This document shows, in pieces, positions 1 to 64,000 of a stretch of 64,000 nucleotides of DNA. The notes beneath the pieces were generated by a model. That model did no database searches and had not been told where the DNA came from. It saw only the letters and a program-made list of their open reading frames with translations. A program made the translations under genes and the position numbers. Source of the DNA: Terriglobia bacterium (lineage in GTDB: Bacteria > Acidobacteriota > Terriglobia > Terriglobales > Acidobacteriaceae); NCBI GenBank assembly GCA_020073165.1, contig JAIQFP010000005.1, positions 62,001 to 126,000 on the forward strand. Direction: 5' to 3'. The first letter of the stretch is position 1. Every line of letters starts with the position of its first letter.

Positions 1-17
1 AATACGGTGATCCACGG

Positions 18-39
18 TATGCAACCTCGAGGTTGCATA
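18..39. promoter_or_regulatory. 22-bp perfect palindrome, putative operator
   Basis: A perfect palindrome built on GCAACC-TCGA-GGTTGC with TAT/ATA at the ends. A second copy of GCAACC-N4-GGTTGC follows at 62-77, so the centres are about 41 bp apart, close to four helical turns. Paired sites upstream of the VOC gene suggest a dimeric repressor of the winged-helix type. From general knowledge, ArsR-like regulators near VOC and SRPBCC genes use GCAACC/GGTTGC palindromes, but no regulator gene is visible in the window. Confidence 0.55.
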
Positions 40-61
40 TTAACTCATCCCAACTAAACCT

Positions 62-77
62 GCAACCAAGCGGTTGC
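62..77. promoter_or_regulatory. Second GCAACC-N4-GGTTGC inverted repeat
   Basis: The arms GCAACC (62-67) and GGTTGC (72-77) are identical to the core arms of the palindrome at 18-39, with spacer AAGC instead of TCGA. Having the same arms and the same spacer length twice within 60 bp argues for two bound dimers rather than chance. Confidence 0.5.
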
Positions 78-200
78 CATTCTGTTGGGGGGCCTCAAGA
101 CATTGGTTTATGGCTGTCGGGGATTGTGTCTTAAACACTCGGCCGCTGTTTCGTCTAAGCCTCTTCGTCCGGGTCGACGGTCAGCTTATACTTCTTGCTT

Positions 201-998
201 ATGCCAAACGTGGACAAACATCCGCCCGGCGCGTTCTGCTGGATTGAACTCGGCACCACCGACCAGAACGCGGCCAAGAAGTTTTATGGAACGCTCTTCG
301 GGTGGGAGATCAAAGACCTGCCCATGGGGCCCGACGATCTCTACACCATGTTCAGGCTGCAAGGCCGCGACGCGGCCGCAGGTTACACCTTGCGCCCAGA
401 CCAGCGAGCGGCAGGTGTGCCTCCGCATTGGATGATCTACGTCGCGGTGGAGAGCGCCGATGCGTCCGCAAGGAAATGTGAACAGCTTGGCGGCAAGGTC
501 GTGGCGGCGCCGTTTGATGTGTACACCGTTGGCAGGATGGCGGTGATCCAGGACCCGACCGGAGCGTTCCTGTCGCTGTGGCAAGCCAAAGAGGGCCCGG
601 GCCTCGGCATTGCCGGCGAAAATGGGACGCTGTGCTGGGCCGATCTCAGCACGCCCGACCAGGTGCGCGCAAGCAAGTTTTATTCCGATCTGTTCGGATG
701 GAAGATGACCGAGGACACCGACGATGATCCTCCCTCCGGCTACCTGCACATCATGAATGGGGAAGACTTCATCGGTGGAATTCCACCGGCCCAGCATCGT
801 GATCCGACCGTTCCGCCGCACTGGCTGCCGTACTTCCAGGTGGCGAGTTGCGATGCGAGCGCAGCCAAGGCGAAGGAGTTGGGCGGAACCTTCTGTCTGG
901 CCCCGATGACGATAGAGAGCGTAGGCCGGATGGCGGTGATCGCCGATCCACAACGGGCGGTGTTCGCTATCTTCCAGGCAATGCCGCGCAAGCCATGA
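201..998 (+). CDS. Two-domain VOC (glyoxalase/bleomycin-resistance fold) protein
   Basis: A 265-residue protein made of two tandem VOC domains, about residues 10-120 and 135-260. Each opens with a CWxxL-type strand and an FY..LFGW segment, and each ends with a GRMAV(I) strand followed by a DP turn. This is the layout of the Cfp30B-type double glyoxalase family. These are metal-dependent or metal-free enzymes or binding proteins, and the substrate cannot be read from sequence. The ATG at 201 is preferred to an in-frame TTG at 195. The stop overlaps the next gene's start (ATGA), so the two are probably co-translated. Two GCAACC-N4-GGTTGC palindromes upstream suggest repression by a small regulator. 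Confidence 0.85.
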   Translation: MPNVDKHPPGAFCWIELGTTDQNAAKKFYGTLFGWEIKDLPMGPDDLYTMFRLQGRDAAAGYTLRPDQRAAGVPPHWMIYVAVESADASARKCEQLGGKVVAAPFDVYTVGRMAVIQDPTGAFLSLWQAKEGPGLGIAGENGTLCWADLSTPDQVRASKFYSDLFGWKMTEDTDDDPPSGYLHIMNGEDFIGGIPPAQHRDPTVPPHWLPYFQVASCDASAAKAKELGGTFCLAPMTIESVGRMAVIADPQRAVFAIFQAMPRKP

Positions 999-1759
999 TC
1001 CTCACCATCGATCACGGGCCGGTGCGCGAGTTGCGGCTTAACCGCCCGCCGGCGAACGCGCTTTCTCCCGAGCTGATCACGGTGCTGAAGCAGGCAGTGG
1101 AAGCTGCCCCGCAGGAGGGCGTGCGGGGACTGGTGCTGTCGGGCTCTCCCGGCAGGTTCTCCGGCGGATTGGACGTGCCGCTGCTGCTGACGCTCGACCG
1201 CGCCACCATGAACGGTGTATGGCGCGACTTCTACGGCCTGCTGCGTACGCTGGCCTGCTCTCCGGTGCCGATTGCCGCCGCCATCACCGGCCACGCTCCC
1301 GCGGGTGGCACGGTGCTGGCCCTGTTTTGTGATTGGCGAATTGCGGCCGGGGGCGACTGGAAGATTGGCCTCAACGAGGTGCAGGTCGGTCTGCCGTTGC
1401 CGCCGGTGATCTATTCAGCCTTGCAGCGCTTGGTGGGCGCGCGACAAGCAGCACGACTCGCCGTCGGCGGTCTGCTGGTGTCACCGGCAGAGTCGCTCAG
1501 CCTCGGCCTGGTGGACGAGGTGGTTCCGGCAGAGCAGGTGGTGGAACGGGCGGTGAAATGGTGCCAGGAGTGGCTGGCGCTGCCTTCGGTGGCGATGACC
1601 CGGACTCGCCGCGAGGCTCGCGCCGACCTGACCGCGCTGTTCGAGCAAAACTTGCCCGGCGAAGTCGAAGAGATCAGCGGGTGGTGGTGGGATGAGCAGG
1701 TGCAATCCGTACTGCGCAGCCTGGTGGAACGGTTGGCGAAGAAAAAACAGGCTGGCTAG
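995..1759 (+). CDS. Enoyl-CoA hydratase/isomerase family protein
   Basis: A 254-residue crotonase-fold protein. The oxyanion-hole segment is PAGGTVLALFCDWRIA at about residues 100-115. A later IGLNEVQVGL segment resembles the GLNE.Q.G stretch of mitochondrial-type delta3,delta2-enoyl-CoA isomerases, with a single catalytic Glu in NEVQ. An isomerase acting on unsaturated fatty acyl-CoA in beta-oxidation is therefore the best guess, with hydratase as the alternative. The ATG at 995 overlaps the stop of the VOC gene by 4 bp. A longer in-frame extension into the VOC gene has no support. A hairpin at 1783-1806 probably ends the transcript. Confidence 0.8.
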   Translation: MILTIDHGPVRELRLNRPPANALSPELITVLKQAVEAAPQEGVRGLVLSGSPGRFSGGLDVPLLLTLDRATMNGVWRDFYGLLRTLACSPVPIAAAITGHAPAGGTVLALFCDWRIAAGGDWKIGLNEVQVGLPLPPVIYSALQRLVGARQAARLAVGGLLVSPAESLSLGLVDEVVPAEQVVERAVKWCQEWLALPSVAMTRTRREARADLTALFEQNLPGEVEEISGWWWDEQVQSVLRSLVERLAKKKQAG

Positions 1760-1782
1760 AGATCATTGGTAATCCAGACCTA

Positions 1783-1806
1783 CCCGGCACTTCCGTGCCG
1801 GGCTTT
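1783..1806 (+). terminator. Hairpin terminator after the isomerase gene
   Basis: An 8-bp perfect stem CCCGGCAC/GTGCCGGG with loop TTCC, followed by CTTTCCT. It lies 24 bp after the stop. The T-tract is short, so termination may be partial. Confidence 0.6.
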
Positions 1807-1880
1807 CCTATGCCGCCGCTGTGCGGCTGAGGCGCTGCTCAGGGACGACGTTTGGCTTTGTAAGACCACGGGGGAGCCGG

Positions 1881-2513
1881 TCAGCCCTTGACCAGGAAAG
1901 GATTGCTCTGCCGCTCTTCACCGATGGTGGTCAGCGGTCCGTGGCCGGGGACGACCACCGTCTCATCCGGCAGGGCTAGGACCTTTTCGTGCAGGGAGTT
2001 AATGATCTTCTTGAAGGATCCGCCGGGCAGGTCGGTGCGGCCAATGCTTCCCGCAAACAAGGTGTCCCCGGCAATCAACGTCTTCTCCGCAGCAAAATAA
2101 AGACAAACGCTGCCCTCGGTGTGCCCTGGGGTGTGGAGGACGTTGGCAGTCAGCGAACCCGCGGTGAGGGAGTCCGCTGGTTCGACGCTGTGGTCGATCT
2201 CCACTTTGCCGGGCGACGCCATGCCGACCCACGCCGCCTGCACATCGAGCATCTTCAGCAGGGCATAGTCGTTCTGGTTAAGCAGGATGGGAGCGCCGGT
2301 GACTGCGCGCAACTTCATGGCGCCGCCGACATGGTCAATGTGTGCGTGGGTGATGACGATCTGCTTCACCTGAAGGTTGTGCTTGCGGATGAGGTCGAGG
2401 ACGTCGTCGATGTCGTCGCCCGGGTCGATGACCATGGCTTCGCGCGTGGTTTCATCTCCGATGACCGAGCAATTGCACTGGAGCGGGCCAACAGGAAGGA
2501 TTTCGTGGATCAT
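1881..2513 (-). CDS. MBL-fold hydrolase, glyoxalase II-like
   Basis: A 210-residue metallo-beta-lactamase-fold protein close in length to the short YcbL-type hydroxyacylglutathione hydrolases. Metal ligands are visible: THAHIDH (HxHxDH) near residue 75, LHTPGHTEGS near 130, GDTLF near 150 and VPGHGPL near 190. The N-terminus PVGPLQCNC is typical of the family. The likely role is hydrolysis of glutathione or other thioesters such as S-lactoylglutathione. It sits downstream of secG on the same strand, with about 100 bp of low-complexity sequence between them. The ATG at 2513 is the first start in the frame. Confidence is high for family and moderate for substrate. Confidence 0.85.
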   Translation of the reverse strand: MIHEILPVGPLQCNCSVIGDETTREAMVIDPGDDIDDVLDLIRKHNLQVKQIVITHAHIDHVGGAMKLRAVTGAPILLNQNDYALLKMLDVQAAWVGMASPGKVEIDHSVEPADSLTAGSLTANVLHTPGHTEGSVCLYFAAEKTLIAGDTLFAGSIGRTDLPGGSFKKIINSLHEKVLALPDETVVVPGHGPLTTIGEERQSNPFLVKG

Positions 2514-2612
2514 GGATTAGTCGTCAGTCGCCGGTCATCAGTCGTCAGGAAAACCACACGCCCAGCCCCGACCAAGTATGAGGCCTCATGGCTGAAGACT
2601 GGCGCGCGACGA

Positions 2613-2945
2613 CTATTTCTGCTGCGCGGGTGGCGCTGGTTTCTGTGTCGGAGCTGCCGGTTGCGACTGGGTCTGCCCGGTCTTCACGTCCTTCAACACC
2701 GAGGCCGGACCGGTGTGCCGCGAGGCATAGACGGAAAGCGTGATCGAAGTCACCATGAAGATGATCGCGGACCAAGTGGTCGCCTTGGAAAGGGCGCTGG
2801 CGGCGCCGCGCGGACCGAAAGCCGTCTGGCTGCCCATGCCTCCGAAGGCGGCTGCGATGTCACCGCTCTTGCCGCTCTGCAGCAGCACCACGATGATGAT
2901 GAAGAAACAAACGATGATGTGAACGATGGTAATCAGAATGATCAT
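2613..2945 (-). CDS. secG: Preprotein translocase subunit SecG
   Basis: A 110-residue protein with two membrane spans, about residues 2-22 and 53-70. Between them is the conserved SecG stretch LLQSGKSGDIAAAFGG. The tail is rich in Gln, Pro and Ala. SecG is the small non-essential subunit of the SecYEG channel in the inner membrane. The ATG at 2945 is chosen because the open frame upstream runs through the tRNA-Leu gene and cannot be coding. The tRNA-tpiA-macro-pgk-gap run lies directly upstream on the same strand; secG near tpiA, pgk and gap is a common bacterial arrangement. Confidence 0.93.
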   Translation of the reverse strand: MIILITIVHIIVCFFIIIVVLLQSGKSGDIAAAFGGMGSQTAFGPRGAASALSKATTWSAIIFMVTSITLSVYASRHTGPASVLKDVKTGQTQSQPAAPTQKPAPPAQQK

Positions 2946-3026
2946 GTCGGGTTTCCAATTGTCAATTGGCAATTGCCAACCGGCAATCGCACACAAGCCT
3001 TTCGCTTTCCATTCAACCTGGGACGA

Positions 3027-3111
3027 TGGTGCGGAAGGGGGGATTTGAACCCCCACGCCTTGCGGCGCCACCCCCTCAAGATGGTGTGTCTGCCAGTTCC
3101 ACCACTTCCGC
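3027..3111 (-). tRNA. tRNA-Leu(GAG), CCA encoded
   Basis: A class II tRNA. Acceptor arms are GCGGAAG/CTTCCGC (3105-3111 and 3031-3037), discriminator A, and genomic CCA at 3027-3029. The anticodon arm is CCATC-TTGAGGG-GGTGG with anticodon GAG at 3075-3077. The long variable arm is CGCC-GCAA-GGCG, and the T arm contains GTTCAAATC. It reads CUC/CUU leucine codons. Confidence 0.97.
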
Positions 3112-3141
3112 ACGGGCGCGAGATTACGTAGAGGCTAAGTG

Positions 3142-3150
3142 ATTATAACA
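3142..3150 (-). promoter_or_regulatory. Extended -10 promoter of tRNA-Leu
   Basis: On the reverse strand this reads TGTTATAAT, a perfect TATAAT with the extended TGn. It lies about 31 bp upstream of the mature tRNA 5' end. No good -35 hexamer is seen at 16-18 bp spacing, which is usual for extended -10 promoters. Confidence 0.6.
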
Positions 3151-3226
3151 AAAGCGAGGAAACCACAGAGGACACAGAGTCACCGGGAAGAAAGCCCCTG
3201 TCTTCCGCGGTGGCCCTGCGCTTAAG

Positions 3227-3976
3227 TTAGTACTTCACAATTGCCGCAAACGACTTGGGATCGAGGCTGGCCCCACCCACCAGCGCGCCGTCAATCTCTG
3301 CTTCCGCCATGAGGGCCTTGGCATTCTCCGGCTTGACCGATCCTCCGTACAGGATGCGCAGTTGACCTGCGAATTCTTCCCCAAAGGCTTTGGCCGCCTC
3401 CCCGCGAATCAGCAGGTGGGCGTCGGACGCCAATTGAGGGGTGGCCGTCTTTCCCGTCCCAATCGCCCAGACCGGCTCGTAGGCAACCACCAGTTTGGCT
3501 GCCTTCTTGGCGGAAATGGCGTGAAAGGCGCGCAGGCACTGGCGGCGCAGCACGTCCTCAGTCAGCCCGGCTTCACGCTCTTCCAGCACCTCACCCACGC
3601 AGGCAATCGGCGTCAGTCCAGCCTCCAGCGCCGCCTTCAGCTTGAAATTGACAATGTCATCGGTCTCGCCGAAGTACTGGCGGCGTTCGGAGTGCCCCAC
3701 GATCACGTGCGTGCAACCTACCGCGAGGAGCATGCCGGCGGAGGTTTCCCCCGTAAACGCACCTTGCTTTTCCCAATGCATATCCTGCGCCCCGATTGCC
3801 ACGTTGGAGCCCTTCGCCGCCTCGACCGCCGCCGGAAGGTTCACAAATGACGGGCAAACCAGAATCTCGTCACGTTCGTGGTCGGAGACCAAGGGTAGGA
3901 ACTCGCGGAAGAAGTCGCGGGTCTCGTCGGGGGTCTTGAACATCTTCCAGTTGGCGGCAATCAGCTTTTTTCTCAT
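3227..3976 (-). CDS. tpiA: Triosephosphate isomerase
   Basis: A 249-residue TIM-barrel enzyme interconverting dihydroxyacetone phosphate and glyceraldehyde 3-phosphate in the cytosol. Asn and Lys of the active site are in AANWKM at residues 8-13. The electrophilic His is in VGHSERR, the catalytic Glu is in AYEPVWAIGTG, and the phosphate loop is LYGGSVKPEN near residue 210. Length is normal for the family. Its ATG overlaps the stop of the upstream macro-domain gene by 4 bp (ATGA), so the two are translationally coupled at the end of a gap-pgk-macro-tpiA run. Confidence 0.97.
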   Translation of the reverse strand: MRKKLIAANWKMFKTPDETRDFFREFLPLVSDHERDEILVCPSFVNLPAAVEAAKGSNVAIGAQDMHWEKQGAFTGETSAGMLLAVGCTHVIVGHSERRQYFGETDDIVNFKLKAALEAGLTPIACVGEVLEEREAGLTEDVLRRQCLRAFHAISAKKAAKLVVAYEPVWAIGTGKTATPQLASDAHLLIRGEAAKAFGEEFAGQLRILYGGSVKPENAKALMAEAEIDGALVGGASLDPKSFAAIVKY

Positions 3977-4581
3977 CGAGGACCTTTTTCAATTTTGTAT
4001 GGCGATGCGGTCTTGGGATGGCGCAGATTCTCCGCGGCCGTGACGTAGGCCTGGAGTGTGGCGGCATCGAAAAGGACAAAGCGTACGTGCGTCACATGAT
4101 TCGCAGAGGCCAACGCCTTCACCACGCTGGTGACGGCAATTTTGGCTGCTTGCATGACCGGATAGAGGTAAGCGCCAGTGGAGATGGAGGGAAACGCCAG
4201 TGACTTGACGGCGTGGTCGTCGGCCACGCGGATGGATTCCCGGTAGCAACTCGCAAGGGTTTCCGCCTCGCCCCGACGGCCGTCGCCATAAATGGGACCC
4301 ACGGTGTGAATCACGTGCTTGGCCGGCAACCGCCCTCCGGTGGTGATTACCGCCCGTCCGGCGGGAAGACGGCCGATCTCTGCAACAATGCGCTCGCACT
4401 CCTTCAGAATCGAGGGGCCGCCGGCGCGGTGAATGGCGCCGTCCACGCCACCGCCGCCCATCAGGGACGAGTTGGCCGCGTTCACAATCGCGTCGGTATT
4501 TTCCTTGGTGATATCGGCTGGACCATGGAACTCCACGGTCTTGCCATCATCCAGCAGGAGCCGAATTGTGAAGTCGCTCAA
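3973..4581 (-). CDS. Macro-domain protein, likely O-acetyl-ADP-ribose deacetylase
   Basis: A 202-residue single macro domain of the MacroD/YmdB type. The ADP-ribose-binding signature IVNAANSSLMGGGGVDGAIH lies at about residues 32-51. The later loop SISTGAYLYP (GxxxYP) contacts the distal ribose. Such enzymes remove the acetyl group from O-acetyl-ADP-ribose or ADP-ribose from modified acidic residues. The start is a TTG at 4581, 18 bp after the pgk stop. No ATG fits before the signature, and no clear ribosome-binding site is seen, so translation may be coupled to pgk. Its place between pgk and tpiA is unusual. Confidence 0.88.
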   Translation of the reverse strand: MSDFTIRLLLDDGKTVEFHGPADITKENTDAIVNAANSSLMGGGGVDGAIHRAGGPSILKECERIVAEIGRLPAGRAVITTGGRLPAKHVIHTVGPIYGDGRRGEAETLASCYRESIRVADDHAVKSLAFPSISTGAYLYPVMQAAKIAVTSVVKALASANHVTHVRFVLFDAATLQAYVTAAENLRHPKTASPYKIEKGPR

Positions 4582-4599
4582 AGCCAGTATCCAGGCAGA

Positions 4600-5811
4600 T
4601 CAGCGTTTGTCCGTGAGCGCTTCGACCCCGGGCAACTTCTTGCCCTCCAGGAATTCGAGCGAGGCTCCGCCGCCGGTGGAGATGTGCGTGACCTTGTCGG
4701 CGACGCCCGCGGCCCGAATCGCCGACACCGAGTCGCCACCGCCCACAATCGAGGTCGCGCCGGGGTTGTCGGCGATGGCATGCGCGATCTTGAAGGTCCC
4801 CTTCGAGAACGGCGAGACCTCGAACACCCCCATGGGACCGTTCCACACAATGGTCCGGGCGCGCGCAACCTCCTCCGAAAAAGCTTCCACGGTTTGCGGG
4901 CCGATATCGAGGGCCATCATGTTGGCGGGAATGGGGTGGCCGCCGGAGACCGTGTGTACCAGGGCATTCACATCAATTTTTTCGGCGACCACGTGGTCCA
5001 CCGGAAGCAGGAACTTTACCTTGCGAGCCTTGGCATCGTGCATCAGTTGGCGGGCGAGTTCGACTTTGTCCGCCTCGACTAGCGACTTGCCGACGTGTTC
5101 CCCCTGGGCTTTGAGAAAGGTGTAGGCCATGCCGCCACCGATGAGGAGGCAGTCCACCTTGTTCAGCAGGTTTTGAATCACGCCGATCTTGTCGCTCACC
5201 TTGGCTCCACCCAGGATGGCAATAAACGGGTGCTCCGGATGCTGCAGCGCCTTACCCAGGTAAGCGAGTTCCTTTTCCATCAGCAGGCCGGCGGCAGATT
5301 TGTGCAAGAACCTGGTGATTCCCACAGTCGAGGCATGGGCGCGGTGCGCTGTGCCGAAGGCATCGTTCACGTAGTACTCCGCGAGAGCGGCGAGTTGCTT
5401 GGAGAACTTCTCGTCGTTGGCCTCCTCTTCGGCGTGAAAACGCAGGTTCTCCAGAAGCAGGGTCTGGCCCTTTTCGAGTTTTCCGGCCATCTCTTCGGCT
5501 TCCAAACCGACGCACTCGGGGCAGAATCCCACGTTCTCACCGCGTGCCAGTTCTTTGTCCAGCAGCATGCGCAGGCGCTCGGCCACGGGCTTGAGGCTCA
5601 GCTTGGGATTGGGCTTCCCCTTGGGGCGGCCCAGATGCGAGGCCAGGATCAGCCGTGCCCCGTGGCGCAGGGCATATTCGATGGTCGGCAGGGTCTCGCG
5701 GATGCGAGTGTCATCCATCACGCGGCCGTCATCGAGCGGTACGTTGAAGTCCACCCGCATGAAAATGCGGTGATCGTTGAGCGGAAGATCGCGAATTGAG
5801 AGCTTGGACAT
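4600..5811 (-). CDS. pgk: Phosphoglycerate kinase
   Basis: A 403-residue two-lobed kinase transferring phosphate from 1,3-bisphosphoglycerate to ADP. Substrate-binding residues are in RVDFNVPLD (residues 19-27) and [10 protein letters not shown] near residue 58. The nucleotide-binding segment GGGDSVSAI and the C-terminal [17 protein letters not shown] are intact. The start ATG at 5811 has GAGGA upstream. It follows gap on the same strand with 74 bp between, which contain a short dispersed repeat. Confidence 0.97.
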
Positions 5812-5840
5812 GGCTGGTTGTCCTCAGATGGCCGGCGGGA

Positions 5841-5866
5841 CCCTTCGACTGCGCTCAGGGCAGGCT
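5841..5866. repeat. Short dispersed-type intergenic repeat between gap and pgk
   Basis: The sequence begins CCCTTCGACTGCGCTCAGGG and continues CAGGCT. It contains CCCT/AGGG arms and sits between two GCCGGC hexamers. The same CTTCGACTGCGCTCAGGGCAGG string is a familiar interspersed element of many environmental genomes. Only one copy is in this window, so the repeat status rests on general knowledge. Confidence 0.4.
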
Positions 5867-5885
5867 GCCGGCGCTACAGCTTACG

Positions 5886-6896
5886 TCACAGGCCCTTACC
5901 GGCGATGTAATTGATCAGGTCGCGGACACGGCACGAGTATCCCCATTCGTTGTCATACCAGGAAATCACTTTGACGCAGTTCCCGCCGACCACCAGGGTC
6001 ATGGGGGCGTCCACGATCGAAGAGCGCGAGTCCCCGCGGAAATCAGCCGAGACCAACTCGCCTTCTTCATAGCCCAGATACCCCTTGAGGGGTCCGGATT
6101 CGGATGCGTGTTTCAGTGTGGCGTTGACCTCGTCCCGGGAGGTCTTCTTGTCGACGAATGCCACCAGGTCCACCACTGAGACGTTGGGGGTGGGGACGCG
6201 CATGGCGAAGCCGTCCAGCTTTCCCGCCAGGTCGGGAATGACCAATTTCAATGCTTTAGCTGCGCCGGTAGAGGTCGGAATCATGGAGAGAGCCGCCGCC
6301 CGCGCCCGCCGCAGGTCCTTGTGCGGGAAATCCAGAATGACCTGGTCGTTGGTGTAGGAGTGGATGGTGGTCATGGTGCCGCAGACAATCTTGAAGTTGT
6401 CGTGCACCACTTTGGCGATCGGCGCCAGGCAATTGGTGGTGCAGGAAGCGTTGGAGATGATGTGATGCTTATGGGGATCGTAGGCCTGGTGGTTCACCCC
6501 CAGCACCATGGTTATGTCTTCATTCTTGGCCGGAGCGGAAATGATGACTTTCTTCACCGGCCCGCGCAGATGTTTCTTCGCGTCCTCGGCATTGGTGAAA
6601 CGGCCGGTGGACTCGACGACAATCTGCGCACCCACCGACTCCCACGGCAGCTTGGCCGGATCCTTCTCAGCAAACACACGGATGCTCTTGCCGTCGACCT
6701 TGATGGAGTCCTGGCCAGCGCTGATGTCATTGTGCAGATTGCCCAGGATGGAGTCGTACTTCAGCAGATGGGCGAGCGTCTTGGAATCGGTGAGGTCGTT
6801 CACCGCCACGAAATCGATATTCGGGTCCTTAAGCGAGGCGCGCAGCACGTTGCGCCCGATGCGTCCAAACCCATTAATGCCTACTTTGATTGCCAT
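5886..6896 (-). CDS. gap: Glyceraldehyde-3-phosphate dehydrogenase, type I
   Basis: A 336-residue NAD(P)-dependent dehydrogenase. The Rossmann start is [17 protein letters not shown], and the catalytic Cys is in [12 protein letters not shown]. The C-terminal [12 protein letters not shown] is complete. The ATG at 6896 is chosen because it follows a strong AGGAGG seven bases upstream and gives the canonical N-terminus; the open frame upstream has no family similarity. It is the first gene of the glycolytic run gap-pgk-macro-tpiA. Confidence 0.97.
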
Positions 6897-7093
6897 GTTG
6901 CCTCCTACGAGATGAAGAGAGCACAGAAAAGATACAAGGACCGGTTGGGAACAGAAAATGGTAACAGGCAGCGTGCCGAGGGGCAAATGAAGCGCCAGCG
7001 AAAGCCCGAGTCGGCATGCCCCCCGTTGTCCTCCTGAACGGGCTTGGAGCTCGGGAACGCCCGGCGCACTGTGGCCAGAACGTTGGTGTGGGA

Positions 7094-7453
7094 CTAGGTT
7101 TCCACCCCAATCTCCACAAACACGTTCTTCTTGCTCCACAAGAATGGCACCCGCATGGCCCAGTACTTGCGTGCCAGCGTCTTCCGCGCCCGGGGCCAAT
7201 CCGCTTGCGGCAGGATGCGTGCCTGCGCGCTGAACTCGGGGCCGGTGATTTTGCCACGGACGGTGCAGGGTGCGACCCGCACCCGGGCATTGTTGCGGAT
7301 CCGCTTGTACTTGCCGGAGTCACTGCGAGTCATGACGTAGAGTTTGCCGTCGTCTTCGCCAAACCATACCGGGGTGTAGACTGCGGCGCCGGTTTTGCGG
7401 ACGGTAGCCAAGCTGATGTATTTCTGACCCTGAATTTCGCGCGGAACGGGCAT
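7094..7453 (-). CDS. PPOX-class (split barrel) flavin/F420-dependent oxidoreductase
   Basis: A 119-residue protein of the pyridoxamine-phosphate-oxidase-like split-barrel fold. Visible features are the opening strand [41 protein letters not shown] (the segment contacting the cofactor phosphate) and [13 protein letters not shown]. This pattern matches the small TIGR-type F420-dependent PPOX enzymes better than FMN pyridoxamine oxidases. The ATG at 7453 places the first strand near residue 12 as in relatives; a TTG at 7486 would add 11 residues. The ribosome-binding site is weak for both. The substrate is unknown. Confidence 0.75.
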
Positions 7454-7586
7454 GCCCAGATTGTATGGGAAGTGAAGACGCAGCAAGCCGCGTATTCACC
7501 GCCACGGTCTGCCCCCGCTGACATCATTGGTACGCGGGCCACTACTCGCATTGCCCGCAGGCAGGCCAGCGTGTTACAACCCAGAC

Positions 7587-8474
7587 ATGCGCAAATGGAT
7601 GCGCGAGCGCATGAAGCGCCGCAAGAAGTCTCCCGAGAAAGGCACGTCCGAAGCCACACCCGCACCTCTACAGCCTGCTTACTTTGATGTTGGAGTTCCG
7701 CCGGAGGCGCCTGCTGCGGAAGCGCGCCGGGCCGAACCGGCGCCGGAACAGCCTCAAACACGAGAGGCGGATGAGCCTCAAACCGGGCGGGAGGAATTAC
7801 CAGGGAGAAGCGGCGATGGGGTGCGGCGACGCCGTCGCCGGCGCGGCGGACGCGGGCGGGGCCGGGGCCAGGCGAGAGCCGCCGTGGCAGCGCCACCCGG
7901 GGAAACGCCCGTAGAATTTGCTCCCGAAGAGGCTGCCCCAGTTGCCGTAGCAGCCCACGAAGCTACGGCGGCGGCCACAGCGCACGCGCCGGCCTCGCCC
8001 TCCAGCCCCGTTCGCGCGCCCAAGGGTGTGGTGGTGCTGGCGATCGGCCTGCCGGGTTCGGGGAAGAGTTCCTGGTTCAAGCGCCACAACATCACAGCGC
8101 TCTCCAGCGACTTGTTGCGGGCGCTGCTGTTCGATAATCCCACGGAACAGCGTTTTCAAGATCTCGTCTTTTCCAATCTGCGGTCCATGCTGAAAGCGCG
8201 GCTGATCGCGCGCCGCCCCCTGAATTACGTGGACGCCACCAATCTGACTCCCCACGAACGCCATAGCTGGATCAAACTGGCCAAGGACTTCGGCTACGAG
8301 GTGCACGCCGTGTTCTTTGATGTGCCGGTGGAGGTCTGCCTGGAGAGAAATCAGCGCCGCCAGCGAGTGGTTCCAGAAGACGTCATGCGCCGCATGGCGG
8401 CCAAACTGCGCCCGCCTACATTCGAGGAGGGATTCGCGAAAATCACGGTGGTGCGGGTAAAGCACAAATCCTGA
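7587..8474 (+). CDS. P-loop kinase-like ATPase with basic Arg/Gly-rich N-terminal region
   Basis: A 295-residue protein. The C-terminal half (about 150-295) is a zeta-toxin/polynucleotide-kinase-like P-loop domain. It has Walker A GLPGSGKSSW near 160, an acid in LSSD, the segment YVDATNLTP and a lid region EVCLERNQRRQRVV with several Arg. Such domains phosphorylate nucleic-acid ends or small substrates. The first 145 residues are disordered: a basic MRKWMRERMKRRKK start, Pro/Ala/Glu-rich stretches, and RRRRRRGGRGRGRGQ at about 87-101, which suggests RNA binding. The ATG at 7587 is preferred over an upstream GTG-like extension. The substrate is unknown. Confidence 0.7.
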   Translation: MRKWMRERMKRRKKSPEKGTSEATPAPLQPAYFDVGVPPEAPAAEARRAEPAPEQPQTREADEPQTGREELPGRSGDGVRRRRRRRGGRGRGRGQARAAVAAPPGETPVEFAPEEAAPVAVAAHEATAAATAHAPASPSSPVRAPKGVVVLAIGLPGSGKSSWFKRHNITALSSDLLRALLFDNPTEQRFQDLVFSNLRSMLKARLIARRPLNYVDATNLTPHERHSWIKLAKDFGYEVHAVFFDVPVEVCLERNQRRQRVVPEDVMRRMAAKLRPPTFEEGFAKITVVRVKHKS

Positions 8475-8577
8475 CCGGTGCAAGGGATGCTCAGCAGCTC
8501 GAATGCCGCGGTGCTGGCAGCGGCTGATAGCACGCGCCCCGTTGTTCAGCGCACACGGTCGCTTGGCCACGGCTGAG

Positions 8578-8904
8578 CTAGTTCACCTGTTGCTCCACGC
8601 TGCTAAGCAAGCCAACGACCTCTTCGGCGGCCGCATGCACGTTGGAGAATTCTTGCTCTGCCTCCTTGGTTTTTCCCGCCTGCTTCAACTCCACAACCTG
8701 CTTGACCAAGGCATGCATGCCCTGGTGCTTTTTCTCCAGCGTCTGGATCTCGTGCAGATGCCCATACTCGGACATCGCGTGCGCATAGAGCCATGTGCCC
8801 AGCTCGCAATCGCGGTGGGAGGCGAGCTGTTTCAGGTCCAGGCTTTCCCGTCCATCCAGAAAACTCCACAGGCACAGCCGCCAGCTGCGGTGTGCCATCT
8901 TCAC
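8578..8904 (-). CDS. CZB (chemoreceptor zinc-binding) domain, separated from its receptor by a frameshift
   Basis: A 108-residue free CZB domain. The ligand set is complete: [17 protein letters not shown], then KKHQGMH. This pattern normally forms the last 110 residues of soluble or membrane chemoreceptors and binds zinc to sense redox or hypochlorous stress. Its GTG start overlaps the chemoreceptor stop (GTGA); an ATG at 8898 is an alternative. One extra G in the CCCGGG at the junction would join the two frames as [11 protein letters not shown], the usual linker sequence of fused receptors. It may be a broken fusion, a sequencing error or a coupled two-subunit receptor. Confidence 0.8.
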
Positions 8905-10616
8905 CCGGGCAAGTCGAGGTTCTTGCTGACACCTGCGTCCATTTGGGAGTGGCCGTCGGTCAGGACCCGGCCATTGCCACCATGTCCATTGGAGGACAGT
9001 CGAAATTGCCCGACCAACTGTTGAAGATTCCGGGCCAGGCCGGACAAGTCTTCAAAGGCACTCGTAGTCTGCTGGGCCGAGGTCGCGGTGGAGGCGGTGA
9101 TCCTGGCGATCTGTTCAATGCTGCCATTGATCTCTTCGGTAGCCGCGGATTGCTCGGTCGCGGCGGTGGCGATGTGGGCGATCATGTCCCCCACCTGTTC
9201 GGACATGTGAATAATCTCGTGCAGGGAACTGCCCGCGTGGCTAGTCGCTTCCACGCCGGTTTCGACCTCCTTGGTGCCGGCGTGCATCGCAGTGACCGCA
9301 CTCCTGGTCTCCGTCTGAATGCTGCTGATCATGTCGGTAATTTGCTTGGTGGCCTGGCTGGTGCGCTCGGCTAGTTTCCGCACTTCGTCGGCTACCACCG
9401 CGAACCCGCGCCCCTGCTCCCCGGCGCGCGCGGCTTCGATGGCCGCGTTCAAGGCCAGCAGATTGGTCTGGTCGGCGATGTCGTCGATCACGCTGATGAT
9501 CTGGCCAATCTCGTCAGACCGCTTCCCCAGTTTCTGCACCTTGTGGGCGGTGTCCCCCACGGAATCGGCAATGGCGCGCATTCTGGAAAGCGTCTGTTCC
9601 ACGATTTTGCCACCCTCGCGGGCCGCGGCAGCCGCCTTTTGCGAAGCGTTAGCCGCGTTTTCGGAATTTTCCGAGACTTGCTGGACGGTGGACGCCATCT
9701 CCTGCATGGCGGTCGCCACCTGGGTGGTCTGCTCACTCTGCATCCTGGCCCCACGGGATTGTTCCTGCGACGACCTCGAGATTTCCTCGCTTGCGGTGGT
9801 TAACGCCCGGGTATTTTCCGCCAACTCGGAGATCATCTGGTGGAGTTTATCCATGAAGCTATTGAACCACTTGGCCAACTCGGCGACCTCGTCGTCGGAA
9901 TTGACTTCAATTCGCTTGGTCAAGTCGCCCTCCCCCTGAGCCACATCTTTGATCCGCTCCACGATGTGCCCCAGGCGGCGAAAAATTGAACGCGAGATGC
10001 TGCCCGAGACGATCAGCAGGACGGCCAGACAGACCACAGTCAGTCCCCCGGCCTTGCTGGCGCTTTCGCGCCAGGCGGCATCCACGTCATCGATATAGAT
10101 TCCCGTCCCGATCACCCATCCCCAGGGCTCGAATCCCTTCACGAACGACAGCTTGGGAACGGGCTTGTCCTTGTCCTGACCGGGCTTGGGCCACATGTAG
10201 GCAACGAATCCCGCGCCGCTTTTGCGGACTGTCTCCGCCATCTCCACAAACAGCTTCTTTCCGTTCGGATCCTTGAAATCGCTGAGATCTTTGCCGTCCA
10301 ACTGGGGTTTCATGGGATGCATCACCATGGTGGGACGCAGGTCGTTAATCCAGAAGTAGTTCTCGCCCTCGTAACGCATGGTCTTGATTACCGCGAGAGC
10401 TTGCTGCTGGGCCTCCGCCCGGTTGAGTTCCCCTTTCTGTTCCATCGCCTGGTACCGCACCACGACGGAATAGGGAACTTCCACCAGGTTTTGGGCTTTC
10501 TCCTGCTTCTCGCGCAGGATGCGCGCGCGCTCGCTGTGAAGCCAGAACGCCGCCAGGATCAACAGTCCAGCCGCCGCTACCGCCACAATTAGCCGGAATT
10601 TACTTTTCAGACTCAT
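8901..10616 (-). CDS. Methyl-accepting chemotaxis protein with sCache_2 sensor domain
   Basis: A 571-residue transmembrane chemoreceptor. TM1 is at about residues 9-26. A periplasmic single Cache domain (35-185) contains [21 protein letters not shown] and [12 protein letters not shown], the hallmarks of sCache_2. TM2 is at about 191-208, then a HAMP domain and a long coiled coil with the signalling tip [20 protein letters not shown] and [18 protein letters not shown]. It would signal through CheA/CheW, none of which is nearby. The C-terminus stops at LDLPG exactly where family members continue into a CZB domain; that domain follows in another frame. Confidence 0.92.
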
Positions 10617-10831
10617 GGCTTAACTCCGTCAGACAGGGTTTCCATTCCGTACCTATCGGCATGCTTGGGAGAAACATGAATGGTGCGGCGGTATCGGGAA
10701 AACAGAGGATGTTGAAATGCACGTCAGGACGTAGGCACTAGACAGGGTTGTCGAAAGCGGTCGCCAATCTGACTGAGAGCCTTACCGGCGACCGTTGAGG
10801 GGGACTGCAATCAGCAGTCTAGAATCAACCA

Positions 10832-11443
10832 TTAGGCCTTCAGATACGGCAGCAACTCCTTGAACGCGGGTGCGCCGGATGACTTGAGCAGTTCGTACAT
10901 CATCATCTCCGTTGAAGAGATGATCGCACCCGCGGCCCGCATGCGTTCCAGGCCAATCTTCCAGTTCCACTCGGTACGTGAACTCACTGCATCGGACGCG
11001 ACGTGTACCAGGTAGCCTTCCCGCAGGGCACCGAGCGCGGTCTGCATCACGCAGATGTGGCTCTCCATCCCGCAAAGCAAAACTGTGGTGCGGTTGCCGG
11101 GAACGCGCTTAAGGAGCGAACAGAAAACCTCGCTGCCGAAGCAGGAGAACATGTGCTTGTCAATCGCCTGGGTTTCGGGCAGCAGGGAAGCAATCTCGGG
11201 CACGGTGGGGCCCAACCCCTTCGCGTACTGCGTGGTCATGAGGGTGGGCATTTTCAAGATCCCGGCCAGCCGGATCAGCAGTTTCGAGTTCTTGACCAGT
11301 TGCTCTCTCTGGAAGATGGGGGGCAGCAATTTCTCCTGGATATCAACTACGATCAGCGCACATTGATCGGCTTCCAGGGGCCGTCGGGTCATTTCGCTGT
11401 AATCGCTGGTGAGCGAACTGAGACTGCCGAGCGCAGTAACCAT
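10832..11443 (-). CDS. Isochorismatase-family cysteine hydrolase
   Basis: A 203-residue alpha/beta hydrolase of the isochorismatase/nicotinamidase superfamily. The catalytic Asp is in LIVVDIQEKLLP, and the nucleophile Cys is in LLCGMESHICVMQTA, with the conserved cis-peptide region just before it. The short form with ESHICV resembles YcaC-like and ISOC-like hydrolases rather than nicotinamidase, whose DVCV signature differs. The start ATG at 11443 has a strong AGGAGG. It stands alone, and the substrate cannot be inferred. Confidence 0.85.
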   Translation of the reverse strand: MVTALGSLSSLTSDYSEMTRRPLEADQCALIVVDIQEKLLPPIFQREQLVKNSKLLIRLAGILKMPTLMTTQYAKGLGPTVPEIASLLPETQAIDKHMFSCFGSEVFCSLLKRVPGNRTTVLLCGMESHICVMQTALGALREGYLVHVASDAVSSRTEWNWKIGLERMRAAGAIISSTEMMMYELLKSSGAPAFKELLPYLKA

Positions 11444-11482
11444 CGGGGCCTCCTAAATTCTGCTCTCCGTCTTGTAGGGTCT

Positions 11483-12226
11483 CTAGTGACGGAAAAGCTT
11501 GTGGCGCACGTCGGGCCAGAACTCCTTCATCTCGTTGAAAAGCGCACTGAGACCAATGTGGGTACCCCAGTTGGCTGCGGTATTCCCCGCGGTGCGGTCT
11601 TCGTCCGGATAATACGCGTTGGCAATGCCGGCCTCCACGGCGTTTCCCCCGAGTTCAGAGATGTTGAACTGGCTGCGGCCATTATCGCCGCGCGTGACCA
11701 CTTCCCGGCTGAGCGCGTACCCAGTGCGTTTCCAAAAGCCACCAGTTCCTTTGGTGAAATAACGGGGGTCCTGATGGAAGGCTACGGGGAAAAGGGCTTC
11801 CGTCATGAAGTTGCCGATGGCCTGGTCCCCAAAGGAAGCCCCGTAGTATCTGCCGTATCCCTCCGCCCCCTGTCCGTATCCACGGTGTTGATTCTGAGCC
11901 ATGGCGGTGCCGGCAAAGACCCCCGCTACGAGAAACGCCGAGGGATCGAAGGAATCATAACAAGCGATTTTGAACTTCGCGCCCGCAGTAAGGGGTTTGA
12001 TGTCCGCCGAATTCTCTTCCGACCGATAATTGGGAATCACCCACAGAATGCGGTGTTTGCTGGAGACGTTTTCCTGGCTATTTTGATCCGAAGCGGACGG
12101 CTGGCCGTTTGTTGGTTGTGGCGCATCCGGCAGTGCGGATTGCTGGGCCCTGGCAACGGGCAACCAGCCAAACGCAAATAACAACCAGCAGACAAGAGGC
12201 AACGATGAGGATCGCACATTAACCAT
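11483..12226 (-). CDS. Secreted hypothetical protein, outer-membrane type
   Basis: A 247-residue protein of unknown function with a signal peptide (LPLVCWLLFAFGWLPVARAQ, cleavage near residue 28). The mature protein starts with a disordered Pro/Ser/Gln stretch. It continues with aromatic- and Gly-rich segments (YGQGAEGYGRYYGASFGD, NFMTEALFPVAFHQDPRYF) seen in many acidobacterial exported proteins. I do not recognise a catalytic motif. The ATG at 12226 is chosen over a GTG eight codons upstream because it gives a compact signal peptide. Confidence 0.6.
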   Translation of the reverse strand: MVNVRSSSLPLVCWLLFAFGWLPVARAQQSALPDAPQPTNGQPSASDQNSQENVSSKHRILWVIPNYRSEENSADIKPLTAGAKFKIACYDSFDPSAFLVAGVFAGTAMAQNQHRGYGQGAEGYGRYYGASFGDQAIGNFMTEALFPVAFHQDPRYFTKGTGGFWKRTGYALSREVVTRGDNGRSQFNISELGGNAVEAGIANAYYPDEDRTAGNTAANWGTHIGLSALFNEMKEFWPDVRHKLFRH

Positions 12227-12329
12227 CCGGAGTGAGCTGTGAGTTGTCACTATACTCCGTCAGGCAGAGTTATTGGGCAGGAAGTCGCGGGAAGGCTCCC
12301 CCGGCGTCTCGGCAGATTCAGGATTTCTC

Positions 12330-13985
12330 TTAGGTTCCCACCAGGTGCGGATCGGGCCGGCGGGCGCACCAGCGGAAGAAGGTTTCTGAACTGGAGACCA
12401 CGTCGCGCGTCTTCGGGGTGGCCAGCGCCCAGCGAAAGCCGCTACGAACGAATCTCAAATCCTTTTCTGTCAGGTGGTCGTTCTCTTTGATCCAGCCCGC
12501 GCGAACCAAGGCGTCGCGACGGATCATGACCGGAAACTCGTATTCCGTGGCCATGTCGAAAATATCCTTGGCTGCCTGTGCGGATGAAATCCGGCCGGCC
12601 TCAAAGGCTTCCACCTGTTCTGCGGAGCGGGCAAAGAACACCGCGTAGTCGGGGTCTTCGAAACAGGAGAACACGGGATTCGCCGTGTCCCCCAGCAGGC
12701 ACTTCTCCTCGTGATTGCTGGTGTAATCGCTCAGCCCGTTCATGAGCCGGAACTCGGCCAGGAACGTACCCAGCCCAAAGACCCGCAGCCAGGCATTCCA
12801 CAGGTCAAAATCCGCCCAGGAGATAAAGGCACAGTTCACCAGGCGGTCGTTGTAGTCCAGTACCCTCTGCTGCAGGCGATCGACTTCGGCAAAAGCTTCA
12901 TCGTCGAACTTGTCGGTAGCCAGAGCGTTGAGCAGAGGATCGAGTAAGGCGTAAATGACCTCTACGGTATTGACCATGCCGCGAGAAAACAGGGGATCGA
13001 CGAATCCGGCGGCGTGGGACATCAGGCAGAAGCGCTGGCCGGTGGTTTGCTTTGAGGAGTATTGCAGGCGTCCGGTGGAGACCCACGGGCGCACTGCCTT
13101 TCCCGTGGCAAATTGCTCGGCGACGCTGGGATAGCGCTGCAGGAACTCGTGGAACTCCTGCTCGGCAGCCATCTCCGGCTTGGGGTAGCGCCGGGGATCC
13201 ATGGTCACTCCCACGCTGATCAGGGGATTGGTGGAGCGCGCATGGTTGTTGAAGGGAATTACCCAGAACCAGCCGCGCTCGAAGCAGTGATGCAGCGTGC
13301 CCTTGGAATAGGAAAGAGGCAGGGGATTGTGCGCGTCGTCGAACGGCGGCACGTCCACCATGTGCGTGAACAGCGTGCGGGAATGATGCTTGAGCCGAGT
13401 GGGATTTTCACGGAGCCCGAAGCGGTCGGCCACAATGCTCTTGTGTCCCGTGCCATCCACTACGTAGCGGGCGCGGATTTCCTCGCCGCTCGAGGTCTGG
13501 AGGCGCACGCCTTGCCGATCAATATCCAGAGCGGTGACCTTGGTCCTCTGTCTGGGCACGGCGCCGTAATGGATCGCCAGATGGTGGAGGTAGGCGTCAA
13601 TGTCCTGCCGGAACCAGTGGTTCTCATCTTTGGCGCTGGTGCCGAATTGCAGACCCTCGCGCGGGTCCCAGGTCTGCCCGGCCCGGTGATAGACAAATCC
13701 GAAAGAGCGCTTGATGCCGCAGGTCGTGCAAACATGATCCGCCAGCTTAGTGGAGTAGACGAGATGGTCAAGTTCGGGCACGCCGTATTTTTCGGCGATC
13801 AGCGAGATCAGCAGTGAGGTGTGGGGAATAGTAGACTCGCCGACCGCGAAGCGGGGATGCACTTCGGCATCAATCAGCACCACACTGACGCCCTGCTTGG
13901 CCAGCACGGCTGCCATCATGGAGCCGGAGAGTCCGTTGCCCAGAATGGCTACATCGAAGTTGTGCACATTTTCCTGAAGGATCAT
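12330..13985 (-). CDS. Flavin-dependent halogenase-like FAD monooxygenase
   Basis: A 551-residue FAD enzyme of the tryptophan-halogenase superfamily. Motifs are the dinucleotide-binding GNGLSG (residues 16-21), the GESTIP box (49-54) with Lys92 in the position of the halogenase catalytic Lys, and WFWVIP (239-244), which fits WxWxIP. Halogenases oxidise halide to hypohalite at FADH2-O2 and transfer it through the Lys; a plain monooxygenase is possible. Start ATG 13985 has GGAAGGG upstream; ATG 14000 is an alternative. It is the last gene of an operon with two FabH-like ketosynthases 19 and 28 bp apart, which suggests its substrate is made by them. Confidence 0.85.
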   Translation of the reverse strand: MILQENVHNFDVAILGNGLSGSMMAAVLAKQGVSVVLIDAEVHPRFAVGESTIPHTSLLISLIAEKYGVPELDHLVYSTKLADHVCTTCGIKRSFGFVYHRAGQTWDPREGLQFGTSAKDENHWFRQDIDAYLHHLAIHYGAVPRQRTKVTALDIDRQGVRLQTSSGEEIRARYVVDGTGHKSIVADRFGLRENPTRLKHHSRTLFTHMVDVPPFDDAHNPLPLSYSKGTLHHCFERGWFWVIPFNNHARSTNPLISVGVTMDPRRYPKPEMAAEQEFHEFLQRYPSVAEQFATGKAVRPWVSTGRLQYSSKQTTGQRFCLMSHAAGFVDPLFSRGMVNTVEVIYALLDPLLNALATDKFDDEAFAEVDRLQQRVLDYNDRLVNCAFISWADFDLWNAWLRVFGLGTFLAEFRLMNGLSDYTSNHEEKCLLGDTANPVFSCFEDPDYAVFFARSAEQVEAFEAGRISSAQAAKDIFDMATEYEFPVMIRRDALVRAGWIKENDHLTEKDLRFVRSGFRWALATPKTRDVVSSSETFFRWCARRPDPHLVGT

Positions 13986-14004
13986 AAACAGCCCTTCCAT
14001 TCCA

Positions 14005-15024
14005 TCAGTGCTGGACCAGGGTCGCTCCCCAGGAGAATCCAGCGCCGTTGGTAGTCAGCATGACCAGGTCGCCGTCTTTGATACGGCCGGCGTTGATGGC
14101 GTCCACATAGTCCAGCACCATGTCGGTCTCTTGCAGGTGGCCGTGGTGCAAGCCGTCGAGAAAGATCTTTTCCTTGGGTACTTTGAAGGCTTCACAGAAG
14201 GCTTTCAGGTCCCAGGCGGAGAAGGTCGGGTAAATGAAGTAGGACACGTCCTCGAACTTCTTGCCCACCTGCTTCAACACTCCCAGCATGACCTTGCGAA
14301 ACATGAATAGGTTCATGGGGATAAGTTCTTTGTTGAAGCGGGCAATGTCGCCGCACACGTGCAGCCACTTGGGAAACTTGCCGCCAATGTCCTTGGGATC
14401 GCGATTATGAATTCCGGGAATCACCCAGATGTCATGCAACCTTCCGAGGGTAGCGACTTCGACTCCAAGAATGCGGCGGCGCTCGACATTCTTTTTCAGG
14501 ATCACCGCGCTACCCCCATCCGAGACCACGGTGATGGGATAGTAGTTGTGATTGAATTCCGGGGTCTTGTCGCCGGCGATCAGCAGGGCGGTTTGGTAGC
14601 GTTCATTGGCCGAGAGCAGAGAGCAGGCCACCTTCAGCGTGGTCTGATAGCTGGCGCATCCGCCGGTATTGATGGCGGTGGCAAAAGCGCGAGTCGCCCC
14701 AACCTCCCTTTGCACCAGTCCTGCCGCCGACCAGGTGGGAGCCACGTAGTCTTCTGGGATGCTGGTGAAGTCAATGATGAAGTCAATTTCCTGCGGATCA
14801 ATGCCGGAGTGCGCGATGGCGCGTTTGGCGGCGTTGATGGCAAGACTGGCGGCCGTTTCGTCTCCCGCCACGTGAACCGCTTCGATGCCGATGTCCTTCT
14901 TAAAGTCAACACTGGCGGCCAGGGGCTCGGCGGGCATCTCTTCATCGCGGAAAATGTCAGACAGAGCTTTTTTCTTCGGCGGCAGATAATATTCGGCGGC
15001 GAAGATTCCAATGTTCGTGTTCAT
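14005..15024 (-). CDS. FabH-like (KAS III) condensing enzyme, Cys-containing subunit
   Basis: A 339-residue thiolase-fold ketosynthase. The nucleophile Cys123 is in INTGGCASYQT. By hand alignment to FabH, the position of the catalytic His of the PHQAN box is Thr267 (YPTFS). The position of the Asn in HGNTS is His296 (HHGHLQETD). A Cys-His arrangement with this substitution is unlike housekeeping FabH and recalls specialised condensing enzymes such as PqsC. It would join an acyl or aryl thioester to a second thioester or small acceptor. It lies between a Cys-less partner and the halogenase-like gene, with short gaps, so a shared pathway is likely. Confidence 0.85.
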   Translation of the reverse strand: MNTNIGIFAAEYYLPPKKKALSDIFRDEEMPAEPLAASVDFKKDIGIEAVHVAGDETAASLAINAAKRAIAHSGIDPQEIDFIIDFTSIPEDYVAPTWSAAGLVQREVGATRAFATAINTGGCASYQTTLKVACSLLSANERYQTALLIAGDKTPEFNHNYYPITVVSDGGSAVILKKNVERRRILGVEVATLGRLHDIWVIPGIHNRDPKDIGGKFPKWLHVCGDIARFNKELIPMNLFMFRKVMLGVLKQVGKKFEDVSYFIYPTFSAWDLKAFCEAFKVPKEKIFLDGLHHGHLQETDMVLDYVDAINAGRIKDGDLVMLTTNGAGFSWGATLVQH

Positions 15025-15052
15025 CGGTTGCAGTCCCTTTGCAGCGCGTAAG

Positions 15053-16045
15053 TCAGCATCGGATCAACGACGCTCCAGCCATAGCGCCCATTCCGTGGGA
15101 CGCGGCCAGCACGTAGTCTCCCGGGCATACGCTGCCGCTCTCCATCAGGGAAAGATAATTGAGCACAAAGTCGCTGCCCTGCAGGTGGCCGTGGGTCTCC
15201 CGGTTGGACGCGCAAACCCCGGCGATCTTTCCGCCAAAGATCGGCTGCAACTGCTGGTGATCTTCGGCGGAGATGTTGGGAGAAACCACCGAAGCCACAT
15301 CGTCCAGCTGAAGTCCCGAGCGGTCCAGCAAGGTACGACTCACCTTTTGCAGTGTGGCAACCCTGGGGAAAGCGTCATAACGGGCCTTGTCCAGCTCCAG
15401 CCGATACAGCCCAAGGTCATCGGGATGGACCAGGGAGCCGCCGGGGATATAGCAGATGTCGTGATTGGCACCCTCGGACGAGAGTTCGGTGTCCATTACC
15501 ACGCTGCCTGAAGCCCCACGCCGCAGCACCACGGCGCTGGCGGCATCACCCAGGACCGTAACCGGATCAGCGGGATTCAGCACGCGATTGCCAGGAATGG
15601 TGACGTCCCCGGTTACCAACAGTGCGGTCTTGAGGTTTTCATTCTCTTGCAACAGGGCCACCCCACAATTGAGCGCGACCAGGAAGTTGCTGGCCCCATT
15701 GCCGCTGAATCCGACCACAAAGGACTTGCCCGCGCCCACTTCCGCCTGGACTTTGTTGCTCATGTTCCAGACCGGCACGAGATATTCCTGCGGCAGGATC
15801 GAGTATTCGATGATGACGTCAACCTGCGCCGGATTTACCCCCGCTTTCTGCAAGGCTTCCCGCGCCGCGGCAACTGCCATGTTGGAGGCAGTCTCGCCAT
15901 TGCGGATAGGCACCTGCTGGATCCCCAGGCGGGACGCGACCTCGTCGCTCAGGCCAATGCCTTCTTCCTGGAACAGGTCTTTGACCGTGCGCTGGTGTGC
16001 CGGCAGATGGCAGACGGCAGACAAGATTCCCACTGGTTCTTTCAT
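15053..16045 (-). CDS. FabH-like protein lacking the catalytic Cys, probable partner subunit
   Basis: A 330-residue KAS III-fold protein. An ungapped alignment with the next gene (34 residues between EVGA and TALL in both) puts Ala118 (SGNGASN) where the partner has Cys123. The His box reads SPNIS, so that residue is also lost. The HGHLQ segment is kept. It therefore cannot form the usual acyl-Cys intermediate. In PqsB/PqsC and in type II chain-length factors an inactive copy pairs with an active one, which is the likely role here. It is the first gene of the operon; a 28-bp palindrome lies about 90 bp upstream. Confidence 0.82.
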   Translation of the reverse strand: MKEPVGILSAVCHLPAHQRTVKDLFQEEGIGLSDEVASRLGIQQVPIRNGETASNMAVAAAREALQKAGVNPAQVDVIIEYSILPQEYLVPVWNMSNKVQAEVGAGKSFVVGFSGNGASNFLVALNCGVALLQENENLKTALLVTGDVTIPGNRVLNPADPVTVLGDAASAVVLRRGASGSVVMDTELSSEGANHDICYIPGGSLVHPDDLGLYRLELDKARYDAFPRVATLQKVSRTLLDRSGLQLDDVASVVSPNISAEDHQQLQPIFGGKIAGVCASNRETHGHLQGSDFVLNYLSLMESGSVCPGDYVLAASHGMGAMAGASLIRC

Positions 16046-16134
16046 AGCTTCCCGGGGCTACGTGGACGTTGCAGGGAGGGAGGTCGCCCCTAAGTGCTGC
16101 GCAGTATTAGCCCTTTGCCTCGGCTTGTCAACAT

Positions 16135-16162
16135 GCAAAACTTTTCAAGTGAAACGTTTTGC
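16135..16162. promoter_or_regulatory. 28-bp near-perfect palindrome, putative operator of the ketosynthase operon
   Basis: The arms are GCAAAACTTTTC and GAAACGTTTTGC around AAGT, with 11 of 12 base pairs. It also contains AAACGTTT at 16152-16159. The site lies 90 bp upstream of the first ketosynthase gene in an AT-richer stretch and has no T-tract, so an operator for a TetR- or LacI-type repressor is more likely than a terminator. Confidence 0.55.
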
Positions 16163-16244
16163 AGCATTCTGCGATTAGAAAGGGCGAGAATCACGTGCCG
16201 TCACGACAGCCAGCTCTTTCGTTCCGAGTGCTGCTAGAGACTCT

Positions 16245-17630
16245 TTACGGAACGCCAGCCCGGGCTTCGACGAACTGTTGCCTGGATTGCGCTGCTTGCT
16301 TCGCCTCGTTGCTGCCCTCCAGGGTCATGTCCTTCATTCCCAGCTGAACGCCGATCTTTTTAAGGAAATCATTGGGAGGAGTACCGCCGGCGAAGATCCA
16401 GACAAAGTCATTGGGGATCTCCTGCACCTTGCCCCTAACATCCAGAACGATGCTCTCCGGTTTGAACTCCACCGGGCTGGAGTTGAAGACCACGCTGACC
16501 TTCCCGCTGCGCATGCAGTCTTCGATGCGCTTGGCGTTGCGTTCCTTGATGCGGGCAAAACGTTCCTGCCGGTACGAGAGCGTGACCTGGTTGCCGCTCT
16601 GGTGCGCCAAGCCCATGGCCGCCTCGACCGCGCTGTCGCCGCCGCCGACCACGAGGATCTTCTTGTTGATGTAGTGGTCCGCCTCGATCAGTCGGTACAT
16701 GACCTTGGGCAGTTCCTCTCCCTTAACCCCGAGTTTGCGTGGAGTCCCGGTCCGGCCCAGGGCCAGCACCACGGCGCGCGAGCGGTAGTGGTTGTTGATG
16801 GTTGTGACCGTGAAGATGCCGTCTTCGCCCCGCTGGATGTCCTCCACTTTTTCACCAGTAGCAACATTGAAGTCTGCGCGATTCAGCACCATGTCCCAGA
16901 AGGCAAGCAGGTTTTCCTTGGAGAGCTCAGTCTTCTTGAACTTTCCATACATGGGGAATTCCACGGGACTGGTCATCACCAGTTTCTGCCTGGGATACTT
17001 GGCGACCGTGCCGCCAATCTCATCCCGTTCCAACGTGATGTAGTTGAGTTTGTGCTCGATGGCACGCAAGGAGGCGCTGATCCCCGCGGGCCCGGCCCCC
17101 ACGATCAACACGTCGTAAACGTCCGGAACTGATCTGGCCGAGCCGACGAGTCTGTTCGCGATGGTATCGACGCAGTCGCGCCCCTGGTTGACGGCATTCT
17201 TGATCAAGGCCAAGCCGCCAAGTTCGCCGACGATAAACAGGTTTGGGATGCTGGTCTCATGTTCGGGCGTCAGGCGCGGCATGTCGGCACTCATGCTTGG
17301 GGTGGCCATGACCATGGTGATCGCGCCCACCGGACAAGCCTCGGCGCACAGGCTGTGGCCGATGCACTTGTACCCGTTCACGATCACCGCTTTGCCCCCG
17401 ATCATGGCCAGCACATCACCCTCCGGGCAGACGCTGGTGCAACCGCCGCAGCCGATGCAGTTGCCGGTGTCAATGTGCGGATGCTGGGCTTTGGGTCCCT
17501 CGGAAAACAGTTTGCCCTTTTCCGCCGCCTCGCGCGCCCGTGCCTCCCTTTCTTTGAGGCTCTTGAGGTGGCCGCGGACGAAGAACAGGGTAACCAGGGC
17601 GGCGATCGCGAAGGTGATCAGCGTATCCAT
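16245..17630 (-). CDS. Membrane-anchored ferredoxin/FAD NAD(P)-binding oxidoreductase
   Basis: A 461-residue protein with three parts. Residues 3-19 are an N-terminal membrane anchor. A ferredoxin-like domain has CIGCGGCTSVCP (Cys58, 61, 64, 68) and CIGHSLCAEACP (Cys89, 95, 99, with His92 where a Cys is usual). A thioredoxin-reductase-like flavoprotein starts at DVLIVGAGPAGISA near 173 and has a second nucleotide fold at ILVVGGGDSAVEAA near 320. The CxxC of thioredoxin reductases is absent. It probably moves electrons between NAD(P)H, FAD and Fe-S clusters at the cytoplasmic face. It follows the haem-b-like membrane gene by 11 bp, in a run with two multihaem cytochromes. Confidence 0.85.
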   Translation of the reverse strand: MDTLITFAIAALVTLFFVRGHLKSLKEREARAREAAEKGKLFSEGPKAQHPHIDTGNCIGCGGCTSVCPEGDVLAMIGGKAVIVNGYKCIGHSLCAEACPVGAITMVMATPSMSADMPRLTPEHETSIPNLFIVGELGGLALIKNAVNQGRDCVDTIANRLVGSARSVPDVYDVLIVGAGPAGISASLRAIEHKLNYITLERDEIGGTVAKYPRQKLVMTSPVEFPMYGKFKKTELSKENLLAFWDMVLNRADFNVATGEKVEDIQRGEDGIFTVTTINNHYRSRAVVLALGRTGTPRKLGVKGEELPKVMYRLIEADHYINKKILVVGGGDSAVEAAMGLAHQSGNQVTLSYRQERFARIKERNAKRIEDCMRSGKVSVVFNSSPVEFKPESIVLDVRGKVQEIPNDFVWIFAGGTPPNDFLKKIGVQLGMKDMTLEGSNEAKQAAQSRQQFVEARAGVP

Positions 17631-17641
17631 GCAACAATCGA

Positions 17642-18595
17642 TTAGAAATATCCCAGCACGAACTGCAACCCGATATGCACCATCGCAAGCACAGCAAAAG
17701 CGTAGCTGAAGGGTTTATGCACCACGTGCCAGAGATGGAAAACCTTTTGCGAACGGGAGAGGAACAGAATCCGCTTCGACAGGGATGCCTCTTCCGCGGC
17801 CGCTTGTACCGCCCTTTCGAGTTCACGATGACTTGTGGGGAGAAAACCGCCCACCGTGGTGATGTATTCCATTCCGCTCAGGGCATGCCGGCGAAGCCGG
17901 GCAACCCGGAATACGCGGACCAGGTCGAGCATCATCATGTACACAATCGCCACTGGCATAGGCAACCTCCCAACGCGCTCGGGGCTGGGCAGCCTCAGCA
18001 GCGCGTCGAGATCGGCTTTCGGCAGCAAATGCTGGCTGGCGATTTTCTGTGCCAGCAGGGTCTGCATCTCCTGCAATTCCTTCCGTGACAACTCGGCTGT
18101 GCTCAGAGTGCGCGGGATTTGCGCATACAGGTAACGACCGACCACGCCGCTGGCGGACACCGCGAACATGATCCAAAACGCCATGCCCGCGATCCCCTGA
18201 AATTTCAAGGAGGAGTGGAAGGCTACGATGAGCGGGGCGGTTAGGCCCATGAGGACATGGATATCGAGCCAGTGCCGGGTGCTGCCGATAGTGGCCAGCC
18301 AGGGCCAGCGCTTGCGAATCGGGTACAGGAAAATGCCCAGGAACAGGAGAACGCCGAAGAACCCCAGGTACAGGCCGACGGGGCCACTGGGCCGCAGCAG
18401 GTGGTGCTTGGGTGAAAAAGGCCGCTCCGCCGACGACAGCTTGTAGTAATCAAAACCATAGAAAAACAAGGCGAGATTCAGGGCGATGGCGATGGCATAC
18501 AACCCGTAGAGACGCAGGCGATGCCGCTTCTCCTTGTCGGGTCTGGAGATCGCCGCCGAGGCGAGAGGGACGGTGGCTGTAGCGTTGGCGCTCAT
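17642..18595 (-). CDS. Integral membrane protein with cytochrome b-like His pattern
   Basis: A 317-residue membrane protein with about five or six spans (30-52, 73-93, 107-129, 136-156, about 213-231, 296-316). Candidate haem b ligands sit in or beside spans: His108 and His113 (HWLDIH), His127, His287/290/293 (FHLWHVVH) and His307. This recalls ferric-reductase-like and formate-dehydrogenase gamma-type di-haem proteins. In context it is the likely quinone-linked electron carrier between the Fe-S flavoprotein downstream and the periplasmic cytochromes encoded upstream. Its start overlaps the stop of the secreted-protein gene by 4 bp (ATGA). No family name is certain. Confidence 0.75.
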   Translation of the reverse strand: MSANATATVPLASAAISRPDKEKRHRLRLYGLYAIAIALNLALFFYGFDYYKLSSAERPFSPKHHLLRPSGPVGLYLGFFGVLLFLGIFLYPIRKRWPWLATIGSTRHWLDIHVLMGLTAPLIVAFHSSLKFQGIAGMAFWIMFAVSASGVVGRYLYAQIPRTLSTAELSRKELQEMQTLLAQKIASQHLLPKADLDALLRLPSPERVGRLPMPVAIVYMMMLDLVRVFRVARLRRHALSGMEYITTVGGFLPTSHRELERAVQAAAEEASLSKRILFLSRSQKVFHLWHVVHKPFSYAFAVLAMVHIGLQFVLGYF

Positions 18596-19392
18596 TTGTT
18601 CGCGACTTGCTCCTCCGTACTGACTGAGAATCTCTTGTAATCCGTAAAACGATGCAAGTTACGCCAGTGCTGGCGCTGAGTTTCGACCTCCACTGTGGCC
18701 AGCGTGGGAAACCAGTATGCCTCTCTCTCGTCGCGGAAAGGGACGGGAGCGAACTCGACTTCGGAGCGGAGCGTCTTCAAACCGACGTCTTCCATGGTGT
18801 TGTCGACGCCGGCTTCGATCCGGGTGATTACTCCGGTCTGGGGATCAATTAACGCCGTGCCGGAGAGTTCGAGGGGGTATTCTTTGCCTCGCAACGCCAG
18901 GGCGGCCGGAGAGCGGGTACCGGGAATGTGCCGGAACGCGACCTTGCTCAGACGGCGGCCATCCACCACTTCGTCCTCCAGTGCAGTGAACTGAAAGCTT
19001 TGTGCATAGTAAGGATGGAAGACCAGAAACAGGGTGGCGAAGCCGTTGGTGACCAGCAGCGATGTGTTCTTCTTGTCGGGCTTGGCTTCGTGCACCGGCA
19101 GACGTGATTCATCCAAACTCAACTCCCCCCCAGGGTTGGTCAGGATGACCAGGTAGTCGTAGGTGGATTCTTCTTTTAGCTCGACTTTGGCGTCCTTACC
19201 CAGTTTCTCCTGGGTCACGTGCTCGGTGCACTTCACGTCGGAGAACTGATCGAGAAAGCCCGACACCTGCTTACTGGTACGAGTCAGGAGGCCGTCGAGA
19301 TCGTCGGCGGCGCAGAAAAGCGGCGCCAGGCAGACCAGGACGGCGAGAATGCGGCCACCCGACCGAAGCACGCCACGGGAACGCGAAATCAT
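18592..19392 (-). CDS. Secreted hypothetical protein of the cytochrome operon
   Basis: A 266-residue protein with a signal peptide (residues 1-28, ending LFCAADD). The mature part is beta-rich with segments such as STYDYLVIL, SLLVTNGFATLFLVFHPYY and LSGTALIDPQTGVITRIEAG. The last recalls outer-membrane lipoprotein-sorting and LolA/LolB-like sheets that end in a PQTG..TR hairpin. There is no haem motif. It overlaps both neighbours by 4 bp, so it is made together with the beta-barrel protein and the membrane haem-b-like protein. A periplasmic assembly or linker role is an inference. Confidence 0.7.
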   Translation of the reverse strand: MISRSRGVLRSGGRILAVLVCLAPLFCAADDLDGLLTRTSKQVSGFLDQFSDVKCTEHVTQEKLGKDAKVELKEESTYDYLVILTNPGGELSLDESRLPVHEAKPDKKNTSLLVTNGFATLFLVFHPYYAQSFQFTALEDEVVDGRRLSKVAFRHIPGTRSPAALALRGKEYPLELSGTALIDPQTGVITRIEAGVDNTMEDVGLKTLRSEVEFAPVPFRDEREAYWFPTLATVEVETQRQHWRNLHRFTDYKRFSVSTEEQVANK

Positions 19393-22262
19393 TTGCTTTT
19401 CCCCTTCGAATCAAACCGGTAGCCCACGGTGAACGACCACTGGTCGTAGCTCAACGAGCCGCGGTTCACGGTGAAGCCTCCCTGCATGAAATAGTGCGCG
19501 CCAAACGTGGTTTCTAGGTTCCCGTTCAAGAACCGCGAGCGAGTGTTGCTGGTTAACGGGCTGGTGAAATCCTGCTGTCCCGCGAGAAGCTCCAGGCGCA
19601 GGCTTTCGGTCAGGTTCCGCGATAGCGAGAACGATTTGTACGATCCGTCGCCAAAGGAGCTGTTGAAGCGCGAGTAGTGGGCATCGGCGCGCAATCCAAG
19701 CCAGGGGAGGCGATCGAAGGTGACGCCGTACATCTGGTTCAAGGAATTCCTGGCATCGCCGGTGCGGCTGCTTAACCCCAGGTCGGTGTAAAGCCAAACG
19801 TGCTTCACGACTTCGACGCGGGCGCCCGCACTGAAGCCCTGGAAAAGATACTTGTCGAGCAGGCCAGTGGGAACCAACGCCGGATCGAAGGTGGGGATAT
19901 CGCGGAAGTAGTTGTGGTTGAAGTCCAGCTCCACGCGGGGCGTGATCTGCACGCGCATGGTGAAAAAGTTCCGGCTGAGTCCCGGTCCAGGAGCCGGCAC
20001 CTGCGAATTTCCCCTTGGACTGTCGGCTTGCAGCGAGTCGTAGATCGAGAGGGTCCGCTTGTAGGACAGGGAGTTCTCGAAGAAGACAAACGGCCGGTTG
20101 ATCTGAGAGTTCAGGAAGCTCACGCCGAGCCCGGACGTGCTGCTGTAGTGGAAGGCATCGAAGCTGCCGCCTTCGAAATTGATGAAGGCGCCGCCAATTT
20201 CCTGATTAGGGTTGTAGCTCCAGGAAGTGGGATCGGGGGTGGATCCTGCGAATATCCCGGTTGTCACTCCTGGCTTCAAGCGGCGCCCGAAATACCCGCC
20301 GTCGATAGTGTCCAGGCTGGGGGCCCAGGGCAGGTAAAGCCGTCCAAATCCCGCCACCCACGCCGAGTTGGGATTGTCATAGGTCATGCTGAGGTGGTAG
20401 GTGCGATTGATCAGGTCCTGCAAGGTCTGCTGGCCGCCACCGGAGGTTGAGTTCAAGCGGCCGCGCCAGTATCCGCTCAGGTTCCAATAGGTGCCGTTGA
20501 TGCGGGTGATGTCAGCGCGCAAGACCAGGCCAAGATCAGAATTGGTGAAGCTGGAGCTGCCATGACTGATGGTACCCATGTAGTCGAGGCCGATTCGGCC
20601 GCGCGCGCGATTCACTGAGGGCAGCGGAGGCTTGGGCACCTCGGCTCGGGCTTCTTCTTCCAACGGATCGCCTTCGGTAAAGGTAACGACCGCAGGGTAT
20701 TTCCGCGTAGTGCTCAGGGCGCGTTGCTGCACCAATGCGGCCGCATCGCCCGAGGACAGGTAGGCAAGGTCTCCGGGCTTTACCGGACGCTTGGGGCTGT
20801 GAATGTCGGTAACCGCAGAGGTTTCCGCGACTCCGGTGATCTCGAGTTCGGCGACTACATGGGGGTCGGAGGGATCAACGCTGGTCCCCTGTTGCGCCGG
20901 CAAGTCGGTGTCCTTAATCTCGAGCTTCATGCCCTCGGTAAGCCCTGAACTCCGGCCGCCATCGAGGTAGGCAACGCCTTCGGCGACATATTTCACCTTG
21001 AAAACGGTGCGCAGGTTGGGATCTGCGGCACGCAGCAACAGCACCGGCTGGTCCGCCCCGCCAGTGGCACCCGCCGGCGTCTCCGGACTGCTCGGAGCCG
21101 CCTCCGCAGTTTCGACCGGCTCAGGCGCGCTGGCGACCGCACCTTGTTCCGTGGACCCCGGGGATGGGAGAGAGGGAGGGCTTGGCGGAACAAGGGCGGT
21201 CGTGGGATGAGCTGCAGTGGAACCGGAAGCGTCTTGGGGAGCGGGCGGGTTTGACGGCACGGATGGCGGGACTGCGGCGGCAGCCTGACTGCTATCGAAG
21301 GCGCCGGTCGTCGTCGACTGCGGCACTGGTGCTGAGATCGCAGGGACGGACGTGTTCGCTACAGTCGGAGCAGGCTGGGGCTGGGCTGAAGCAGCTTCTG
21401 TGTTTGGCTGCGGCGCTGGTGCAACAGCGGTCGGCGCGGGGGTTCCGGTCGCGGAGGCGGACCCGGAAAATCCTGAATGCGCTTGTGCTGCAGTGCCGTT
21501 TGCCTGCACAGCACCTGCGGATACTGCGTCAAAACCAGCGTGGGATGTCCCATCCACGGGCGGAACCTTGTCGGCGCCCGGCGATCCAAGACTGGGAAAG
21601 ACGGTTCCTTGCTGCAAGCTACCGTAGTTGGGATGCACGGCAGTGGGCCGGGAGGAGGATCCGCTGGCAGTCGTGGCAGTCCCGCTGTTGGCCGGCTGAT
21701 CTGGAGGAAACACAATCGGCGACTGCGATGGAGGCGGCGGAGGCAGGGGGACAGAGTCACTCGCGGCCACGGCTGGAGGGGCCTTGGGCTCCCGGCGAAA
21801 TACTCCTATGAGCCCGCCGCCGGACGCGGCCGCGGCGGGCGTATTTCGACGGGCACTGGAACGCGCATTCACAGGGCTCACGGTCAGGGTGATAACCGTG
21901 CCGTTCGACTTCAGCGCGTACGGCGCCATCTGGTCGAGGTCCAAGACCACATGCGTGACCGGGGGGGCAGCGCTATTCAGGCCCATGCGCACGCTGCGCA
22001 CGCCGTTCGAGTTGACGGGAATGTGCCGCTGCCTGGGGCCAGACAGTGTGTTCGGCAACTCGAGCACCAGCCGGTCGGGATGGCTGGCGGTGACCACGGA
22101 GGCATTGACGGGCGCGCTGAGTGTGACCTCAACCCGGACGCTGCTGCCGTCGCGCGCCACTTTCACATCTTGCACCGTCGCTGGATCTGGAGCCGTGCCT
22201 TGTCCCAACGCTACCGACACCAGCAGGAAGAGAGTCCCGAATTGTTTCTGTACTGCCGTCAT
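19389..22262 (-). CDS. Outer-membrane beta-barrel protein with N-terminal AMIN domain
   Basis: A 957-residue exported protein. A signal peptide (1-20) is followed by an AMIN domain (about 30-135: VQDVKVARDG, RLVLELPN, THVVLDLD), a fold that binds peptidoglycan in secretins and amidases. Then come about 290 disordered residues rich in Pro, Ala, Ser and Thr. A small beta domain (about 430-530, AYLDGGRSSGLTEGMKLEI) follows. A C-terminal barrel of about 400 residues, with alternating aromatic strands, ends in WSFTVGYRFDSKGKSK. The barrel size suits a porin-cytochrome conduit. It follows the 31-haem gene by 89 bp and overlaps the secreted-protein gene by 4 bp. Confidence 0.8.
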   Translation of the reverse strand: MTAVQKQFGTLFLLVSVALGQGTAPDPATVQDVKVARDGSSVRVEVTLSAPVNASVVTASHPDRLVLELPNTLSGPRQRHIPVNSNGVRSVRMGLNSAAPPVTHVVLDLDQMAPYALKSNGTVITLTVSPVNARSSARRNTPAAAASGGGLIGVFRREPKAPPAVAASDSVPLPPPPPSQSPIVFPPDQPANSGTATTASGSSSRPTAVHPNYGSLQQGTVFPSLGSPGADKVPPVDGTSHAGFDAVSAGAVQANGTAAQAHSGFSGSASATGTPAPTAVAPAPQPNTEAASAQPQPAPTVANTSVPAISAPVPQSTTTGAFDSSQAAAAVPPSVPSNPPAPQDASGSTAAHPTTALVPPSPPSLPSPGSTEQGAVASAPEPVETAEAAPSSPETPAGATGGADQPVLLLRAADPNLRTVFKVKYVAEGVAYLDGGRSSGLTEGMKLEIKDTDLPAQQGTSVDPSDPHVVAELEITGVAETSAVTDIHSPKRPVKPGDLAYLSSGDAAALVQQRALSTTRKYPAVVTFTEGDPLEEEARAEVPKPPLPSVNRARGRIGLDYMGTISHGSSSFTNSDLGLVLRADITRINGTYWNLSGYWRGRLNSTSGGGQQTLQDLINRTYHLSMTYDNPNSAWVAGFGRLYLPWAPSLDTIDGGYFGRRLKPGVTTGIFAGSTPDPTSWSYNPNQEIGGAFINFEGGSFDAFHYSSTSGLGVSFLNSQINRPFVFFENSLSYKRTLSIYDSLQADSPRGNSQVPAPGPGLSRNFFTMRVQITPRVELDFNHNYFRDIPTFDPALVPTGLLDKYLFQGFSAGARVEVVKHVWLYTDLGLSSRTGDARNSLNQMYGVTFDRLPWLGLRADAHYSRFNSSFGDGSYKSFSLSRNLTESLRLELLAGQQDFTSPLTSNTRSRFLNGNLETTFGAHYFMQGGFTVNRGSLSYDQWSFTVGYRFDSKGKSK

Positions 22263-22351
22263 TCCCCGTTGTCACTCGCTGGCGCTCCGCTTGCCGCCGG
22301 AATCTTGTGTTCGTCTTTCTGACTCAGCACGTAAAGGGCCTTGTCGCAGGT

Positions 22352-24766
22352 CTAACCGCCGCCCTGGCCAGTGGGATGGCACTGGTAACAATTGATGCTG
22401 TTGTACACGTAACCCTTCACGCCCTGGTGCTCCTGGTCCGTCGTCGTCTTGGAGTGCGTGTGGCAACCGGTGCAGGTGAAGATCGAGTAGTCGTTCGCGT
22501 TGGTGTGGCAGTCGCTGCAGGTGGAGATCCCGTGGTGCGGCGTCGGGAACCAGGTGTGATTGAAGGTAGCGTCCGTCCACACCTTGGTGTCGTGGCAGGT
22601 CTGGCAGGTGGTGGGGAAGCCAGCAGCCTTATGATTCGGATTGGTGGTCGCGTCGTAATCCGCTTTGTGACAACCGTAGCAGTCCGTCGGAAGGGTGGTG
22701 TAGTTGTTGTTGACGTGGCAATCCGCGCACTGCCGCGGCGGAACCGTGTGCGAGCCGGTCAGGGGGAACGTGGTGGTGTTGTGATCGAACTTGCCGTCGG
22801 TCCAGACAACCGTGTCGTGGCACAGCTCGCAGGTCGTGGGGAAGCCGGCCGCGATGTGGTCCACGGGAGTTTTGGCGTTGTTGTAGTCGTTCAGGTGGCA
22901 ACTGACGCAGGCCGTGGTGTTCAGCTTGTAGTTGTTGTTGACGTGGCAGTCGCCGCACTGGCGTGGCGGGACGGTGTGCGCGCCGGTCAGGGCAAACCCA
23001 GTCGTCGAGTGATCGAAGCTCGCGCCACTCCAGGACGTCGTGCTGTGACAAGACTCGCAAGTCGTCGGGAACCCGGCCGCTACGTGGTTGGGATCGGTGG
23101 TGCCCTGGTAGTCCTTCAAGTGGCAACCCACGCACGCCGTATCGGTCAGGTTGTAGTTGTTGTTGACGTGACAATCTGTACACTGCCGCGGCGGTACGGT
23201 ATGCGCTCCCGTCAAGGTGAAGCCCGTGGTGCTGTGATCGAACTTTCCGTTGGCCCAGGCCACCGTATCGTGACACTGCTCGCAGGTCGTTGGGAACCCG
23301 GCCGAGATGTGGTTCACCGGCGAGACCGCGCCGTTGTAATCGGCCTGGTGGCAGCTCACGCAGGCCGTAGTGGTCAGGTTGTAGTTATTGTTGACGTGGC
23401 AGTCGGTACACTGCCGGGGCGGGACGGTGTGCGAGCCCGTCAGCGGAAAGCCGGTGCTCGAGTGATTGAAGGTCGCGCCGTCCCACGATGATGTGCTGTG
23501 GCACTGCTCGCAGGTCTGGGGGAAGTTCGCCGTGACGTGGTTGGGATTGGTCGTGCCCTGGTAATCCTTCAGGTGGCAGCTCACGCAGGCCGCAGTGGTC
23601 AGGTTGTAGTTGTTGTTGATGTGGCAGTCGGTGCATTGCCGCGGCGGGACGGTATGCGCGCCGGTCAAGGGGAAAGCGGACTTGGAGTGATCGAACTGCG
23701 CCGGCTGCCAGGCCGTGGTGGTGTGGCACATCTCGCAACTCTGGCTGAATCCCGCTTGCATATGGTTCGGATTGGTGGCGTTCTGAAAGTCCTTCAAGTG
23801 ACAGGACACGCAAGCCGTGCTGGTCAGGTTGTAATTATTGTTGATGTGGCAGTCTGCACATTGGCGGGGCGGAACCGAGTGCGCGCCCGTCAACGGGAAA
23901 TTGACCGTGGAGTGGTCAAAGGTCGCAGGACTCCAGGACGCCGTGGAGTGGCAGGTCTGGCAGGTCTGCGGGAAGCCGCCCTGCACGTGCGGCGGGTTGG
24001 TCGTGCCCTGGAAATCCTTCAGGTGGCAACTGACGCACGCGGTGGTGGTCAGGTTGTAGTTGTTGTTGACGTGGCAGTCGGCGCACTGCAGCGGGGGCAC
24101 AGCGTGCGCGAAGGTCAACGGAAATCCGGTGGCGGCGTGATCGAATTTTGCATTAAGCCAATTGTCCATCCCGTGGCAGAGTTCGCAGCTGGTGGAGAAC
24201 TGCCCGGCGATGTGGTTGGGACTGGTGGCCTGCTGGTATTCCTTGGAGTGACACGAATAACACTGTGTGGATAACCCTTGGAACTGCCCGGTGGCTGCGC
24301 CCTTGTGACAAGAGTCGCAGTCCACGGCGGCGTGAGCTCCCACCAGCGGAAAGCGGTTTTGGTGCTGCTTGATCTGCTGGATTGAGACCTGCCACCCCTT
24401 CACGGTATGGCACTGCTCGCAGCCTGCCCCAAACTGGCGCTTGTGGATGTCGGCGTGGCAATCGGCGCACTGTGTACCGACGTTAGAGAACACCGGCTTG
24501 GTGTGACACTGGGTGCAGGTGACCGACTGATGCATGCCGCGCAAGGGGTAGCGGGTCTGGTTGTGATCGAATTCCGGAACGGCGCGGATTGGTTTCCAAC
24601 CCAGTGCGGTATGGCAGTTCTGGCAGGGAATGTTCAGATTGCCGTGCGGGCTACGGGTGGTGGTGTAAACCTGCCCCTGCCCGGCCGCCGAAGCACCCAC
24701 CGGCAGCAGCAGAAACGAGACAACCAGATTCACCAGGATCGTCGGAACCAACGCGCCCCACCCCAA
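22352..24766 (-). CDS. 31-haem c-type cytochrome with tandem tri-haem modules
   Basis: An 804-residue exported protein with a signal sequence (about 1-28) and 31 CxxCH motifs, one per 26 residues. Residues 194-720 are seven tandem units of 75-76 residues. Each unit has three CxxCH plus three further His (FDHS, TG[AS]H and [ND]H), matching bis-His ligation of every haem. A final partial unit and a tail CYQCH close the protein. It must mature in the periplasm and should act as a long electron wire. The first start codon in frame is TTG at 24766; a GTG at 24733 would give a shorter signal. A TGG-N8-TTGCT sequence 75 bp upstream suggests a sigma-54 promoter. Confidence 0.93.
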   Translation of the reverse strand: MGWGALVPTILVNLVVSFLLLPVGASAAGQGQVYTTTRSPHGNLNIPCQNCHTALGWKPIRAVPEFDHNQTRYPLRGMHQSVTCTQCHTKPVFSNVGTQCADCHADIHKRQFGAGCEQCHTVKGWQVSIQQIKQHQNRFPLVGAHAAVDCDSCHKGAATGQFQGLSTQCYSCHSKEYQQATSPNHIAGQFSTSCELCHGMDNWLNAKFDHAATGFPLTFAHAVPPLQCADCHVNNNYNLTTTACVSCHLKDFQGTTNPPHVQGGFPQTCQTCHSTASWSPATFDHSTVNFPLTGAHSVPPRQCADCHINNNYNLTSTACVSCHLKDFQNATNPNHMQAGFSQSCEMCHTTTAWQPAQFDHSKSAFPLTGAHTVPPRQCTDCHINNNYNLTTAACVSCHLKDYQGTTNPNHVTANFPQTCEQCHSTSSWDGATFNHSSTGFPLTGSHTVPPRQCTDCHVNNNYNLTTTACVSCHQADYNGAVSPVNHISAGFPTTCEQCHDTVAWANGKFDHSTTGFTLTGAHTVPPRQCTDCHVNNNYNLTDTACVGCHLKDYQGTTDPNHVAAGFPTTCESCHSTTSWSGASFDHSTTGFALTGAHTVPPRQCGDCHVNNNYKLNTTACVSCHLNDYNNAKTPVDHIAAGFPTTCELCHDTVVWTDGKFDHNTTTFPLTGSHTVPPRQCADCHVNNNYTTLPTDCYGCHKADYDATTNPNHKAAGFPTTCQTCHDTKVWTDATFNHTWFPTPHHGISTCSDCHTNANDYSIFTCTGCHTHSKTTTDQEHQGVKGYVYNSINCYQCHPTGQGGG
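22607..24187 (-). repeat. Seven tandem 225-228 bp coding repeats (tri-haem modules)
   Basis: Seven in-frame repeats of 75 or 76 codons inside the 31-haem gene. Units run CxxCH, FDHS, FPLTG[AS]H, VPPRQC.DCH, NNNY, CVSCH, NH. Units 2-6 share long near-identical stretches, so the array grew by recent internal duplication and may vary in copy number between strains. Confidence 0.9.
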
Positions 24767-24840
24767 AGCGGAATCGACCCAAACAGCGAATGTAAGAATG
24801 AAAAAGTTAAGAAGACGAGAGGGCGGCTAAGAAACACGTA

Positions 24841-24856
24841 AGCAATTCGACGCCCA
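24841..24856 (-). promoter_or_regulatory. Putative sigma-54 promoter of the 31-haem cytochrome operon
   Basis: The reverse strand reads TGGGCGTCGAATTGCT. The -24 GG and -12 GC are exactly 10 bases apart, and the -12 element TTGCT is perfect. The -24 element matches TGG but not the following CAC. Predicted start is near 24831, leaving a 65-base leader. Confidence 0.5.
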
Positions 24857-24950
24857 GTTAGATTAATTGGTTGTGCACCCCATCAAAAGTTACGCAAGTA
24901 TGTGTTCAACAGGCCAATGCACTGGCGGTCCAAATCTGTGTCCGGGCAGC

Positions 24951-24968
24951 ATGTACTTCCGAGTACAT
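24951..24968. promoter_or_regulatory. Perfect inverted repeat, possible activator-binding site
   Basis: ATGTACTTCCGAGTACAT has 7-bp perfect arms and a 4-base centre. It lies about 130 bp upstream of the transcription start predicted from the sigma-54-like sequence at 24841-24856, a usual distance for NtrC-type enhancer sites. No T-tract follows, so it is not an intrinsic terminator. Confidence 0.45.
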
Positions 24969-25055
24969 GTAACTTCTTCGGAGTGGCCGCAGTTTTTCCC
25001 AGGTTTTACGCGGGTTTCTGAGCGTTCAGAATCCTTGACGTGTACAAAAATCTGT

Positions 25056-27062
25056 TCAAAAGGTTGGCGTGACGACGCTCGGTGAACTGGGAACAAGGCC
25101 CCCTTTTGTCGCCGGCCCATGGCACGCTGCGCAATCCTTCGGAGTGGGCTTGTAGAAGAGTACGGTCTTTCCTTCGACCAAGCGGGTCAAGGTATGGCAC
25201 CGCTCACAGCGCACGTTACGGTGCACCCCCTGCAGCGCGAACTGAGTGCGGGTGTCATGGTCGAAGAGCGACGGCTTCCACTTCGCGCTGTTGTGGCAGT
25301 CGGAGCAGGCGGTCACGCCATTCTTTGCGAATTGCTTGCCGTGGATATCTTCGTGGCACTCCTCGCACTTGGTAGGCGCGGCCTTGAAATCCACATTGAT
25401 CAGGGTGGTTTCCAGATTGGGAGGCTTGTGGCAGTCCATGCAGGCGGTGGCGCGATGGGCCCCGATCAATGGGAAGGAAGTCCGGGAATGGTCGAAGTCG
25501 GAGAGTTCCTTCCAGGACTTGGTGGTGTGGCAAGCCTCGCACCCGGCGGCTTTGCCGTCGGCGCGGGTTTGCCGCATGCGCTCATTGAACTGTCCCTTGT
25601 GCGGGTCGGTGTGGCAAGTCGTGCAGGAAAGATTGTCCCAGTGATAGAGGACCGCCGGCTTGGGTTGGAGGTCCGCATATTCCTTGTGGCAATCGCCACA
25701 CGGGATGGCGACATGCCCTCCAGTTAGTACGAAATGGGTGTCCTTGTGCCGTGTCAGCGTAAAGGTGGATGGCTTGTATCCCTGGAGGTTATGGCAGCGT
25801 TCGCAGGCGTTGAAGTATGGAGCCGCCGCAAACTGGCCGGCGTGCTGGTCGCGGTGGCAATCGGTGCAGTGCTGGAACTTGATTTTGAAGAGCGTGTCTT
25901 TCCCCTTTGGAATATGGCATTGGTCGCATTGCACCGCGGCGTGCTTTCCCTCCAGCGGATAAGCCGAGGTTGCGTGGTCTTGCACGGTGAATTTCGCGGG
26001 TTTGAAGCCATCCACCGTATGGCAGGAGGCGCACTCAGCTCCTCCGGGGCGCTTGGCGAATTGTCCCTTGTGCGGATCGGGCTGGTGGCAATCCATACAC
26101 TTCTGGAAGGCCAGCGGCTTCTTGAAATCTCCGCCGGCGTGGCATTGCGCACAATCTACCGTGGCGTGTTTACCTAGCAGGGGATACTGTGTCTTTGAGT
26201 GGTCAAAGCGCTGGTTGACGGCTTCGGTTGAAACTCTCTTCCATCCGCTTGTGTTGTGGCAGGCCTGGCAACCCTGGGCGAAGCTGCCATGGTGCGGATC
26301 GCTGTGACAATCGGAACACTGGCCAAAGGGGATGCCGGTATAACGGGGCTTGTTGTCGGGCCCGGGCGTGTGACACTTCTGGCAAGCCACCTGGGCGTGC
26401 AGTCCGGTCAGCGGGTAGCGCGTTTTGGAGTGGTCGAACTGGCCGACAGTCACGGTCTTCCAGTCATTGTAGGTGTGGCACTGGAGGCAGTTCGCACCCA
26501 GGCGTCCCTTGTGCTGGTCCTGGTGACAGGTGACGCAGTTCTGGGAAACACCCAGAAAGGTCCGATTCAGGTCCTTGATCTTGATCTCCGGGCGCTCGGA
26601 CGGAGACACGTGCTCAGGACTGTGGCACTTGTTGCAAGTCAGACCCGCGTGCTTGCCTTCGAGCGCGTATCCGGCCTGCTTGTGATCGAAGCTATTCGGG
26701 TCCCACTTGATGAGGGGAAAATCCTCCCCGTTGTGCTCGGAGTGGCAGCGCACGCATTCCTGGCTGGACCCCGGGGCGATGTGATAGGTGGCGTGCAGGC
26801 CCTGGTGCGCCGTCAGGCGCGAAGCAATCTCCGTGTGGCAATCCAGACACCTGAAATTAGCTGATCCCGCACCCAGCTTGTGACAACTGGCGCAGTTGGT
26901 GGCGCCGTTCAGGGATTGGTGGGGGCGGGAGAGTGGTCCGGGCGAAATTTGCCCTTCGGCTTTCGGGACAAATCCGAGAAAGAGGCTGATCACAAGGGCT
27001 GCGAGCAGCAGCGGCCACGCTGGGCGCACCACGCCCGGGGGTGCGGGACGCTCCGCAAGCAT
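25056..27062 (-). CDS. 23-haem c-type cytochrome
   Basis: A 668-residue exported multihaem cytochrome with 23 CxxCH motifs. Haems come in repeating groups of the form CxxCH...FDHSKTxYPLxGxH..V.C..CH...CxxCHxDxHxGxF...C..CH, so the spare His of FDHS, GxH and DxH can serve as distal ligands. The signal peptide is residues 1-37 (PAWPLLLAALVISLFLG, then KAEGQ). ATG 27062 is chosen for this reason; in-frame starts at 27224 (ATG) and 27239 (TTG) would add a long non-hydrophobic extension. It precedes the 31-haem gene by 289 bp on the same strand. It probably passes electrons in the periplasm between the inner-membrane module and the outer-membrane complex. Confidence 0.92.
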   Translation of the reverse strand: MLAERPAPPGVVRPAWPLLLAALVISLFLGFVPKAEGQISPGPLSRPHQSLNGATNCASCHKLGAGSANFRCLDCHTEIASRLTAHQGLHATYHIAPGSSQECVRCHSEHNGEDFPLIKWDPNSFDHKQAGYALEGKHAGLTCNKCHSPEHVSPSERPEIKIKDLNRTFLGVSQNCVTCHQDQHKGRLGANCLQCHTYNDWKTVTVGQFDHSKTRYPLTGLHAQVACQKCHTPGPDNKPRYTGIPFGQCSDCHSDPHHGSFAQGCQACHNTSGWKRVSTEAVNQRFDHSKTQYPLLGKHATVDCAQCHAGGDFKKPLAFQKCMDCHQPDPHKGQFAKRPGGAECASCHTVDGFKPAKFTVQDHATSAYPLEGKHAAVQCDQCHIPKGKDTLFKIKFQHCTDCHRDQHAGQFAAAPYFNACERCHNLQGYKPSTFTLTRHKDTHFVLTGGHVAIPCGDCHKEYADLQPKPAVLYHWDNLSCTTCHTDPHKGQFNERMRQTRADGKAAGCEACHTTKSWKELSDFDHSRTSFPLIGAHRATACMDCHKPPNLETTLINVDFKAAPTKCEECHEDIHGKQFAKNGVTACSDCHNSAKWKPSLFDHDTRTQFALQGVHRNVRCERCHTLTRLVEGKTVLFYKPTPKDCAACHGPATKGGLVPSSPSVVTPTF

Positions 27063-27259
27063 CGGCTCTCTAAGTTCTATCTGGTGCAACAGGTCATGCC
27101 CCTCGCTGGACTGCGCCGGTGTTGCTGCGTCGCGATTGCACGCAGTGAGTGCATGGAGTCTAGCAATGTGCGATGAGATGCAAAAGTCCCCGAAAGTGCA
27201 ACCTGCAGGTGTCCTGTCGCCCATTTTGGGAATTTGCAAGTTCGAATCTTCGACAAATC

Positions 27260-27275
27260 AGCAATCGGGCAACCA
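27260..27275 (-). promoter_or_regulatory. Putative sigma-54 promoter of the 23-haem cytochrome gene
   Basis: The reverse strand reads TGGTTGCCCGATTGCT. TGG and TTGCT are at the correct sigma-54 spacing (10 bases between GG and GC). It has the same match quality as the site before the 31-haem gene. Predicted start is near 27250, giving a leader of about 188 bases to the chosen ATG. Confidence 0.5.
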
Positions 27276-27291
27276 TCTGAAATGAGCGCCA

Positions 27292-27307
27292 TCACAGATG
27301 TATGTGA
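27292..27307. promoter_or_regulatory. Inverted repeat TCACA-N6-TGTGA
   Basis: Perfect 5-bp arms with a 6-base centre, 17 bp upstream of the sigma-54-like -24 element. The arm order is the reverse of a CRP site, so it is not called one. It may be a binding site for the neighbouring response regulator. Confidence 0.35.
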
Positions 27308-27403
27308 CTAACCTTCGTGGATAGCAGCAGGCACCTTCTCTTCCACTAGACTTACAGGAATAGAGTCTGCGCTTTTCGGGCGAGCGCAGGAGAAAACGAT
27401 CTC

Positions 27404-28705
27404 GTGTTCAAGAAACTGTACTCAGACTCACCCTCGCCGGTCTCTGACCTGGGCTCGTTCCGGCGGCAGGAATCAATCTTCATCGTCCTGAACCTGGCCC
27501 TGCTGGCGGTTCTCCTGCTGCTGCATGCAGGCTTCGCCTCCTACTGGGGAACGCCTACGCGGGCACTGGTGGCTGTGCTAGGCGCGGGCTTCCTGCTGAA
27601 AGCAGTGGAATTGATTTGGGTGCGGAAGCTGACACGGGCGCCGAGCCCGACGGCGCTGGCACTGCTGACCTGGAGTTCGATCACGCTGAACCTGGTGCTC
27701 GCGGTAGCGCTCACATGGATAGCCGACCACGAAGACAGTCCTTACCTGGTGCTGCTGGTCATGCCCATTCTGGAAGCGGCTTTCCGCTTCCGCTTGTTTA
27801 CGGTGCTGGCTGTCATGGTCATGGCTGATTTCTACAGCTTCCTGGCTCCCTGGCAGTACTTCCAGCATCATCCGCCCACGGACATTGGGGAATATTTTGA
27901 GGCTGGGATCACCTCGCTGACGTTGCTGATTGTAGGAGTGCTGGTCTGGTACCTGGTGAACGACCTGCGGCAGAAGGAAACGCATCTGGCAAACAACTTG
28001 CTGGAACTGGAAGGCACGCGGGAGAAATTGCTGCAGGAGGAAAAGCTGGCTGCCGTGGGACGACTGTCCAGTGCGATCGCACACGAGATCCGCAACCCGG
28101 TTTCCATGATTTCCAGTTCTCTGGCGACGGCCAAACAACTGAGCGGGCCGGAACGGGAGGAGATGTTCGAAATCGCCTCGGAAGAAGCGTCGAGACTGGT
28201 GATGCTGACCACGGACTTTCTCGCTTACGCCCGGCCGCGACCGCCGAAGGTTGTGCTCAGCTCGGTGACGGACACGGTGGCTTATGTCGCCGATGCATGC
28301 CGGGCCCACGCCAGCCAGAGGAATGTGCACCTCCGGGTTGATGCTGCGGAAAGCCTCACAGCGGAAGTCGATACCGGACAACTGCAGCAAGCTCTGATCA
28401 ACTTGGTGATGAATGCGGTAGAGGCCTCGCCTGCGAACGGGACGGTGTCACTTCGAGTACATGACGGCAATCGGCAGGTATGCATTGACGTCGAAAATGC
28501 TGGCGCTCCCATTCCCGAGCCCACGCGTTCGAGGATTTTCGAACCGTTCTTTACCACCAGGCCGGAGGGCAGCGGGCTTGGCCTGGCGATTGCACGCAAC
28601 ATCGCACGCGCCCATGGTGGCGACTTGACGCTGTCGGCAAACGACTCCCAGGGGATTTGTTTTTCGCTGACTTTACCGCTGCCCAACGGGCACCTACAAA
28701 AATAA
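27404..28705 (+). CDS. Membrane sensor histidine kinase, NtrB-like
   Basis: A 433-residue kinase. The first 190 residues form about six membrane spans with short loops and no large periplasmic domain. A short coiled coil leads to the HisKA box AVGRLSSAIAHEIRNPVSMI (phospho-His near residue 225). The ATPase domain follows with NLVMNAVEAS (N box), FEPFFTTRPEGSGLGLAIARN (F/G boxes). Without a PAS domain, the membrane part is the likely sensor, perhaps of quinone redox state. The start is GTG at 27404 with AGGAG upstream. It is divergent from the cytochrome genes and 8 bp before its partner regulator. Confidence 0.9.
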   Translation: MFKKLYSDSPSPVSDLGSFRRQESIFIVLNLALLAVLLLLHAGFASYWGTPTRALVAVLGAGFLLKAVELIWVRKLTRAPSPTALALLTWSSITLNLVLAVALTWIADHEDSPYLVLLVMPILEAAFRFRLFTVLAVMVMADFYSFLAPWQYFQHHPPTDIGEYFEAGITSLTLLIVGVLVWYLVNDLRQKETHLANNLLELEGTREKLLQEEKLAAVGRLSSAIAHEIRNPVSMISSSLATAKQLSGPEREEMFEIASEEASRLVMLTTDFLAYARPRPPKVVLSSVTDTVAYVADACRAHASQRNVHLRVDAAESLTAEVDTGQLQQALINLVMNAVEASPANGTVSLRVHDGNRQVCIDVENAGAPIPEPTRSRIFEPFFTTRPEGSGLGLAIARNIARAHGGDLTLSANDSQGICFSLTLPLPNGHLQK

Positions 28706-28713
28706 GAGAACAA

Positions 28714-30117
28714 ATGGCAAGAATCCTGATCGTTGACGACGAACCCAACATGCGCCGCATCCTGGCTTCCAATCTCCGCCAGGACAAGCACGAGATCTCG
28801 GAAGCGTCGGGTGTGGAGGAAGCCCGCCGGAGCCTCGCCAACGACGACTACGAGGTTGTCATCACTGATCAAAAGATGCCCGACGGCGAAGGGCTCGCGG
28901 TCCTGGCGGCAGCGCGCGAGTCCGATCCCACTCTCTCAGTGATTTTCCTGACTGCTGTGGCCAGCATCGAACTGGCAGTCGAGAGCATGCGGCATGGGGC
29001 CTTCGACTTTCTGACCAAGCCGTTCCAACCGGAAGTAGTCCGGGCCACGGCGCAACGCGCCTGGGAGCGCACCCGCCTGTTGCGCGAAAACGAACTGCTC
29101 AAGGATACCGTGGTTCGCCTGGAGGGCGCCTCGGAGATCTTCGGGGAGAGCGCGGCCATGCGCGAGGTGCGCGAAAAGATCGCGCGGGTCGCGCCCACCA
29201 ACGCCACCGTCCTGATCACCGGCGAAACCGGCACCGGCAAGGAACTGGTGGCCCGCGCCATCCACCGCAACAGTCCTCGATCCTCCAAGCCATTCGTCGC
29301 GGTCAATTGCGCCGCCTTTACCGAGACCCTGCTGGAAAGCGAGCTGTTCGGCCACGAAAAAGGAGCGTTTACCGGCGCTGACCGCACTCGGCAAGGCTTG
29401 TTTGAAGCCGCCCACGAAGGCACGCTCTTCCTGGATGAGGCGGGAGAGATGTCGCCGGCGGCGCAAGCCAAGCTGCTGCGCATTCTTACCGACGGTCAAC
29501 TTCTGCGCGTCGGTTCCACCCACCCGCGCACCGTAGATGTCCGCGTCCTGGTGGCCACGCACCGCGACCTTAGACAGCGGGTACGTGAAAGTCTCTTCCG
29601 CGAAGACCTGTTCTACCGCCTGGCTGTGGTGCCAATTCATTTGGCTCCCTTGCGGGAGCGCCGTGACGACGTCCCCGGCCTCTGCGAGATGTTTTCCCGG
29701 CAGGTTGCTCTGGAGCTTAAGCTGCCGGGAAGAAAGATCAGCCCACAAGCGGTCGAGGCGCTGCAGCGCTACGCGTTTCCGGGCAATGTGCGGGAACTCA
29801 AGAACCTGATCGAGCGGGCCTACATTCTTTCCGCACACGGCGAGATCAGGGTCGAGGATTTCCCCGTCCCGCAAGGAGCCGCCATGGCTGCCGCCGCTCC
29901 CGGCAACAGCCCTAGTGTCGTCCAGCAGGTCACGGGTTCAGTGGGTGACTCCTTCGATTTGACCGCCCTCCTGGAGCAAGCTGAGAAGGAACTCATCCTG
30001 CGGACGCTGGGCGCCACCGGGGGAGCGCAAGCCGAAGCCGCACGACGCATGGGGCTTTCCCGCAGCGCCCTGGCTTATAAACTGAACAAGTACGGAATCC
30101 GAACCAGCGCGGAGTAA
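28714..30117 (+). CDS. Sigma-54-dependent response regulator, NtrC family
   Basis: A 467-residue three-domain activator. The receiver (1-120) has DD at 8-9, phospho-acceptor Asp52 in VITDQKMPDG and Lys in LTKPF. The AAA+ domain has Walker A GETGTGKE, the sigma-54-contacting loop GAFTGA and LFLDEAGEMS. A Fis-type helix-turn-helix lies at the C-terminus (AEAARRMGLSRSALAYKLNKYGI). It is co-transcribed with the kinase. Since both cytochrome genes across the divergent region carry sigma-54-like sequences, it is the likely activator of that operon. The ATG at 28714 removes a spurious overlap with the kinase. Confidence 0.95.
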   Translation: MARILIVDDEPNMRRILASNLRQDKHEISEASGVEEARRSLANDDYEVVITDQKMPDGEGLAVLAAARESDPTLSVIFLTAVASIELAVESMRHGAFDFLTKPFQPEVVRATAQRAWERTRLLRENELLKDTVVRLEGASEIFGESAAMREVREKIARVAPTNATVLITGETGTGKELVARAIHRNSPRSSKPFVAVNCAAFTETLLESELFGHEKGAFTGADRTRQGLFEAAHEGTLFLDEAGEMSPAAQAKLLRILTDGQLLRVGSTHPRTVDVRVLVATHRDLRQRVRESLFREDLFYRLAVVPIHLAPLRERRDDVPGLCEMFSRQVALELKLPGRKISPQAVEALQRYAFPGNVRELKNLIERAYILSAHGEIRVEDFPVPQGAAMAAAAPGNSPSVVQQVTGSVGDSFDLTALLEQAEKELILRTLGATGGAQAEAARRMGLSRSALAYKLNKYGIRTSAE

Positions 30118-30229
30118 TCCGAGCCGGCGGAAACCAGAGGAAGGATGCCTGTCAGACTACGCTCGGATAACTGTTGCGAGACGTTGTAACGCCTGAAACC
30201 GCGTGCAAGTTTGTTGGGAAAAAGATATT

Positions 30230-30303
30230 TGGCTGCCCCCCAGGGATTCGAACCCCGATATGCTGATCCAGAGTCAGCTGTCCTGCCGTTGAACGAGGGG
30301 GCA
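30230..30303 (-). tRNA. tRNA-Gln(CTG), CCA encoded
   Basis: Acceptor arms are TGCCCCC/GGGGGCA (30297-30303 and 30234-30240), discriminator G, and CCA at 30230-30232. The anticodon arm is GCTGA-CTCTGGA-TCAGC with anticodon CTG at 30269-30271. The T arm CGGGG-TTCGAAT-CCCTG is intact. It reads CAG codons. Confidence 0.97.
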
Positions 30304-30339
30304 GCGGGTCGCTTTGCAGAATTTCCTGACGACATTTCG

Positions 30340-30368
30340 ATTCTATGGGGTGTCCGCGTCATGGTCAA
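30340..30368 (-). promoter_or_regulatory. Sigma-70 promoter of tRNA-Gln
   Basis: On the reverse strand, -35 TTGACC (30363-30368) and -10 TAGAAT (30340-30345) are separated by exactly 17 bp, each with five of six consensus bases. The -10 lies 37 bp upstream of the tRNA 5' end. Confidence 0.7.
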
Positions 30369-30504
30369 CAAGCCGCAGCGGTTGCGGGCTGCCAAGGCCC
30401 GTGAAGTTCCACGCTCCGGTTGCCAGCCACCAGCAACTAATTCCCGGTCTAGCGCAAGCCACCTCTCTCGCGTATATTGAACGGCCTTGGTAACCGCCAC
30501 CCCA

Positions 30505-31404
30505 ATGCTCGAGGCAAAATCCAAACCGGTCATCCTGATCCGCGACTTAGACAGCTTCGAAGACCTCAGCCAGGTCGGAGCGGTGGAGAAAGAGGTTTGG
30601 GGATTGGCGGATCACGATGTGATCCCGATGACCATCACCATCGCGACCAAGGCTGCCGGCAGCATCTGGCTGGGGGCCTTCGATGGGGCCAAGCTGGCGG
30701 GATTCGCCTTCGCGTTTCCCGGCCTCGAGCATGGACAGCTCATGCTGCACTCGCACATGCTGGCGGTGCGCGATGCGTATCGGGACTCTGACCTGGGCTT
30801 CAAACTCAAACTGGGGCAGCGCGAGCGTGCCCTGGCCCTGCGCATTCAGGAAATGACCTGGACGTTCGATCCCTTGCAGAGCAAGAACGCGCATTTCAAT
30901 TTTGCCAAGCTGGGTGTGGTCTCGGATACCTACAAGATAGACTTCTACGGGCCAGAGACTTCGAGCGTTTTGCACCGCAACAGCACCGATCGCTTGTGGG
31001 TCCGGTGGGCGATGACCAGCCGGCGAGTGCAGCAGCGGTTGCAGGGAAAGGACCAGCGCAGCGAGATCATGGACACGCTCTCACGCTTGACGCCGCTGAT
31101 TCGCTTCAACGGTGACGGCAAGCCGGTGAAGACCGATCTGGAGACGGCCTTGGGGCGGCAGCGGATTGCGATCGAGATCCCCAGTGACATCGCTACCGTT
31201 GAGCAGAAAGATCTCGCGCTGGCTCGCGAGTGGCGGTTGGCCACGCGCTGGGCTTTCACGGAAGCGCTGAAGGCAGGATTTTTTGTGGCTGAGTTCTGCC
31301 GAACCGTGCGTGGTCAACAGGGTCCGGGCACCTACGTTCTGGAAAAAGGCGCGTTGGAGGAGTACATGCCGGAACTGGCCCGGGGCGCGATCGACGCCCG
31401 CTGA
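30505..31404 (+). CDS. GNAT-family acyltransferase (COG3375 type)
   Basis: A 299-residue protein of the large predicted GNAT family with the signature SHMLAVRDAYRDSDLGFKLKLGQRERALA (acyl-CoA-binding turn, near residues 85-115), then EMTWTFDPLQSKNAHFNFAKLGVV. This combination is characteristic of the family, whose substrate is unknown. ATG 30505 is preferred to a TTG at 30487. It stands between tRNA-Gln and the convergent haloperoxidase gene. The C-terminal third (AREWRLATRWAFTEAL...) is conserved but uncharacterised. Confidence 0.8.
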   Translation: MLEAKSKPVILIRDLDSFEDLSQVGAVEKEVWGLADHDVIPMTITIATKAAGSIWLGAFDGAKLAGFAFAFPGLEHGQLMLHSHMLAVRDAYRDSDLGFKLKLGQRERALALRIQEMTWTFDPLQSKNAHFNFAKLGVVSDTYKIDFYGPETSSVLHRNSTDRLWVRWAMTSRRVQQRLQGKDQRSEIMDTLSRLTPLIRFNGDGKPVKTDLETALGRQRIAIEIPSDIATVEQKDLALAREWRLATRWAFTEALKAGFFVAEFCRTVRGQQGPGTYVLEKGALEEYMPELARGAIDAR

Positions 31405-31501
31405 GCAGTGCGTCCGGCGCGTACGCGCGCGATCCAAGAATAGGAAGTCCGGAGATTGCTCCCCGGACCTAGCCGGCAGGCCAGGCCCCGCTGCTTATAA
31501 G

Positions 31502-33301
31502 CTACTCGTTCGAGATGGTGCAAGTGCTCCCGTCAAGCCTGTTGAAGCTGACCGTGAACTTCTCGTTGTACCCCTTGGCTTTGTCCTGAAGGACGCTAAT
31601 CGCCATGGCCTCGCCGAGTTGAATGGAGATATCGGAATCCTGGCGCCAGTGGATACCAGCATGGATTCCGTGACCGAAGCTGACGTTATGAGCCAGCTTG
31701 TTCAACTCGCCACCGACGGTGATCTGCCCCGCATCCGAACCGGTGTAGGGCACAAGCGAAAGACCGTCATTGGTAGGCACCATGGGATTCGGGATCACGT
31801 AATTCTGGTCGAAGAAGAACTTCAGGAAGGTAATACAGGCGCCGGCGACTGTTCCGTGACCGGTGGGGTAGGACGGGTGAGTCGGTGAACCCTCCGGGAA
31901 AGGCTGCGGAAGCAGATACGTGCCGTATTTGCTGAAGACCTGCTGAGGGGCCTGCGAGTTCAGAACGTTGCTGTTCAAGCGGGCATCGATTTTGTTTTGG
32001 TTGCCGCTGAGGATCTGATGTAGAACCCCTCCGCCTGACTCGGGACGATGCACCAGGTGGACCAGCCACTTCTGGTACCACACCCGATGAAGGGCCCTGG
32101 CGGCAATTTCTCCCTGACAAGCGGCAAAATCCGGACCGCCGAAGGTGTCGAAGCCATTCTGCGTCTTCGATCCGATGTAGGGGTTGCCGGGGTTCAGGGG
32201 GAACTTCAGCCCTGCCATTACCAGGAAGGCGCTGAAGTACGCCTGATACAGCACGTCCACGTGCGTGTAGGCCGCCAAGCCACGCCCGTCATGCAGGTAG
32301 CGGCGAACCGGATCAAATTGGGGCTTCAGTCCGGTGTCGATGCCATTCTGAACGTCCTGGAACGTGGTGGTGTCGGTCATGTAGTCAAGGCCCGCCACAA
32401 ACGTCTGCATCAGCATGTCCATCGGCTGGGTGCCAAACATGGTGGGAGTAATCATGAACTGCGATACGTACGGACCCACCGTCTCGCCCGGGAAGGCGCC
32501 GCGGAACAGCAGGTCCGGCGTTACCTTTCCGTTGGCGTCTCTCGGGCCGCGGTAGGATGGCTGGGCAGAAAGTTCTGCGGCCGCCGCGATTGCGGTGTCG
32601 CTGGTGGCGTAGTCGGTGAAGGCCACATCGTACAACAGCGAGGACCAGTACATTTCCATCAACTGCGCGCCGTAATCCGCACTGGCGATCTGCGCGAAGG
32701 GAGGGACGCATGCGGGAGCACCCTGATCACCGGGGGCCGGAGCATTGCCGAACTGGACCGAGTCGAGCCCTTCCATATCGAAAGCATAGGAACCTTGGGG
32801 GCCGTTCTGGGTGCGTGTACCCCCAATAATGATGGCCTCCCAGTCACTGTTCTTGCCGCTTCTCAGTGCCTTCTTGAAGGACTGGTACGCCGCTGGATTC
32901 ACCACTCCAATGTCGTCTTGCAGCAGGCCTTTGGTGTAAGTGGCGGACTTGTCGGGATAGCGCTCCTCGTCGCCGTTCGTGGTGTGCGGAGGGACAGGAA
33001 CGGCGGCATCTCTGGTCGCGGCCGCGAGGCGAAGCGCAAAGGATCTTGCTACCCGGGGGTTGATTCCGCCAGAGGGCGCGGAAGTGTCCCCGGCAGCAAT
33101 CGAACCGCTGACCTTGCTGGCCTCGGCGAGTGCAGGGGCGCCGAGTACACCGGCTGCCATCGTCGCGGTCGCCGCGGTGCCTAGCTTACTCAGAAAGTTG
33201 CGACGGCTCCGGGAGTGGAGCTCGGAGCTTGCCTCGCACTTGGTTGCGGGTCGGCTTGGGGACGCATCTGTGGCGGGGACTGCCAGGGGAGGCCTTTTCA
33301 T
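31502..33301 (-). CDS. Vanadium-dependent haloperoxidase, Tat-exported
   Basis: A 599-residue enzyme of the PAP2/vanadium haloperoxidase superfamily. A twin-arginine signal SRRNFLSKLG at about 33-42 is followed by a hydrophobic stretch. Vanadate-binding motifs near the C-terminus are KWLVHLVHRPE, SYPTGHGTVAG (the [SY]P[ST]GH box with its His) and NVSFGHGIHAGIHWRQDSD (second His box). This ordering is that of bromo/chloroperoxidase relatives rather than lipid phosphatases. It would oxidise halides with peroxide outside the cytoplasm. The ATG at 33301 has AAGGAG upstream. It is isolated, but two flavin halogenase-like genes occur in the same window. Confidence 0.9.
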   Translation of the reverse strand: MKRPPLAVPATDASPSRPATKCEASSELHSRSRRNFLSKLGTAATATMAAGVLGAPALAEASKVSGSIAAGDTSAPSGGINPRVARSFALRLAAATRDAAVPVPPHTTNGDEERYPDKSATYTKGLLQDDIGVVNPAAYQSFKKALRSGKNSDWEAIIIGGTRTQNGPQGSYAFDMEGLDSVQFGNAPAPGDQGAPACVPPFAQIASADYGAQLMEMYWSSLLYDVAFTDYATSDTAIAAAAELSAQPSYRGPRDANGKVTPDLLFRGAFPGETVGPYVSQFMITPTMFGTQPMDMLMQTFVAGLDYMTDTTTFQDVQNGIDTGLKPQFDPVRRYLHDGRGLAAYTHVDVLYQAYFSAFLVMAGLKFPLNPGNPYIGSKTQNGFDTFGGPDFAACQGEIAARALHRVWYQKWLVHLVHRPESGGGVLHQILSGNQNKIDARLNSNVLNSQAPQQVFSKYGTYLLPQPFPEGSPTHPSYPTGHGTVAGACITFLKFFFDQNYVIPNPMVPTNDGLSLVPYTGSDAGQITVGGELNKLAHNVSFGHGIHAGIHWRQDSDISIQLGEAMAISVLQDKAKGYNEKFTVSFNRLDGSTCTISNE

Positions 33302-33567
33302 GAGTGCTCCTTAGAGCTGATCTACTGCGTCACGAAGCGGCAAGAGGTAACTGCAGCGCGTGATTGTAGCACTTACGCAACCAAGGGAGCAGGGCCGGAA
33401 GGCCCGAGATGCGGCTTCCGCCAAGTTCTTGAAATCGATAGGGCTTGGATTTTGAAAGCGAGTGCTCAGGCCAGTTTCCAACCGCTCGCGGATGCAGAAG
33501 GGTGCGCCTGAGTTGCAAGAGGTTGCTCACCAGACGAACGCTCTTTCACCCCATGGCTGTGATGCTG

Positions 33568-34608
33568 CTAGTCTCCGGTCAGAATCCGCCAGGCCTCGCG
33601 GCTGGTGACCAGCACGTGCTGCACACTCTTGACCGCCTTCATGTATTGCGCGCGCTCGAAGGCGGTGGGATCGGCACAACGGAGCTGGCTCATGCTGCCC
33701 TTCATCTGCTGCACCGATTCGTACTCGCGCCGCTCCATCCACTCCAATAGGCCCTGCTCGATGTAACGCAGATGAGTAATGCCGTTGCGCAGCAGGGTTG
33801 AGCAGAGCATGGTGACGTCGGCTCCAACCATCAGCAGCTTGATCACATCTTCAGGACCATGCACGCCGCTGGTGGCCGCAAGGCTGGCACGAATACGGCC
33901 GTACAGAATACCGATCCAGGTCAAGGGCAAGCGCAGGGCCTGCGGTGTGCTGAGCAGCACATTGGGCGTGATCTCCAGTTCGTCGAGGTCGATGTCCGGC
34001 TGGTAGAAGCGGTTGAAGAGCACCAGACCATTGGCGCCTTCCAGCTCGAGGCGCTTAGCGATGTTAGCCATGTTGCTGAAGAACGGGCTCAGCTTGACGG
34101 CGACGGGAATGCTCACCGCGGTCTTCACCGCTTTGACGATGTCAACGTAAGTCTGCTCGATTTCCACGCCGGGAACGTCGAGATCGGTAGGGATGGAATA
34201 GATGTTGCACTCGAGGGCATCGGCGCCGGCCTGCTCGATCTGCCGGGCATAGTCCGTCCAACCGCCCACAGTAGCGCCATTGAGGCTGGCGATGATCGGA
34301 ATGCGCACCGCTTCCTTGGCTTTGCGAATGTGGTTCAGGTAGCCTTCGGGCCCGAGGCGGAATTCGCCGGGCTGCGGAAAATACGTAAGGGACTCCGCAA
34401 AACTCTCCGTGCCCGCCGTCAGATGGTGATCGAGCTCAAACCGCTCCTGCCGCAGTTGCTCTTCAAAGAGGGAATACAGGACCACGGCGGAAGCGCCGGC
34501 ATCTTCCAGGCGGCGAATGCCGTCGAGTTCCTGCGAGAGCGGGGACGCCGAAGGCACCAGCGGCGTACGCAGCTTCATGCCCAGGTAGGTAGTGGTGAGG
34601 TCGATCAT
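33568..34608 (-). CDS. Dihydroorotate dehydrogenase-like flavoprotein
   Basis: A 346-residue FMN TIM-barrel protein. It has the N-terminal strand [48 protein letters not shown] and the phosphate-binding region [27 protein letters not shown]. It lacks parts of the substrate loop of true PyrD and belongs to the separate group often found beside pyruvate:ferredoxin oxidoreductase genes. Start ATG 34608 has a strong AGGAGG; the longer frame is unsupported. It follows nifJ by 22 bp, so it is probably fed by the same ferredoxin or pyruvate metabolism. Function in the group is unproven. Confidence 0.85.
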
Positions 34609-34630
34609 GGTTCCTCCTCGTGCACGGCGG

Positions 34631-37600
34631 TTACTCTTTGGCGTGAGACCCGGCAAGCTGGGCCTCTACGGCATTCTTCTTCTCTGCTTCCTGTAGAGAC
34701 GCGGCTGGCTGCGTCTCTGCCGGCGCCGGCTTCTCCGGTGGCTTCTCGAACTTGCGCTGCGCCAGGTATTCGTACAGGCGATAGCGGACGTCGGCGTCGT
34801 GCTGCGCCAGCTGCCACAGCCGCTTGGCATCCTCGGGCTTGCTCTTGGTTAGCATCTTGAAGCGGGTTTCCATGAACATGAAGTCCTGGACCTTCTTGGT
34901 GGGAGTGCGGGAATCCAGCATCAGGGGATTCTCGCCCTGCTCGGCGCGCTCAGGGTTGTAGCGATAGAGCAGCCACTCGCCCGAGTCCACCGCCGCCTTC
35001 TGGTCCGACATGGCGGTAGTCATGTTGATGCCATGAGCAATGCAGTGCGAGTAGGCGATGATGATGCTGGGGCCGTCATAGGCCTCGGCTTCAAGGAACG
35101 CTTTAAGGGTGTGCTCGTCCTTGGCTCCCATCGCAACACTTGCTACGTACACGTGGCCGTAGGTCATGGCCATCATGCCCAGGTCCTTTTTGGGCCCGGG
35201 CTTGCCGCCGGCGGCAAACTTGGCCACCGCAGCGCGAGGCGTGGCTTTGGAGGCCTGTCCACCCGTATTGGAGTACACCTCGGTATCAAGCACCAGCAGA
35301 TTGACGTTGCGCCCGCTGGCCAGGACGTGGTCGAGGCCTCCGTAGCCGATGTCGTAGGCCCAGCCGTCGCCGCCCACGATCCAAACGCTCTTCTTCACCA
35401 GCATGTCGGCTACGGCAAGAAGTTGTTTTGCTTCCGGTGAATCCAGGCCTTGCAGTTTCTCTTTCAGCAGGTCCACGCGCTGGCGCTGCTCGAAGATGTC
35501 GGATTCGTCTTTTTGCGGGGAAGTCAGCAGGGCAGTGGCCAGCCGCTCGCCGATGGAACCTGCGAGACGGCGAACCAACTCGCGCGCGAACTCTGCCTGC
35601 TTATCGATGGAGAGCCGGAATCCTAGGCCGAACTCGGCATTGTCCTCAAACAGGGAATTGGACCATGCCGGACCGCGCCCGGAGGCATCTTTGGTCCAGG
35701 GTGTGGTGGGCAGGTTGGCGCCGTAGATGGAGGAGCACCCGGTGGCATTGGCAATCACTGCCCGGTCGCCGAACAGTTGCGACAGCAGCTTCAAATATGG
35801 CGTCTCGCCGCATCCCGAGCAGGCTCCGGAGAATTCGAACAACGGCTCCTGCACCTGCTGCTGGCGAATGTTGCTGACTTTGATATTGCGACGGTCGAGC
35901 TCTGGAATCTTGAGGAAGAACTCCCAGTTCTCGCGCTCGGGAGCGCGCAGCGGTGGTTGGGGCATCATGTTGATGGCTTTGAGGCGGGTTTCTGTCTTGT
36001 TCTTGGCCGGACAAATGTCCACGCAAATGCCGCATCCGGTACAGTCTTCCGGTGCAACCTGGATGCTGTACTTGAGGCCGTGCCATTCTTTGTCGCGCGC
36101 CTCGGTGGACTTGAAGGTGGCAGGTGCTCCCGCCAGGAGCTTCGAGTCGTAGACCTTGATGCGAATCACGGCGTGTGGGCAAACCATAGCGCACTTGCCG
36201 CACTGGATGCAGGTCTTGGTGTCCCACACTGGAATCTCCAGCGCGATGTTGCGTTTCTCCCATTGCGCGGTGCCGGTGGGGAAGGTGCCGTCGGCAGGGA
36301 AGGCGCTTACCGGCAGGGTGTCGCCTTTGCCGGAGTAGATGACGCTCAGCACATCGCGCTCGAAGTCGGGTGCGTCAGCCGGGAACGCTGGCGGCATCTC
36401 GATGGTGCTGGTGACCGTGGCCGGGACTTTAACTTCGAACAGGTGAGCCAAAGTTTCGTCGACTGCCTGCATGTTCTTCTGGACGATCTCTTCACCTTTC
36501 TTGCCGTAGGTGTCGCGGATGGACTCGCGGATGGCTTCGATGGCCTCGTCACGCGGCAGCACTTTGGAGATGGCAAAGAAGCAGACTTGCAGAATGGTGT
36601 TCATGCGACTCCCCATGCCGGTGTCGCGTGCCACTTTGTAGCCGTCAATCACGTAAAACTTGGCTTTCTTGGCGATGATTTGCGCCTGCATCTGGCGCGG
36701 CAGGTGATCCCAGACTTCGTCGGGGCCGAAGGGGCTGTTGAGCAGGAAAGTGCCGCCGGGGACCAGGGAACTGAGCATGTCGTAGCGTTCGAGAAAGATC
36801 CACTGATGACAGGCCAGGAAGTTTGCCTTGGACACCAGGTAACTGGAGCGAATCGGCTGCGGCCCGAAGCGCAGGTGCGAGACCGTCATCGCGCCTGACT
36901 TCTTGGAGTCGTACACGAAGTATCCCTGGGCGTAGTTGTCGGTATTCTCGCCGATGATCTTGATGGAATTCTTGTTAGCGCCGACCGTGCCGTCCGCGCC
37001 CAGGCCGTAGAACATGGCGCGCACTACGCTGTCCGGCTCGGTGGAAAACTCGGGGTCGTAGGGCAGGCTGCTCTGGCTTACGTCGTCTTGGATGCCGACC
37101 GTGAAGTGGTCCTTCGGGCGCGCCACCTTTAGGTTGTCGTACACGGCCTTAACCATCGCCGGGGTGAATTCCTTGGACGACAACCCGTACCGGCCGCCGA
37201 CCAACGTGGGCATCGTCCTCAGCCTGCCGTGGCCTTGCTGGATGCCCTCGTACAGCGCGTTAACCACGTCCACATAGAGAGGTTCCCCCACCGCTCCGGC
37301 TTCCTTGGTGCGGTCAAGAACTGCGATCTGACGCACGCTGGCGGGGAGCGCTTCCAGGAAATGTCTTACCGAGAAGGGCCGGTACAGGCGAACCTTGAGC
37401 AGACCCAGTTTCTCGCCGCGGGCGTTCAGGTACTCGACGGTTTCATGGGCTGCTTCTGCGCCCGAGCCCATCATTACGATCACGCGCTCGGCGTCAGGTG
37501 CGCCGACATAATCGAACAGGCGATAGGACCGGCCCACGACCTGGGCAAACTTGTCCATCACGCCCTGAACAATCTGCGGACAGGCCTGGTAATAAGGGTT

Positions 37601-38296
37601 GATGGTTTCTCGGATCTGGAAGAAGACATCCGGGTTTTGCGCGGTGCCGCGCAGCACCGGATGGTCGGGCGAAAGCGCTCGCTGGCGATGCTCGAAGACC
37701 CGGTCCATGTTGATCAGGGCGCGCAGATCGCTTTCCGCCAGCATTTCAATCTTGTTGACTTCATGCGAGGTGCGGAAGCCGTCAAAGAAATGCAGGATAG
37801 GAATGCGGCACTCCAGGGTAGCGGCGTGCGCGATCAGGGCAAGGTCCATGGCTTCCTGCACCGAGTTTGAGCACAGCATCGCCCAACCCGTAGTGCGGCA
37901 GGACATCACGTCGCTGTGGTCGCCAAAGATGGATAGAGCATGGGTGGCCACGGTGCGCGCCGAAACATGAAACGCAGTCGGGGTGAGTTCGCCGGCGATT
38001 TTGTTCATGTTGGGGATCATGAGCAACAGGCCCTGTGAGGCGGTGAAGGTGGTAGCCAGCGAGCCGGTCTGCAACGCGCCATGGACGGCGCCCGAGGCTC
38101 CGCCTTCGCTCTGCATCTCGATCACGTGGGGAACGGTGCCCCAGATGTTGGGTACGCCTTCGGAAGCCCACTGGTCCGCCCATTCGCCCATGTTGGAGGA
38201 AGGGGTGATGGGGTAAATGGCGATGACCTCGTTCAGACGGTAGGCGACGTTCGCGACCGCCTCATTGGCGTCCATGGTCTTGAACTTGCGCTTCAT
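34631..38296 (-). CDS. nifJ: Pyruvate:ferredoxin (flavodoxin) oxidoreductase, single-chain
   Basis: A 1221-residue homodimer-type PFOR that converts pyruvate and CoA to acetyl-CoA, CO2 and reduced ferredoxin. Domains in order are the N-terminal pyrimidine-binding domain ([18 protein letters not shown]), the transketolase-C-like domain, the gamma domain ([20 protein letters not shown]), the EKR segment, two [4Fe-4S] motifs ([12 protein letters not shown] and [12 protein letters not shown]) and the TPP-binding domain ([30 protein letters not shown]). Length is normal. ATG 38296 gives the canonical [13 protein letters not shown] start. A C-terminal tail rich in Pro, Glu and Ala is extra. A CRP-like palindrome lies 112 bp upstream. 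Confidence 0.96.
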
Positions 38297-38407
38297 GATG
38301 ATCCCTTTCGGCTGTGCGCTGGGCAGCACCGTAGGTGTGCACCCGACCCTGGCATAAAGCATGAGGGTTCAGGGGGTTCGGCGTCGGCAACCTGGGTCAC
38401 AGAGGTG

Positions 38408-38423
38408 TGTGATAAGTGTCACA
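38408..38423. promoter_or_regulatory. CRP/FNR-family-type palindrome TGTGA-N6-TCACA
   Basis: TGTGATAAGTGTCACA matches the CRP consensus half-sites perfectly. It sits in the divergent region between nifJ (112 bp away) and the DCC-family gene, directly before the ATG of the latter. Carbon- or redox-dependent control of PFOR is the natural reading. Confidence 0.55.
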
Positions 38424-38900
38424 ATGGGAAACACAGCCATTCCAAGCGATCGTCCCGCGAGGGATAAGGTGCCGCTGGCTTCTTCCAACCCGATTCTGCT
38501 CTACGACGGCGTCTGCGGGCTTTGCAACCGGCTTATTCAGTTCGTGCTGAAACGTGACCGGCAGGATCGCTTCCGCTTTGCATCGCTGCAAAGTGAGTTT
38601 GCCCGGAAAATACTGGCGCGGCACGGTACCAATCCGGGAGATTTAGACACCTTTTACTTGCTGCTGGACTACGGGCAACTGGGGGAGCGGCTGGTGTCAC
38701 GGTCCGATGCGGCGGTCGGAGTGCTGCGGGTTCTGGGCGGTCTCTGGGCTGGGTTCGGATCGGTGATGCGGATGTTTCCCCGCTGGTTTCGCGACTGGGC
38801 GTATACCCGAATTGCCCGGAGCCGTTATCGGATCTTTGGCAAGTACGATGCTTGCCCGCTACCGGAGGAGCGTTACCGCGAAAGGTTCCTAGACACATGA
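38424..38900 (+). CDS. DCC-family thiol-disulfide oxidoreductase-like protein (DUF393)
   Basis: A 158-residue protein with the DCC signature YDGVCGLCN at about residues 26-34, a thioredoxin-like CxxC near the N-terminus. It also has the family's FRFASLQSEFAR and YRIFGKYDACPLP segments. The family is found in most bacteria and mitochondria without a firm reaction. ATG 38424 abuts a CRP-like palindrome; an in-frame GTG at 38469 with GAGGGATAAG upstream would give a 143-residue protein and place the operator 45 bp away, so the start is uncertain. It is divergent from nifJ. Confidence 0.82.
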   Translation: MGNTAIPSDRPARDKVPLASSNPILLYDGVCGLCNRLIQFVLKRDRQDRFRFASLQSEFARKILARHGTNPGDLDTFYLLLDYGQLGERLVSRSDAAVGVLRVLGGLWAGFGSVMRMFPRWFRDWAYTRIARSRYRIFGKYDACPLPEERYRERFLDT

Positions 38901-38947
38901 TGCAAGAACTGCCGCTGCAGGCGGAACACAAGCTCCCTCCACTGCGG

Positions 38948-38972
38948 CGCTCGTTCCCTTCGTGAACGAGCG
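38948..38972 (+). terminator. Hairpin after the DCC gene
   Basis: A 9-bp perfect stem CGCTCGTTC/GAACGAGCG with a 7-base loop, 47 bp after the stop. It is followed by TCCTCGGTCGGAATGACAAAA rather than a T-tract, so it is either a weak terminator or part of a dispersed intergenic element. Confidence 0.4.
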
Positions 38973-39076
38973 TCCTCGGTCGGAATGACAAAATGTTGGA
39001 AGTCTGATGTAGATTGTTGCGGCGGCTTGCTACCTTGGCTGCCGTCTGGCCGTCACATTGGAATTGGAGAATGAAC

Positions 39077-41077
39077 ATGAAGAAGCTGGCATGGCTCTCC
39101 GCTCTGCTGTTGCTGTCAATGGTTCACGCCCAGGTCAATCCCTCCGCAACCACGCGCTACACCGTGATCCTGGTGGGCAACAAAGCGGGGTTTGAAACTT
39201 CCGCCCGCAAGCCCGACGGCAGTTTGGAACTTTACTTTGAGTTCAACGACCGCGGTCGCGGGCCCAAGGTGACCGAGCAAGTTGTGCTCGACAGCAACGG
39301 AATTCCCATCCGTGTCGAAAATACGGGGAATGATTACCTGAAGGCGCCGGTGGAGGAGCACTTCTCGCTGAAAGATGGCGCAGCCAGCTGGAACAACCGA
39401 GCTGAACACGGACAGAGGGCAGTATCCGGGCGGGCGTTTTACCTCAGTATCGCGGGAGTTCCGGAAGAGGCCGCAATTCTGGCACGCGCCCTGCTTGCGG
39501 CCCCTGGCGGCAAACTGTCGCTCTTGCCTGAGGGCGAGGCGTCCATCGAAAAGCGGGGCGAACTCAAGATCGAGGCCAACGGGCAGTCTCGCACCGTGGT
39601 GCAGTACGCCATGCTGGGGCTGGACTTTGTCCCATCTGCCATCTGGCTGAACCAGGACGGAAGTTACTTCGCCACGGTATCGGGGTGGTCCTCCATTATT
39701 CAAGAGGGTTGGGAAACAGCCACGGAGAAGCTATCCCAGGCGCAGGATGAGTTTGACAACCAGCGCACCGCGAACCTGGCACGGACACTGGGACACAAGC
39801 CGGCGGGTGCATTGGCGTTTGTGCACGCCAACCTATTCGATACGGACACGGCAACGGTTCGCCCCAATAGCACCGTGGTGATTACGGGGAACAAGATCAC
39901 GGGGGTGGGAGATGACGGCCAGGTCAGCGTCCCCCAGGGTGCGGAAGTAATTGATGCGACCAACAAGACTGTAATGCCCGGGCTTTGGGACATGCACGTT
40001 CACCTTCAGCCCAACGACGGGCTGCTCCACATGGCGGCGGGTGTGACCAGCGTGCGCGACCTGGCCAATGACATCGACCAGTTGGCGGCCATGCAGCGGA
40101 GATTCGATGCGGGCACCGAGATCGGTCCGCGGGTACTGAAAGCCGGATTTCTGGACGGACGTGGACCCTACGCGGGACCAACCAAGGTGTTTGCCGATAC
40201 CGAGCAGGAAGCCCGTGACGACATCGACAGGTACGCCAAACTGGGATACGTCCAGATCAAGATTTACAGCTCGATCAAGCCGGAGTTGGTGCCGAAGATC
40301 GCGGCCATGGCACACAGCCACGGCATGCGGGTGAGCGGGCACGTGCCCGCCTTCATGACTGCAGAGCAATTCGTGAAAGACGGCGCCGATGAAATCCAGC
40401 ACATGAATTTCATCTTCCTGAATTTCCTGTTCGACAAGGTGCAGGACACGCGCACGCCGGCGCGCTTCACCGAGGTGGCGAAGTATGCGACGGAAGTGGA
40501 TCCGGCCTCGGCACGAGTGCAGGAGTTCATCAAGCTGCTGCAGGATCACAAGACGGTGCTGGATCCCACCCTGAACGCCTTTGAGGGAATGTTTACCGAT
40601 CGTCCCGGCACCGTGTCCGCCACGTATGCGGCGGTGGCGGACCGCCTGCCGGCACAAATCCGCCGCGGATTCTTCTACGGCGGGCTGGAGGTGCCGGCGG
40701 GGATGGACCAGCACTACCGCGACTCCTTCCAGCAGATGTTGAAGATGACCAAGACAATGTACGACGCGGGAATTCCCATCGAAGCGGGGACGGACTCGCT
40801 GGCAGGCTTCTCGTTGCATCGCGAACTAGAGTTGTACGAGCAAGCGGGCATTCCCGCTCCCAAGGTCCTGCAGCTGGCTACCCTGGGTGCGGCCCGTGTC
40901 ATGAAACGTGACCAGGAACGTGGGTCAATTGCAGTGGGTAAGCTGGCCGATGTCATCCTGGTAGACGGCGACCCAGCAGCCCAGATCAGCGACATCCGTC
41001 GTGTGACCACGGTGGTGAAAGACGGCGTGGTGTACCAGACGTCGGATTTGTACCGCGCGATTGGCGTGAAACCGTAG
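39077..41077 (+). CDS. Exported amidohydrolase
   Basis: A 666-residue periplasmic protein with a signal peptide (1-17, MKKLAWLSALLLLSMVHAQ). The first 240 residues are an unrecognised beta-rich domain. From about 255 it is an amidohydrolase of the imidazolonepropionase/prolidase-like group: VMPGLWDMHVHLQP (HxH metal ligands), a Lys in QIKIYSSIKPEL, MRVSGHVPAF and IQHMNF (His ligands), and EAGTDSLAG (Asp). GKLADVILVDGDP closes the small sheet. The likely reaction is hydrolysis of an amide, such as a dipeptide or N-acyl amino acid. ATG 39077 is preferred over 39071 because GGAGA then has proper spacing. Confidence 0.83.
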   Translation: MKKLAWLSALLLLSMVHAQVNPSATTRYTVILVGNKAGFETSARKPDGSLELYFEFNDRGRGPKVTEQVVLDSNGIPIRVENTGNDYLKAPVEEHFSLKDGAASWNNRAEHGQRAVSGRAFYLSIAGVPEEAAILARALLAAPGGKLSLLPEGEASIEKRGELKIEANGQSRTVVQYAMLGLDFVPSAIWLNQDGSYFATVSGWSSIIQEGWETATEKLSQAQDEFDNQRTANLARTLGHKPAGALAFVHANLFDTDTATVRPNSTVVITGNKITGVGDDGQVSVPQGAEVIDATNKTVMPGLWDMHVHLQPNDGLLHMAAGVTSVRDLANDIDQLAAMQRRFDAGTEIGPRVLKAGFLDGRGPYAGPTKVFADTEQEARDDIDRYAKLGYVQIKIYSSIKPELVPKIAAMAHSHGMRVSGHVPAFMTAEQFVKDGADEIQHMNFIFLNFLFDKVQDTRTPARFTEVAKYATEVDPASARVQEFIKLLQDHKTVLDPTLNAFEGMFTDRPGTVSATYAAVADRLPAQIRRGFFYGGLEVPAGMDQHYRDSFQQMLKMTKTMYDAGIPIEAGTDSLAGFSLHRELELYEQAGIPAPKVLQLATLGAARVMKRDQERGSIAVGKLADVILVDGDPAAQISDIRRVTTVVKDGVVYQTSDLYRAIGVKP

Positions 41078-41350
41078 GCTTCGGCGCAAAAAACAGGCAC
41101 TTGGAGAGTCCCCCGTGCTGGTCGGTCGCTTCTACTAGACGTTTCTTCTCACCTTTTCCCACAGCCTGCTGTGTGACCACCGGACACGGAATGGGTGCCT
41201 CGGGTCACTGAACCAACCTCCTCAGACGACCGAGAATCTTCGTACCCAGACGCTGCGCAAGAGGTGCACCCTTGCGGTGCCCCCGTCGCCTCTGCGGGCA
41301 CTGGCAATGGTCATTCCAAGTGGTGACGATCCGTCCACGGAGGCTTTCGT

Positions 41351-43246
41351 ATGGCAAGGCGCGGTACCGCACTCATATTCGTTTTCATTATGATTTTTGC
41401 GCTTTCTGGTGCACAGCAGCCCGCGTGGGCAGCAGATGCGGCAGCCACTGCCGATCCACTGGTGCAGTTGCTGATCAACAAAGGCGTGCTCACAGCAGAG
41501 GAAGGCAAAGCCATCGCGCAAGCGCCGCTGGCTGCACAGCACGATAAACTGCTGGCCTTGCTGCGTGACAAGGGAGTGATCTCCAGCGACGAGTTTTCCG
41601 CACTCGCTCCTGCGTCCGCCCAGGTCTCCTCGTCCTTGATCGCCTCCACTTCGCCCATGGTCGCGCCGGTGGAGCCGACAAAAGTAGAGGCGCCCAAACC
41701 CGAGGCCCCCAAATTCATTCCGGCGATCGCTCCCGTGCGGGCGCTGCAACTCGAACCTGCCAAGCCCAATGGCCTGATTCCCGACATCAAGCTGGGCTCG
41801 GGCGCCAGGCTCAAGCTCTACGGGATGTTCAAGGCCAGCGTGATTCACGACTCCTCGTCCCCGCTGGGCACCGATATGCCGCTGCCCGGCTTCTTCACCG
41901 ATACAGGGCCCGGTGCGGGCGCAGAATTCCGCGCCAAGGCGCGCTCCGCACGCGCCGGCGCCAACTTCGAATGGCCCGACATGTCGCCCAGGCTGGCGCT
42001 CACCGGCCGCATCGAGGTCGACTTCGAAGGCGACTACACCCGCGTGCTCAACCGCAACATCTCCAGCATCCGCTCCAGCCAGCCTTCGATTCGGTTGGCA
42101 TGGGTTCGCCTGGATCGCGCCATCGGCGAGAAGTCGAGTGTGTTTGCGCTGTTCGGGCAGGATTGGACCCCGTTCGGTTCTTCCACCTTGCCCAACCTGT
42201 TCGAAACCACCGGCCTCGGCCTCGGCTTCGGAACCCTCTACGAGCGCGCGCCCCAGGCCCGCTTTGGTTACGGGTACAACTTCGGAGGCGATTATCAGGT
42301 CCGAGTGCAGCCGGAAATTGCCATCGTGCTTCCCGCTTACGGCAACACTCCCACCGATTTAGGCGGACAGTTGGGCATGGGGGAGCGGCAGGGCGCCGAT
42401 TCCGGCCGTCCCGAGATTCAGGGACGGGTGGTCACCCAGTGGCAACTCGACCATGCCAAGGGCGTGGTCCCGGCGCAATTCATCGTGAGCTTCGTGCAGG
42501 GGGAACGGCATGTCATGGTTCGTGCTCAGGATGTCCCCAAAGCATTCAGCACCTATGTCGATCCGGTGACTGGTCTGGAGCCTTTCCAGAACGGTGTGGG
42601 GCTAAGCAGCAATCGCTGGGGGGTCAGCACCGAGGTGCAACTGCCCACGCGCTGGTTCACGCTCACCGCCAAGGCGTTCACTGGGGCGGACCTGCGCTTC
42701 TACTTCGTGGGCGAACTCTACTCCAACTTCAACGACGTTGCGGGACTCACCTGCCCCACCGGGGGGACCACTTGCAATGCCAGTTCGATTGACGGCTCCT
42801 CGACCCTGGTGTTTGGCTACGACGCCAACGGACTGGCACACGTGGCGCCGCAGCGACCGGTTCGGGCAAAAGGATTTTTCGTCAACCTGGGCCTGCCACT
42901 GTCCAGGCTGGCCAATGCGGAACCCAGTGGGCGTAACGCCGGCTGGACATTCTATCTGCATTATTCGTTTGATGAGGCCGTGGCCCGCGATGTCCGAAAA
43001 CTATTTGACGCGGCCACATACCAAGGCACGACCGGCAGCACCTTGTGGGGCAATACCCGCAACAAGAGCGACCTGGCGGCGGCCACGCTCTATTACAAGT
43101 TGAACAATCTGGTTAGTTTCGGCCTGGAAGAGTCTTACTACCGTACGCGCGCCACCGGAGGTCTACCTGATCCCATGTGGATGGGCAAGGAGGCCACCGC
43201 CTGGCACGATCTGCGCTTCGAATCCGGGCCCATCTTCACGTTCTGA
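41351..43246 (+). CDS. Outer-membrane porin-like protein
   Basis: A 631-residue exported protein. The signal peptide (1-27) ends AQQPAWA. A helical, Ala-rich periplasmic region with two repeats of LLxxKGVxxxxE (about 40-50 and 68-78) is followed by a Pro/Glu/Lys linker. A beta-barrel of about 480 residues starts at KLYGMFKASVIHDSS and ends in FESGPIFTF, a classic C-terminal Phe signature for outer-membrane insertion. It resembles DcaP-type trimeric porins with an N-terminal coiled coil. It is a single gene before acetyl-CoA synthetase and has a good GGAGG ribosome-binding site. The solute is unknown. Confidence 0.75.
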   Translation: MARRGTALIFVFIMIFALSGAQQPAWAADAAATADPLVQLLINKGVLTAEEGKAIAQAPLAAQHDKLLALLRDKGVISSDEFSALAPASAQVSSSLIASTSPMVAPVEPTKVEAPKPEAPKFIPAIAPVRALQLEPAKPNGLIPDIKLGSGARLKLYGMFKASVIHDSSSPLGTDMPLPGFFTDTGPGAGAEFRAKARSARAGANFEWPDMSPRLALTGRIEVDFEGDYTRVLNRNISSIRSSQPSIRLAWVRLDRAIGEKSSVFALFGQDWTPFGSSTLPNLFETTGLGLGFGTLYERAPQARFGYGYNFGGDYQVRVQPEIAIVLPAYGNTPTDLGGQLGMGERQGADSGRPEIQGRVVTQWQLDHAKGVVPAQFIVSFVQGERHVMVRAQDVPKAFSTYVDPVTGLEPFQNGVGLSSNRWGVSTEVQLPTRWFTLTAKAFTGADLRFYFVGELYSNFNDVAGLTCPTGGTTCNASSIDGSSTLVFGYDANGLAHVAPQRPVRAKGFFVNLGLPLSRLANAEPSGRNAGWTFYLHYSFDEAVARDVRKLFDAATYQGTTGSTLWGNTRNKSDLAAATLYYKLNNLVSFGLEESYYRTRATGGLPDPMWMGKEATAWHDLRFESGPIFTF

Positions 43247-43270
43247 GCGCACGAAAACGTGGCCCGGCGT

Positions 43271-43300
43271 CCTCGCGTTCCCGGAACCGGGAACGCGAGG
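43271..43300. terminator. Perfect 14-bp stem hairpin between porin and acs
   Basis: The arms CCTCGCGTTCCCGG and CCGGGAACGCGAGG are perfectly complementary with AA at the centre, 25 bp after the porin stop. There is no T-tract on either strand. It should still block readthrough or protect the porin mRNA 3' end. Confidence 0.55.
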
Positions 43301-43417
43301 AAACACCCAGTGACAGGCAGCCCAGGTAGAGTAGTCACGGCCGCGGCGTGCCCAAGATCTCCGCAAGTTCTTCATATTGTAATAAGTGTGAGGTAATCTA
43401 TTGCACTGGCGGAGGCT

Positions 43418-45376
43418 ATGAGCACACCATCCAGCAACATTGACTCCATCCTTCACGAGGAACGAAAGTTCGAGTGTCCACTGGAGTTTGCCAGCCAGGC
43501 GCACATCCAGAGCCTCGCGGACTACGAGCGCCTGTACAAAGAGTCCGTCGAGTACCCTGAAAAATTCTGGGGCCGCATGGCGGAAGAGCTGCACTGGTTC
43601 AAGAAGTGGGACCGGGTGCTGGAGTGGGATGTCCCCTGGGCCAAATGGTTTGTGGGCGGGCAGATCAATCTCTCCTACAACTGCCTCGACCGCCACGTGC
43701 AGACCTGGCGCAAGAACAAGGCCGCGATCGTGTGGGAGAGCGAACCCGGGGAAGTCCGCATCCTCACTTACCAGCAACTGCACCACGAGGTGCAGAAGTT
43801 CGCCAATGTGCTTAAGTCGCTCGGCGTTAAGAAGGGCGACCGCGTGGCCATCTACATGGGCATGACGCCGGAGCTGCCGATCGCGATGTTAGCGTGCGCA
43901 CGCATTGGCGCTCCGCACACCGTGGTGTTCGGCGGGTTCTCATCGAACGCGCTGGTGGATCGCATTCACGATTCGCAGGCGGTCGCCGTAGTTACGCAGG
44001 ACGGTGCTTACCGGCGGGGCTCCGAAGTCAAGTTGTTCCCGGCGGTGGACGAAGCGCTGAAGTCCTGCCCCTCGGTGAAACACGTGGTGGTTTATAAACG
44101 CACGGGTACGGCCATTGATTTCAAGCCGGGCCGCGATCACTGGTGGCACGAGTTGATGGCCAAAGCCTCCCCGGAGTGCCCAGCCGAACCGCTGGATGCA
44201 GAACACCCGCTGTACATCCTTTACACCTCGGGTACGACCGGCAAGCCGAAGGGGGTTGTGCACACCACCGGTGGCTACTCGGTCTCCACCTACCTGACTT
44301 GCAAATGGGTCTTCGATCTGAAGGACGAAGACACCTACTGGTGCACCGCCGATATCGGCTGGGTCACGGGGCACAGCTACATCGTGTACGGGCCTTTGCA
44401 GAACGGCGCCACCAGCCTGATGTATGAAGGGGCGCCGAATTTCCCCGAGCCCGACCGCTTCTGGAACATCATCGACCGGCATCATGTGAACGTGTTCTAT
44501 ACCGCTCCCACCGCCATCCGCACCTTCATCAAGTGGGGCGACGAATGGCCCAAGAAGCACAAGATGGACAGCTTGCGCCTGCTAGGCACGGTGGGCGAGC
44601 CCATCAATCCCGAAGCCTGGATGTGGTATCGCGAAGTCATCGGCCAGAACAGGTGTCCGATCGTGGATACCTGGTGGCAGACCGAGACCGGGCAAATCAT
44701 GATCACGCCTATTCCCGGCGCGGTCGCCACCAAGCCGGGATCAGCCACCCGGCCATTTCCGGGAATTGTGCCCGACGTGGTGACCATGGACGGCAACCCT
44801 GTGCCGGATGGTTCAGGCGGATTCCTGGTCATCAAGCAACCGTGGCCGGGCATGCTGCGCACTATCTACGGCGATCCCGACCGCTACGTGCGCCAGTACT
44901 GGTCGCAGATTCCGGGGATGTACTTCACCGGGGACGGCGCGCGCAAAGATAAGGACGGGTATTTCTGGATCATGGGGCGGGTGGACGATGTCCTCAACGT
45001 CTCCGGCCACCGCTTGAGCACTATGGAAGTGGAGTCAGCCCTGGTGGCACACGACGCAGTCGCTGAGGCTGCGGTTGTTGGACGTCCGGATGACCTGAAG
45101 GGGCAGGCGATTTCCGCCTTCGTCACGCTGGAGCAGGGCCGCCAGCCCACACAGGAGTTGAAGGAAGAACTACGGAAGTGGGTGGCCAAGGAGATCGGCG
45201 CACTGGCCCGGCCCGACGACATCCGCTTCACCGACACCTTGCCCAAAACCCGCAGCGGAAAAATCATGCGACGCCTGCTGCGCGAGCTGGCCACCAGCGG
45301 CGAGGTGAAAGGCGATACCACGACGCTGGAGGACTTCAGTGTGATTTCGAAGTTGAAGGAGCACGAAGAGGTCTGA
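43418..45376 (+). CDS. acs: Acetyl-CoA synthetase (AMP-forming)
   Basis: A 652-residue adenylate-forming ligase converting acetate, ATP and CoA to acetyl-CoA. Motifs are the P-loop [11 protein letters not shown] near 270, WWQTETGQ near 420, [34 protein letters not shown] near 505-540 and the C-terminal [11 protein letters not shown]. The Lys in this last motif is the residue controlled by acetylation in the family. The start ATG has GGAGG six bases upstream. It is a single gene. With PFOR nearby, acetyl-CoA can be made from acetate or pyruvate. Confidence 0.97.
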
Positions 45377-45440
45377 GTTAGTTGACGGCATCCTGAACTG
45401 GCCTTCAGCGGCTGAAGGACCTGGCGCGTAGGCGCTACGG

Positions 45441-46217
45441 CTATCCACCCACGCCCATCATCACGATGGGCATCGTCGGTGTCGCCGAGCCTTGCTCGGG
45501 CTCGATCGTGATGGCGAAAGTCCTGGCCTCAATCCCCGCCGGGAGCGGGGGATTGATGACCATGGCACCACCGTGAGCATCCGGCTTGAACATTCCGGCG
45601 GGAATGGGTGCGCCGCTCATGGGAATCAGCCACAGCTCATAGGCCTTCTGTGGTGGCAGGCTGGGAAAATTACTGGCCATAAAAATCAAGCTGGAACGGT
45701 CGCGCACGTAGATGGCTTTGCCCTGGGGCTGGGGCGGTGTCTTGGCTGCCACCAGCGTGACGCGCATGGAGTCGGATGCCTTGAGCGTGGCTACAATCTC
45801 GCGGGCCTCGCCCAGTTCCAGAGTCTGCTGGCTGAGCAGGGAGCGCATGGCCCCTAGCTCCCGACGCAAGGAGGCATTTTCCCGCCCCAGGGTGAAGGCG
45901 AATACAAGGACCGCAGCAGCGGCGGCCCACCCTACGAATCCCCACCACAATCGCCGTCTTGACCTCACCGGTACCGCAACCGGCATCCGAGGCTCGCGCG
46001 CGATGGCCGACATCAGGCGTTGCCGCGCCCGCGCCGGCGGAGCCGGTCCTCCGGCTGACATCGCCATCAGCGCTATGTCGCCCCGCAACTGCTGCAACTC
46101 GAGGCGGCAGCTGGCACACTCCTCCACATGCTTCTCCAGCGCGACGCGCTCGTCGCCCTGCAGCGCGCCCAGCGCGTACAGCGCCAGGTCCTCGGCAAAT
46201 TGTTCGTGTACGGTCAT
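45441..46217 (-). CDS. RskA-type anti-sigma factor
   Basis: A 258-residue single-pass membrane protein. The cytoplasmic zinc-binding anti-sigma domain (1-85) has the HxxxCxxC motif HVEECASC at residues 30-37. A membrane span follows at about 92-110, then a periplasmic coiled stretch and the RskA C-terminal domain (SLIFMASNFPSLPPQKAYELWLIP). It should hold the ECF sigma factor encoded just upstream until the periplasmic side is cleaved. Its ATG overlaps the sigma stop (ATGA), so the pair is made in fixed ratio. Confidence 0.92.
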   Translation of the reverse strand: MTVHEQFAEDLALYALGALQGDERVALEKHVEECASCRLELQQLRGDIALMAMSAGGPAPPARARQRLMSAIAREPRMPVAVPVRSRRRLWWGFVGWAAAAAVLVFAFTLGRENASLRRELGAMRSLLSQQTLELGEAREIVATLKASDSMRVTLVAAKTPPQPQGKAIYVRDRSSLIFMASNFPSLPPQKAYELWLIPMSGAPIPAGMFKPDAHGGAMVINPPLPAGIEARTFAITIEPEQGSATPTMPIVMMGVGG

Positions 46218-46795
46218 CGGCTAAAGGCTTTGCGCAAAGCCAGCAATCCAGCACGAATTCGAGTTTTGATCGTACCCAGCGGCTCTCCGGTCTTGGCCGC
46301 AATCTCCGTGTGGGTCAGCCCCTCGAAGTACGCCATTTCCAGCGCAACGCGCTGCGCCGCCGGCATGGCGGCGAGCACGTTTCGCACCTTCTCCATGGCC
46401 CGGGACCGCTCCGCTGCGCCCGCCATGTCCTGCTCGACGGAGAGCACCACGTCCTCAATGTCAGTTTGCGGGTGCCGCTTGCGCAGGAAATCAATGGCGC
46501 GGTTGCGGGCGATCACCGCCAGCCAGGCGCCCAGATTGCCGCGCGCGCTGTCAAACGCGCCGGGGTTGCGCCACAGTTGCATGAACACTTCCTGCATCAC
46601 ATCTTCGGCGCTGCCGGTATCGCCCAGCACTCGCAAGGCAACCGAGTACACGACGGAAGAGTAGCGGTCGTAGAGCGTGCCCATGGCGCTCTCGTCGCCG
46701 GAGCGGATCGCCGACACTAACGTCACGTCGGTCGAAACCCCTTGTAACTCAGCGCTCGACAACAGCTCTTCCTTTCTAAGGTACGAGCCCTGCAC
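46214..46795 (-). CDS. ECF RNA polymerase sigma factor, SigK-like
   Basis: A 193-residue sigma-70 family protein with only regions 2 and 4. Region 2 is YDRYSSVVYSVALRVLGD and SAEDVMQEVFMQLWRNP. Region 4 is MAYFEGLTHTEIAAKTGEPLGTIKTRIRAGL. The pairing with an RskA-type anti-sigma assigns it to the SigK/RpoE-like ECF group. The GTG at 46795 has no ribosome-binding site; a TTG at 46762 preceded by AAGGAAGAG is a better start and would remove 11 residues. The target regulon is not visible. Confidence 0.93.
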   Translation of the reverse strand: MQGSYLRKEELLSSAELQGVSTDVTLVSAIRSGDESAMGTLYDRYSSVVYSVALRVLGDTGSAEDVMQEVFMQLWRNPGAFDSARGNLGAWLAVIARNRAIDFLRKRHPQTDIEDVVLSVEQDMAGAAERSRAMEKVRNVLAAMPAAQRVALEMAYFEGLTHTEIAAKTGEPLGTIKTRIRAGLLALRKAFSR

Positions 46796-47030
46796 CGTGG
46801 CGGATTGCCACCATCCGTTTTGCCCGGGTTCACGTACTCAGCACAACGGCAGTCCAGCACGGCAATGGCTGCGGCGAAACCATAGCAGCATAGTCGGGCT
46901 CAGGACAAGTTGCCCAGGAACCCGGGTTCCGCAGTTTTTTTGCGGGAATGCAGCAGACACACAGCTTTGGATCAAAGCAGAACCCAGCCGATTCTGCCAC
47001 GAGGAGTCAACAACCGGGGGCGTGGCAGAC

Positions 47031-47065
47031 CCTGCGGCGCACTTGCGCGCCGCAGGGGGTTTCTT
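47031..47065. terminator. Strong GC hairpin after the 96-residue gene
   Basis: The 10-bp stem CCTGCGGCGC/GCGCCGCAGG has a 6-base loop. It begins 11 bp past the stop of the reverse-strand gene. On the plus strand it is followed by GGGTTTCTT. It most likely ends transcripts on the reverse strand. Confidence 0.5.
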
Positions 47066-47066
47066 G

Positions 47067-47357
47067 CTAGGCCGAAGCCGCCGGAAACCAGACTCCGGCG
47101 TGCCGGGCCTTCAATCTCGATTTCGAATCCGATTCAAAGCCGTAGAGAAACGCCTGGGTCAGTGAGATTTCCTGCTGGGCCAGCGCCTGGCCCATGAGTT
47201 CCTTCGAGCCCTCTCCGGCCTGGTCGAGCATGGCGCGCGCCAGAACGCGCATTTCCTGCTCGGGCGAGCCCAGGGCACGAATCAACTCCAAACCCGCATC
47301 CTCTTCGCCAAACTGGGACCACACCATCCCGCACAGAAAAATGTAAGACGCATCCAT
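47067..47357 (-). CDS. Small hypothetical protein
   Basis: A 96-residue protein. It is mostly helical (GLELIRALGSPEQEMRVLARAMLDQAGEGSKELMGQALAQ), with HEAT-like character. The start ATG at 47357 has an excellent TAGGAG ribosome-binding site. A hairpin follows the stop, so it looks like a true single-gene unit. No family recognised. Confidence 0.6.
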   Translation of the reverse strand: MDASYIFLCGMVWSQFGEEDAGLELIRALGSPEQEMRVLARAMLDQAGEGSKELMGQALAQQEISLTQAFLYGFESDSKSRLKARHAGVWFPAASA

Positions 47358-47812
47358 GACTGTCTCCTAGGAAGGTTCGGGGCCGTTACTGCTGTCGAAG
47401 GGATTAGATTCGGAAGAAACGCGGAGGGGTCGGTCTGGTTTTGTTAAATGATGGCGGCATGCCCGCAACAACTCTGTGACAACTGGATAGCCTCCCCCCG
47501 GAGCTACGAGCACCGCCGGAGTGGGTTACTTTGTCCAGCCTGGGAGCGCAGTTTTCTTAGGTTCTTAGGCAAGTTCTTGCAGGCGGCGCGCCCTGCCGGG
47601 CCCCGGGTTTTCCGCAGGCTCCATTCGTTATTAATGTAGTTTCAATAACTTAAGAGGCGTCTGCTGGTTGGCAGTTCAACTGCTCCCACCAACCCATTCA
47701 TGGGTGTGTTCGCTGACAACGCCTGCTGGCAGTCGCGCCGTCGCCTCAGGCTTCTCCCCACCAAGCATGCAGGTTTGCAGTACATAAAAATGCAGGAGAA
47801 AGAGACCGGATT
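47358..47812. other. 455-bp gene-free region before the second halogenase-like gene
   Basis: No coding signal or RNA gene is visible. It holds a tandem TTCTTAGG repeat (47554-47569) followed by CAAG-TT-CTTG (47570-47579), and an AT-rich stretch around 47626-47655. The length and tandem repeat suggest a regulated promoter for the forward gene, but no -35/-10 pair is convincing. Confidence 0.4.
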
Positions 47813-49165
47813 ATGAACTTTTCTGTTCCTGATTTCGACGTAGGCATTATTGGAGGCGGCCCTGCCGGTTCCAGCATGGCAGCGTACCTGGCAAGAGCAG
47901 GCGTCAGCTGCGTGGTGTTCGAGCGGGAGATCATGCCTCGCCCTCATGTGGGCGAATCGCTGGTTCCGTCCTCGACCCGTGTATTTAAAGAACTGGGTTT
48001 CCTGGAAAAGATGGAGGAAGCCAAGTTTCCCTACAAGTTCGGCGCGGTGTGGACCTCGAGCGAGGGCAAGAGCTACAAGCACGACCTGGAGGGATTGGAA
48101 GCCGATTGCCGGGCGGATATTCGCTTTGAAGAGCGTGCGCAGCCTGGGGTGGACCAGAACCACACCTATCACGTGGACCGCGGCATTTTCGACAACATGC
48201 TGTTGCACCACGCCAATGGATTTGGGGCGAAAGTCTACGAAGGCGTTGCAGTGCAGGGGGTGGACTTCCAGGAATCGCCTTTCGCTTCGATCAAGTACAC
48301 CATGGGCAAGAAGGAGAGCAGCACCAGCGTCCGCATGGTAGTGGACGCCAGCGGCCGGCGCACCACGGTGGGCAACCAGTTGAAGTGGCGGGTGAAGGAT
48401 CCGGTGTTCGATCAATACGCAATTCACGCCTGGTTCGAGAACTATGACCGCCGGGCGATGGCCTACAAGGACAACCTCACCAACTACATCTACGTGCACT
48501 TCCTGCCCATCAGCAACAGCTGGATCTGGCAGATCCCGATCAGCGAGACGGTGACCAGCATCGGCGTCGTCACGCAGAAGAAAAACTTCGCGGCGCGCAA
48601 GGAGTCGCGTGAGCAGTTCTTCTGGGATTGCGTCTCCAGCCGTCCTGACCTGTACGCTGGCCTGAAGGCTTCGGATCAGATCCGTCCCTTCAAGGAAGAG
48701 GGCGACTACAGTTATTCGATGAAGCAACTGGCGGGCGACCGCCTGGTGCTGGTGGGTGATGCGGGCCGCTTCGTGGATCCGATCTTTTCGACCGGCGTCA
48801 GCATCGCGCTGAACTGTTCCCGGTTCGCGAGTGCGGACATTCTGCGCGCCATGGAGACCGGAAACTTCAACCGGGAAGCGTTCAACACCTTCGAGACCAC
48901 CATCCGCCGCGGCACCAAGAACTGGTATAACTTCATCTCGGTTTACTACCGGTTGAACGTGCTGTTCACGGCGTTCATTCTGGACCCGCGCTACCGTCTG
49001 GACGTTCTCAAGCTGCTGCAAGGGGACGTTTATGAAGAGCAGGAGCCCGAGGTGCTGACGCGGATGCGCAACATAGTCAGCGAGGTGGAGCGCAACCCGA
49101 AACACATTTGGCACAACCTGCTGGGAGACTTGACGAACAACGCTTTCGTGGCCGCCGGCGCCTGA
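47813..49165 (+). CDS. Flavin-dependent halogenase-like protein, CmlS/CndH/PltA type
   Basis: A 450-residue FAD enzyme. It has the Rossmann motif GGGPAGSSMAA (14-24), the GESLVPSS box (48-55), KFPYKFGAVW (71-80) containing the candidate catalytic Lys75 in the K.GA pattern typical of phenolic or carrier-bound substrate halogenases, and WIWQIP (237-242) fitting WxWxIP. VGDAGRFVDPIFSTGV is the second FAD-contacting motif. Its start gives a clean N-terminus, with AGGAG about 17 bp upstream. It is followed by a small exported protein and a cation:proton antiporter on the same strand. No carrier protein or synthase adjoins it, so halogenation is a family-based inference. Confidence 0.85.
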   Translation: MNFSVPDFDVGIIGGGPAGSSMAAYLARAGVSCVVFEREIMPRPHVGESLVPSSTRVFKELGFLEKMEEAKFPYKFGAVWTSSEGKSYKHDLEGLEADCRADIRFEERAQPGVDQNHTYHVDRGIFDNMLLHHANGFGAKVYEGVAVQGVDFQESPFASIKYTMGKKESSTSVRMVVDASGRRTTVGNQLKWRVKDPVFDQYAIHAWFENYDRRAMAYKDNLTNYIYVHFLPISNSWIWQIPISETVTSIGVVTQKKNFAARKESREQFFWDCVSSRPDLYAGLKASDQIRPFKEEGDYSYSMKQLAGDRLVLVGDAGRFVDPIFSTGVSIALNCSRFASADILRAMETGNFNREAFNTFETTIRRGTKNWYNFISVYYRLNVLFTAFILDPRYRLDVLKLLQGDVYEEQEPEVLTRMRNIVSEVERNPKHIWHNLLGDLTNNAFVAAGA

Positions 49166-49246
49166 GTTCGCGGTGCGCCCGTGGGGAGCGCGTTTTCTCC
49201 GGATCGACGGTAGGCGTAAGTTGCATTGCTGGTACGAGAGTCCAAG

Positions 49247-49744
49247 ATGGCTCATAGCCGCCGGAATTTCGTGATTGCGTATATGTCTCTTGTGCTCCTG
49301 CCGGTAATGGGGCTGGTGGGAGTTTTGAAGCACGGGCACCGTCTGACGGCCCCGCTATCGGTGGAGGGGGTATGGAAGGTGCAAGCTGACGACGCCCGCC
49401 TGGCGGCGCTGCCTTGCGGGGCACTGGTCGCCAATGCCGATTCCACCTTTACCATCTCGCAATCCGGTACCTACCTGGTTCTGGATTTCAACAACCGCTC
49501 GAAAGCCTCCGTTCCGGCAGTCCTCGACGGAACCACGATCAAAGCTGCGATTGCGCCGGCTGCCGACAAGGCCTCAGACAGCGACTGCGGCGCGGACCGC
49601 ACGCTGACTCTTTCTGCCACGGTTGATCCCCAGGCCGATCCCAGATCGCTAGTTGGGATGCTCTCTGTCAATGACTGTCCATCCTGCACACCGGTAGAAG
49701 TCCGTGCGGTAAGGACTCCTCCCGTGGCCAAGGGGGCGCACTGA
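49247..49744 (+). CDS. Small membrane-anchored hypothetical protein
   Basis: A 165-residue protein. A basic start MAHSRRN is followed by a single hydrophobic span (about 8-27) that could be an uncleaved anchor. The exported part has four Cys (PCGALV, SDCGADR, NDCPSC) that could form disulfides, and beta-rich segments such as STFTISQSGTYLVLDFNN. Its stop overlaps the antiporter ATG by one base (TGATG), so the two are co-translated. It may be an accessory subunit of the antiporter. Family not recognised. Confidence 0.65.
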   Translation: MAHSRRNFVIAYMSLVLLPVMGLVGVLKHGHRLTAPLSVEGVWKVQADDARLAALPCGALVANADSTFTISQSGTYLVLDFNNRSKASVPAVLDGTTIKAAIAPAADKASDSDCGADRTLTLSATVDPQADPRSLVGMLSVNDCPSCTPVEVRAVRTPPVAKGAH

Positions 49745-51051
49745 TGCCGAACCTGTTTACGCTGGTCCTGCAGATTGCGGTGGTGCTGGCAGTGTGCCGT
49801 ACGGTAGGGAGCCTTTTCCAAAAAATACACCAGCCCCGGGTAGTGGGCGAGATGTTTGCCGGGATCATGCTGGGGCCGTCGTTGCTGGGTTGGGTCGCAC
49901 CCCAAGTCTCCGCATATTTGTTCCCTGCGTCGAGCCTGGGATTTCTCAACGCCTTGAGCCAGGTCGGCGTAGTAGTGTTCATGTTCCTGGTTGGCCTGGG
50001 AATTAACCCAAAGGAACTGAAGAAACAGGGGCACGCGGCCGTGTTGACCAGCCACGTCAGCATAACCGCCCCTTTCGTGCTGGCTTCCATTCTTGCACTC
50101 TACCTTTATCCCAAGCTGTCGGACAGCAGCGTGGCGTTCAGCAGCTTTGCGTTGTTCATGGGTTCCGCCATGAGCATCACGGCGTTTCCAGTGCTGGCAC
50201 GAATCCTGAACGAGCGAGATATGCTGGGCAGCCGTCTGGGGACAGTGGCCATCGCCTGCGCCGCAGTCGATGATGTCACCGGCTGGTGCATCCTCGCCTA
50301 CATCGTGGTGCTGATTCGCTCCGCCCACAGCGCCACTCCGATCTGGCTCACCCTGGGTGGCATCGTCGTATTCGCGTTGATCATGATCTACGGCGTGCGG
50401 CGTCTGCTGAGGGGGTTCGAGAGCATTTACCGCGAGCGCGGCGCCCTCAGCGAAAACATGCTGGCGCTGATGCTGCTGCTGGTGCTGGCTTCGGCCCTGT
50501 GCACCGAGTGGCTGGGGATTCACCTGCTGTTCGGTTCGTTCCTGATGGGCGCGATCATGCCCAAGGACCACAAGTTCGTCCGCTACGTGCTGGATCGCTT
50601 CGAAACCATTACCGTCACGCTGTTGCTGCCCCTGTTCTTCGCGTTCACCGGATTGCGGACCAACATCGGATTGGTAAAGGGTTCGGAGATGTGGATGTAC
50701 TGCGGGCTGATCATCCTGGTGGCTACGGTCGGAAAGCTTGGCGGCTCGACCCTGGCCTCGTGGATCACCGGTATGCCACTGCGGGAAGCAGCCGGGCTCG
50801 GTACGCTAATGAACACCCGCGGCCTGATGGAATTAGTGATCCTCAATATCGGCTTGGACATCAAAGTGATTTCACCGGTCCTGTTCTCCATGATGGTTCT
50901 GATGGCTTTGTTCACTACCTTCATGACCACGCCGGCGCTGGACCTGATCTGCCCAGAGGCCATCAACGCTTGCCGGGCAAAGCAACCGGTGAGCGAAGAA
51001 GGCAGCCTGGAGGGTTTGGATCTGGACGCTACCGACGGTTCCGCGGCCTAG
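49744..51051 (+). CDS. Cation:proton antiporter (CPA2/Kef-like membrane domain)
   Basis: A 435-residue membrane protein of about 12 spans with the Na+/H+ exchanger fold: QPRVVGEMFAGIMLGPSLLG at 30-49, GVVVFMFLVGLGINPKEL at 75-92, the double acid in ACAAVDDVTGWCIL (Asp-Asp at 179-180, ion site) and GLGTLMNTRGLMELVILNIG. No RCK/TrkA-N domain follows, so it is a bare transporter. It exchanges K+ or Na+ for H+. The coupling to a small anchored protein and an upstream FAD halogenase-like gene is unusual and may be only positional. Confidence 0.9.
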   Translation: MPNLFTLVLQIAVVLAVCRTVGSLFQKIHQPRVVGEMFAGIMLGPSLLGWVAPQVSAYLFPASSLGFLNALSQVGVVVFMFLVGLGINPKELKKQGHAAVLTSHVSITAPFVLASILALYLYPKLSDSSVAFSSFALFMGSAMSITAFPVLARILNERDMLGSRLGTVAIACAAVDDVTGWCILAYIVVLIRSAHSATPIWLTLGGIVVFALIMIYGVRRLLRGFESIYRERGALSENMLALMLLLVLASALCTEWLGIHLLFGSFLMGAIMPKDHKFVRYVLDRFETITVTLLLPLFFAFTGLRTNIGLVKGSEMWMYCGLIILVATVGKLGGSTLASWITGMPLREAAGLGTLMNTRGLMELVILNIGLDIKVISPVLFSMMVLMALFTTFMTTPALDLICPEAINACRAKQPVSEEGSLEGLDLDATDGSAA

Positions 51052-51140
51052 TGCAGAGACTTCCTTTCGGAATTCCTACAGCAATCAAATGGGTAATGAT
51101 TGGGCGGGAGCCGTAGCTCGACCCGCAGGGCGAGAATTGC

Positions 51141-52184
51141 TCACTGCGTGCGCAGCGCCACCTGCCGTTCATCGGCACTCATCTGCCTCCACAACACTTC
51201 AAGGTCTTGTTGTACGCGCTTGTTGCTGGGGTCCTGATGCAGCGCCTTGGCGAACCAGCGATAGGCCGTGGGCAAATCGCGGTTCACGCAATGGCCGGTC
51301 GCGTACATGGTGCCCAGCAGACTCTGGGCCTTGGCGCTTTTCCTTTTCGCCGCCGCGTTCAACTTCTTTTGTGCCCGATCGCAGTTCGGGGGCCCCCCAT
51401 CACCATAGAGGTATTTCTCGCCCTCGGTCACCAGCCGGTCTGCGTAGGTGGTGGAATCCGCAGGCGGCTCAAGCTCAGAGGGCTTTGCGGGTGAAGCTGG
51501 AGTCTTGCCGACAATCGCAGCTGGACTGGTTGCCACGTCCGCCTGCTGTTTCTCTGCCGTGCTCGCGGAGGAAACATTGCCGGTTTCTTGTGCAGGCGGC
51601 TGCGGTAAATTGGCTGGTGGGGCGGCTTCTGAACTACCGGACCCAGCTGCACCTGAAGCAGGCGGCGGGATAGCGCCTTGCGTGTCGGATGGCCCGGCTT
51701 GAGTTTTCTGCGGTTCCCCCTTGGCGGGTTCGGCAGCGTTGCTCACCGCCGCGCTCTCGGGAACTGCCCGTTGCGTTTCCCGTGCGGCGGGGGGTGGAGC
51801 CGGTTTGAGTGCTCTCGAGGTGGAAACAGCAGGCGCCGGCGAAGCAGCACCGTCGGCAGCGGGCGGACGCTCTTCCCAGGGAAAGCCTTCGCGGTGCCAG
51901 TGCCAGCCTAGGAGCACTCCCGCCACCACTAAGAGGGCCAGCGCCGCGTACATGCGTCCGTGGGCATGGCGCGGTTCGTCCTCCAGCAGGTAGTCGAGGC
52001 TGCGCTTCGGCTCTTCCGGAGCGCCGGTTGAAGAAGGCCGGCTCCCTCCCGGCGGGGTAGTGTCCGGTGGCTTGGCTGGAGACTCGCTCACGGATGACGG
52101 CAGCGGCAACATTGCCCCGCACCTCCCGCAGAAGCGGTAGTGTTCACGGTTTTCGTACCCGCATTCGGCGCAGCGCAGGAGCAT
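51141..52184 (-). CDS. Zinc-ribbon membrane protein with Sel1/TPR-like C-terminus
   Basis: A 347-residue protein in four parts. An N-terminal zinc ribbon (CAECGYENREHYRFCGRCG, residues 5-23) comes first. A membrane span follows near 79-95 (MYAALALLVVAGVLLGWHW). Then there is a long Pro/Ala/Ser/Glu-rich linker of about 140 residues. A Sel1-like repeat pair closes the protein (KSAKAQSLLGTMYATGHCVNRDLPTAYRWFAKALHQDP, about 290-327). The ATG at 52184 puts the ribbon at the very start. Similar proteins occur in many acidobacterial genomes without a known role. Confidence 0.7.
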   Translation of the reverse strand: MLLRCAECGYENREHYRFCGRCGAMLPLPSSVSESPAKPPDTTPPGGSRPSSTGAPEEPKRSLDYLLEDEPRHAHGRMYAALALLVVAGVLLGWHWHREGFPWEERPPAADGAASPAPAVSTSRALKPAPPPAARETQRAVPESAAVSNAAEPAKGEPQKTQAGPSDTQGAIPPPASGAAGSGSSEAAPPANLPQPPAQETGNVSSASTAEKQQADVATSPAAIVGKTPASPAKPSELEPPADSTTYADRLVTEGEKYLYGDGGPPNCDRAQKKLNAAAKRKSAKAQSLLGTMYATGHCVNRDLPTAYRWFAKALHQDPSNKRVQQDLEVLWRQMSADERQVALRTQ

Positions 52185-52341
52185 ACAGTCCAATATAAAC
52201 CTTACCGGTTTGGGCAAGATATTCCAGATTACGCTGGGGTGTCCTCCCGCCCGGCGCGGCTTTACACCTTAGCCAGCAACGTGTTAACCTCAATGACGTT
52301 ACAGGGAAAATTGAAAAATCAGACAGGAGTGCACCAGGTTA

Positions 52342-52608
52342 GTGCTAGCCAGAGAGCAAAAGAAATCCCTCATTGACCAGTACGGCACGCATCCCACCGA
52401 CACGGGCAGTCCCGAAGTCCAAATCGCGCTGTTGAGCGAGCGCATTGGTCACTTGACGGAGCACTTCAAGACACACCAGAAGGATCACGGCTCGCGCCGC
52501 GGTCTTCTCATGCTGGTCAGCAAGCGGCGTCGCTTGCTCGACTACCTCAAGAAATACGATTCCGAGCGCTACAAAGGCGTGGTGCAGAAGCTGGGTCTGC
52601 GTAAATAG
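52342..52608 (+). CDS. rpsO: 30S ribosomal protein S15
   Basis: An 88-residue primary 16S rRNA-binding protein with the signature [36 protein letters not shown] and [11 protein letters not shown]. The start is GTG, with AGGAG about 13 bp and AGG about 6 bp upstream. It precedes pnp with 203 bp between, the classic rpsO-pnp order. The leader of 157 bp may fold for S15 autoregulation, but I see no clear pseudoknot. Confidence 0.97.
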
Positions 52609-52811
52609 TTGCCGCCGATCCCTCTTTTGCAAGTCGTGTATCCGCCCCAGGGGTCATCGGAATTCTGCCATCGTGGGGATGGCGGTACCCATGAGGGAAG
52701 CCGCGAACTGTGTGTTTCCGGCCATCACCAAGTCGCTACTGGCACCCGCTCATCTTTCGTGCAGCTACTCAACCGGCACGCGCGTGCTCTCCTGCCCAGA
52801 AGGAATGAATT

Positions 52812-55175
52812 ATGAAACAAGAAGTCTCGGTTGAACTCGCCGGCGGTAAACTGCTCAGCTTCGAAACCGGAAAACTGGCCAAGCAAGCCCACGGCTCGGT
52901 CGTGGTGCGCACCGGCGAAACTGTCGTCCTAGCTACTGCAGTAGCCAACGCCGACCCTCGCGAAGGGATTGATTTCTTTCCGCTCACCGTCGATTACCGC
53001 GAATACACCTACGCTGGCGGACGGTTCCCCGGAGGCTTTATCAAACGGGAAGGCCGGATGAGCGAGCATGAAGTCCTCACCTGCCGCATGATTGACCGTC
53101 CCGTCCGGCCGCTGTTCGCGGAAGGTTTCCAATGCGAGACCCAGGTGATTGCTTTCGTTCTATCGGCGGACATGGAGAACGACCCTGACGTGGTCGGCAT
53201 TAACGCTGCCTCCTGCGCGCTCACGATTTCTGATATTCCGTTTCTCGGGCCCATCGGCGCGGTTCGCGTCGGGTTGGTGAACGGTCAGTTCATCGTCAAT
53301 CCCACCTACACCGAAATGCGTGAAGGTCTGCTGAACATCATGGTAGTCGGCACTGCGGACGGCATCGTGATGGTCGAGTCCGGGGCCAAGGAAGTGAAGG
53401 AAGAGACAGTTGTCGATGCCATCGAGTTCGGCCACGCCGAGGTCAAGAAGATCTGCGCCGCCATCAACGAGCTGCGGCAGAAGGCCGGCAGACCCAAGCG
53501 GGAAGTCACGCCTCCGGAGTTCGATCAGGCCTACTACGACAGTCTTAAGAAGAAGATTGGCGCTGAGCTCTCCGAGCGCCTCGACACGCAAAAGCACCCC
53601 AAGGCGGAGAGCCACCAACTAGTCAGCGAGCTCAAGAAGAAGCTGTTAGCTGAAATTCCAGAGGATGACGAAGCGGCGCAGACCAAGCTCAAGCGCTACT
53701 ACGAAACCCTTCGGGAACGCATTTTCCGCGAAGCCGTCATCGAAAAGAAACGCCGCCCCGATGGCCGCTCTTTCGATCAGGTCCGCGACATCTGGGTTGA
53801 AGTTGGCGTACTACCCCGAACTCACGGTTCCGCGATCTTCACCCGGGGTGAAACCCAGGCGTTGGTTACGACTACCCTGGGCACCAGCGACGACATGCAG
53901 CGGCTGGAGAGCTTCGAAGGCGAAGCTAAGAAGCGCTTCATGCTGCACTACAATTTCCCGCCGTTTTCGGTCGGTGAAGTTCAGTTTCTACGGGGAGCTG
54001 GACGCCGCGAAATCGGGCACGGCGCACTCGCCGAGCGGGCTGTTTCCGCCATGCTTCCGGACGAAGCGGATTGGCCCTACGCCATGCGCGTGGTCTCCGA
54101 CATTCTGGAGTCGAACGGATCCTCTTCCATGGCCAGCGTCTGCGGCGCTTCGCTATCGCTGATGGATGCGGGTGTTCCTCTCAAGTCTCCGGTCGCGGGC
54201 GTGGCCATGGGCTTAGTGAAGGAAGGCGAGCACTATGCCATCCTCACCGACATCGCCGGCGCCGAAGACCACTACGGCGACATGGACTTCAAAGTTGCCG
54301 GGACCAAAGATGGCATCACCGCGCTGCAGATGGATATCAAGGTCGGCGGCATCACGGCACAGATCATGCGCGAGGCGCTTGCCCAGGCACAACGGGGCCG
54401 GTTGCACATTCTCGACAAGATGAACGAGGTCCTCTCCAGCCCACGCGAGAAGGTTTCCGCCTACGCGCCGCGCATCTACACCCTGCAGATTCCAGTGGAC
54501 AAGATTCGCGACGTGATTGGGCCCGGCGGCAAGATGATTCGCAGCATCATCGAGCAGACCGGGGTCAAGATCGATGTGGAAGACACCGGCAAAGTCAACG
54601 TCGCTTCCAACGACGAAGCGTCCGCGAACAAAGCGCTACAGATCATTCGCGATCTGACCGCCACCGCCGAAGTAGGGAAGACCTATCTCGGCAAAGTCAC
54701 GCGGCTGGCGGATTTTGGCGCATTCGTCGAGATCATTCCTGGCACGGACGGCCTGCTGCACATCAGCGAAGTGGCCGAGCATCGCATCAAGGACGTCCGC
54801 GACGAACTCAAAGAAGGCGACCAGGTGCTGGTGAAAGTGCTGGCCGTCGAGGGCAACCGCATTCGCCTCTCGCGCAAAGCCATTCTCAAGGAGCAGCGCG
54901 CCAAAATGGGAGGTGGAGAAGGCGGCGGAGAGGGCGAAGCGGCAGCGCCTGCCATGACCATCGAGGGCGGCGGCAACTTTGACGACGAACCCGAACCCAA
55001 CTATAACCGCGATGCACCTTTAGCCGGCGCTGGGGCTGGCGATCGTGGTCCGGATCGTGGAGGAGACCGCGGTGGCCGTGGGGGGCGTCCCGGCGGTGGC
55101 GGCGGTCGTCGTCGTCGTGGACCCGGAGGCGGCGGACGTGGTGGCCACGGAGGCCATGGCGGCCCCAGGCACTAG
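52812..55175 (+). CDS. pnp: Polyribonucleotide nucleotidyltransferase (PNPase)
   Basis: A 787-residue phosphorolytic 3'-5' exoribonuclease. Two RNase PH domains (about 1-215 and 310-530) flank a helical linker. A KH domain with VIGPGGKMIR near 575 and an S1 domain (GKTYLGKVTRLADFGAFVEI near 620) follow. Beyond the S1 domain is an extra tail of about 90 residues with acidic and Gly/Ala-rich parts, ending in Arg-Gly-Gly repeats (DRGGDRGGRGGRPGGGGG then basic). The tail could bind RNA or a partner such as RNase E. It follows rpsO and is closed by a hairpin terminator. Confidence 0.97.
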   Translation: MKQEVSVELAGGKLLSFETGKLAKQAHGSVVVRTGETVVLATAVANADPREGIDFFPLTVDYREYTYAGGRFPGGFIKREGRMSEHEVLTCRMIDRPVRPLFAEGFQCETQVIAFVLSADMENDPDVVGINAASCALTISDIPFLGPIGAVRVGLVNGQFIVNPTYTEMREGLLNIMVVGTADGIVMVESGAKEVKEETVVDAIEFGHAEVKKICAAINELRQKAGRPKREVTPPEFDQAYYDSLKKKIGAELSERLDTQKHPKAESHQLVSELKKKLLAEIPEDDEAAQTKLKRYYETLRERIFREAVIEKKRRPDGRSFDQVRDIWVEVGVLPRTHGSAIFTRGETQALVTTTLGTSDDMQRLESFEGEAKKRFMLHYNFPPFSVGEVQFLRGAGRREIGHGALAERAVSAMLPDEADWPYAMRVVSDILESNGSSSMASVCGASLSLMDAGVPLKSPVAGVAMGLVKEGEHYAILTDIAGAEDHYGDMDFKVAGTKDGITALQMDIKVGGITAQIMREALAQAQRGRLHILDKMNEVLSSPREKVSAYAPRIYTLQIPVDKIRDVIGPGGKMIRSIIEQTGVKIDVEDTGKVNVASNDEASANKALQIIRDLTATAEVGKTYLGKVTRLADFGAFVEIIPGTDGLLHISEVAEHRIKDVRDELKEGDQVLVKVLAVEGNRIRLSRKAILKEQRAKMGGGEGGGEGEAAAPAMTIEGGGNFDDEPEPNYNRDAPLAGAGAGDRGPDRGGDRGGRGGRPGGGGGRRRRGPGGGGRGGHGGHGGPRH

Positions 55176-55191
55176 GAGAAATCAGATATAA

Positions 55192-55230
55192 CCAAAGGTC
55201 CGCGATGAAAATCGCGGCCTTTTGGTTTTG
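55192..55230 (+). terminator. Intrinsic terminator of rpsO-pnp
   Basis: The stem core CCGCGAT-gaaa-ATCGCGG (55200-55217) is extended by CCAAAGG/CCTTTTGG, with TTTTGGTTTT at the end. It starts 17 bp after the pnp stop. Confidence 0.8.
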
Positions 55231-55233
55231 CCA

Positions 55234-55274
55234 ACTGAGAACCGGGAACTGACAATTGAGAACTGCCGATTGAC
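55234..55274 (+). repeat. Dispersed intergenic repeat, downstream of murA
   Basis: Contains ACTGAGAACCGGGAACTG (55234-55251), identical in reverse at 56753-56770. It continues with a 23-bp stretch (55252-55274) that matches 61391-61413 at 21 of 23 bases. Built from GAGAACTG-like words. Confidence 0.65.
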
Positions 55275-55290
55275 CCGCGTTCTTACGCCC

Positions 55291-56586
55291 TCACCGTCCG
55301 CCTGCCGCCCGCTTGGGCAGCATCTCCCCAATGCGCCGGATCTGCGCTCCTACCCCACGCAGCTTTTCTTCAATATGCTCATACCCGCGGTCGATGTGGT
55401 AGACGCGATCAATGATTGTCTCGCCATCGGCCACCAGCGCAGCCAGCACTAGCGACGCCGATGCGCGCAGGTCGGAGGCCAGGACCGCAGCCGCACTCAG
55501 CGGAGTCTTTCCGCGGACCACGGCGCGGCTGCCTTCGATCCTGATGTTGGCTCCCATGCGCACCAGCTCCAACGCGTGCATAAAACGGTTCTCGAAGATA
55601 TTTTCGGTGATGACGGAAGTGCCTTCCGCCTGCGTAGCCAGCGCCATGTATTGCGCTTGCACATCGGTAGGGAAGCCGGGATACTCCTCCGTCATTACGT
55701 CTGCAGCTCGCAATTCGCCGTCACCGATTACGCGGACCGATTCTGCCGTGTGGGCAGTCTTGACACCCACTTCACGCAGCTTCTGCAGCAGCGCGCCCAG
55801 GTGATTCGGATCGCAACCCGCCACGTTGAGGTCTCCACCGGTAAGCGCGCCCGCCAGGATGAACGTGGCCGCTTCGATGCGGTCGGGAATGATGCGATGC
55901 CTGGCGCCGTGCAGCTTGCTCACCCCTTGTACCCGAATGGTGGGCGACCCTGCTCCTTCGATCCGAGCTCCCATCTTGTTCAGCAGATCCGCCAGATCAG
56001 TGACCTCGGGTTCGCGGGCACAATTCTGCATGACCGTCTCTCCCTCGGCGAGCGTCGCCGCCATCAGTAGATCTTCCGTTCCTGTGACCGTGATCTTGTC
56101 GAACACGATCTCCGCACCGCGCAGCCGTTCCGCACGCGCTTCCACATAGCCGTGTTCCTGGGTGATTTCGGCGCCGAGACGTTCCAGCCCCTTGATGTGA
56201 AGATCGATGGGCCGCGCGCCGATGGCGCAGCCTCCCGGCAGCGACACCCGAGCACGCCCGCAGCGCGCCACCAGCGGCCCCAGCACCAGGGTAGAGGCGC
56301 GCATGGTCTTTACCAATTCGTAGGAAGCCTCGGGCGAGGCCAGATTGCGGCAGGAAATCGTGGTGCGATGGTGCGCGCGTCCGTACCCCAGTTCGACCTC
56401 TGCGCCCATCTCGGCCAGCAGCTTGCGCGTGGTTTCAATGTCCCGCACCTGGGGAATGTTTTCCAGAATGATGGGTTCGTCGGTGAGAATGGCTGCTGCC
56501 ATGGCCGGCAGCGCGGCGTTCTTGGCTCCGCTGACGCGAACTGTCCCCAGCAGCGGATTGCCGCCACGAATTACCAATTTATCCAT
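55291..56586 (-). CDS. murA: UDP-N-acetylglucosamine 1-carboxyvinyltransferase
   Basis: A 431-residue enzyme for the first step of peptidoglycan synthesis. It transfers enolpyruvate from PEP to UDP-GlcNAc in the cytosol. It starts with [26 protein letters not shown]. The active-site Cys is in the loop [15 protein letters not shown] near residue 118, so it is of the fosfomycin-sensitive Cys type. [13 protein letters not shown] and [15 protein letters not shown] are further conserved motifs. Length is normal. It is a single gene flanked by inverted copies of an 18-bp dispersed repeat. Confidence 0.96.
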
Positions 56587-56752
56587 ATCGAGATAAGTTC
56601 CTAGGTATGCCCCAAGAGTTTATCCAAGTCTGTGGCGCCATCCTATTCTAGCGGGGTTGAGGTGAGAGGGCGGGAGGGAAATTGCTAATCGGAAGTCCAC
56701 TCCCTTGGGTGGTCGGGTAAAACTGTTTGGGATAAGACCGGTTCTCGGTTCC

Positions 56753-56770
56753 CAGTTCCCGGTTCTCAGT
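56753..56770 (-). repeat. Dispersed intergenic repeat, upstream of murA
   Basis: The reverse complement ACTGAGAACCGGGAACTG is identical to 55234-55251. The region around it (56736-56774) has further GGTTCTC/GGTTCCC words of the same family. Confidence 0.6.
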
Positions 56771-56775
56771 CGGTG

Positions 56776-57705
56776 CTACAGACTGCGGGCGGCGGCGATG
56801 GCCTGGCGCACGTTTCCCCCTGCAGCTTTCAGCGCCTGCACGGCTTCGGTCCGGTTCACTCCGGTTTCTAGCATGACCAGGGCCACGGGAACGCGGTTCT
56901 GAGCCGACTTGAGGGCTTGCCGAGCTGCTGGCCGACTTACTCCCGCTGCCTGTTGCACGACGCTGACCCCGCGCTCGATCAATTTCTCGTTTTTCAAGTG
57001 CACGTTCACCATCAGGTTGGCGTACACGTACCCCAGCCGTGCCATTGCCCCGGTCGAAAGCATATTGAGGACCATCTTCTGTGCGGTGCCTGCTTTCATG
57101 CGGGATGATCCCGAAACCACCTCGGGTCCGACCTCGGTCACGATCGCCAGGTCCGCGGCCCTTTCCAGCGGAGAATTGGGGTTGCAGGTCACTGCGATCG
57201 TCTTGGCCCGGTGCCGGCGCGCATATGCGGCGGCAGCCACGGTGAACGGAGTCCGGCCGCTGGCGGCGACTCCGACCACCACGTCATGCTTTCGGGGTCT
57301 TTTCTTGGCAATTTCGCGCTCACCAAGTTTCCGGGAATCCTCGTCGGCCTCTACCGCTGAGCGAAGGGCTTTGGCGCCCCCGGCAATCACGAACTGCACG
57401 GTCTTAGGATCGGTATTGAAGGTTGGCGGACATTCCACTGCGTCCTGCGCGGCAATCCGGCCGCTGGTTCCGGCGCCGACATAAATCAGGCGCCCGCCTA
57501 TTCTTAGCGCGGCGGCGATCATATCGATGGCGCGTGCGATCTGGGGCAGAGCGCGTTTCACCGCTGCCGCTACCTTGGCGTCCTCGGCGTTGATGATACG
57601 TGCGATTTCGAGCGAGGACCTGCGGTCCAGGTCCGCCGCGGCCCGGTTGCTCCGCTCGGTGGGCAAGCGCTTTAATTCTCGCCTCGGTCTGCGTGAGCCG
57701 CTCAC
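56776..57705 (-). CDS. murQ: N-acetylmuramic acid 6-phosphate etherase
   Basis: A 309-residue SIS-domain lyase that cleaves the lactyl ether of MurNAc-6-P to GlcNAc-6-P and lactate. The family N-terminus LPTERSNRAAADLD is present, then GRLIYVGAGTSGRIAAQDAVECPPTF (sugar-phosphate binding, catalytic Glu region), VVGVAASGRTPFT and EVVSGSSRMKAGTAQKMVLNMLST. The start is GTG at 57705, overlapping the stop of the serine hydrolase gene (GTGA). The neighbours complete a MurNAc-recycling group. No MurP transporter or MurK/AnmK kinase is seen here. Confidence 0.95.
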   Translation of the reverse strand: MSGSRRPRRELKRLPTERSNRAAADLDRRSSLEIARIINAEDAKVAAAVKRALPQIARAIDMIAAALRIGGRLIYVGAGTSGRIAAQDAVECPPTFNTDPKTVQFVIAGGAKALRSAVEADEDSRKLGEREIAKKRPRKHDVVVGVAASGRTPFTVAAAAYARRHRAKTIAVTCNPNSPLERAADLAIVTEVGPEVVSGSSRMKAGTAQKMVLNMLSTGAMARLGYVYANLMVNVHLKNEKLIERGVSVVQQAAGVSRPAARQALKSAQNRVPVALVMLETGVNRTEAVQALKAAGGNVRQAIAAARSL

Positions 57706-58895
57706 CCGTTGACCTCGAGGGCTTCGATTACCGCATCATGGAATTGAGGCCGCACTTCTTTGATGGCTTGCTGGCCGCAGTCGGGCCAGGTGCGATTGGT
57801 AAGCAAGGTCACCGAAAGCTGGCGCTCAGGATCAATCCAGAGCGAGGTTCCCGTGTACCCCAGGTGACCAAAGGAAGAAGGGGGGAAATGGTGTCCCGAT
57901 TGCGAGGGCGAGGATGGCGTATCCCAACCCAGTGCTCGCGAAGTTCCCTCCGGCCCCGGCTCGCGGCGCGTGAACAGGGCCAGCGTTTCGGGGCGCAGGA
58001 TCGGCCGCCCGCCCTCGAGCATGGCATGGGCAAAGATGGCAACGTCCTCGGCAGTCGCAAACAGGCCAGCATGGCCGGCCACGCCGCCGAGCACGCTTGC
58101 GTTTTCATCCTGCACTTCACCCTGGATGACGCGCTGGCGAAAGCCCCGGTCCTCCACCGTAGCCGGGATGGATAATCTCCACGCAGGCGCAGGATTGAAG
58201 GCGGTGCGCGTCATTCCCAGCGGGCCAAAGACTTCTCGCTGGCAGAAGGTATCGAGCGCCTCATCGGCAATGCGCTCAAGCGCCACCCCCAAAATGATGA
58301 AGCCGACGTCGCTGTATTCAGCCCGCGTGCCGGGTTCGGCCACGAGCGGAGTGTTGAAGGCCGCAGCCAAGAGCTCTTCGGGAGTCTTCGCTCGCAGAAA
58401 CAGCTTCTCGTAGGCCGGCAGCCCGGAAGAGTGGGCCAGCAGCATGTGCAGGGTGACGTCCCCGCGGCGCGAGTCTTGGCCGGAGAACTGGGGCGTCACG
58501 GCGGCCACTGGCATCTCCAAATCGAGCAAGCCGCGCTCGTACAGAATCATTGCCATGGTGGTGGTGGCGACTACCTTCGAGATGGAAGCGAGATCGAAAA
58601 TGCTGGCGGTCGTGGCTTCGGGCGAATCGGCGCCGTAGGTGAACCGGCCCAGCGCCTTCAGTGCGATCATCTTCCCTTGCCGGGTAATCGCCACAGAAGC
58701 GGCCGGGAAAGCGTGGTCGGTAATGGCATGGCGCAGCACATCGAATGCCCGACGGAAATCCACGTCCTGCCGTTGGTGAGCAGGAGCAGGGAAGCGCCCG
58801 GCGGCGGCATTCGATGACCAGGCTTCAGACAAGGGTTTAGTGTGTTCGATGTCCGGGTTATAACAAAGTTCCTGCCGCGCGTAAACTGCACTCAT
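57702..58895 (-). CDS. Beta-lactamase-fold serine hydrolase, AmiE/YbbE-like
   Basis: A 397-residue class C beta-lactamase/PBP-like protein with the SxxK motif in DLASISKVVATTT (Ser and Lys catalytic), YSDVGF as the Tyr motif (YxN replaced by YSD) and HLGYTGTSLWIDP as the third box. No signal peptide is seen, so it may be cytoplasmic. The GTGA overlap with murQ suggests it acts on muropeptide products, like YbbE (AmiE), which removes peptide from MurNAc in Bacillus subtilis. It is a paralogue of the N-terminal half of the next gene. The ATG at 58895 is chosen; the upstream TTG at 58976 would extend toward the divergent gene. Confidence 0.82.
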   Translation of the reverse strand: MSAVYARQELCYNPDIEHTKPLSEAWSSNAAAGRFPAPAHQRQDVDFRRAFDVLRHAITDHAFPAASVAITRQGKMIALKALGRFTYGADSPEATTASIFDLASISKVVATTTMAMILYERGLLDLEMPVAAVTPQFSGQDSRRGDVTLHMLLAHSSGLPAYEKLFLRAKTPEELLAAAFNTPLVAEPGTRAEYSDVGFIILGVALERIADEALDTFCQREVFGPLGMTRTAFNPAPAWRLSIPATVEDRGFRQRVIQGEVQDENASVLGGVAGHAGLFATAEDVAIFAHAMLEGGRPILRPETLALFTRREPGPEGTSRALGWDTPSSPSQSGHHFPPSSFGHLGYTGTSLWIDPERQLSVTLLTNRTWPDCGQQAIKEVRPQFHDAVIEALEVNG

Positions 58896-59027
58896 GGCAT
58901 ACGCGGCACCCCTTACTTCAGTTTCTTGAGGAAGTTCCTGCCGTTTGTGTAAAGTCAGAATATCCGCACAAGCCAAGCCAACTTCGCGAGTTTCCGTCGG
59001 CGCCGAGCCCGGTGTCGGGTTCTCGCC

Positions 59028-61373
59028 GTGCTGTTTTCCATGGTCGTTGCGTCGTCACCCACGCTGGCTGCCAAGACCACCGGTGGCACGGGACTTGCCG
59101 TTCTCGACTCCATCGTCCAAGAAGCCATCCACGATGGGCAGATTCCTGGCGCGGTAGTACTGGTCTGGCACAACGGCCAGGTGATTTACGACAAGGCATT
59201 CGGCAATCGCGCCCTCGAACCACGACGCGAGCCCATGACCCTGGACACGGTCTTCGACCTCGCTTCGCTGACCAAGGTAGTGGCCACCACAACGGCAGTT
59301 ATGCAACTGGTGGAGCGCGGACAAGTGCGTCTCAACGATCCCGTCGCCAAGTACATTCCAGAGTTTGCCCAAAATGGCAAAGACGAGATTACCATCCGCG
59401 AGTTACTCACCCACTACTCCGGGCTTCGCAAAGACCTCGACCTAGACCAGCCCTGGCAGGGACGCGATGCCTCCCTGCGTTTGGTTTACGCAGAGAAGCC
59501 GATTTTTCCTCCGGGCTCCCGGTTTCTCTATAGCGATGTTAACTTCGTCGCGCTGGGTGCGCTGGTGGAGCGGGTTTCGGGAACTACATTGGACCGCTAT
59601 TGCGACGCGAATATCTTCGTCCCGCTGAGGATGACGCGCACACGCTTCCTGCCGCCTGCGTCCTGGCTGCCGAAAATTGCCCCCACCGAATTCGACGAGC
59701 GTAACAAGATGCTGCGCGGCGTAGTGCACGATCCCACCGCGCGCCGCATGGGTGGGGTTGCCGGGCACGCTGGCTTGTTCTCGACCGCAGGCGACCTCTC
59801 CCTGTTTGCGCAAGCTTTGCTCGACGGCAGCAGCGTGCTTCCGTCGCTGCTGGTCGAGAAAATGACCTCGCCACAACAGCCGCCTACCGCCCAGGAGCTG
59901 CACGGGTTCGGCTGGGACATTGATTCGCCTTTCTCCACCAATCGGGGCGAGCTCTTGCCTGTGGGGTCGTTCGGACACACGGGCTTCACCGGAACTTCGC
60001 TGTGGATCGATCCCACCACACGTACTTACATCATCATTGTGAGCAACGCGGTTCATCCGCGCGGGAAGGGAAGTGCAGTTGCGCTGCGCTCCAAGCTGGC
60101 GACCGCGGTAGCGGCGGCCCTCCCGTTGACGCCAAGCGAACGGGAAGAGCTGCGCTGGAAGAGCATCACAGGCTACAACGAAACCCAGACCGCCGCCCGG
60201 CGGCTGGCCGCGCGCAACGGAGCCGTGAAGACCGGAATCGACGTCCTGGAGGCGAACGATTTTGACCTGATTCGCGCCGCGAATGGAAAGAAAAAGATCG
60301 GTCTGCTCACCAACCAGACCGGTGTGGACGCGCAGGGCCGGCGCACGATTGATGTGCTGGCCCAGGCGCCCGGAGTTTCCCTGGACGCCATCTTCAGCCC
60401 CGAACACGGCGTCACCGGCACGCTGGACACGACCGAGATTGGCAACTCGCAAGATGCCGCGACGAACGTCCCTGTGTACGGCGTCTACGGCGCGACGGAC
60501 GCTGCCCGCCGTCCTTCCATCGAAGATCTCAAGAAGCTGGACGCGGTCGTGATTGATCTCCAGAATGCCGGCACCCGTTTCTACACCTACGAAACCACGC
60601 TGGGATATTTTCTGGAGGCCGCCGCCAAAGCCGGGATTGAGGTCATCGTGCTTGACCGCCCCAACCCCATCACCGGCTCCTTCGTGCAAGGGCCCGTGTC
60701 CGATCCCGGGCGGGAGAGCTTTGTGAACTACACGTCCGAGCCCGTGCGTCATGGCATGACCATGGGCGAACTGGCGCAGATGTTCAACGCCGAGCACCAC
60801 ATTAACGCCCGACTGAAGGTCGTTTCCATGGAAGGCTGGATGCGCGGTGACTGGTTCGACTCCACCGGCCTGGAATGGATCAATCCCTCTCCCAACTTGC
60901 GAAGTTTGACGGCCGCCACGCTATATCCCGGGGTTGGAATGGTGGAAGGCACTAATGTTTCGGTTGGAAGAGGAACCGACACACCCTTTGAACTGCTGGG
61001 CGCACCCTGGATCAACGGGGCGCAACTGGCCCAATATCTGAACGCCAGAAACATATCCGGCATCCGCTTCGTACCGGTTGCCTTTACCCCGAATGCCTCG
61101 GCTTACGAAGGGCAGAGATGCGGGGGTGTGAATCTCGTTGTGGTTGAGCGCAATGCCCTGGATGCACCAGAATTGGGGATCGAGCTGGCCGCCGCCCTGC
61201 ACAAACTCTATCCGGAACAGTTCCGCATGGAAAAGATGATTGATCTGCTGCTGAACCAATCCAACTACGAAGCCCTTGCCCGCGGCGACGACCCCCGCCA
61301 CATTGCTGAAGAATGGCGAGAACCGCTGGAAGCCTTTCAGCGGCTTCGGCAAAATTATCTGCTCTACAAGTAA
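59028..61373 (+). CDS. Fusion of AmiE-like serine hydrolase and NamZ-like exo-N-acetylmuramidase (DUF1343)
   Basis: A 781-residue two-domain exported protein. Residues 20-370 form a beta-lactamase-like hydrolase with SLTK, YSDVN and HTGFTGTS. Residues 405-781 are DUF1343, with IGLLTNQTGVDAQGRRTID, FSPEHGVTG, GTRFYTYETTLGYFL, DRPNPI and GMVEGTNVSVGRGTDTPFELLGAPW. DUF1343 proteins of the NamZ type split off terminal MurNAc from peptidoglycan chains. A fusion would trim the peptide and release MurNAc in one protein. It is divergent from the murQ pair. The GTG at 59028 cuts into the signal peptide; the frame stays open to 58953 with a basic then hydrophobic stretch but has no usual start. Confidence 0.88.
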   Translation: MLFSMVVASSPTLAAKTTGGTGLAVLDSIVQEAIHDGQIPGAVVLVWHNGQVIYDKAFGNRALEPRREPMTLDTVFDLASLTKVVATTTAVMQLVERGQVRLNDPVAKYIPEFAQNGKDEITIRELLTHYSGLRKDLDLDQPWQGRDASLRLVYAEKPIFPPGSRFLYSDVNFVALGALVERVSGTTLDRYCDANIFVPLRMTRTRFLPPASWLPKIAPTEFDERNKMLRGVVHDPTARRMGGVAGHAGLFSTAGDLSLFAQALLDGSSVLPSLLVEKMTSPQQPPTAQELHGFGWDIDSPFSTNRGELLPVGSFGHTGFTGTSLWIDPTTRTYIIIVSNAVHPRGKGSAVALRSKLATAVAAALPLTPSEREELRWKSITGYNETQTAARRLAARNGAVKTGIDVLEANDFDLIRAANGKKKIGLLTNQTGVDAQGRRTIDVLAQAPGVSLDAIFSPEHGVTGTLDTTEIGNSQDAATNVPVYGVYGATDAARRPSIEDLKKLDAVVIDLQNAGTRFYTYETTLGYFLEAAAKAGIEVIVLDRPNPITGSFVQGPVSDPGRESFVNYTSEPVRHGMTMGELAQMFNAEHHINARLKVVSMEGWMRGDWFDSTGLEWINPSPNLRSLTAATLYPGVGMVEGTNVSVGRGTDTPFELLGAPWINGAQLAQYLNARNISGIRFVPVAFTPNASAYEGQRCGGVNLVVVERNALDAPELGIELAAALHKLYPEQFRMEKMIDLLLNQSNYEALARGDDPRHIAEEWREPLEAFQRLRQNYLLYK

Positions 61374-61390
61374 AGTTGCACGAAGTCCGC

Positions 61391-61413
61391 ACAACTGAGA
61401 ACTGCCGGTTGAC
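61391..61413 (+). repeat. Third copy of the dispersed intergenic repeat
   Basis: Matches 55252-55274 at 21 of 23 bases. Lies 18 bp after the fusion-gene stop. Confidence 0.6.
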
Positions 61414-61472
61414 AAGGGACCCTCGATCCGCTAAACGTGCGTCCTGGCGTGCACCCAGCGGCCCGGATTCGC

Positions 61473-61478
61473 TAGAAT
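61473..61478 (+). promoter_or_regulatory. Possible -10 element before the small Cys protein
   Basis: TAGAAT, 41 bp upstream of the ATG at 61519. No -35 hexamer of quality at 16-18 bp. Confidence 0.3.
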
Positions 61479-61518
61479 AGTTTGCCGCGCCGAGGGCAAG
61501 TCAGGAGAGCAGACCCCA

Positions 61519-61797
61519 ATGAACGCTGGTAAGCCAAGTCCGCAGTCTCCCATTCCGTTCTACCGCTGTGCGGGTCCCAACTGCGGAACTCTGAAGGGCT
61601 CCACCGACCGCTGGTGGCTGATGTGGACTTCCTTTGGGGAACTGAACCGGCCGGTGTTGTATCTCTGTCCTTGGGACGAAGAGGTGGCACAGCGGGAAGG
61701 CACCCTCCACGTCTGCGGTGAGCTGTGCGCCCAGCGGCTTCAGTCCCAGTTCATGGGCAACGTGCGCGACAACCAAACCCGGCGCGCCGGCGGCTAG
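61519..61797 (+). CDS. Small Cys-rich hypothetical protein
   Basis: A 92-residue protein. Three Cys groups (YRCAGPNC at 16-23, LCPWDE near 49 and HVCGELCAQRL near 64-71) suit one structural zinc site. WWLMWTSF in between is conserved-looking. The ribosome-binding site AGGAGAG precedes ATG 61519. The family appears in acidobacterial genomes as a hypothetical; function unknown. Confidence 0.65.
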   Translation: MNAGKPSPQSPIPFYRCAGPNCGTLKGSTDRWWLMWTSFGELNRPVLYLCPWDEEVAQREGTLHVCGELCAQRLQSQFMGNVRDNQTRRAGG

Positions 61798-61938
61798 GCC
61801 GCCAATTGCCCCCCAGTCAAGCCGAATAACCTTTGCTGGCTCAGCCTGCATCCAAACCTCGCATCCGGGCACGTTTTTCGCGGAAGCCGTTCTATACTAG
61901 GTTGCACGGCTGCGGCGACGTGGGTGGGGAGGTTTTCC

Positions 61939-62634
61939 ATGCGTACGGTGATGATCCTGTGGTTGCTGACGGTGTTGGCGGGAGCTCAATCCACTCCGGC
62001 TGCTCCGCCGAGTGCTCAGCCTGCCCCGGCGGCTTCCACGGCGACCGCGAGTGAACTGACCATCCCCGCTGGCACCAAAGTTCCACTGGCGCTCAAGCAT
62101 GCCATCTCCACCAAGAGCGCCAAGGAGGGCGACGCGGTCTATGCGGAGACCACCTTTCCGGTGGTGCTAAACGATCGCGTCCTGATTCCCGCTGGTACCT
62201 ATGTGCAAGGAAAAATCAATCACGTGCAACGTGCGGGACGGGTCAAAGGGCGCGCCGAAGTCCTCATGCACTTCACCACTCTGATCTATCCCAGCGGTTA
62301 CACCGTGCTGCTACCCGGCTCAGTCGAGAATGCTCCCGGCGTCGATAAGACATCGGTCAAAGACGAAGAAGGCACCATCCAGGGGGACAGCCAGACGGGA
62401 GAGAAAGCCGGGACGGTCGCCGCATCAGCCGGAACCGGCGCCGTGATCGGCGGCCTGAGCCACGGTGGAAAAGGCGCCGCCATCGGCGCCGGCGTCGGGG
62501 GTGCGGTGGGCAGCGCCATCGCGCTGTTGTCGCGCGGCAATGATGTGAAACTGGACGCCGGCACCACGGTCGAGATGGTTATACAGCGGCCCGTGGTGTT
62601 GGACGCGAGTCGGATTCCTGCCAGCGTGAAGTAG
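61939..62634 (+). CDS. Exported glycine-zipper envelope protein
   Basis: A 231-residue protein with a signal peptide (1-17). A VirB10/TrbI-like beta region follows: IPAGTKVPLALKHAISTKSAKEGDAVYAET, then IPAGTYVQGKINHVQRAGRVKGRA. A glycine zipper GAVIGGLSHGGKGAAIGAGVGG lies at about 170-191. LDAGTTVEMVIQRPV ends the core. ATG 61939 has GGGAGG seven bases upstream. It is a paralogue of the partial gene at the right edge, which shares IPxG...VKGxVxxV and the zipper. It is probably an outer-membrane or periplasmic structural protein. Confidence 0.75.
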   Translation: MRTVMILWLLTVLAGAQSTPAAPPSAQPAPAASTATASELTIPAGTKVPLALKHAISTKSAKEGDAVYAETTFPVVLNDRVLIPAGTYVQGKINHVQRAGRVKGRAEVLMHFTTLIYPSGYTVLLPGSVENAPGVDKTSVKDEEGTIQGDSQTGEKAGTVAASAGTGAVIGGLSHGGKGAAIGAGVGGAVGSAIALLSRGNDVKLDAGTTVEMVIQRPVVLDASRIPASVK

Positions 62635-62649
62635 CCGGCGGCCGCATCG

Positions 62650-63372
62650 CTATCTCAGGGTGAACATCGCATTCACGTGCGCCGTCACCGTAATGGTCTG
62701 CGGGCTGAACTCTTCGGTCGGAGCCGGCACCGCCTGCGCGCTCATCCTTGCCATGGGCGCAACCATCGGCTGCATGACCCGCACATTTTCAAAAGTATCC
62801 ACCGAGGCATAGGAGAGCTCTCCCAGCGTGCGGCCACCCGCGCGGGCGACCGCGTTGGCCGAGTCCCGGGCCCGGCGGTAGGCATCTTCGACCGCCTTGG
62901 TCTTGGCTGCGTCCATGTCTTCCAGAGTGTATTGGATCGACTGGTTCTCGGTAATATCCGCGTCCGCCAGTTGCTGCAAGATGAGCGAAATCTTGGAGAA
63001 GTCCTTCAGCTTCAGCGATACGTTGGCATTCACCCGATACGCCACCAGCTTGCGCTTAGGAGTCTTGTAATCGTAGACCGGCTGCAGCGAGAAGTACCCG
63101 ATCTCGGCCGCCTTCGGTTCAATACCGTTCGCGCGCAGAATCTGGCGGATCTGCTCCGCCGATTTGGAGGCACGATCGTATGCCGCCCGTGAGGTGTCTT
63201 CCTGCGCGGAAATGTTGAATTGCAGCAGCGCAGTGTCAGGGTTCGCCTCGAATTTCCCATCCGCCCCGACAAAAACGGTGTTGGGCTGCGCCGTGACCGC
63301 AGGATGCTCCTGCCCCAAGCCAAACGAACTTGCCAGCAGTAGAAGCGTCAGTATTGCAACAAGAGTTTTCAT
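62650..63372 (-). CDS. SIMPL-domain periplasmic protein
   Basis: A 240-residue exported protein of the SIMPL/DUF541 (BP26-like) family. The signal peptide is residues 1-20. It has the strand NPDTALLQFNISAQEDTSRAAYDRASKSAEQI, KTPKRKLVAYRVNANVSLKLKDFSKISLILQQLADAD and the final TVTAHVNAMFTLR. Family members form oligomeric channels or stress-protective rings in the envelope. ATG 63372 with GAGAG upstream is chosen over an upstream TTG. It is convergent with the glycine-zipper gene, only 15 bp apart. Confidence 0.88.
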   Translation of the reverse strand: MKTLVAILTLLLLASSFGLGQEHPAVTAQPNTVFVGADGKFEANPDTALLQFNISAQEDTSRAAYDRASKSAEQIRQILRANGIEPKAAEIGYFSLQPVYDYKTPKRKLVAYRVNANVSLKLKDFSKISLILQQLADADITENQSIQYTLEDMDAAKTKAVEDAYRRARDSANAVARAGGRTLGELSYASVDTFENVRVMQPMVAPMARMSAQAVPAPTEEFSPQTITVTAHVNAMFTLR

Positions 63373-63556
63373 GATCTCTCTCCGTAATGACAACTAGAAC
63401 TTATACGCCTGTGTCGCCGCCACTACCAAGAACGCGCGGGAAGGCCGAATATGCGGGAGAAATCAAGCTGCAGGCAAGAAAAGGCATGGGCCTTCAATCC
63501 CATGCCTTTCGCTTCGTCAGAACCGGTTCCGCGACCAGCGGGCTGGCCACACAAAT

Positions 63557-64000
63557 TCAATGGGTGGGCACCTGCAGCGGATGGTCAAGGCGCACTTCCA
63601 GAACGGTGCCTTTGTCCAAGGTGAGGTTGCGGTCGGTCAGGAGTCCGGCCAGCGCACCCACCCCCGCGCCGACACCTGCGCCAATAGCCGCACCCTTGCC
63701 GCCGCCAGCGGCGGCGCCACCGGCCGCTCCCAGGCCGGCGCCCACCGCCGCCACTTCAATCTCCCGACGCTTGCTCATGCCTTTGCGCTCGATCTCGCCC
63801 TCGGCATCGGGCTGCTTGGCTGCGTGTTCTCCGGGCACGCCGGTTACAGTCGCGATTAACGGCATCTTGCCGTGGCCGGTGTCGATTTCGTCAAAGCTAA
63901 GCAGCATACGGGCATGCAGGCCCTGTTCCACAGAACTCACGTGGCCCTTCACTTTCTTGCCGCGCGGGATGGTGGAGCCATCGGGCGCCACCAAGTCTTC
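63557..64000 (-). CDS. Glycine-zipper envelope protein, N-terminus beyond the window
   Basis: The last 147 or so codons of a gene whose start lies past the right edge. The frame is open to the end (EDLVAPDGSTIPRGKKVKG...). It has SSVEQGLHARMLLSFDEIDTG and a glycine zipper GAGLGAAGGAAAGGG then GAAIGAGVGAGVGALAG. The end LDKGTVLEVRLDHPLQV parallels the LDAGTTVEMVIQRPV of the gene at 61939. It is a paralogue of that gene, with the SIMPL gene between them. Confidence 0.72.
   Translation of the reverse strand, partial: EDLVAPDGSTIPRGKKVKGHVSSVEQGLHARMLLSFDEIDTGHGKMPLIATVTGVPGEHAAKQPDAEGEIERKGMSKRREIEVAAVGAGLGAAGGAAAGGGKGAAIGAGVGAGVGALAGLLTDRNLTLDKGTVLEVRLDHPLQVPTH

Follow-up and report, generated by a model that had tools for sequence, protein, structure and literature searches.

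We find that six reverse-strand genes at 16245-27062 of the window (the whole stretch of 64,000 nucleotides that was analysed) probably encode a trans-envelope electron conduit of the PCC3 type that includes its own NAD(P)H dehydrogenase on the cytoplasmic side. The genes specify a 23-haem and a 31-haem exported cytochrome, a protein that combines an AMIN domain with a barrel, a secreted protein, a membrane protein with four histidines (MemB) and a membrane-anchored Fe-S/FAD oxidoreductase, and every reading frame is open at the coordinates in Table 1. An initial annotation had assigned these products, and reading frames, haem counts, domains, invariant histidines and a predicted barrel all agree with it. 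At least two phyla carry the module, one occurrence being on a plasmid. This kind of conduit is not new, as PCC3 has already been described; what is new relative to published PCC3 is the phyla, a co-conserved flavoprotein with a His-substituted Fe-S motif, a LolA-like protein and a haem-number rule.

Table 1. Features of the module and its neighbourhood, in window coordinates.
Feature	Position	Strand	Basis
Membrane-anchored flavoprotein: N-terminal helix, two Fe-S motifs, TrxR/FNR-type FAD/NAD(P) domains	16245..17630	-	Pfam, hydropathy, alignment
Inner-membrane protein MemB, two WX3HX13H + SGXXG, predicted two b haems	17642..18595	-	alignment, motif count
Secreted LolA-like protein	18592..19392	-	predicted fold
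AMIN + linker + FlgT_C-like domain + 22-stranded outer-membrane barrel	19389..22262	-	Pfam, AlphaFold2, structural matches
Barrel proper, residues 552-951	19410..20609	-	AlphaFold2 model
AMIN domain, residues 32-122, optional in relatives	21897..22169	-	Pfam E 2.1e-12
31-haem exported cytochrome (candidate outer wire): 4-haem N-cap, 75-residue triheme units, C-cap	22352..24766	-	31 CXXCH, repeat, motif spacing
23-haem exported cytochrome (putative inner, periplasmic rod)	25056..27062	-	23 CXXCH; 23 in 36/38 intact relatives
Divergent histidine kinase + NtrC-type regulator, possible regulator, not counted in conduit	27404..30117	+	position, homologues beside operon

The last four genes are separated by 11, -4 and -4 bp, as close a packing as had been claimed; the barrel gene lies 89 bp from the 31-haem gene, and the two cytochrome genes are 289 bp apart. 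We compared this layout across 59 distinct loci, obtained from 63 (L032-L069, L081, L109-L131 and the window stretch) by collapsing identical MemB C-termini. Outside this set stood L001-L031, short stretches around matches, several of which recur as L057-L069; L070-L080, comprising modules that are weak or paralogous, further regions of the genome that the window belongs to, and second places in AB60; L082 (H4); and L083-L108, short stretches that, except for G000, G073 and G023, were widened into L109-L131. All six genes occur in the same order in 31 of the 59 loci. Among the 28 without the plain order, 15 have a gene cut by the end of a contig or retrieved stretch, and the other 13 are L041, L049, L053, L055, L056, L058, L062, L064, L066, L067, L069, L081 and L131. 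A plasmid of the bacteroidote Emticicia oligotrophica carries five of the genes consecutively (MemB-FeSFAD-23H-40H-barrel). The synteny of barrel and cytochromes is thus conserved in relatives. One scan of genome contigs, which reaches close relatives only, returned 25 loci, all acidobacterial by title.

The two cytochromes contain 31 and 23 CXXCH motifs, far above the means of 0.39 and 0.23 (largest count 3) obtained when the same residues were shuffled 500 times, and hold one haem per 25.9 and 29.0 residues, respectively. The 23-haem frame opens at 27239 with TTG, and the ATG at 27062, the start used in the initial annotation, precedes a signal-peptide-like stretch. The 31-haem frame as listed also starts with TTG, and its gene has a tandem repeat at 22699-24145 with a period of 225 or 453 bp. 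phmmer searches with either cytochrome gave no match at E 0.001, which is uninformative for such biased sequences.

We counted haems in single uncut ORFs (38 inner, 39 outer; L058, where both cytochromes are split between frames, is in neither count). The inner cytochrome has 23 haems in 36 of 38 intact ORFs; L067 has 20, and in L035, where a frameshift is probable, the main ORF has 20 and an overlapping frame another 2. The outer cytochrome has 3n+1 haems in 36 of 39 ORFs, with 14 values from 16 to 55. Its exceptions are a 51-haem fusion in L062 (23 + 28), L120 (42) and L124 (39), and in the latter two the spacing suggests that a motif was lost. The constant length of the inner protein fits a span of the periplasm and the variable length of the outer one fits a projecting part. 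In two natural fusions (L062 and L065) the inner cytochrome comes first, with exactly 23 haems, followed by the outer N-cap, suggesting end-to-end contact of the two cytochromes; the L062 locus may be decaying or misassembled, because a stop interrupts its MemB reading frame. Together with the 23-first fusions, the 23 versus 3n+1 rule offers a structural hypothesis of a fixed periplasmic span and an adjustable outer reach, in which the two cytochromes would take inner and outer places and form a complex. The outer cytochrome is a candidate surface protein, with no lipoprotein box or surface-display signal shown.

The C-terminal 400 residues of the AMIN protein had been taken for a barrel, and structure prediction bears this out. 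In the AlphaFold2 model of residues 405-957, which is of moderate confidence (mean pLDDT 71.0, pTM 0.57), model residues 148 to 547 contain 22 strands, and the structural matches listed by Foldseek (TM-scores 0.15-0.51) and VIA are outer-membrane barrels. Alignment A1 of the barrel holds 27 of 33 references plus the window protein, the 6 partial references being left out. The AMIN domain, the peptidoglycan-binding part, is likewise present but is optional in the module: a Pfam scan of 13 barrel proteins found it in 4. The MtrB_PioB profile (PF11854) did not match the window's barrel protein (P0004) at E 0.1 or better, no match was listed for any of 28 barrel members with the limit at E 1, and the genome had none, one control genome alone giving a weak match; MtrB is not among the barrel matches listed by Foldseek or VIA, a listing that excludes nothing. 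PDB sequence searches with the profiles of the barrel, MemB and the secreted protein (Sec) gave chance-level matches only.

If the barrel were an unrelated porin, the cytochromes might form a periplasmic or outer-membrane redox store or reductase, acting as capacitors or feeding a periplasmic enzyme. A capacitor role is mentioned for PCC3 (PMC10734462), and none of the six proteins has a terminal reductase domain in Pfam or NCBIfam searches. We nevertheless regard this reading as very improbable: of the 59 loci, 49 contain the barrel and several others are cut, and the barrel adjoins the outer cytochrome even in rearranged or contig-split clusters (L064, L066, L067, L079 and L081). Because both the barrel prediction and the barrel-cytochrome synteny held, the trans-envelope conduit of the initial annotation is well supported as an inference, although the nearest known system had been missed.

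Neither Pfam nor NCBIfam matched the secreted protein at E 0.1 or better, and its predicted fold, though only the fold, is LolA-like. Foldseek matched the model to LolA3 (E 5.6e-7, TM-scores 0.41 and 0.44), and VIA to a lipoprotein-sorting domain (Z 10.8, 182 aligned, rmsd 3.9), with DUF1329, LolA3 and LolB next. The gene, present in 45 of 59 loci, is lineage-limited and was not found in divergent families or Emticicia; its product would probably aid assembly of the barrel or the cytochromes.

MemB (317 aa) is predicted from its motifs to hold two b haems. In alignment A2, which joins the window protein to 34 of 46 rows after removal of duplicates, fragments and weak paralogues, H113, H127, S149, G150, G153, W289, H293 and H307 are invariant in all 35 members, so the haem-b-like His pairs reported earlier stand, and both WX3HX13H motifs occur in 39 of the 40 members of at least 270 aa. 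Simple hydropathy gives hydrophobic segments at 27-48, 70-95, 134-153, 211-229 and 296-317, with H113-H127 under the threshold used. With a limit of E 1, PF01794 was matched weakly by 22 of the 35 members, the best at 4e-4; Ni_hydr_CYTB was matched, also weakly, by 6 of 35. In NOX, an NAD(P)H-FAD module feeds two b haems. Much as in FRD and NOX, two HX13H motifs that may hold two b haems here accompany a putative cytoplasmic NAD(P)H-FAD module, but the FAD module is a separate TrxR/FNR-type Fe-S protein and the proposed acceptor is a multihaem c wire. Such HX13H helices with two b haems are the FRD motif (PMC5566968).

The flavoprotein matches Pyr_redox_3 (E 5.7e-43) and Fer4 domains and has one N-terminal hydrophobic segment, in keeping with its earlier description as a membrane-anchored NAD(P)-type oxidoreductase. 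Its conserved cysteines are those of the Fe-S motifs, the second of which is His-substituted (CxxHxxCxxxC); the alignment contains no conserved CXXC pair in the FAD/NAD(P) part, as expected of an FNR-type enzyme and not of a disulphide reductase. The gene is found in 57 of 59 MemB loci, directly after the MemB gene in most, and also in the second phylum. This conservation beside a haem-b protein suggests direct feeding from the cytoplasm, with NAD(P)H as the presumed donor, and thereby names a testable electron source. A flavoprotein match on a Pseudoalteromonas plasmid (H4) was rejected as a member, being surrounded by glycosyltransferase genes with no annotated cytochrome or barrel.

In the PCC3-type conduit that we favor, electrons would pass from cytoplasmic NAD(P)H to the FAD of the anchored flavoprotein. 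The Fe-S clusters of that protein would hand them to MemB, where two b haems would form a stack through the inner membrane, and MemB would in turn reduce the 23-haem cytochrome, a fixed-length rod reaching over the periplasm as far as the outer membrane. There the 22-stranded barrel would be the passage for the haem chain, and the 3n+1-haem cytochrome an adjustable-length wire outward to an external acceptor, in soil likely Fe(III) or Mn(IV) oxides or humics; both the direction of flow and the substrate are what we infer. Tentatively, the wire may be quinone-independent, leading from the nicotinamide pool to the exterior through the fixed 23-haem rod and an outer rod whose reach evolved by triheme gain and loss. 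Such a wire would bypass the quinone pool used by well-known Gram-negative systems, and reducing power could be dumped outside without the respiratory chain.

The same conduit could instead run via the quinone pool, with MemB exchanging electrons with quinone and the flavoprotein as an accessory, for instance for reverse electron transfer or NAD(P)H:quinone transfer. Such an exchange is part of the PCC3 model of He et al., who describe a four-gene cluster with no flavoprotein (PMC5566968); the weak Ni_hydr_CYTB matches and a separate NapC/NirT-type gene in the genome point the same way, and a quinone site on MemB is possible. The near-constant flavoprotein, mostly directly after MemB and also in another phylum, and the FRD-type spacing of the four histidines, resembling that of NAD(P)H-fed ferric reductases and NOX, argue against this route, which we consider rather unlikely. 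The label "quinone-level" given to MemB is unproven, and the conserved neighbor of MemB is an NAD(P)H-type flavoprotein. The NapC/NirT-type gene lies near other multihaem genes, and its product could feed the wire instead. Multihaem wires can also work in both directions, and PCC3 is discussed as a candidate Fe(II)-oxidation system (PMC5566968 and the accessible part of PMC12442390). In that case an extracellular donor, Fe(II) or another, would supply electrons to the conduit, which would deliver them inward to NAD(P)+ or quinone. We think such uptake improbable, as established bioenergetics would make electron transfer from Fe(II) to NAD(P)+ strongly uphill and nothing in the module would provide energy coupling.

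The initial annotation had compared the module with MtrCAB and OmbB-OmaB-OmcB, which likewise combine a barrel and cytochromes, but the closest known system is PCC3 (PMC5566968). He et al. described PCC3 in Proteobacteria in 2017: two giant cytochromes accompany a barrel, and an inner-membrane protein bears SGXXG and two WX3HX13H motifs, which lie on helices 3, 4 and 5 of its five transmembrane helices (PMC5566968). That protein has about 300 aa, and the cytochromes have 22-39 residues per haem and haem-bearing repeats; the extracellular cytochrome has a median of 34 and up to 85 haems and the periplasmic one a median of 21, the porin has up to 42 predicted strands, and periplasm-spanning and outward-reaching roles have already been proposed (PMC5566968, PMC10734462). 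The taxa named are Alpha-, Beta- and Gammaproteobacteria, with PCC4 also in Planctomycetes (PMC5566968, PMC10734462), and periplasmic cytochromes of Gallionellaceae have 21, 24 or 27 haems (PMC10734462).

By motifs and gene content, the present module resembles this description in its barrel, two large cytochromes and MemB-type protein of about 300 aa, in haem densities within the published range and in the repeats of the outer cytochrome. It differs in its flavoprotein and LolA-like protein, neither described among the four PCC3 genes, in having 22 barrel strands versus up to 42, in a periplasmic haem number that is nearly always 23 here and varies there, and in its hosts, Acidobacteriota and a bacteroidote versus Proteobacteria. 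Of the layers that had been claimed as additions, the haem-b membrane protein is already part of PCC3, as are two giant cytochromes; the cited texts describe no flavoprotein for it. With MtrCAB, MtoAB and PioAB the module shares a barrel with inner and outer multihaem cytochromes and a weak DmsE-family match of the 23-haem protein; it differs in its own haem-b protein and flavoprotein and in having 23 and 3n+1 haems versus 10 and 10. We rejected an MtrCAB-type identity, as the barrel has no PF11854 match and the inner cytochrome, with 23 haems, is not a decahaem MtrA/DmsE-family protein (52.1 bits versus a cut-off of 192.2). By its motifs and gene order, the module looks related to PCC3, a little-studied type of conduit in iron bacteria. 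PCC3 is functionally untested in print, as far as the accessible text of PMC12442390 goes, and the soil Acidobacteriota version and the Emticicia plasmid, whose host is the named strain Emticicia oligotrophica DSM 17448, provide a place to test it.

In the accessible part of a study of karst MAGs (PMC13264449), 21 of 36 PCC-bearing MAGs are Gammaproteobacteria or Acidobacteriota. A ferredoxin-NADP reductase gene lies near 7 of 11 Group 1 PCCs, for which functional coupling was suggested, and Group 3 (7 PCCs) includes cytochromes with >20 haem motifs; from what that text gives, Group 3 could include relatives of the present module. Group 1 differs in its one large decahaem cytochrome and would be closer to L071-L073. 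There, distant MemB-like proteins adjoin FAD/cNMP/Fe-S proteins, and in L076, from the same genome, one adjoins NuoEF-like and Fe-S proteins, with 10-haem cytochromes; these neighborhoods speak for the favored reading. Against it, L055 has Sec-MemB-FeSFAD with no cytochrome or barrel within 20.9 kb, and the barrel family is absent from its genome; in AB60, the barrels lie on other contigs.

A sigma-54 promoter for the flanking NtrC-type regulator was considered and rejected: the -24/-12 pattern with up to 2 mismatches has 38 matches in the window versus 39.9 expected, and none between 27063 and 27403. Of the 17 loci listed, 5 (L032, L034, L035, L037 and L040) have a close homologue of the kinase or regulator next to the operon, and several of the 17 have too little upstream sequence to judge its presence.

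The six genes of the module lie in a 4.6-Mb genome (the window being G000:C13:62001-126000) and are spaced, in transcription order, by 289, 89, -4, -4 and 11 bp. The two cytochromes contain 23 and 31 CXXCH motifs, compared with means of 0.23 and 0.39 in shuffled sequences. Judged by motifs and layout, the module is a real, conserved, putative conduit resembling PCC3, a porin-cytochrome complex (PCC) type defined in Proteobacteria by He et al. 2017 (PMC5566968). In the available portions of that paper, the four core parts and the membrane-protein motifs of PCC3 are identical in kind to those found here.

Coordinates of the module genes and of other features discussed in the text
Feature	Sequence	Coordinates	Strand	Position
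23-haem (inner) cytochrome	window	27062-25056	minus	first in transcription order
31-haem (outer) cytochrome	window	24766-22352	minus	second in transcription order
AMIN and barrel protein	window	22262-19389	minus	third in transcription order
Secreted LolA-like protein	window	19392-18592	minus	fourth in transcription order
Membrane protein (MemB)	window	18595-17642	minus	fifth in transcription order
Flavoprotein	window	17630-16245	minus	sixth in transcription order
Histidine kinase and NtrC-type regulator	window	27404-30117		divergent from operon
FAD halogenase/monooxygenase-like gene, two ketoacyl synthase III-like genes	window	12330-16045		in series
Further multihaem cytochrome genes	G000:C19	59686-67962		surrounding a NapC/NirT-type gene
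NuoEF-like protein, Fe-S protein with two cNMP-binding domains, MemB-like protein, 10-haem cytochrome	G000:C31 (L076)	7604-13707
10-haem ORF, 830 aa	L071	9172-11661
CcsA/ResB-type cytochrome c assembly protein	L081 (Emticicia)	5821-8907		heads cluster

Close homologues of the kinase or the regulator adjoin the operon in five relatives' loci (L032, L034, L035, L037 and L040). The halogenase/monooxygenase-like and ketoacyl synthase III-like genes had no match in the 25 named loci of MemB relatives.

A scan of 84,980 species genomes for close relatives of MemB returned 25 loci, all in records titled as acidobacterial. MemB matches occurred in 27 of 149 sampled genomes of the phylum (E 1e-3; 14 of the 27 above 125 bits) and in 25 of 100 sampled genomes of the family (E 1e-20), and the module is thus patchy. 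When wider regions were fetched, all six genes were found in the same order and on the same strand in 31 of 59 distinct loci. Counted over all 59, cut loci included, the flavoprotein was present in 57, the barrel in 49, the outer cytochrome in 46, the LolA-like protein in 45 and the inner cytochrome in 42. Two loci, L049 and L058, keep the six-gene order but have an extra flavoprotein or split frames, and in L130 the flavoprotein is inverted and cut. The AB60 genome holds the inner cytochrome, LolA-like protein, MemB and flavoprotein together (L053) and barrels at two other places, one adjoining a 46-haem cytochrome and the second a fragment, with 7 haems, of an outer-family cytochrome (L079/L080). 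L055 has the LolA-like protein, MemB and flavoprotein alone within 20.9 kb, and its genome contains no barrel of this family. More distant families (L061, L064, L066 and L067) have MemB, the flavoprotein, both cytochromes and the barrel in different orders; a LolA-like gene was not found in them.

Among 38 intact ORFs for the inner cytochrome, 36 carry exactly 23 CXXCH motifs. The outer cytochrome occurs with 14 different haem numbers, from 16 to 55, of the form 3n+1 in 36 of 39; it opens with a 4-haem N-cap, after which come triheme units of ~75 residues, and in the DNA of the window gene a 453-bp repeat (two units) is the better-scoring period. In L062 and L065 the two cytochromes are fused into one protein, with the N-cap starting at haem 24 and periodicity after haem 27, leaving exactly 23 haems ahead. 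The L062 fusion has 51 haems (23 + 28), and its MemB is interrupted by a stop; the L065 fusion ORF ends at the contig end, and its MemB is intact. The constant inner length, elastic outer length and inner-first fusion fit a periplasmic rod set end to end with an outward wire.

The C-terminal ~400 residues of the third protein had been read as a barrel in the initial annotation, and structure prediction did not refute this. Residues 405-957 (AlphaFold2, 28 sequences; mean pLDDT 71.0, pTM 0.57) gave 22 strands within the last 400 residues. Among the matches listed, Foldseek returned FimD, OprD-type porins, AlgE and other outer-membrane barrels (best E 2.0e-9, with low TM-scores), and VIA returned siderophore and other TonB-dependent receptors (Fiu, Z 17.4, 358 residues aligned, rmsd 4.8). 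Ahead of the barrel is a domain with weak similarity to FlgT_C (16 of 28 members, E up to 1, best 5.5e-4). Pfam identified an AMIN domain in the barrel proteins of the window, L034, L038 and L113, 4 of the 13 examined; none was found in those of L049, L051, L052, L054, L064, L121, Emticicia, and L061 and L066, the last two lacking their first residues in the scan. The barrel family is single-copy in the window genome, the copy being that in the window, and the genome has no MtrB_PioB match.

Pfam and NCBIfam searches with the window's secreted protein gave no match, and 25 members of its family gave scattered weak matches, PorA among them (8 members, best E 0.0021). The predicted structure of the window protein (mean pLDDT 79.5, pTM 0.75) resembles LolA3 and further members of the LolA/LolB superfamily, as well as a DUF1329 protein (Foldseek E 5.6e-7; VIA Z 10.8), and the protein may act in assembly.

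Across 35 aligned MemB members, H113, H127, S149, G150, G153, H290, H293 and H307 are invariant, with weak Pfam matches to DUF4405 (27/35) and Ferric_reduct (22/35). Both WX3HX13H motifs occur in 39 of 40 members of at least 270 residues; the exception, L004, has HX13H and is missing the first W. The flavoprotein begins with one hydrophobic segment followed by basic residues, and has two Fe-S motifs and an FAD/NAD(P) region closest to YpdA/Bdr, thioredoxin reductase and TrxR-type ferredoxin-NADP reductases. The second Fe-S motif is CxxHxxCxxxCP in 54 of 58 members, His replacing the second Cys, so that its cluster could be His-ligated or three-iron. L066 has Ala and L067 Ile at the His position, and no such motif was found in the fragment L046 or the second copy of L049. 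The Emticicia flavoprotein also lacks the second Cys of its first motif.

Electrons would probably pass from NAD(P)H through FAD, Fe-S and two b haems to the 23 haems, the barrel and the outer wire. We propose this order because of the membrane layers and the fusions, and the NAD(P)H start because of the family to which the flavoprotein belongs, the conservation of its place beside MemB and the neighbours of distant MemB-like proteins. Such proteins adjoin FAD/cNMP/Fe-S proteins in L071-L073, and NuoEF-like and Fe-S proteins in L076 of the window genome, in each case with 10-haem cytochromes. On general bioenergetic grounds outward flow is favoured: electrons going from Fe(II) to NAD(P)+ would have to move uphill, and a pair of b haems would provide no coupling. 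Alternatively, quinol rather than NAD(P)H could feed the conduit, because a NapC/NirT-type gene lies near other multihaem genes in the window genome and ImcH homologues are reported from Acidobacteria (accessible text of PMC6295460). L076, a second module of the window genome, is possibly a further NADH-to-cytochrome route. The 10-haem ORF of L071, which adjoins the FAD/cNMP/Fe-S and MemB-like proteins, has FHA-type domains near both ends, which would be odd for a cytochrome.

For PCC3, He et al. proposed quinone exchange and cytochromes that could bridge the inter-membrane space (PMC5566968, available portions). Inner haem numbers of 21, 24 and 27, outer numbers of 10-35 and long linear models appear in the accessible part of PMC10734462, and PCC3 function is termed untested in that of PMC12442390. 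Excerpts of PMC13264449 place ferredoxin-NADP reductase genes near decahaem PCCs in karst genomes, Acidobacteriota among them, and describe one PCC group with cytochromes of >20 haem motifs, within which relatives of the module may fall. Acidobacterial decahaem cytochromes have been tied to iron reduction in tundra soil (PMC3669403, in part). A search of an open-access library found no paper joining PCC3, Acidobacteri and cytochrome. New relative to PCC3 are the phyla in which the module occurs, a flavoprotein whose Fe-S motif is unusual, an additional protein of LolA-like fold, and a haem-number rule (23 / 3n+1) accompanied by natural fusions.

Beyond Acidobacteriota, tblastn against 72,556 plasmid records returned a single record for MemB (E 0.01) and a single record for the 23-haem protein (E 1e-20), in both cases pEMTOL02 of Emticicia oligotrophica DSM 17448 (Bacteroidota). 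Its consecutive genes encode a CcsA/ResB protein, MemB (29.8% identity), a flavoprotein (42.3%), 23-haem and 40-haem cytochromes and a barrel (46.5 bits, 8.8e-16); none of the eight Emticicia proteins examined gave a LolA-like match. Since a cytochrome c assembly protein stands at the start of this cluster, conduit and maturation may travel together on the plasmid.
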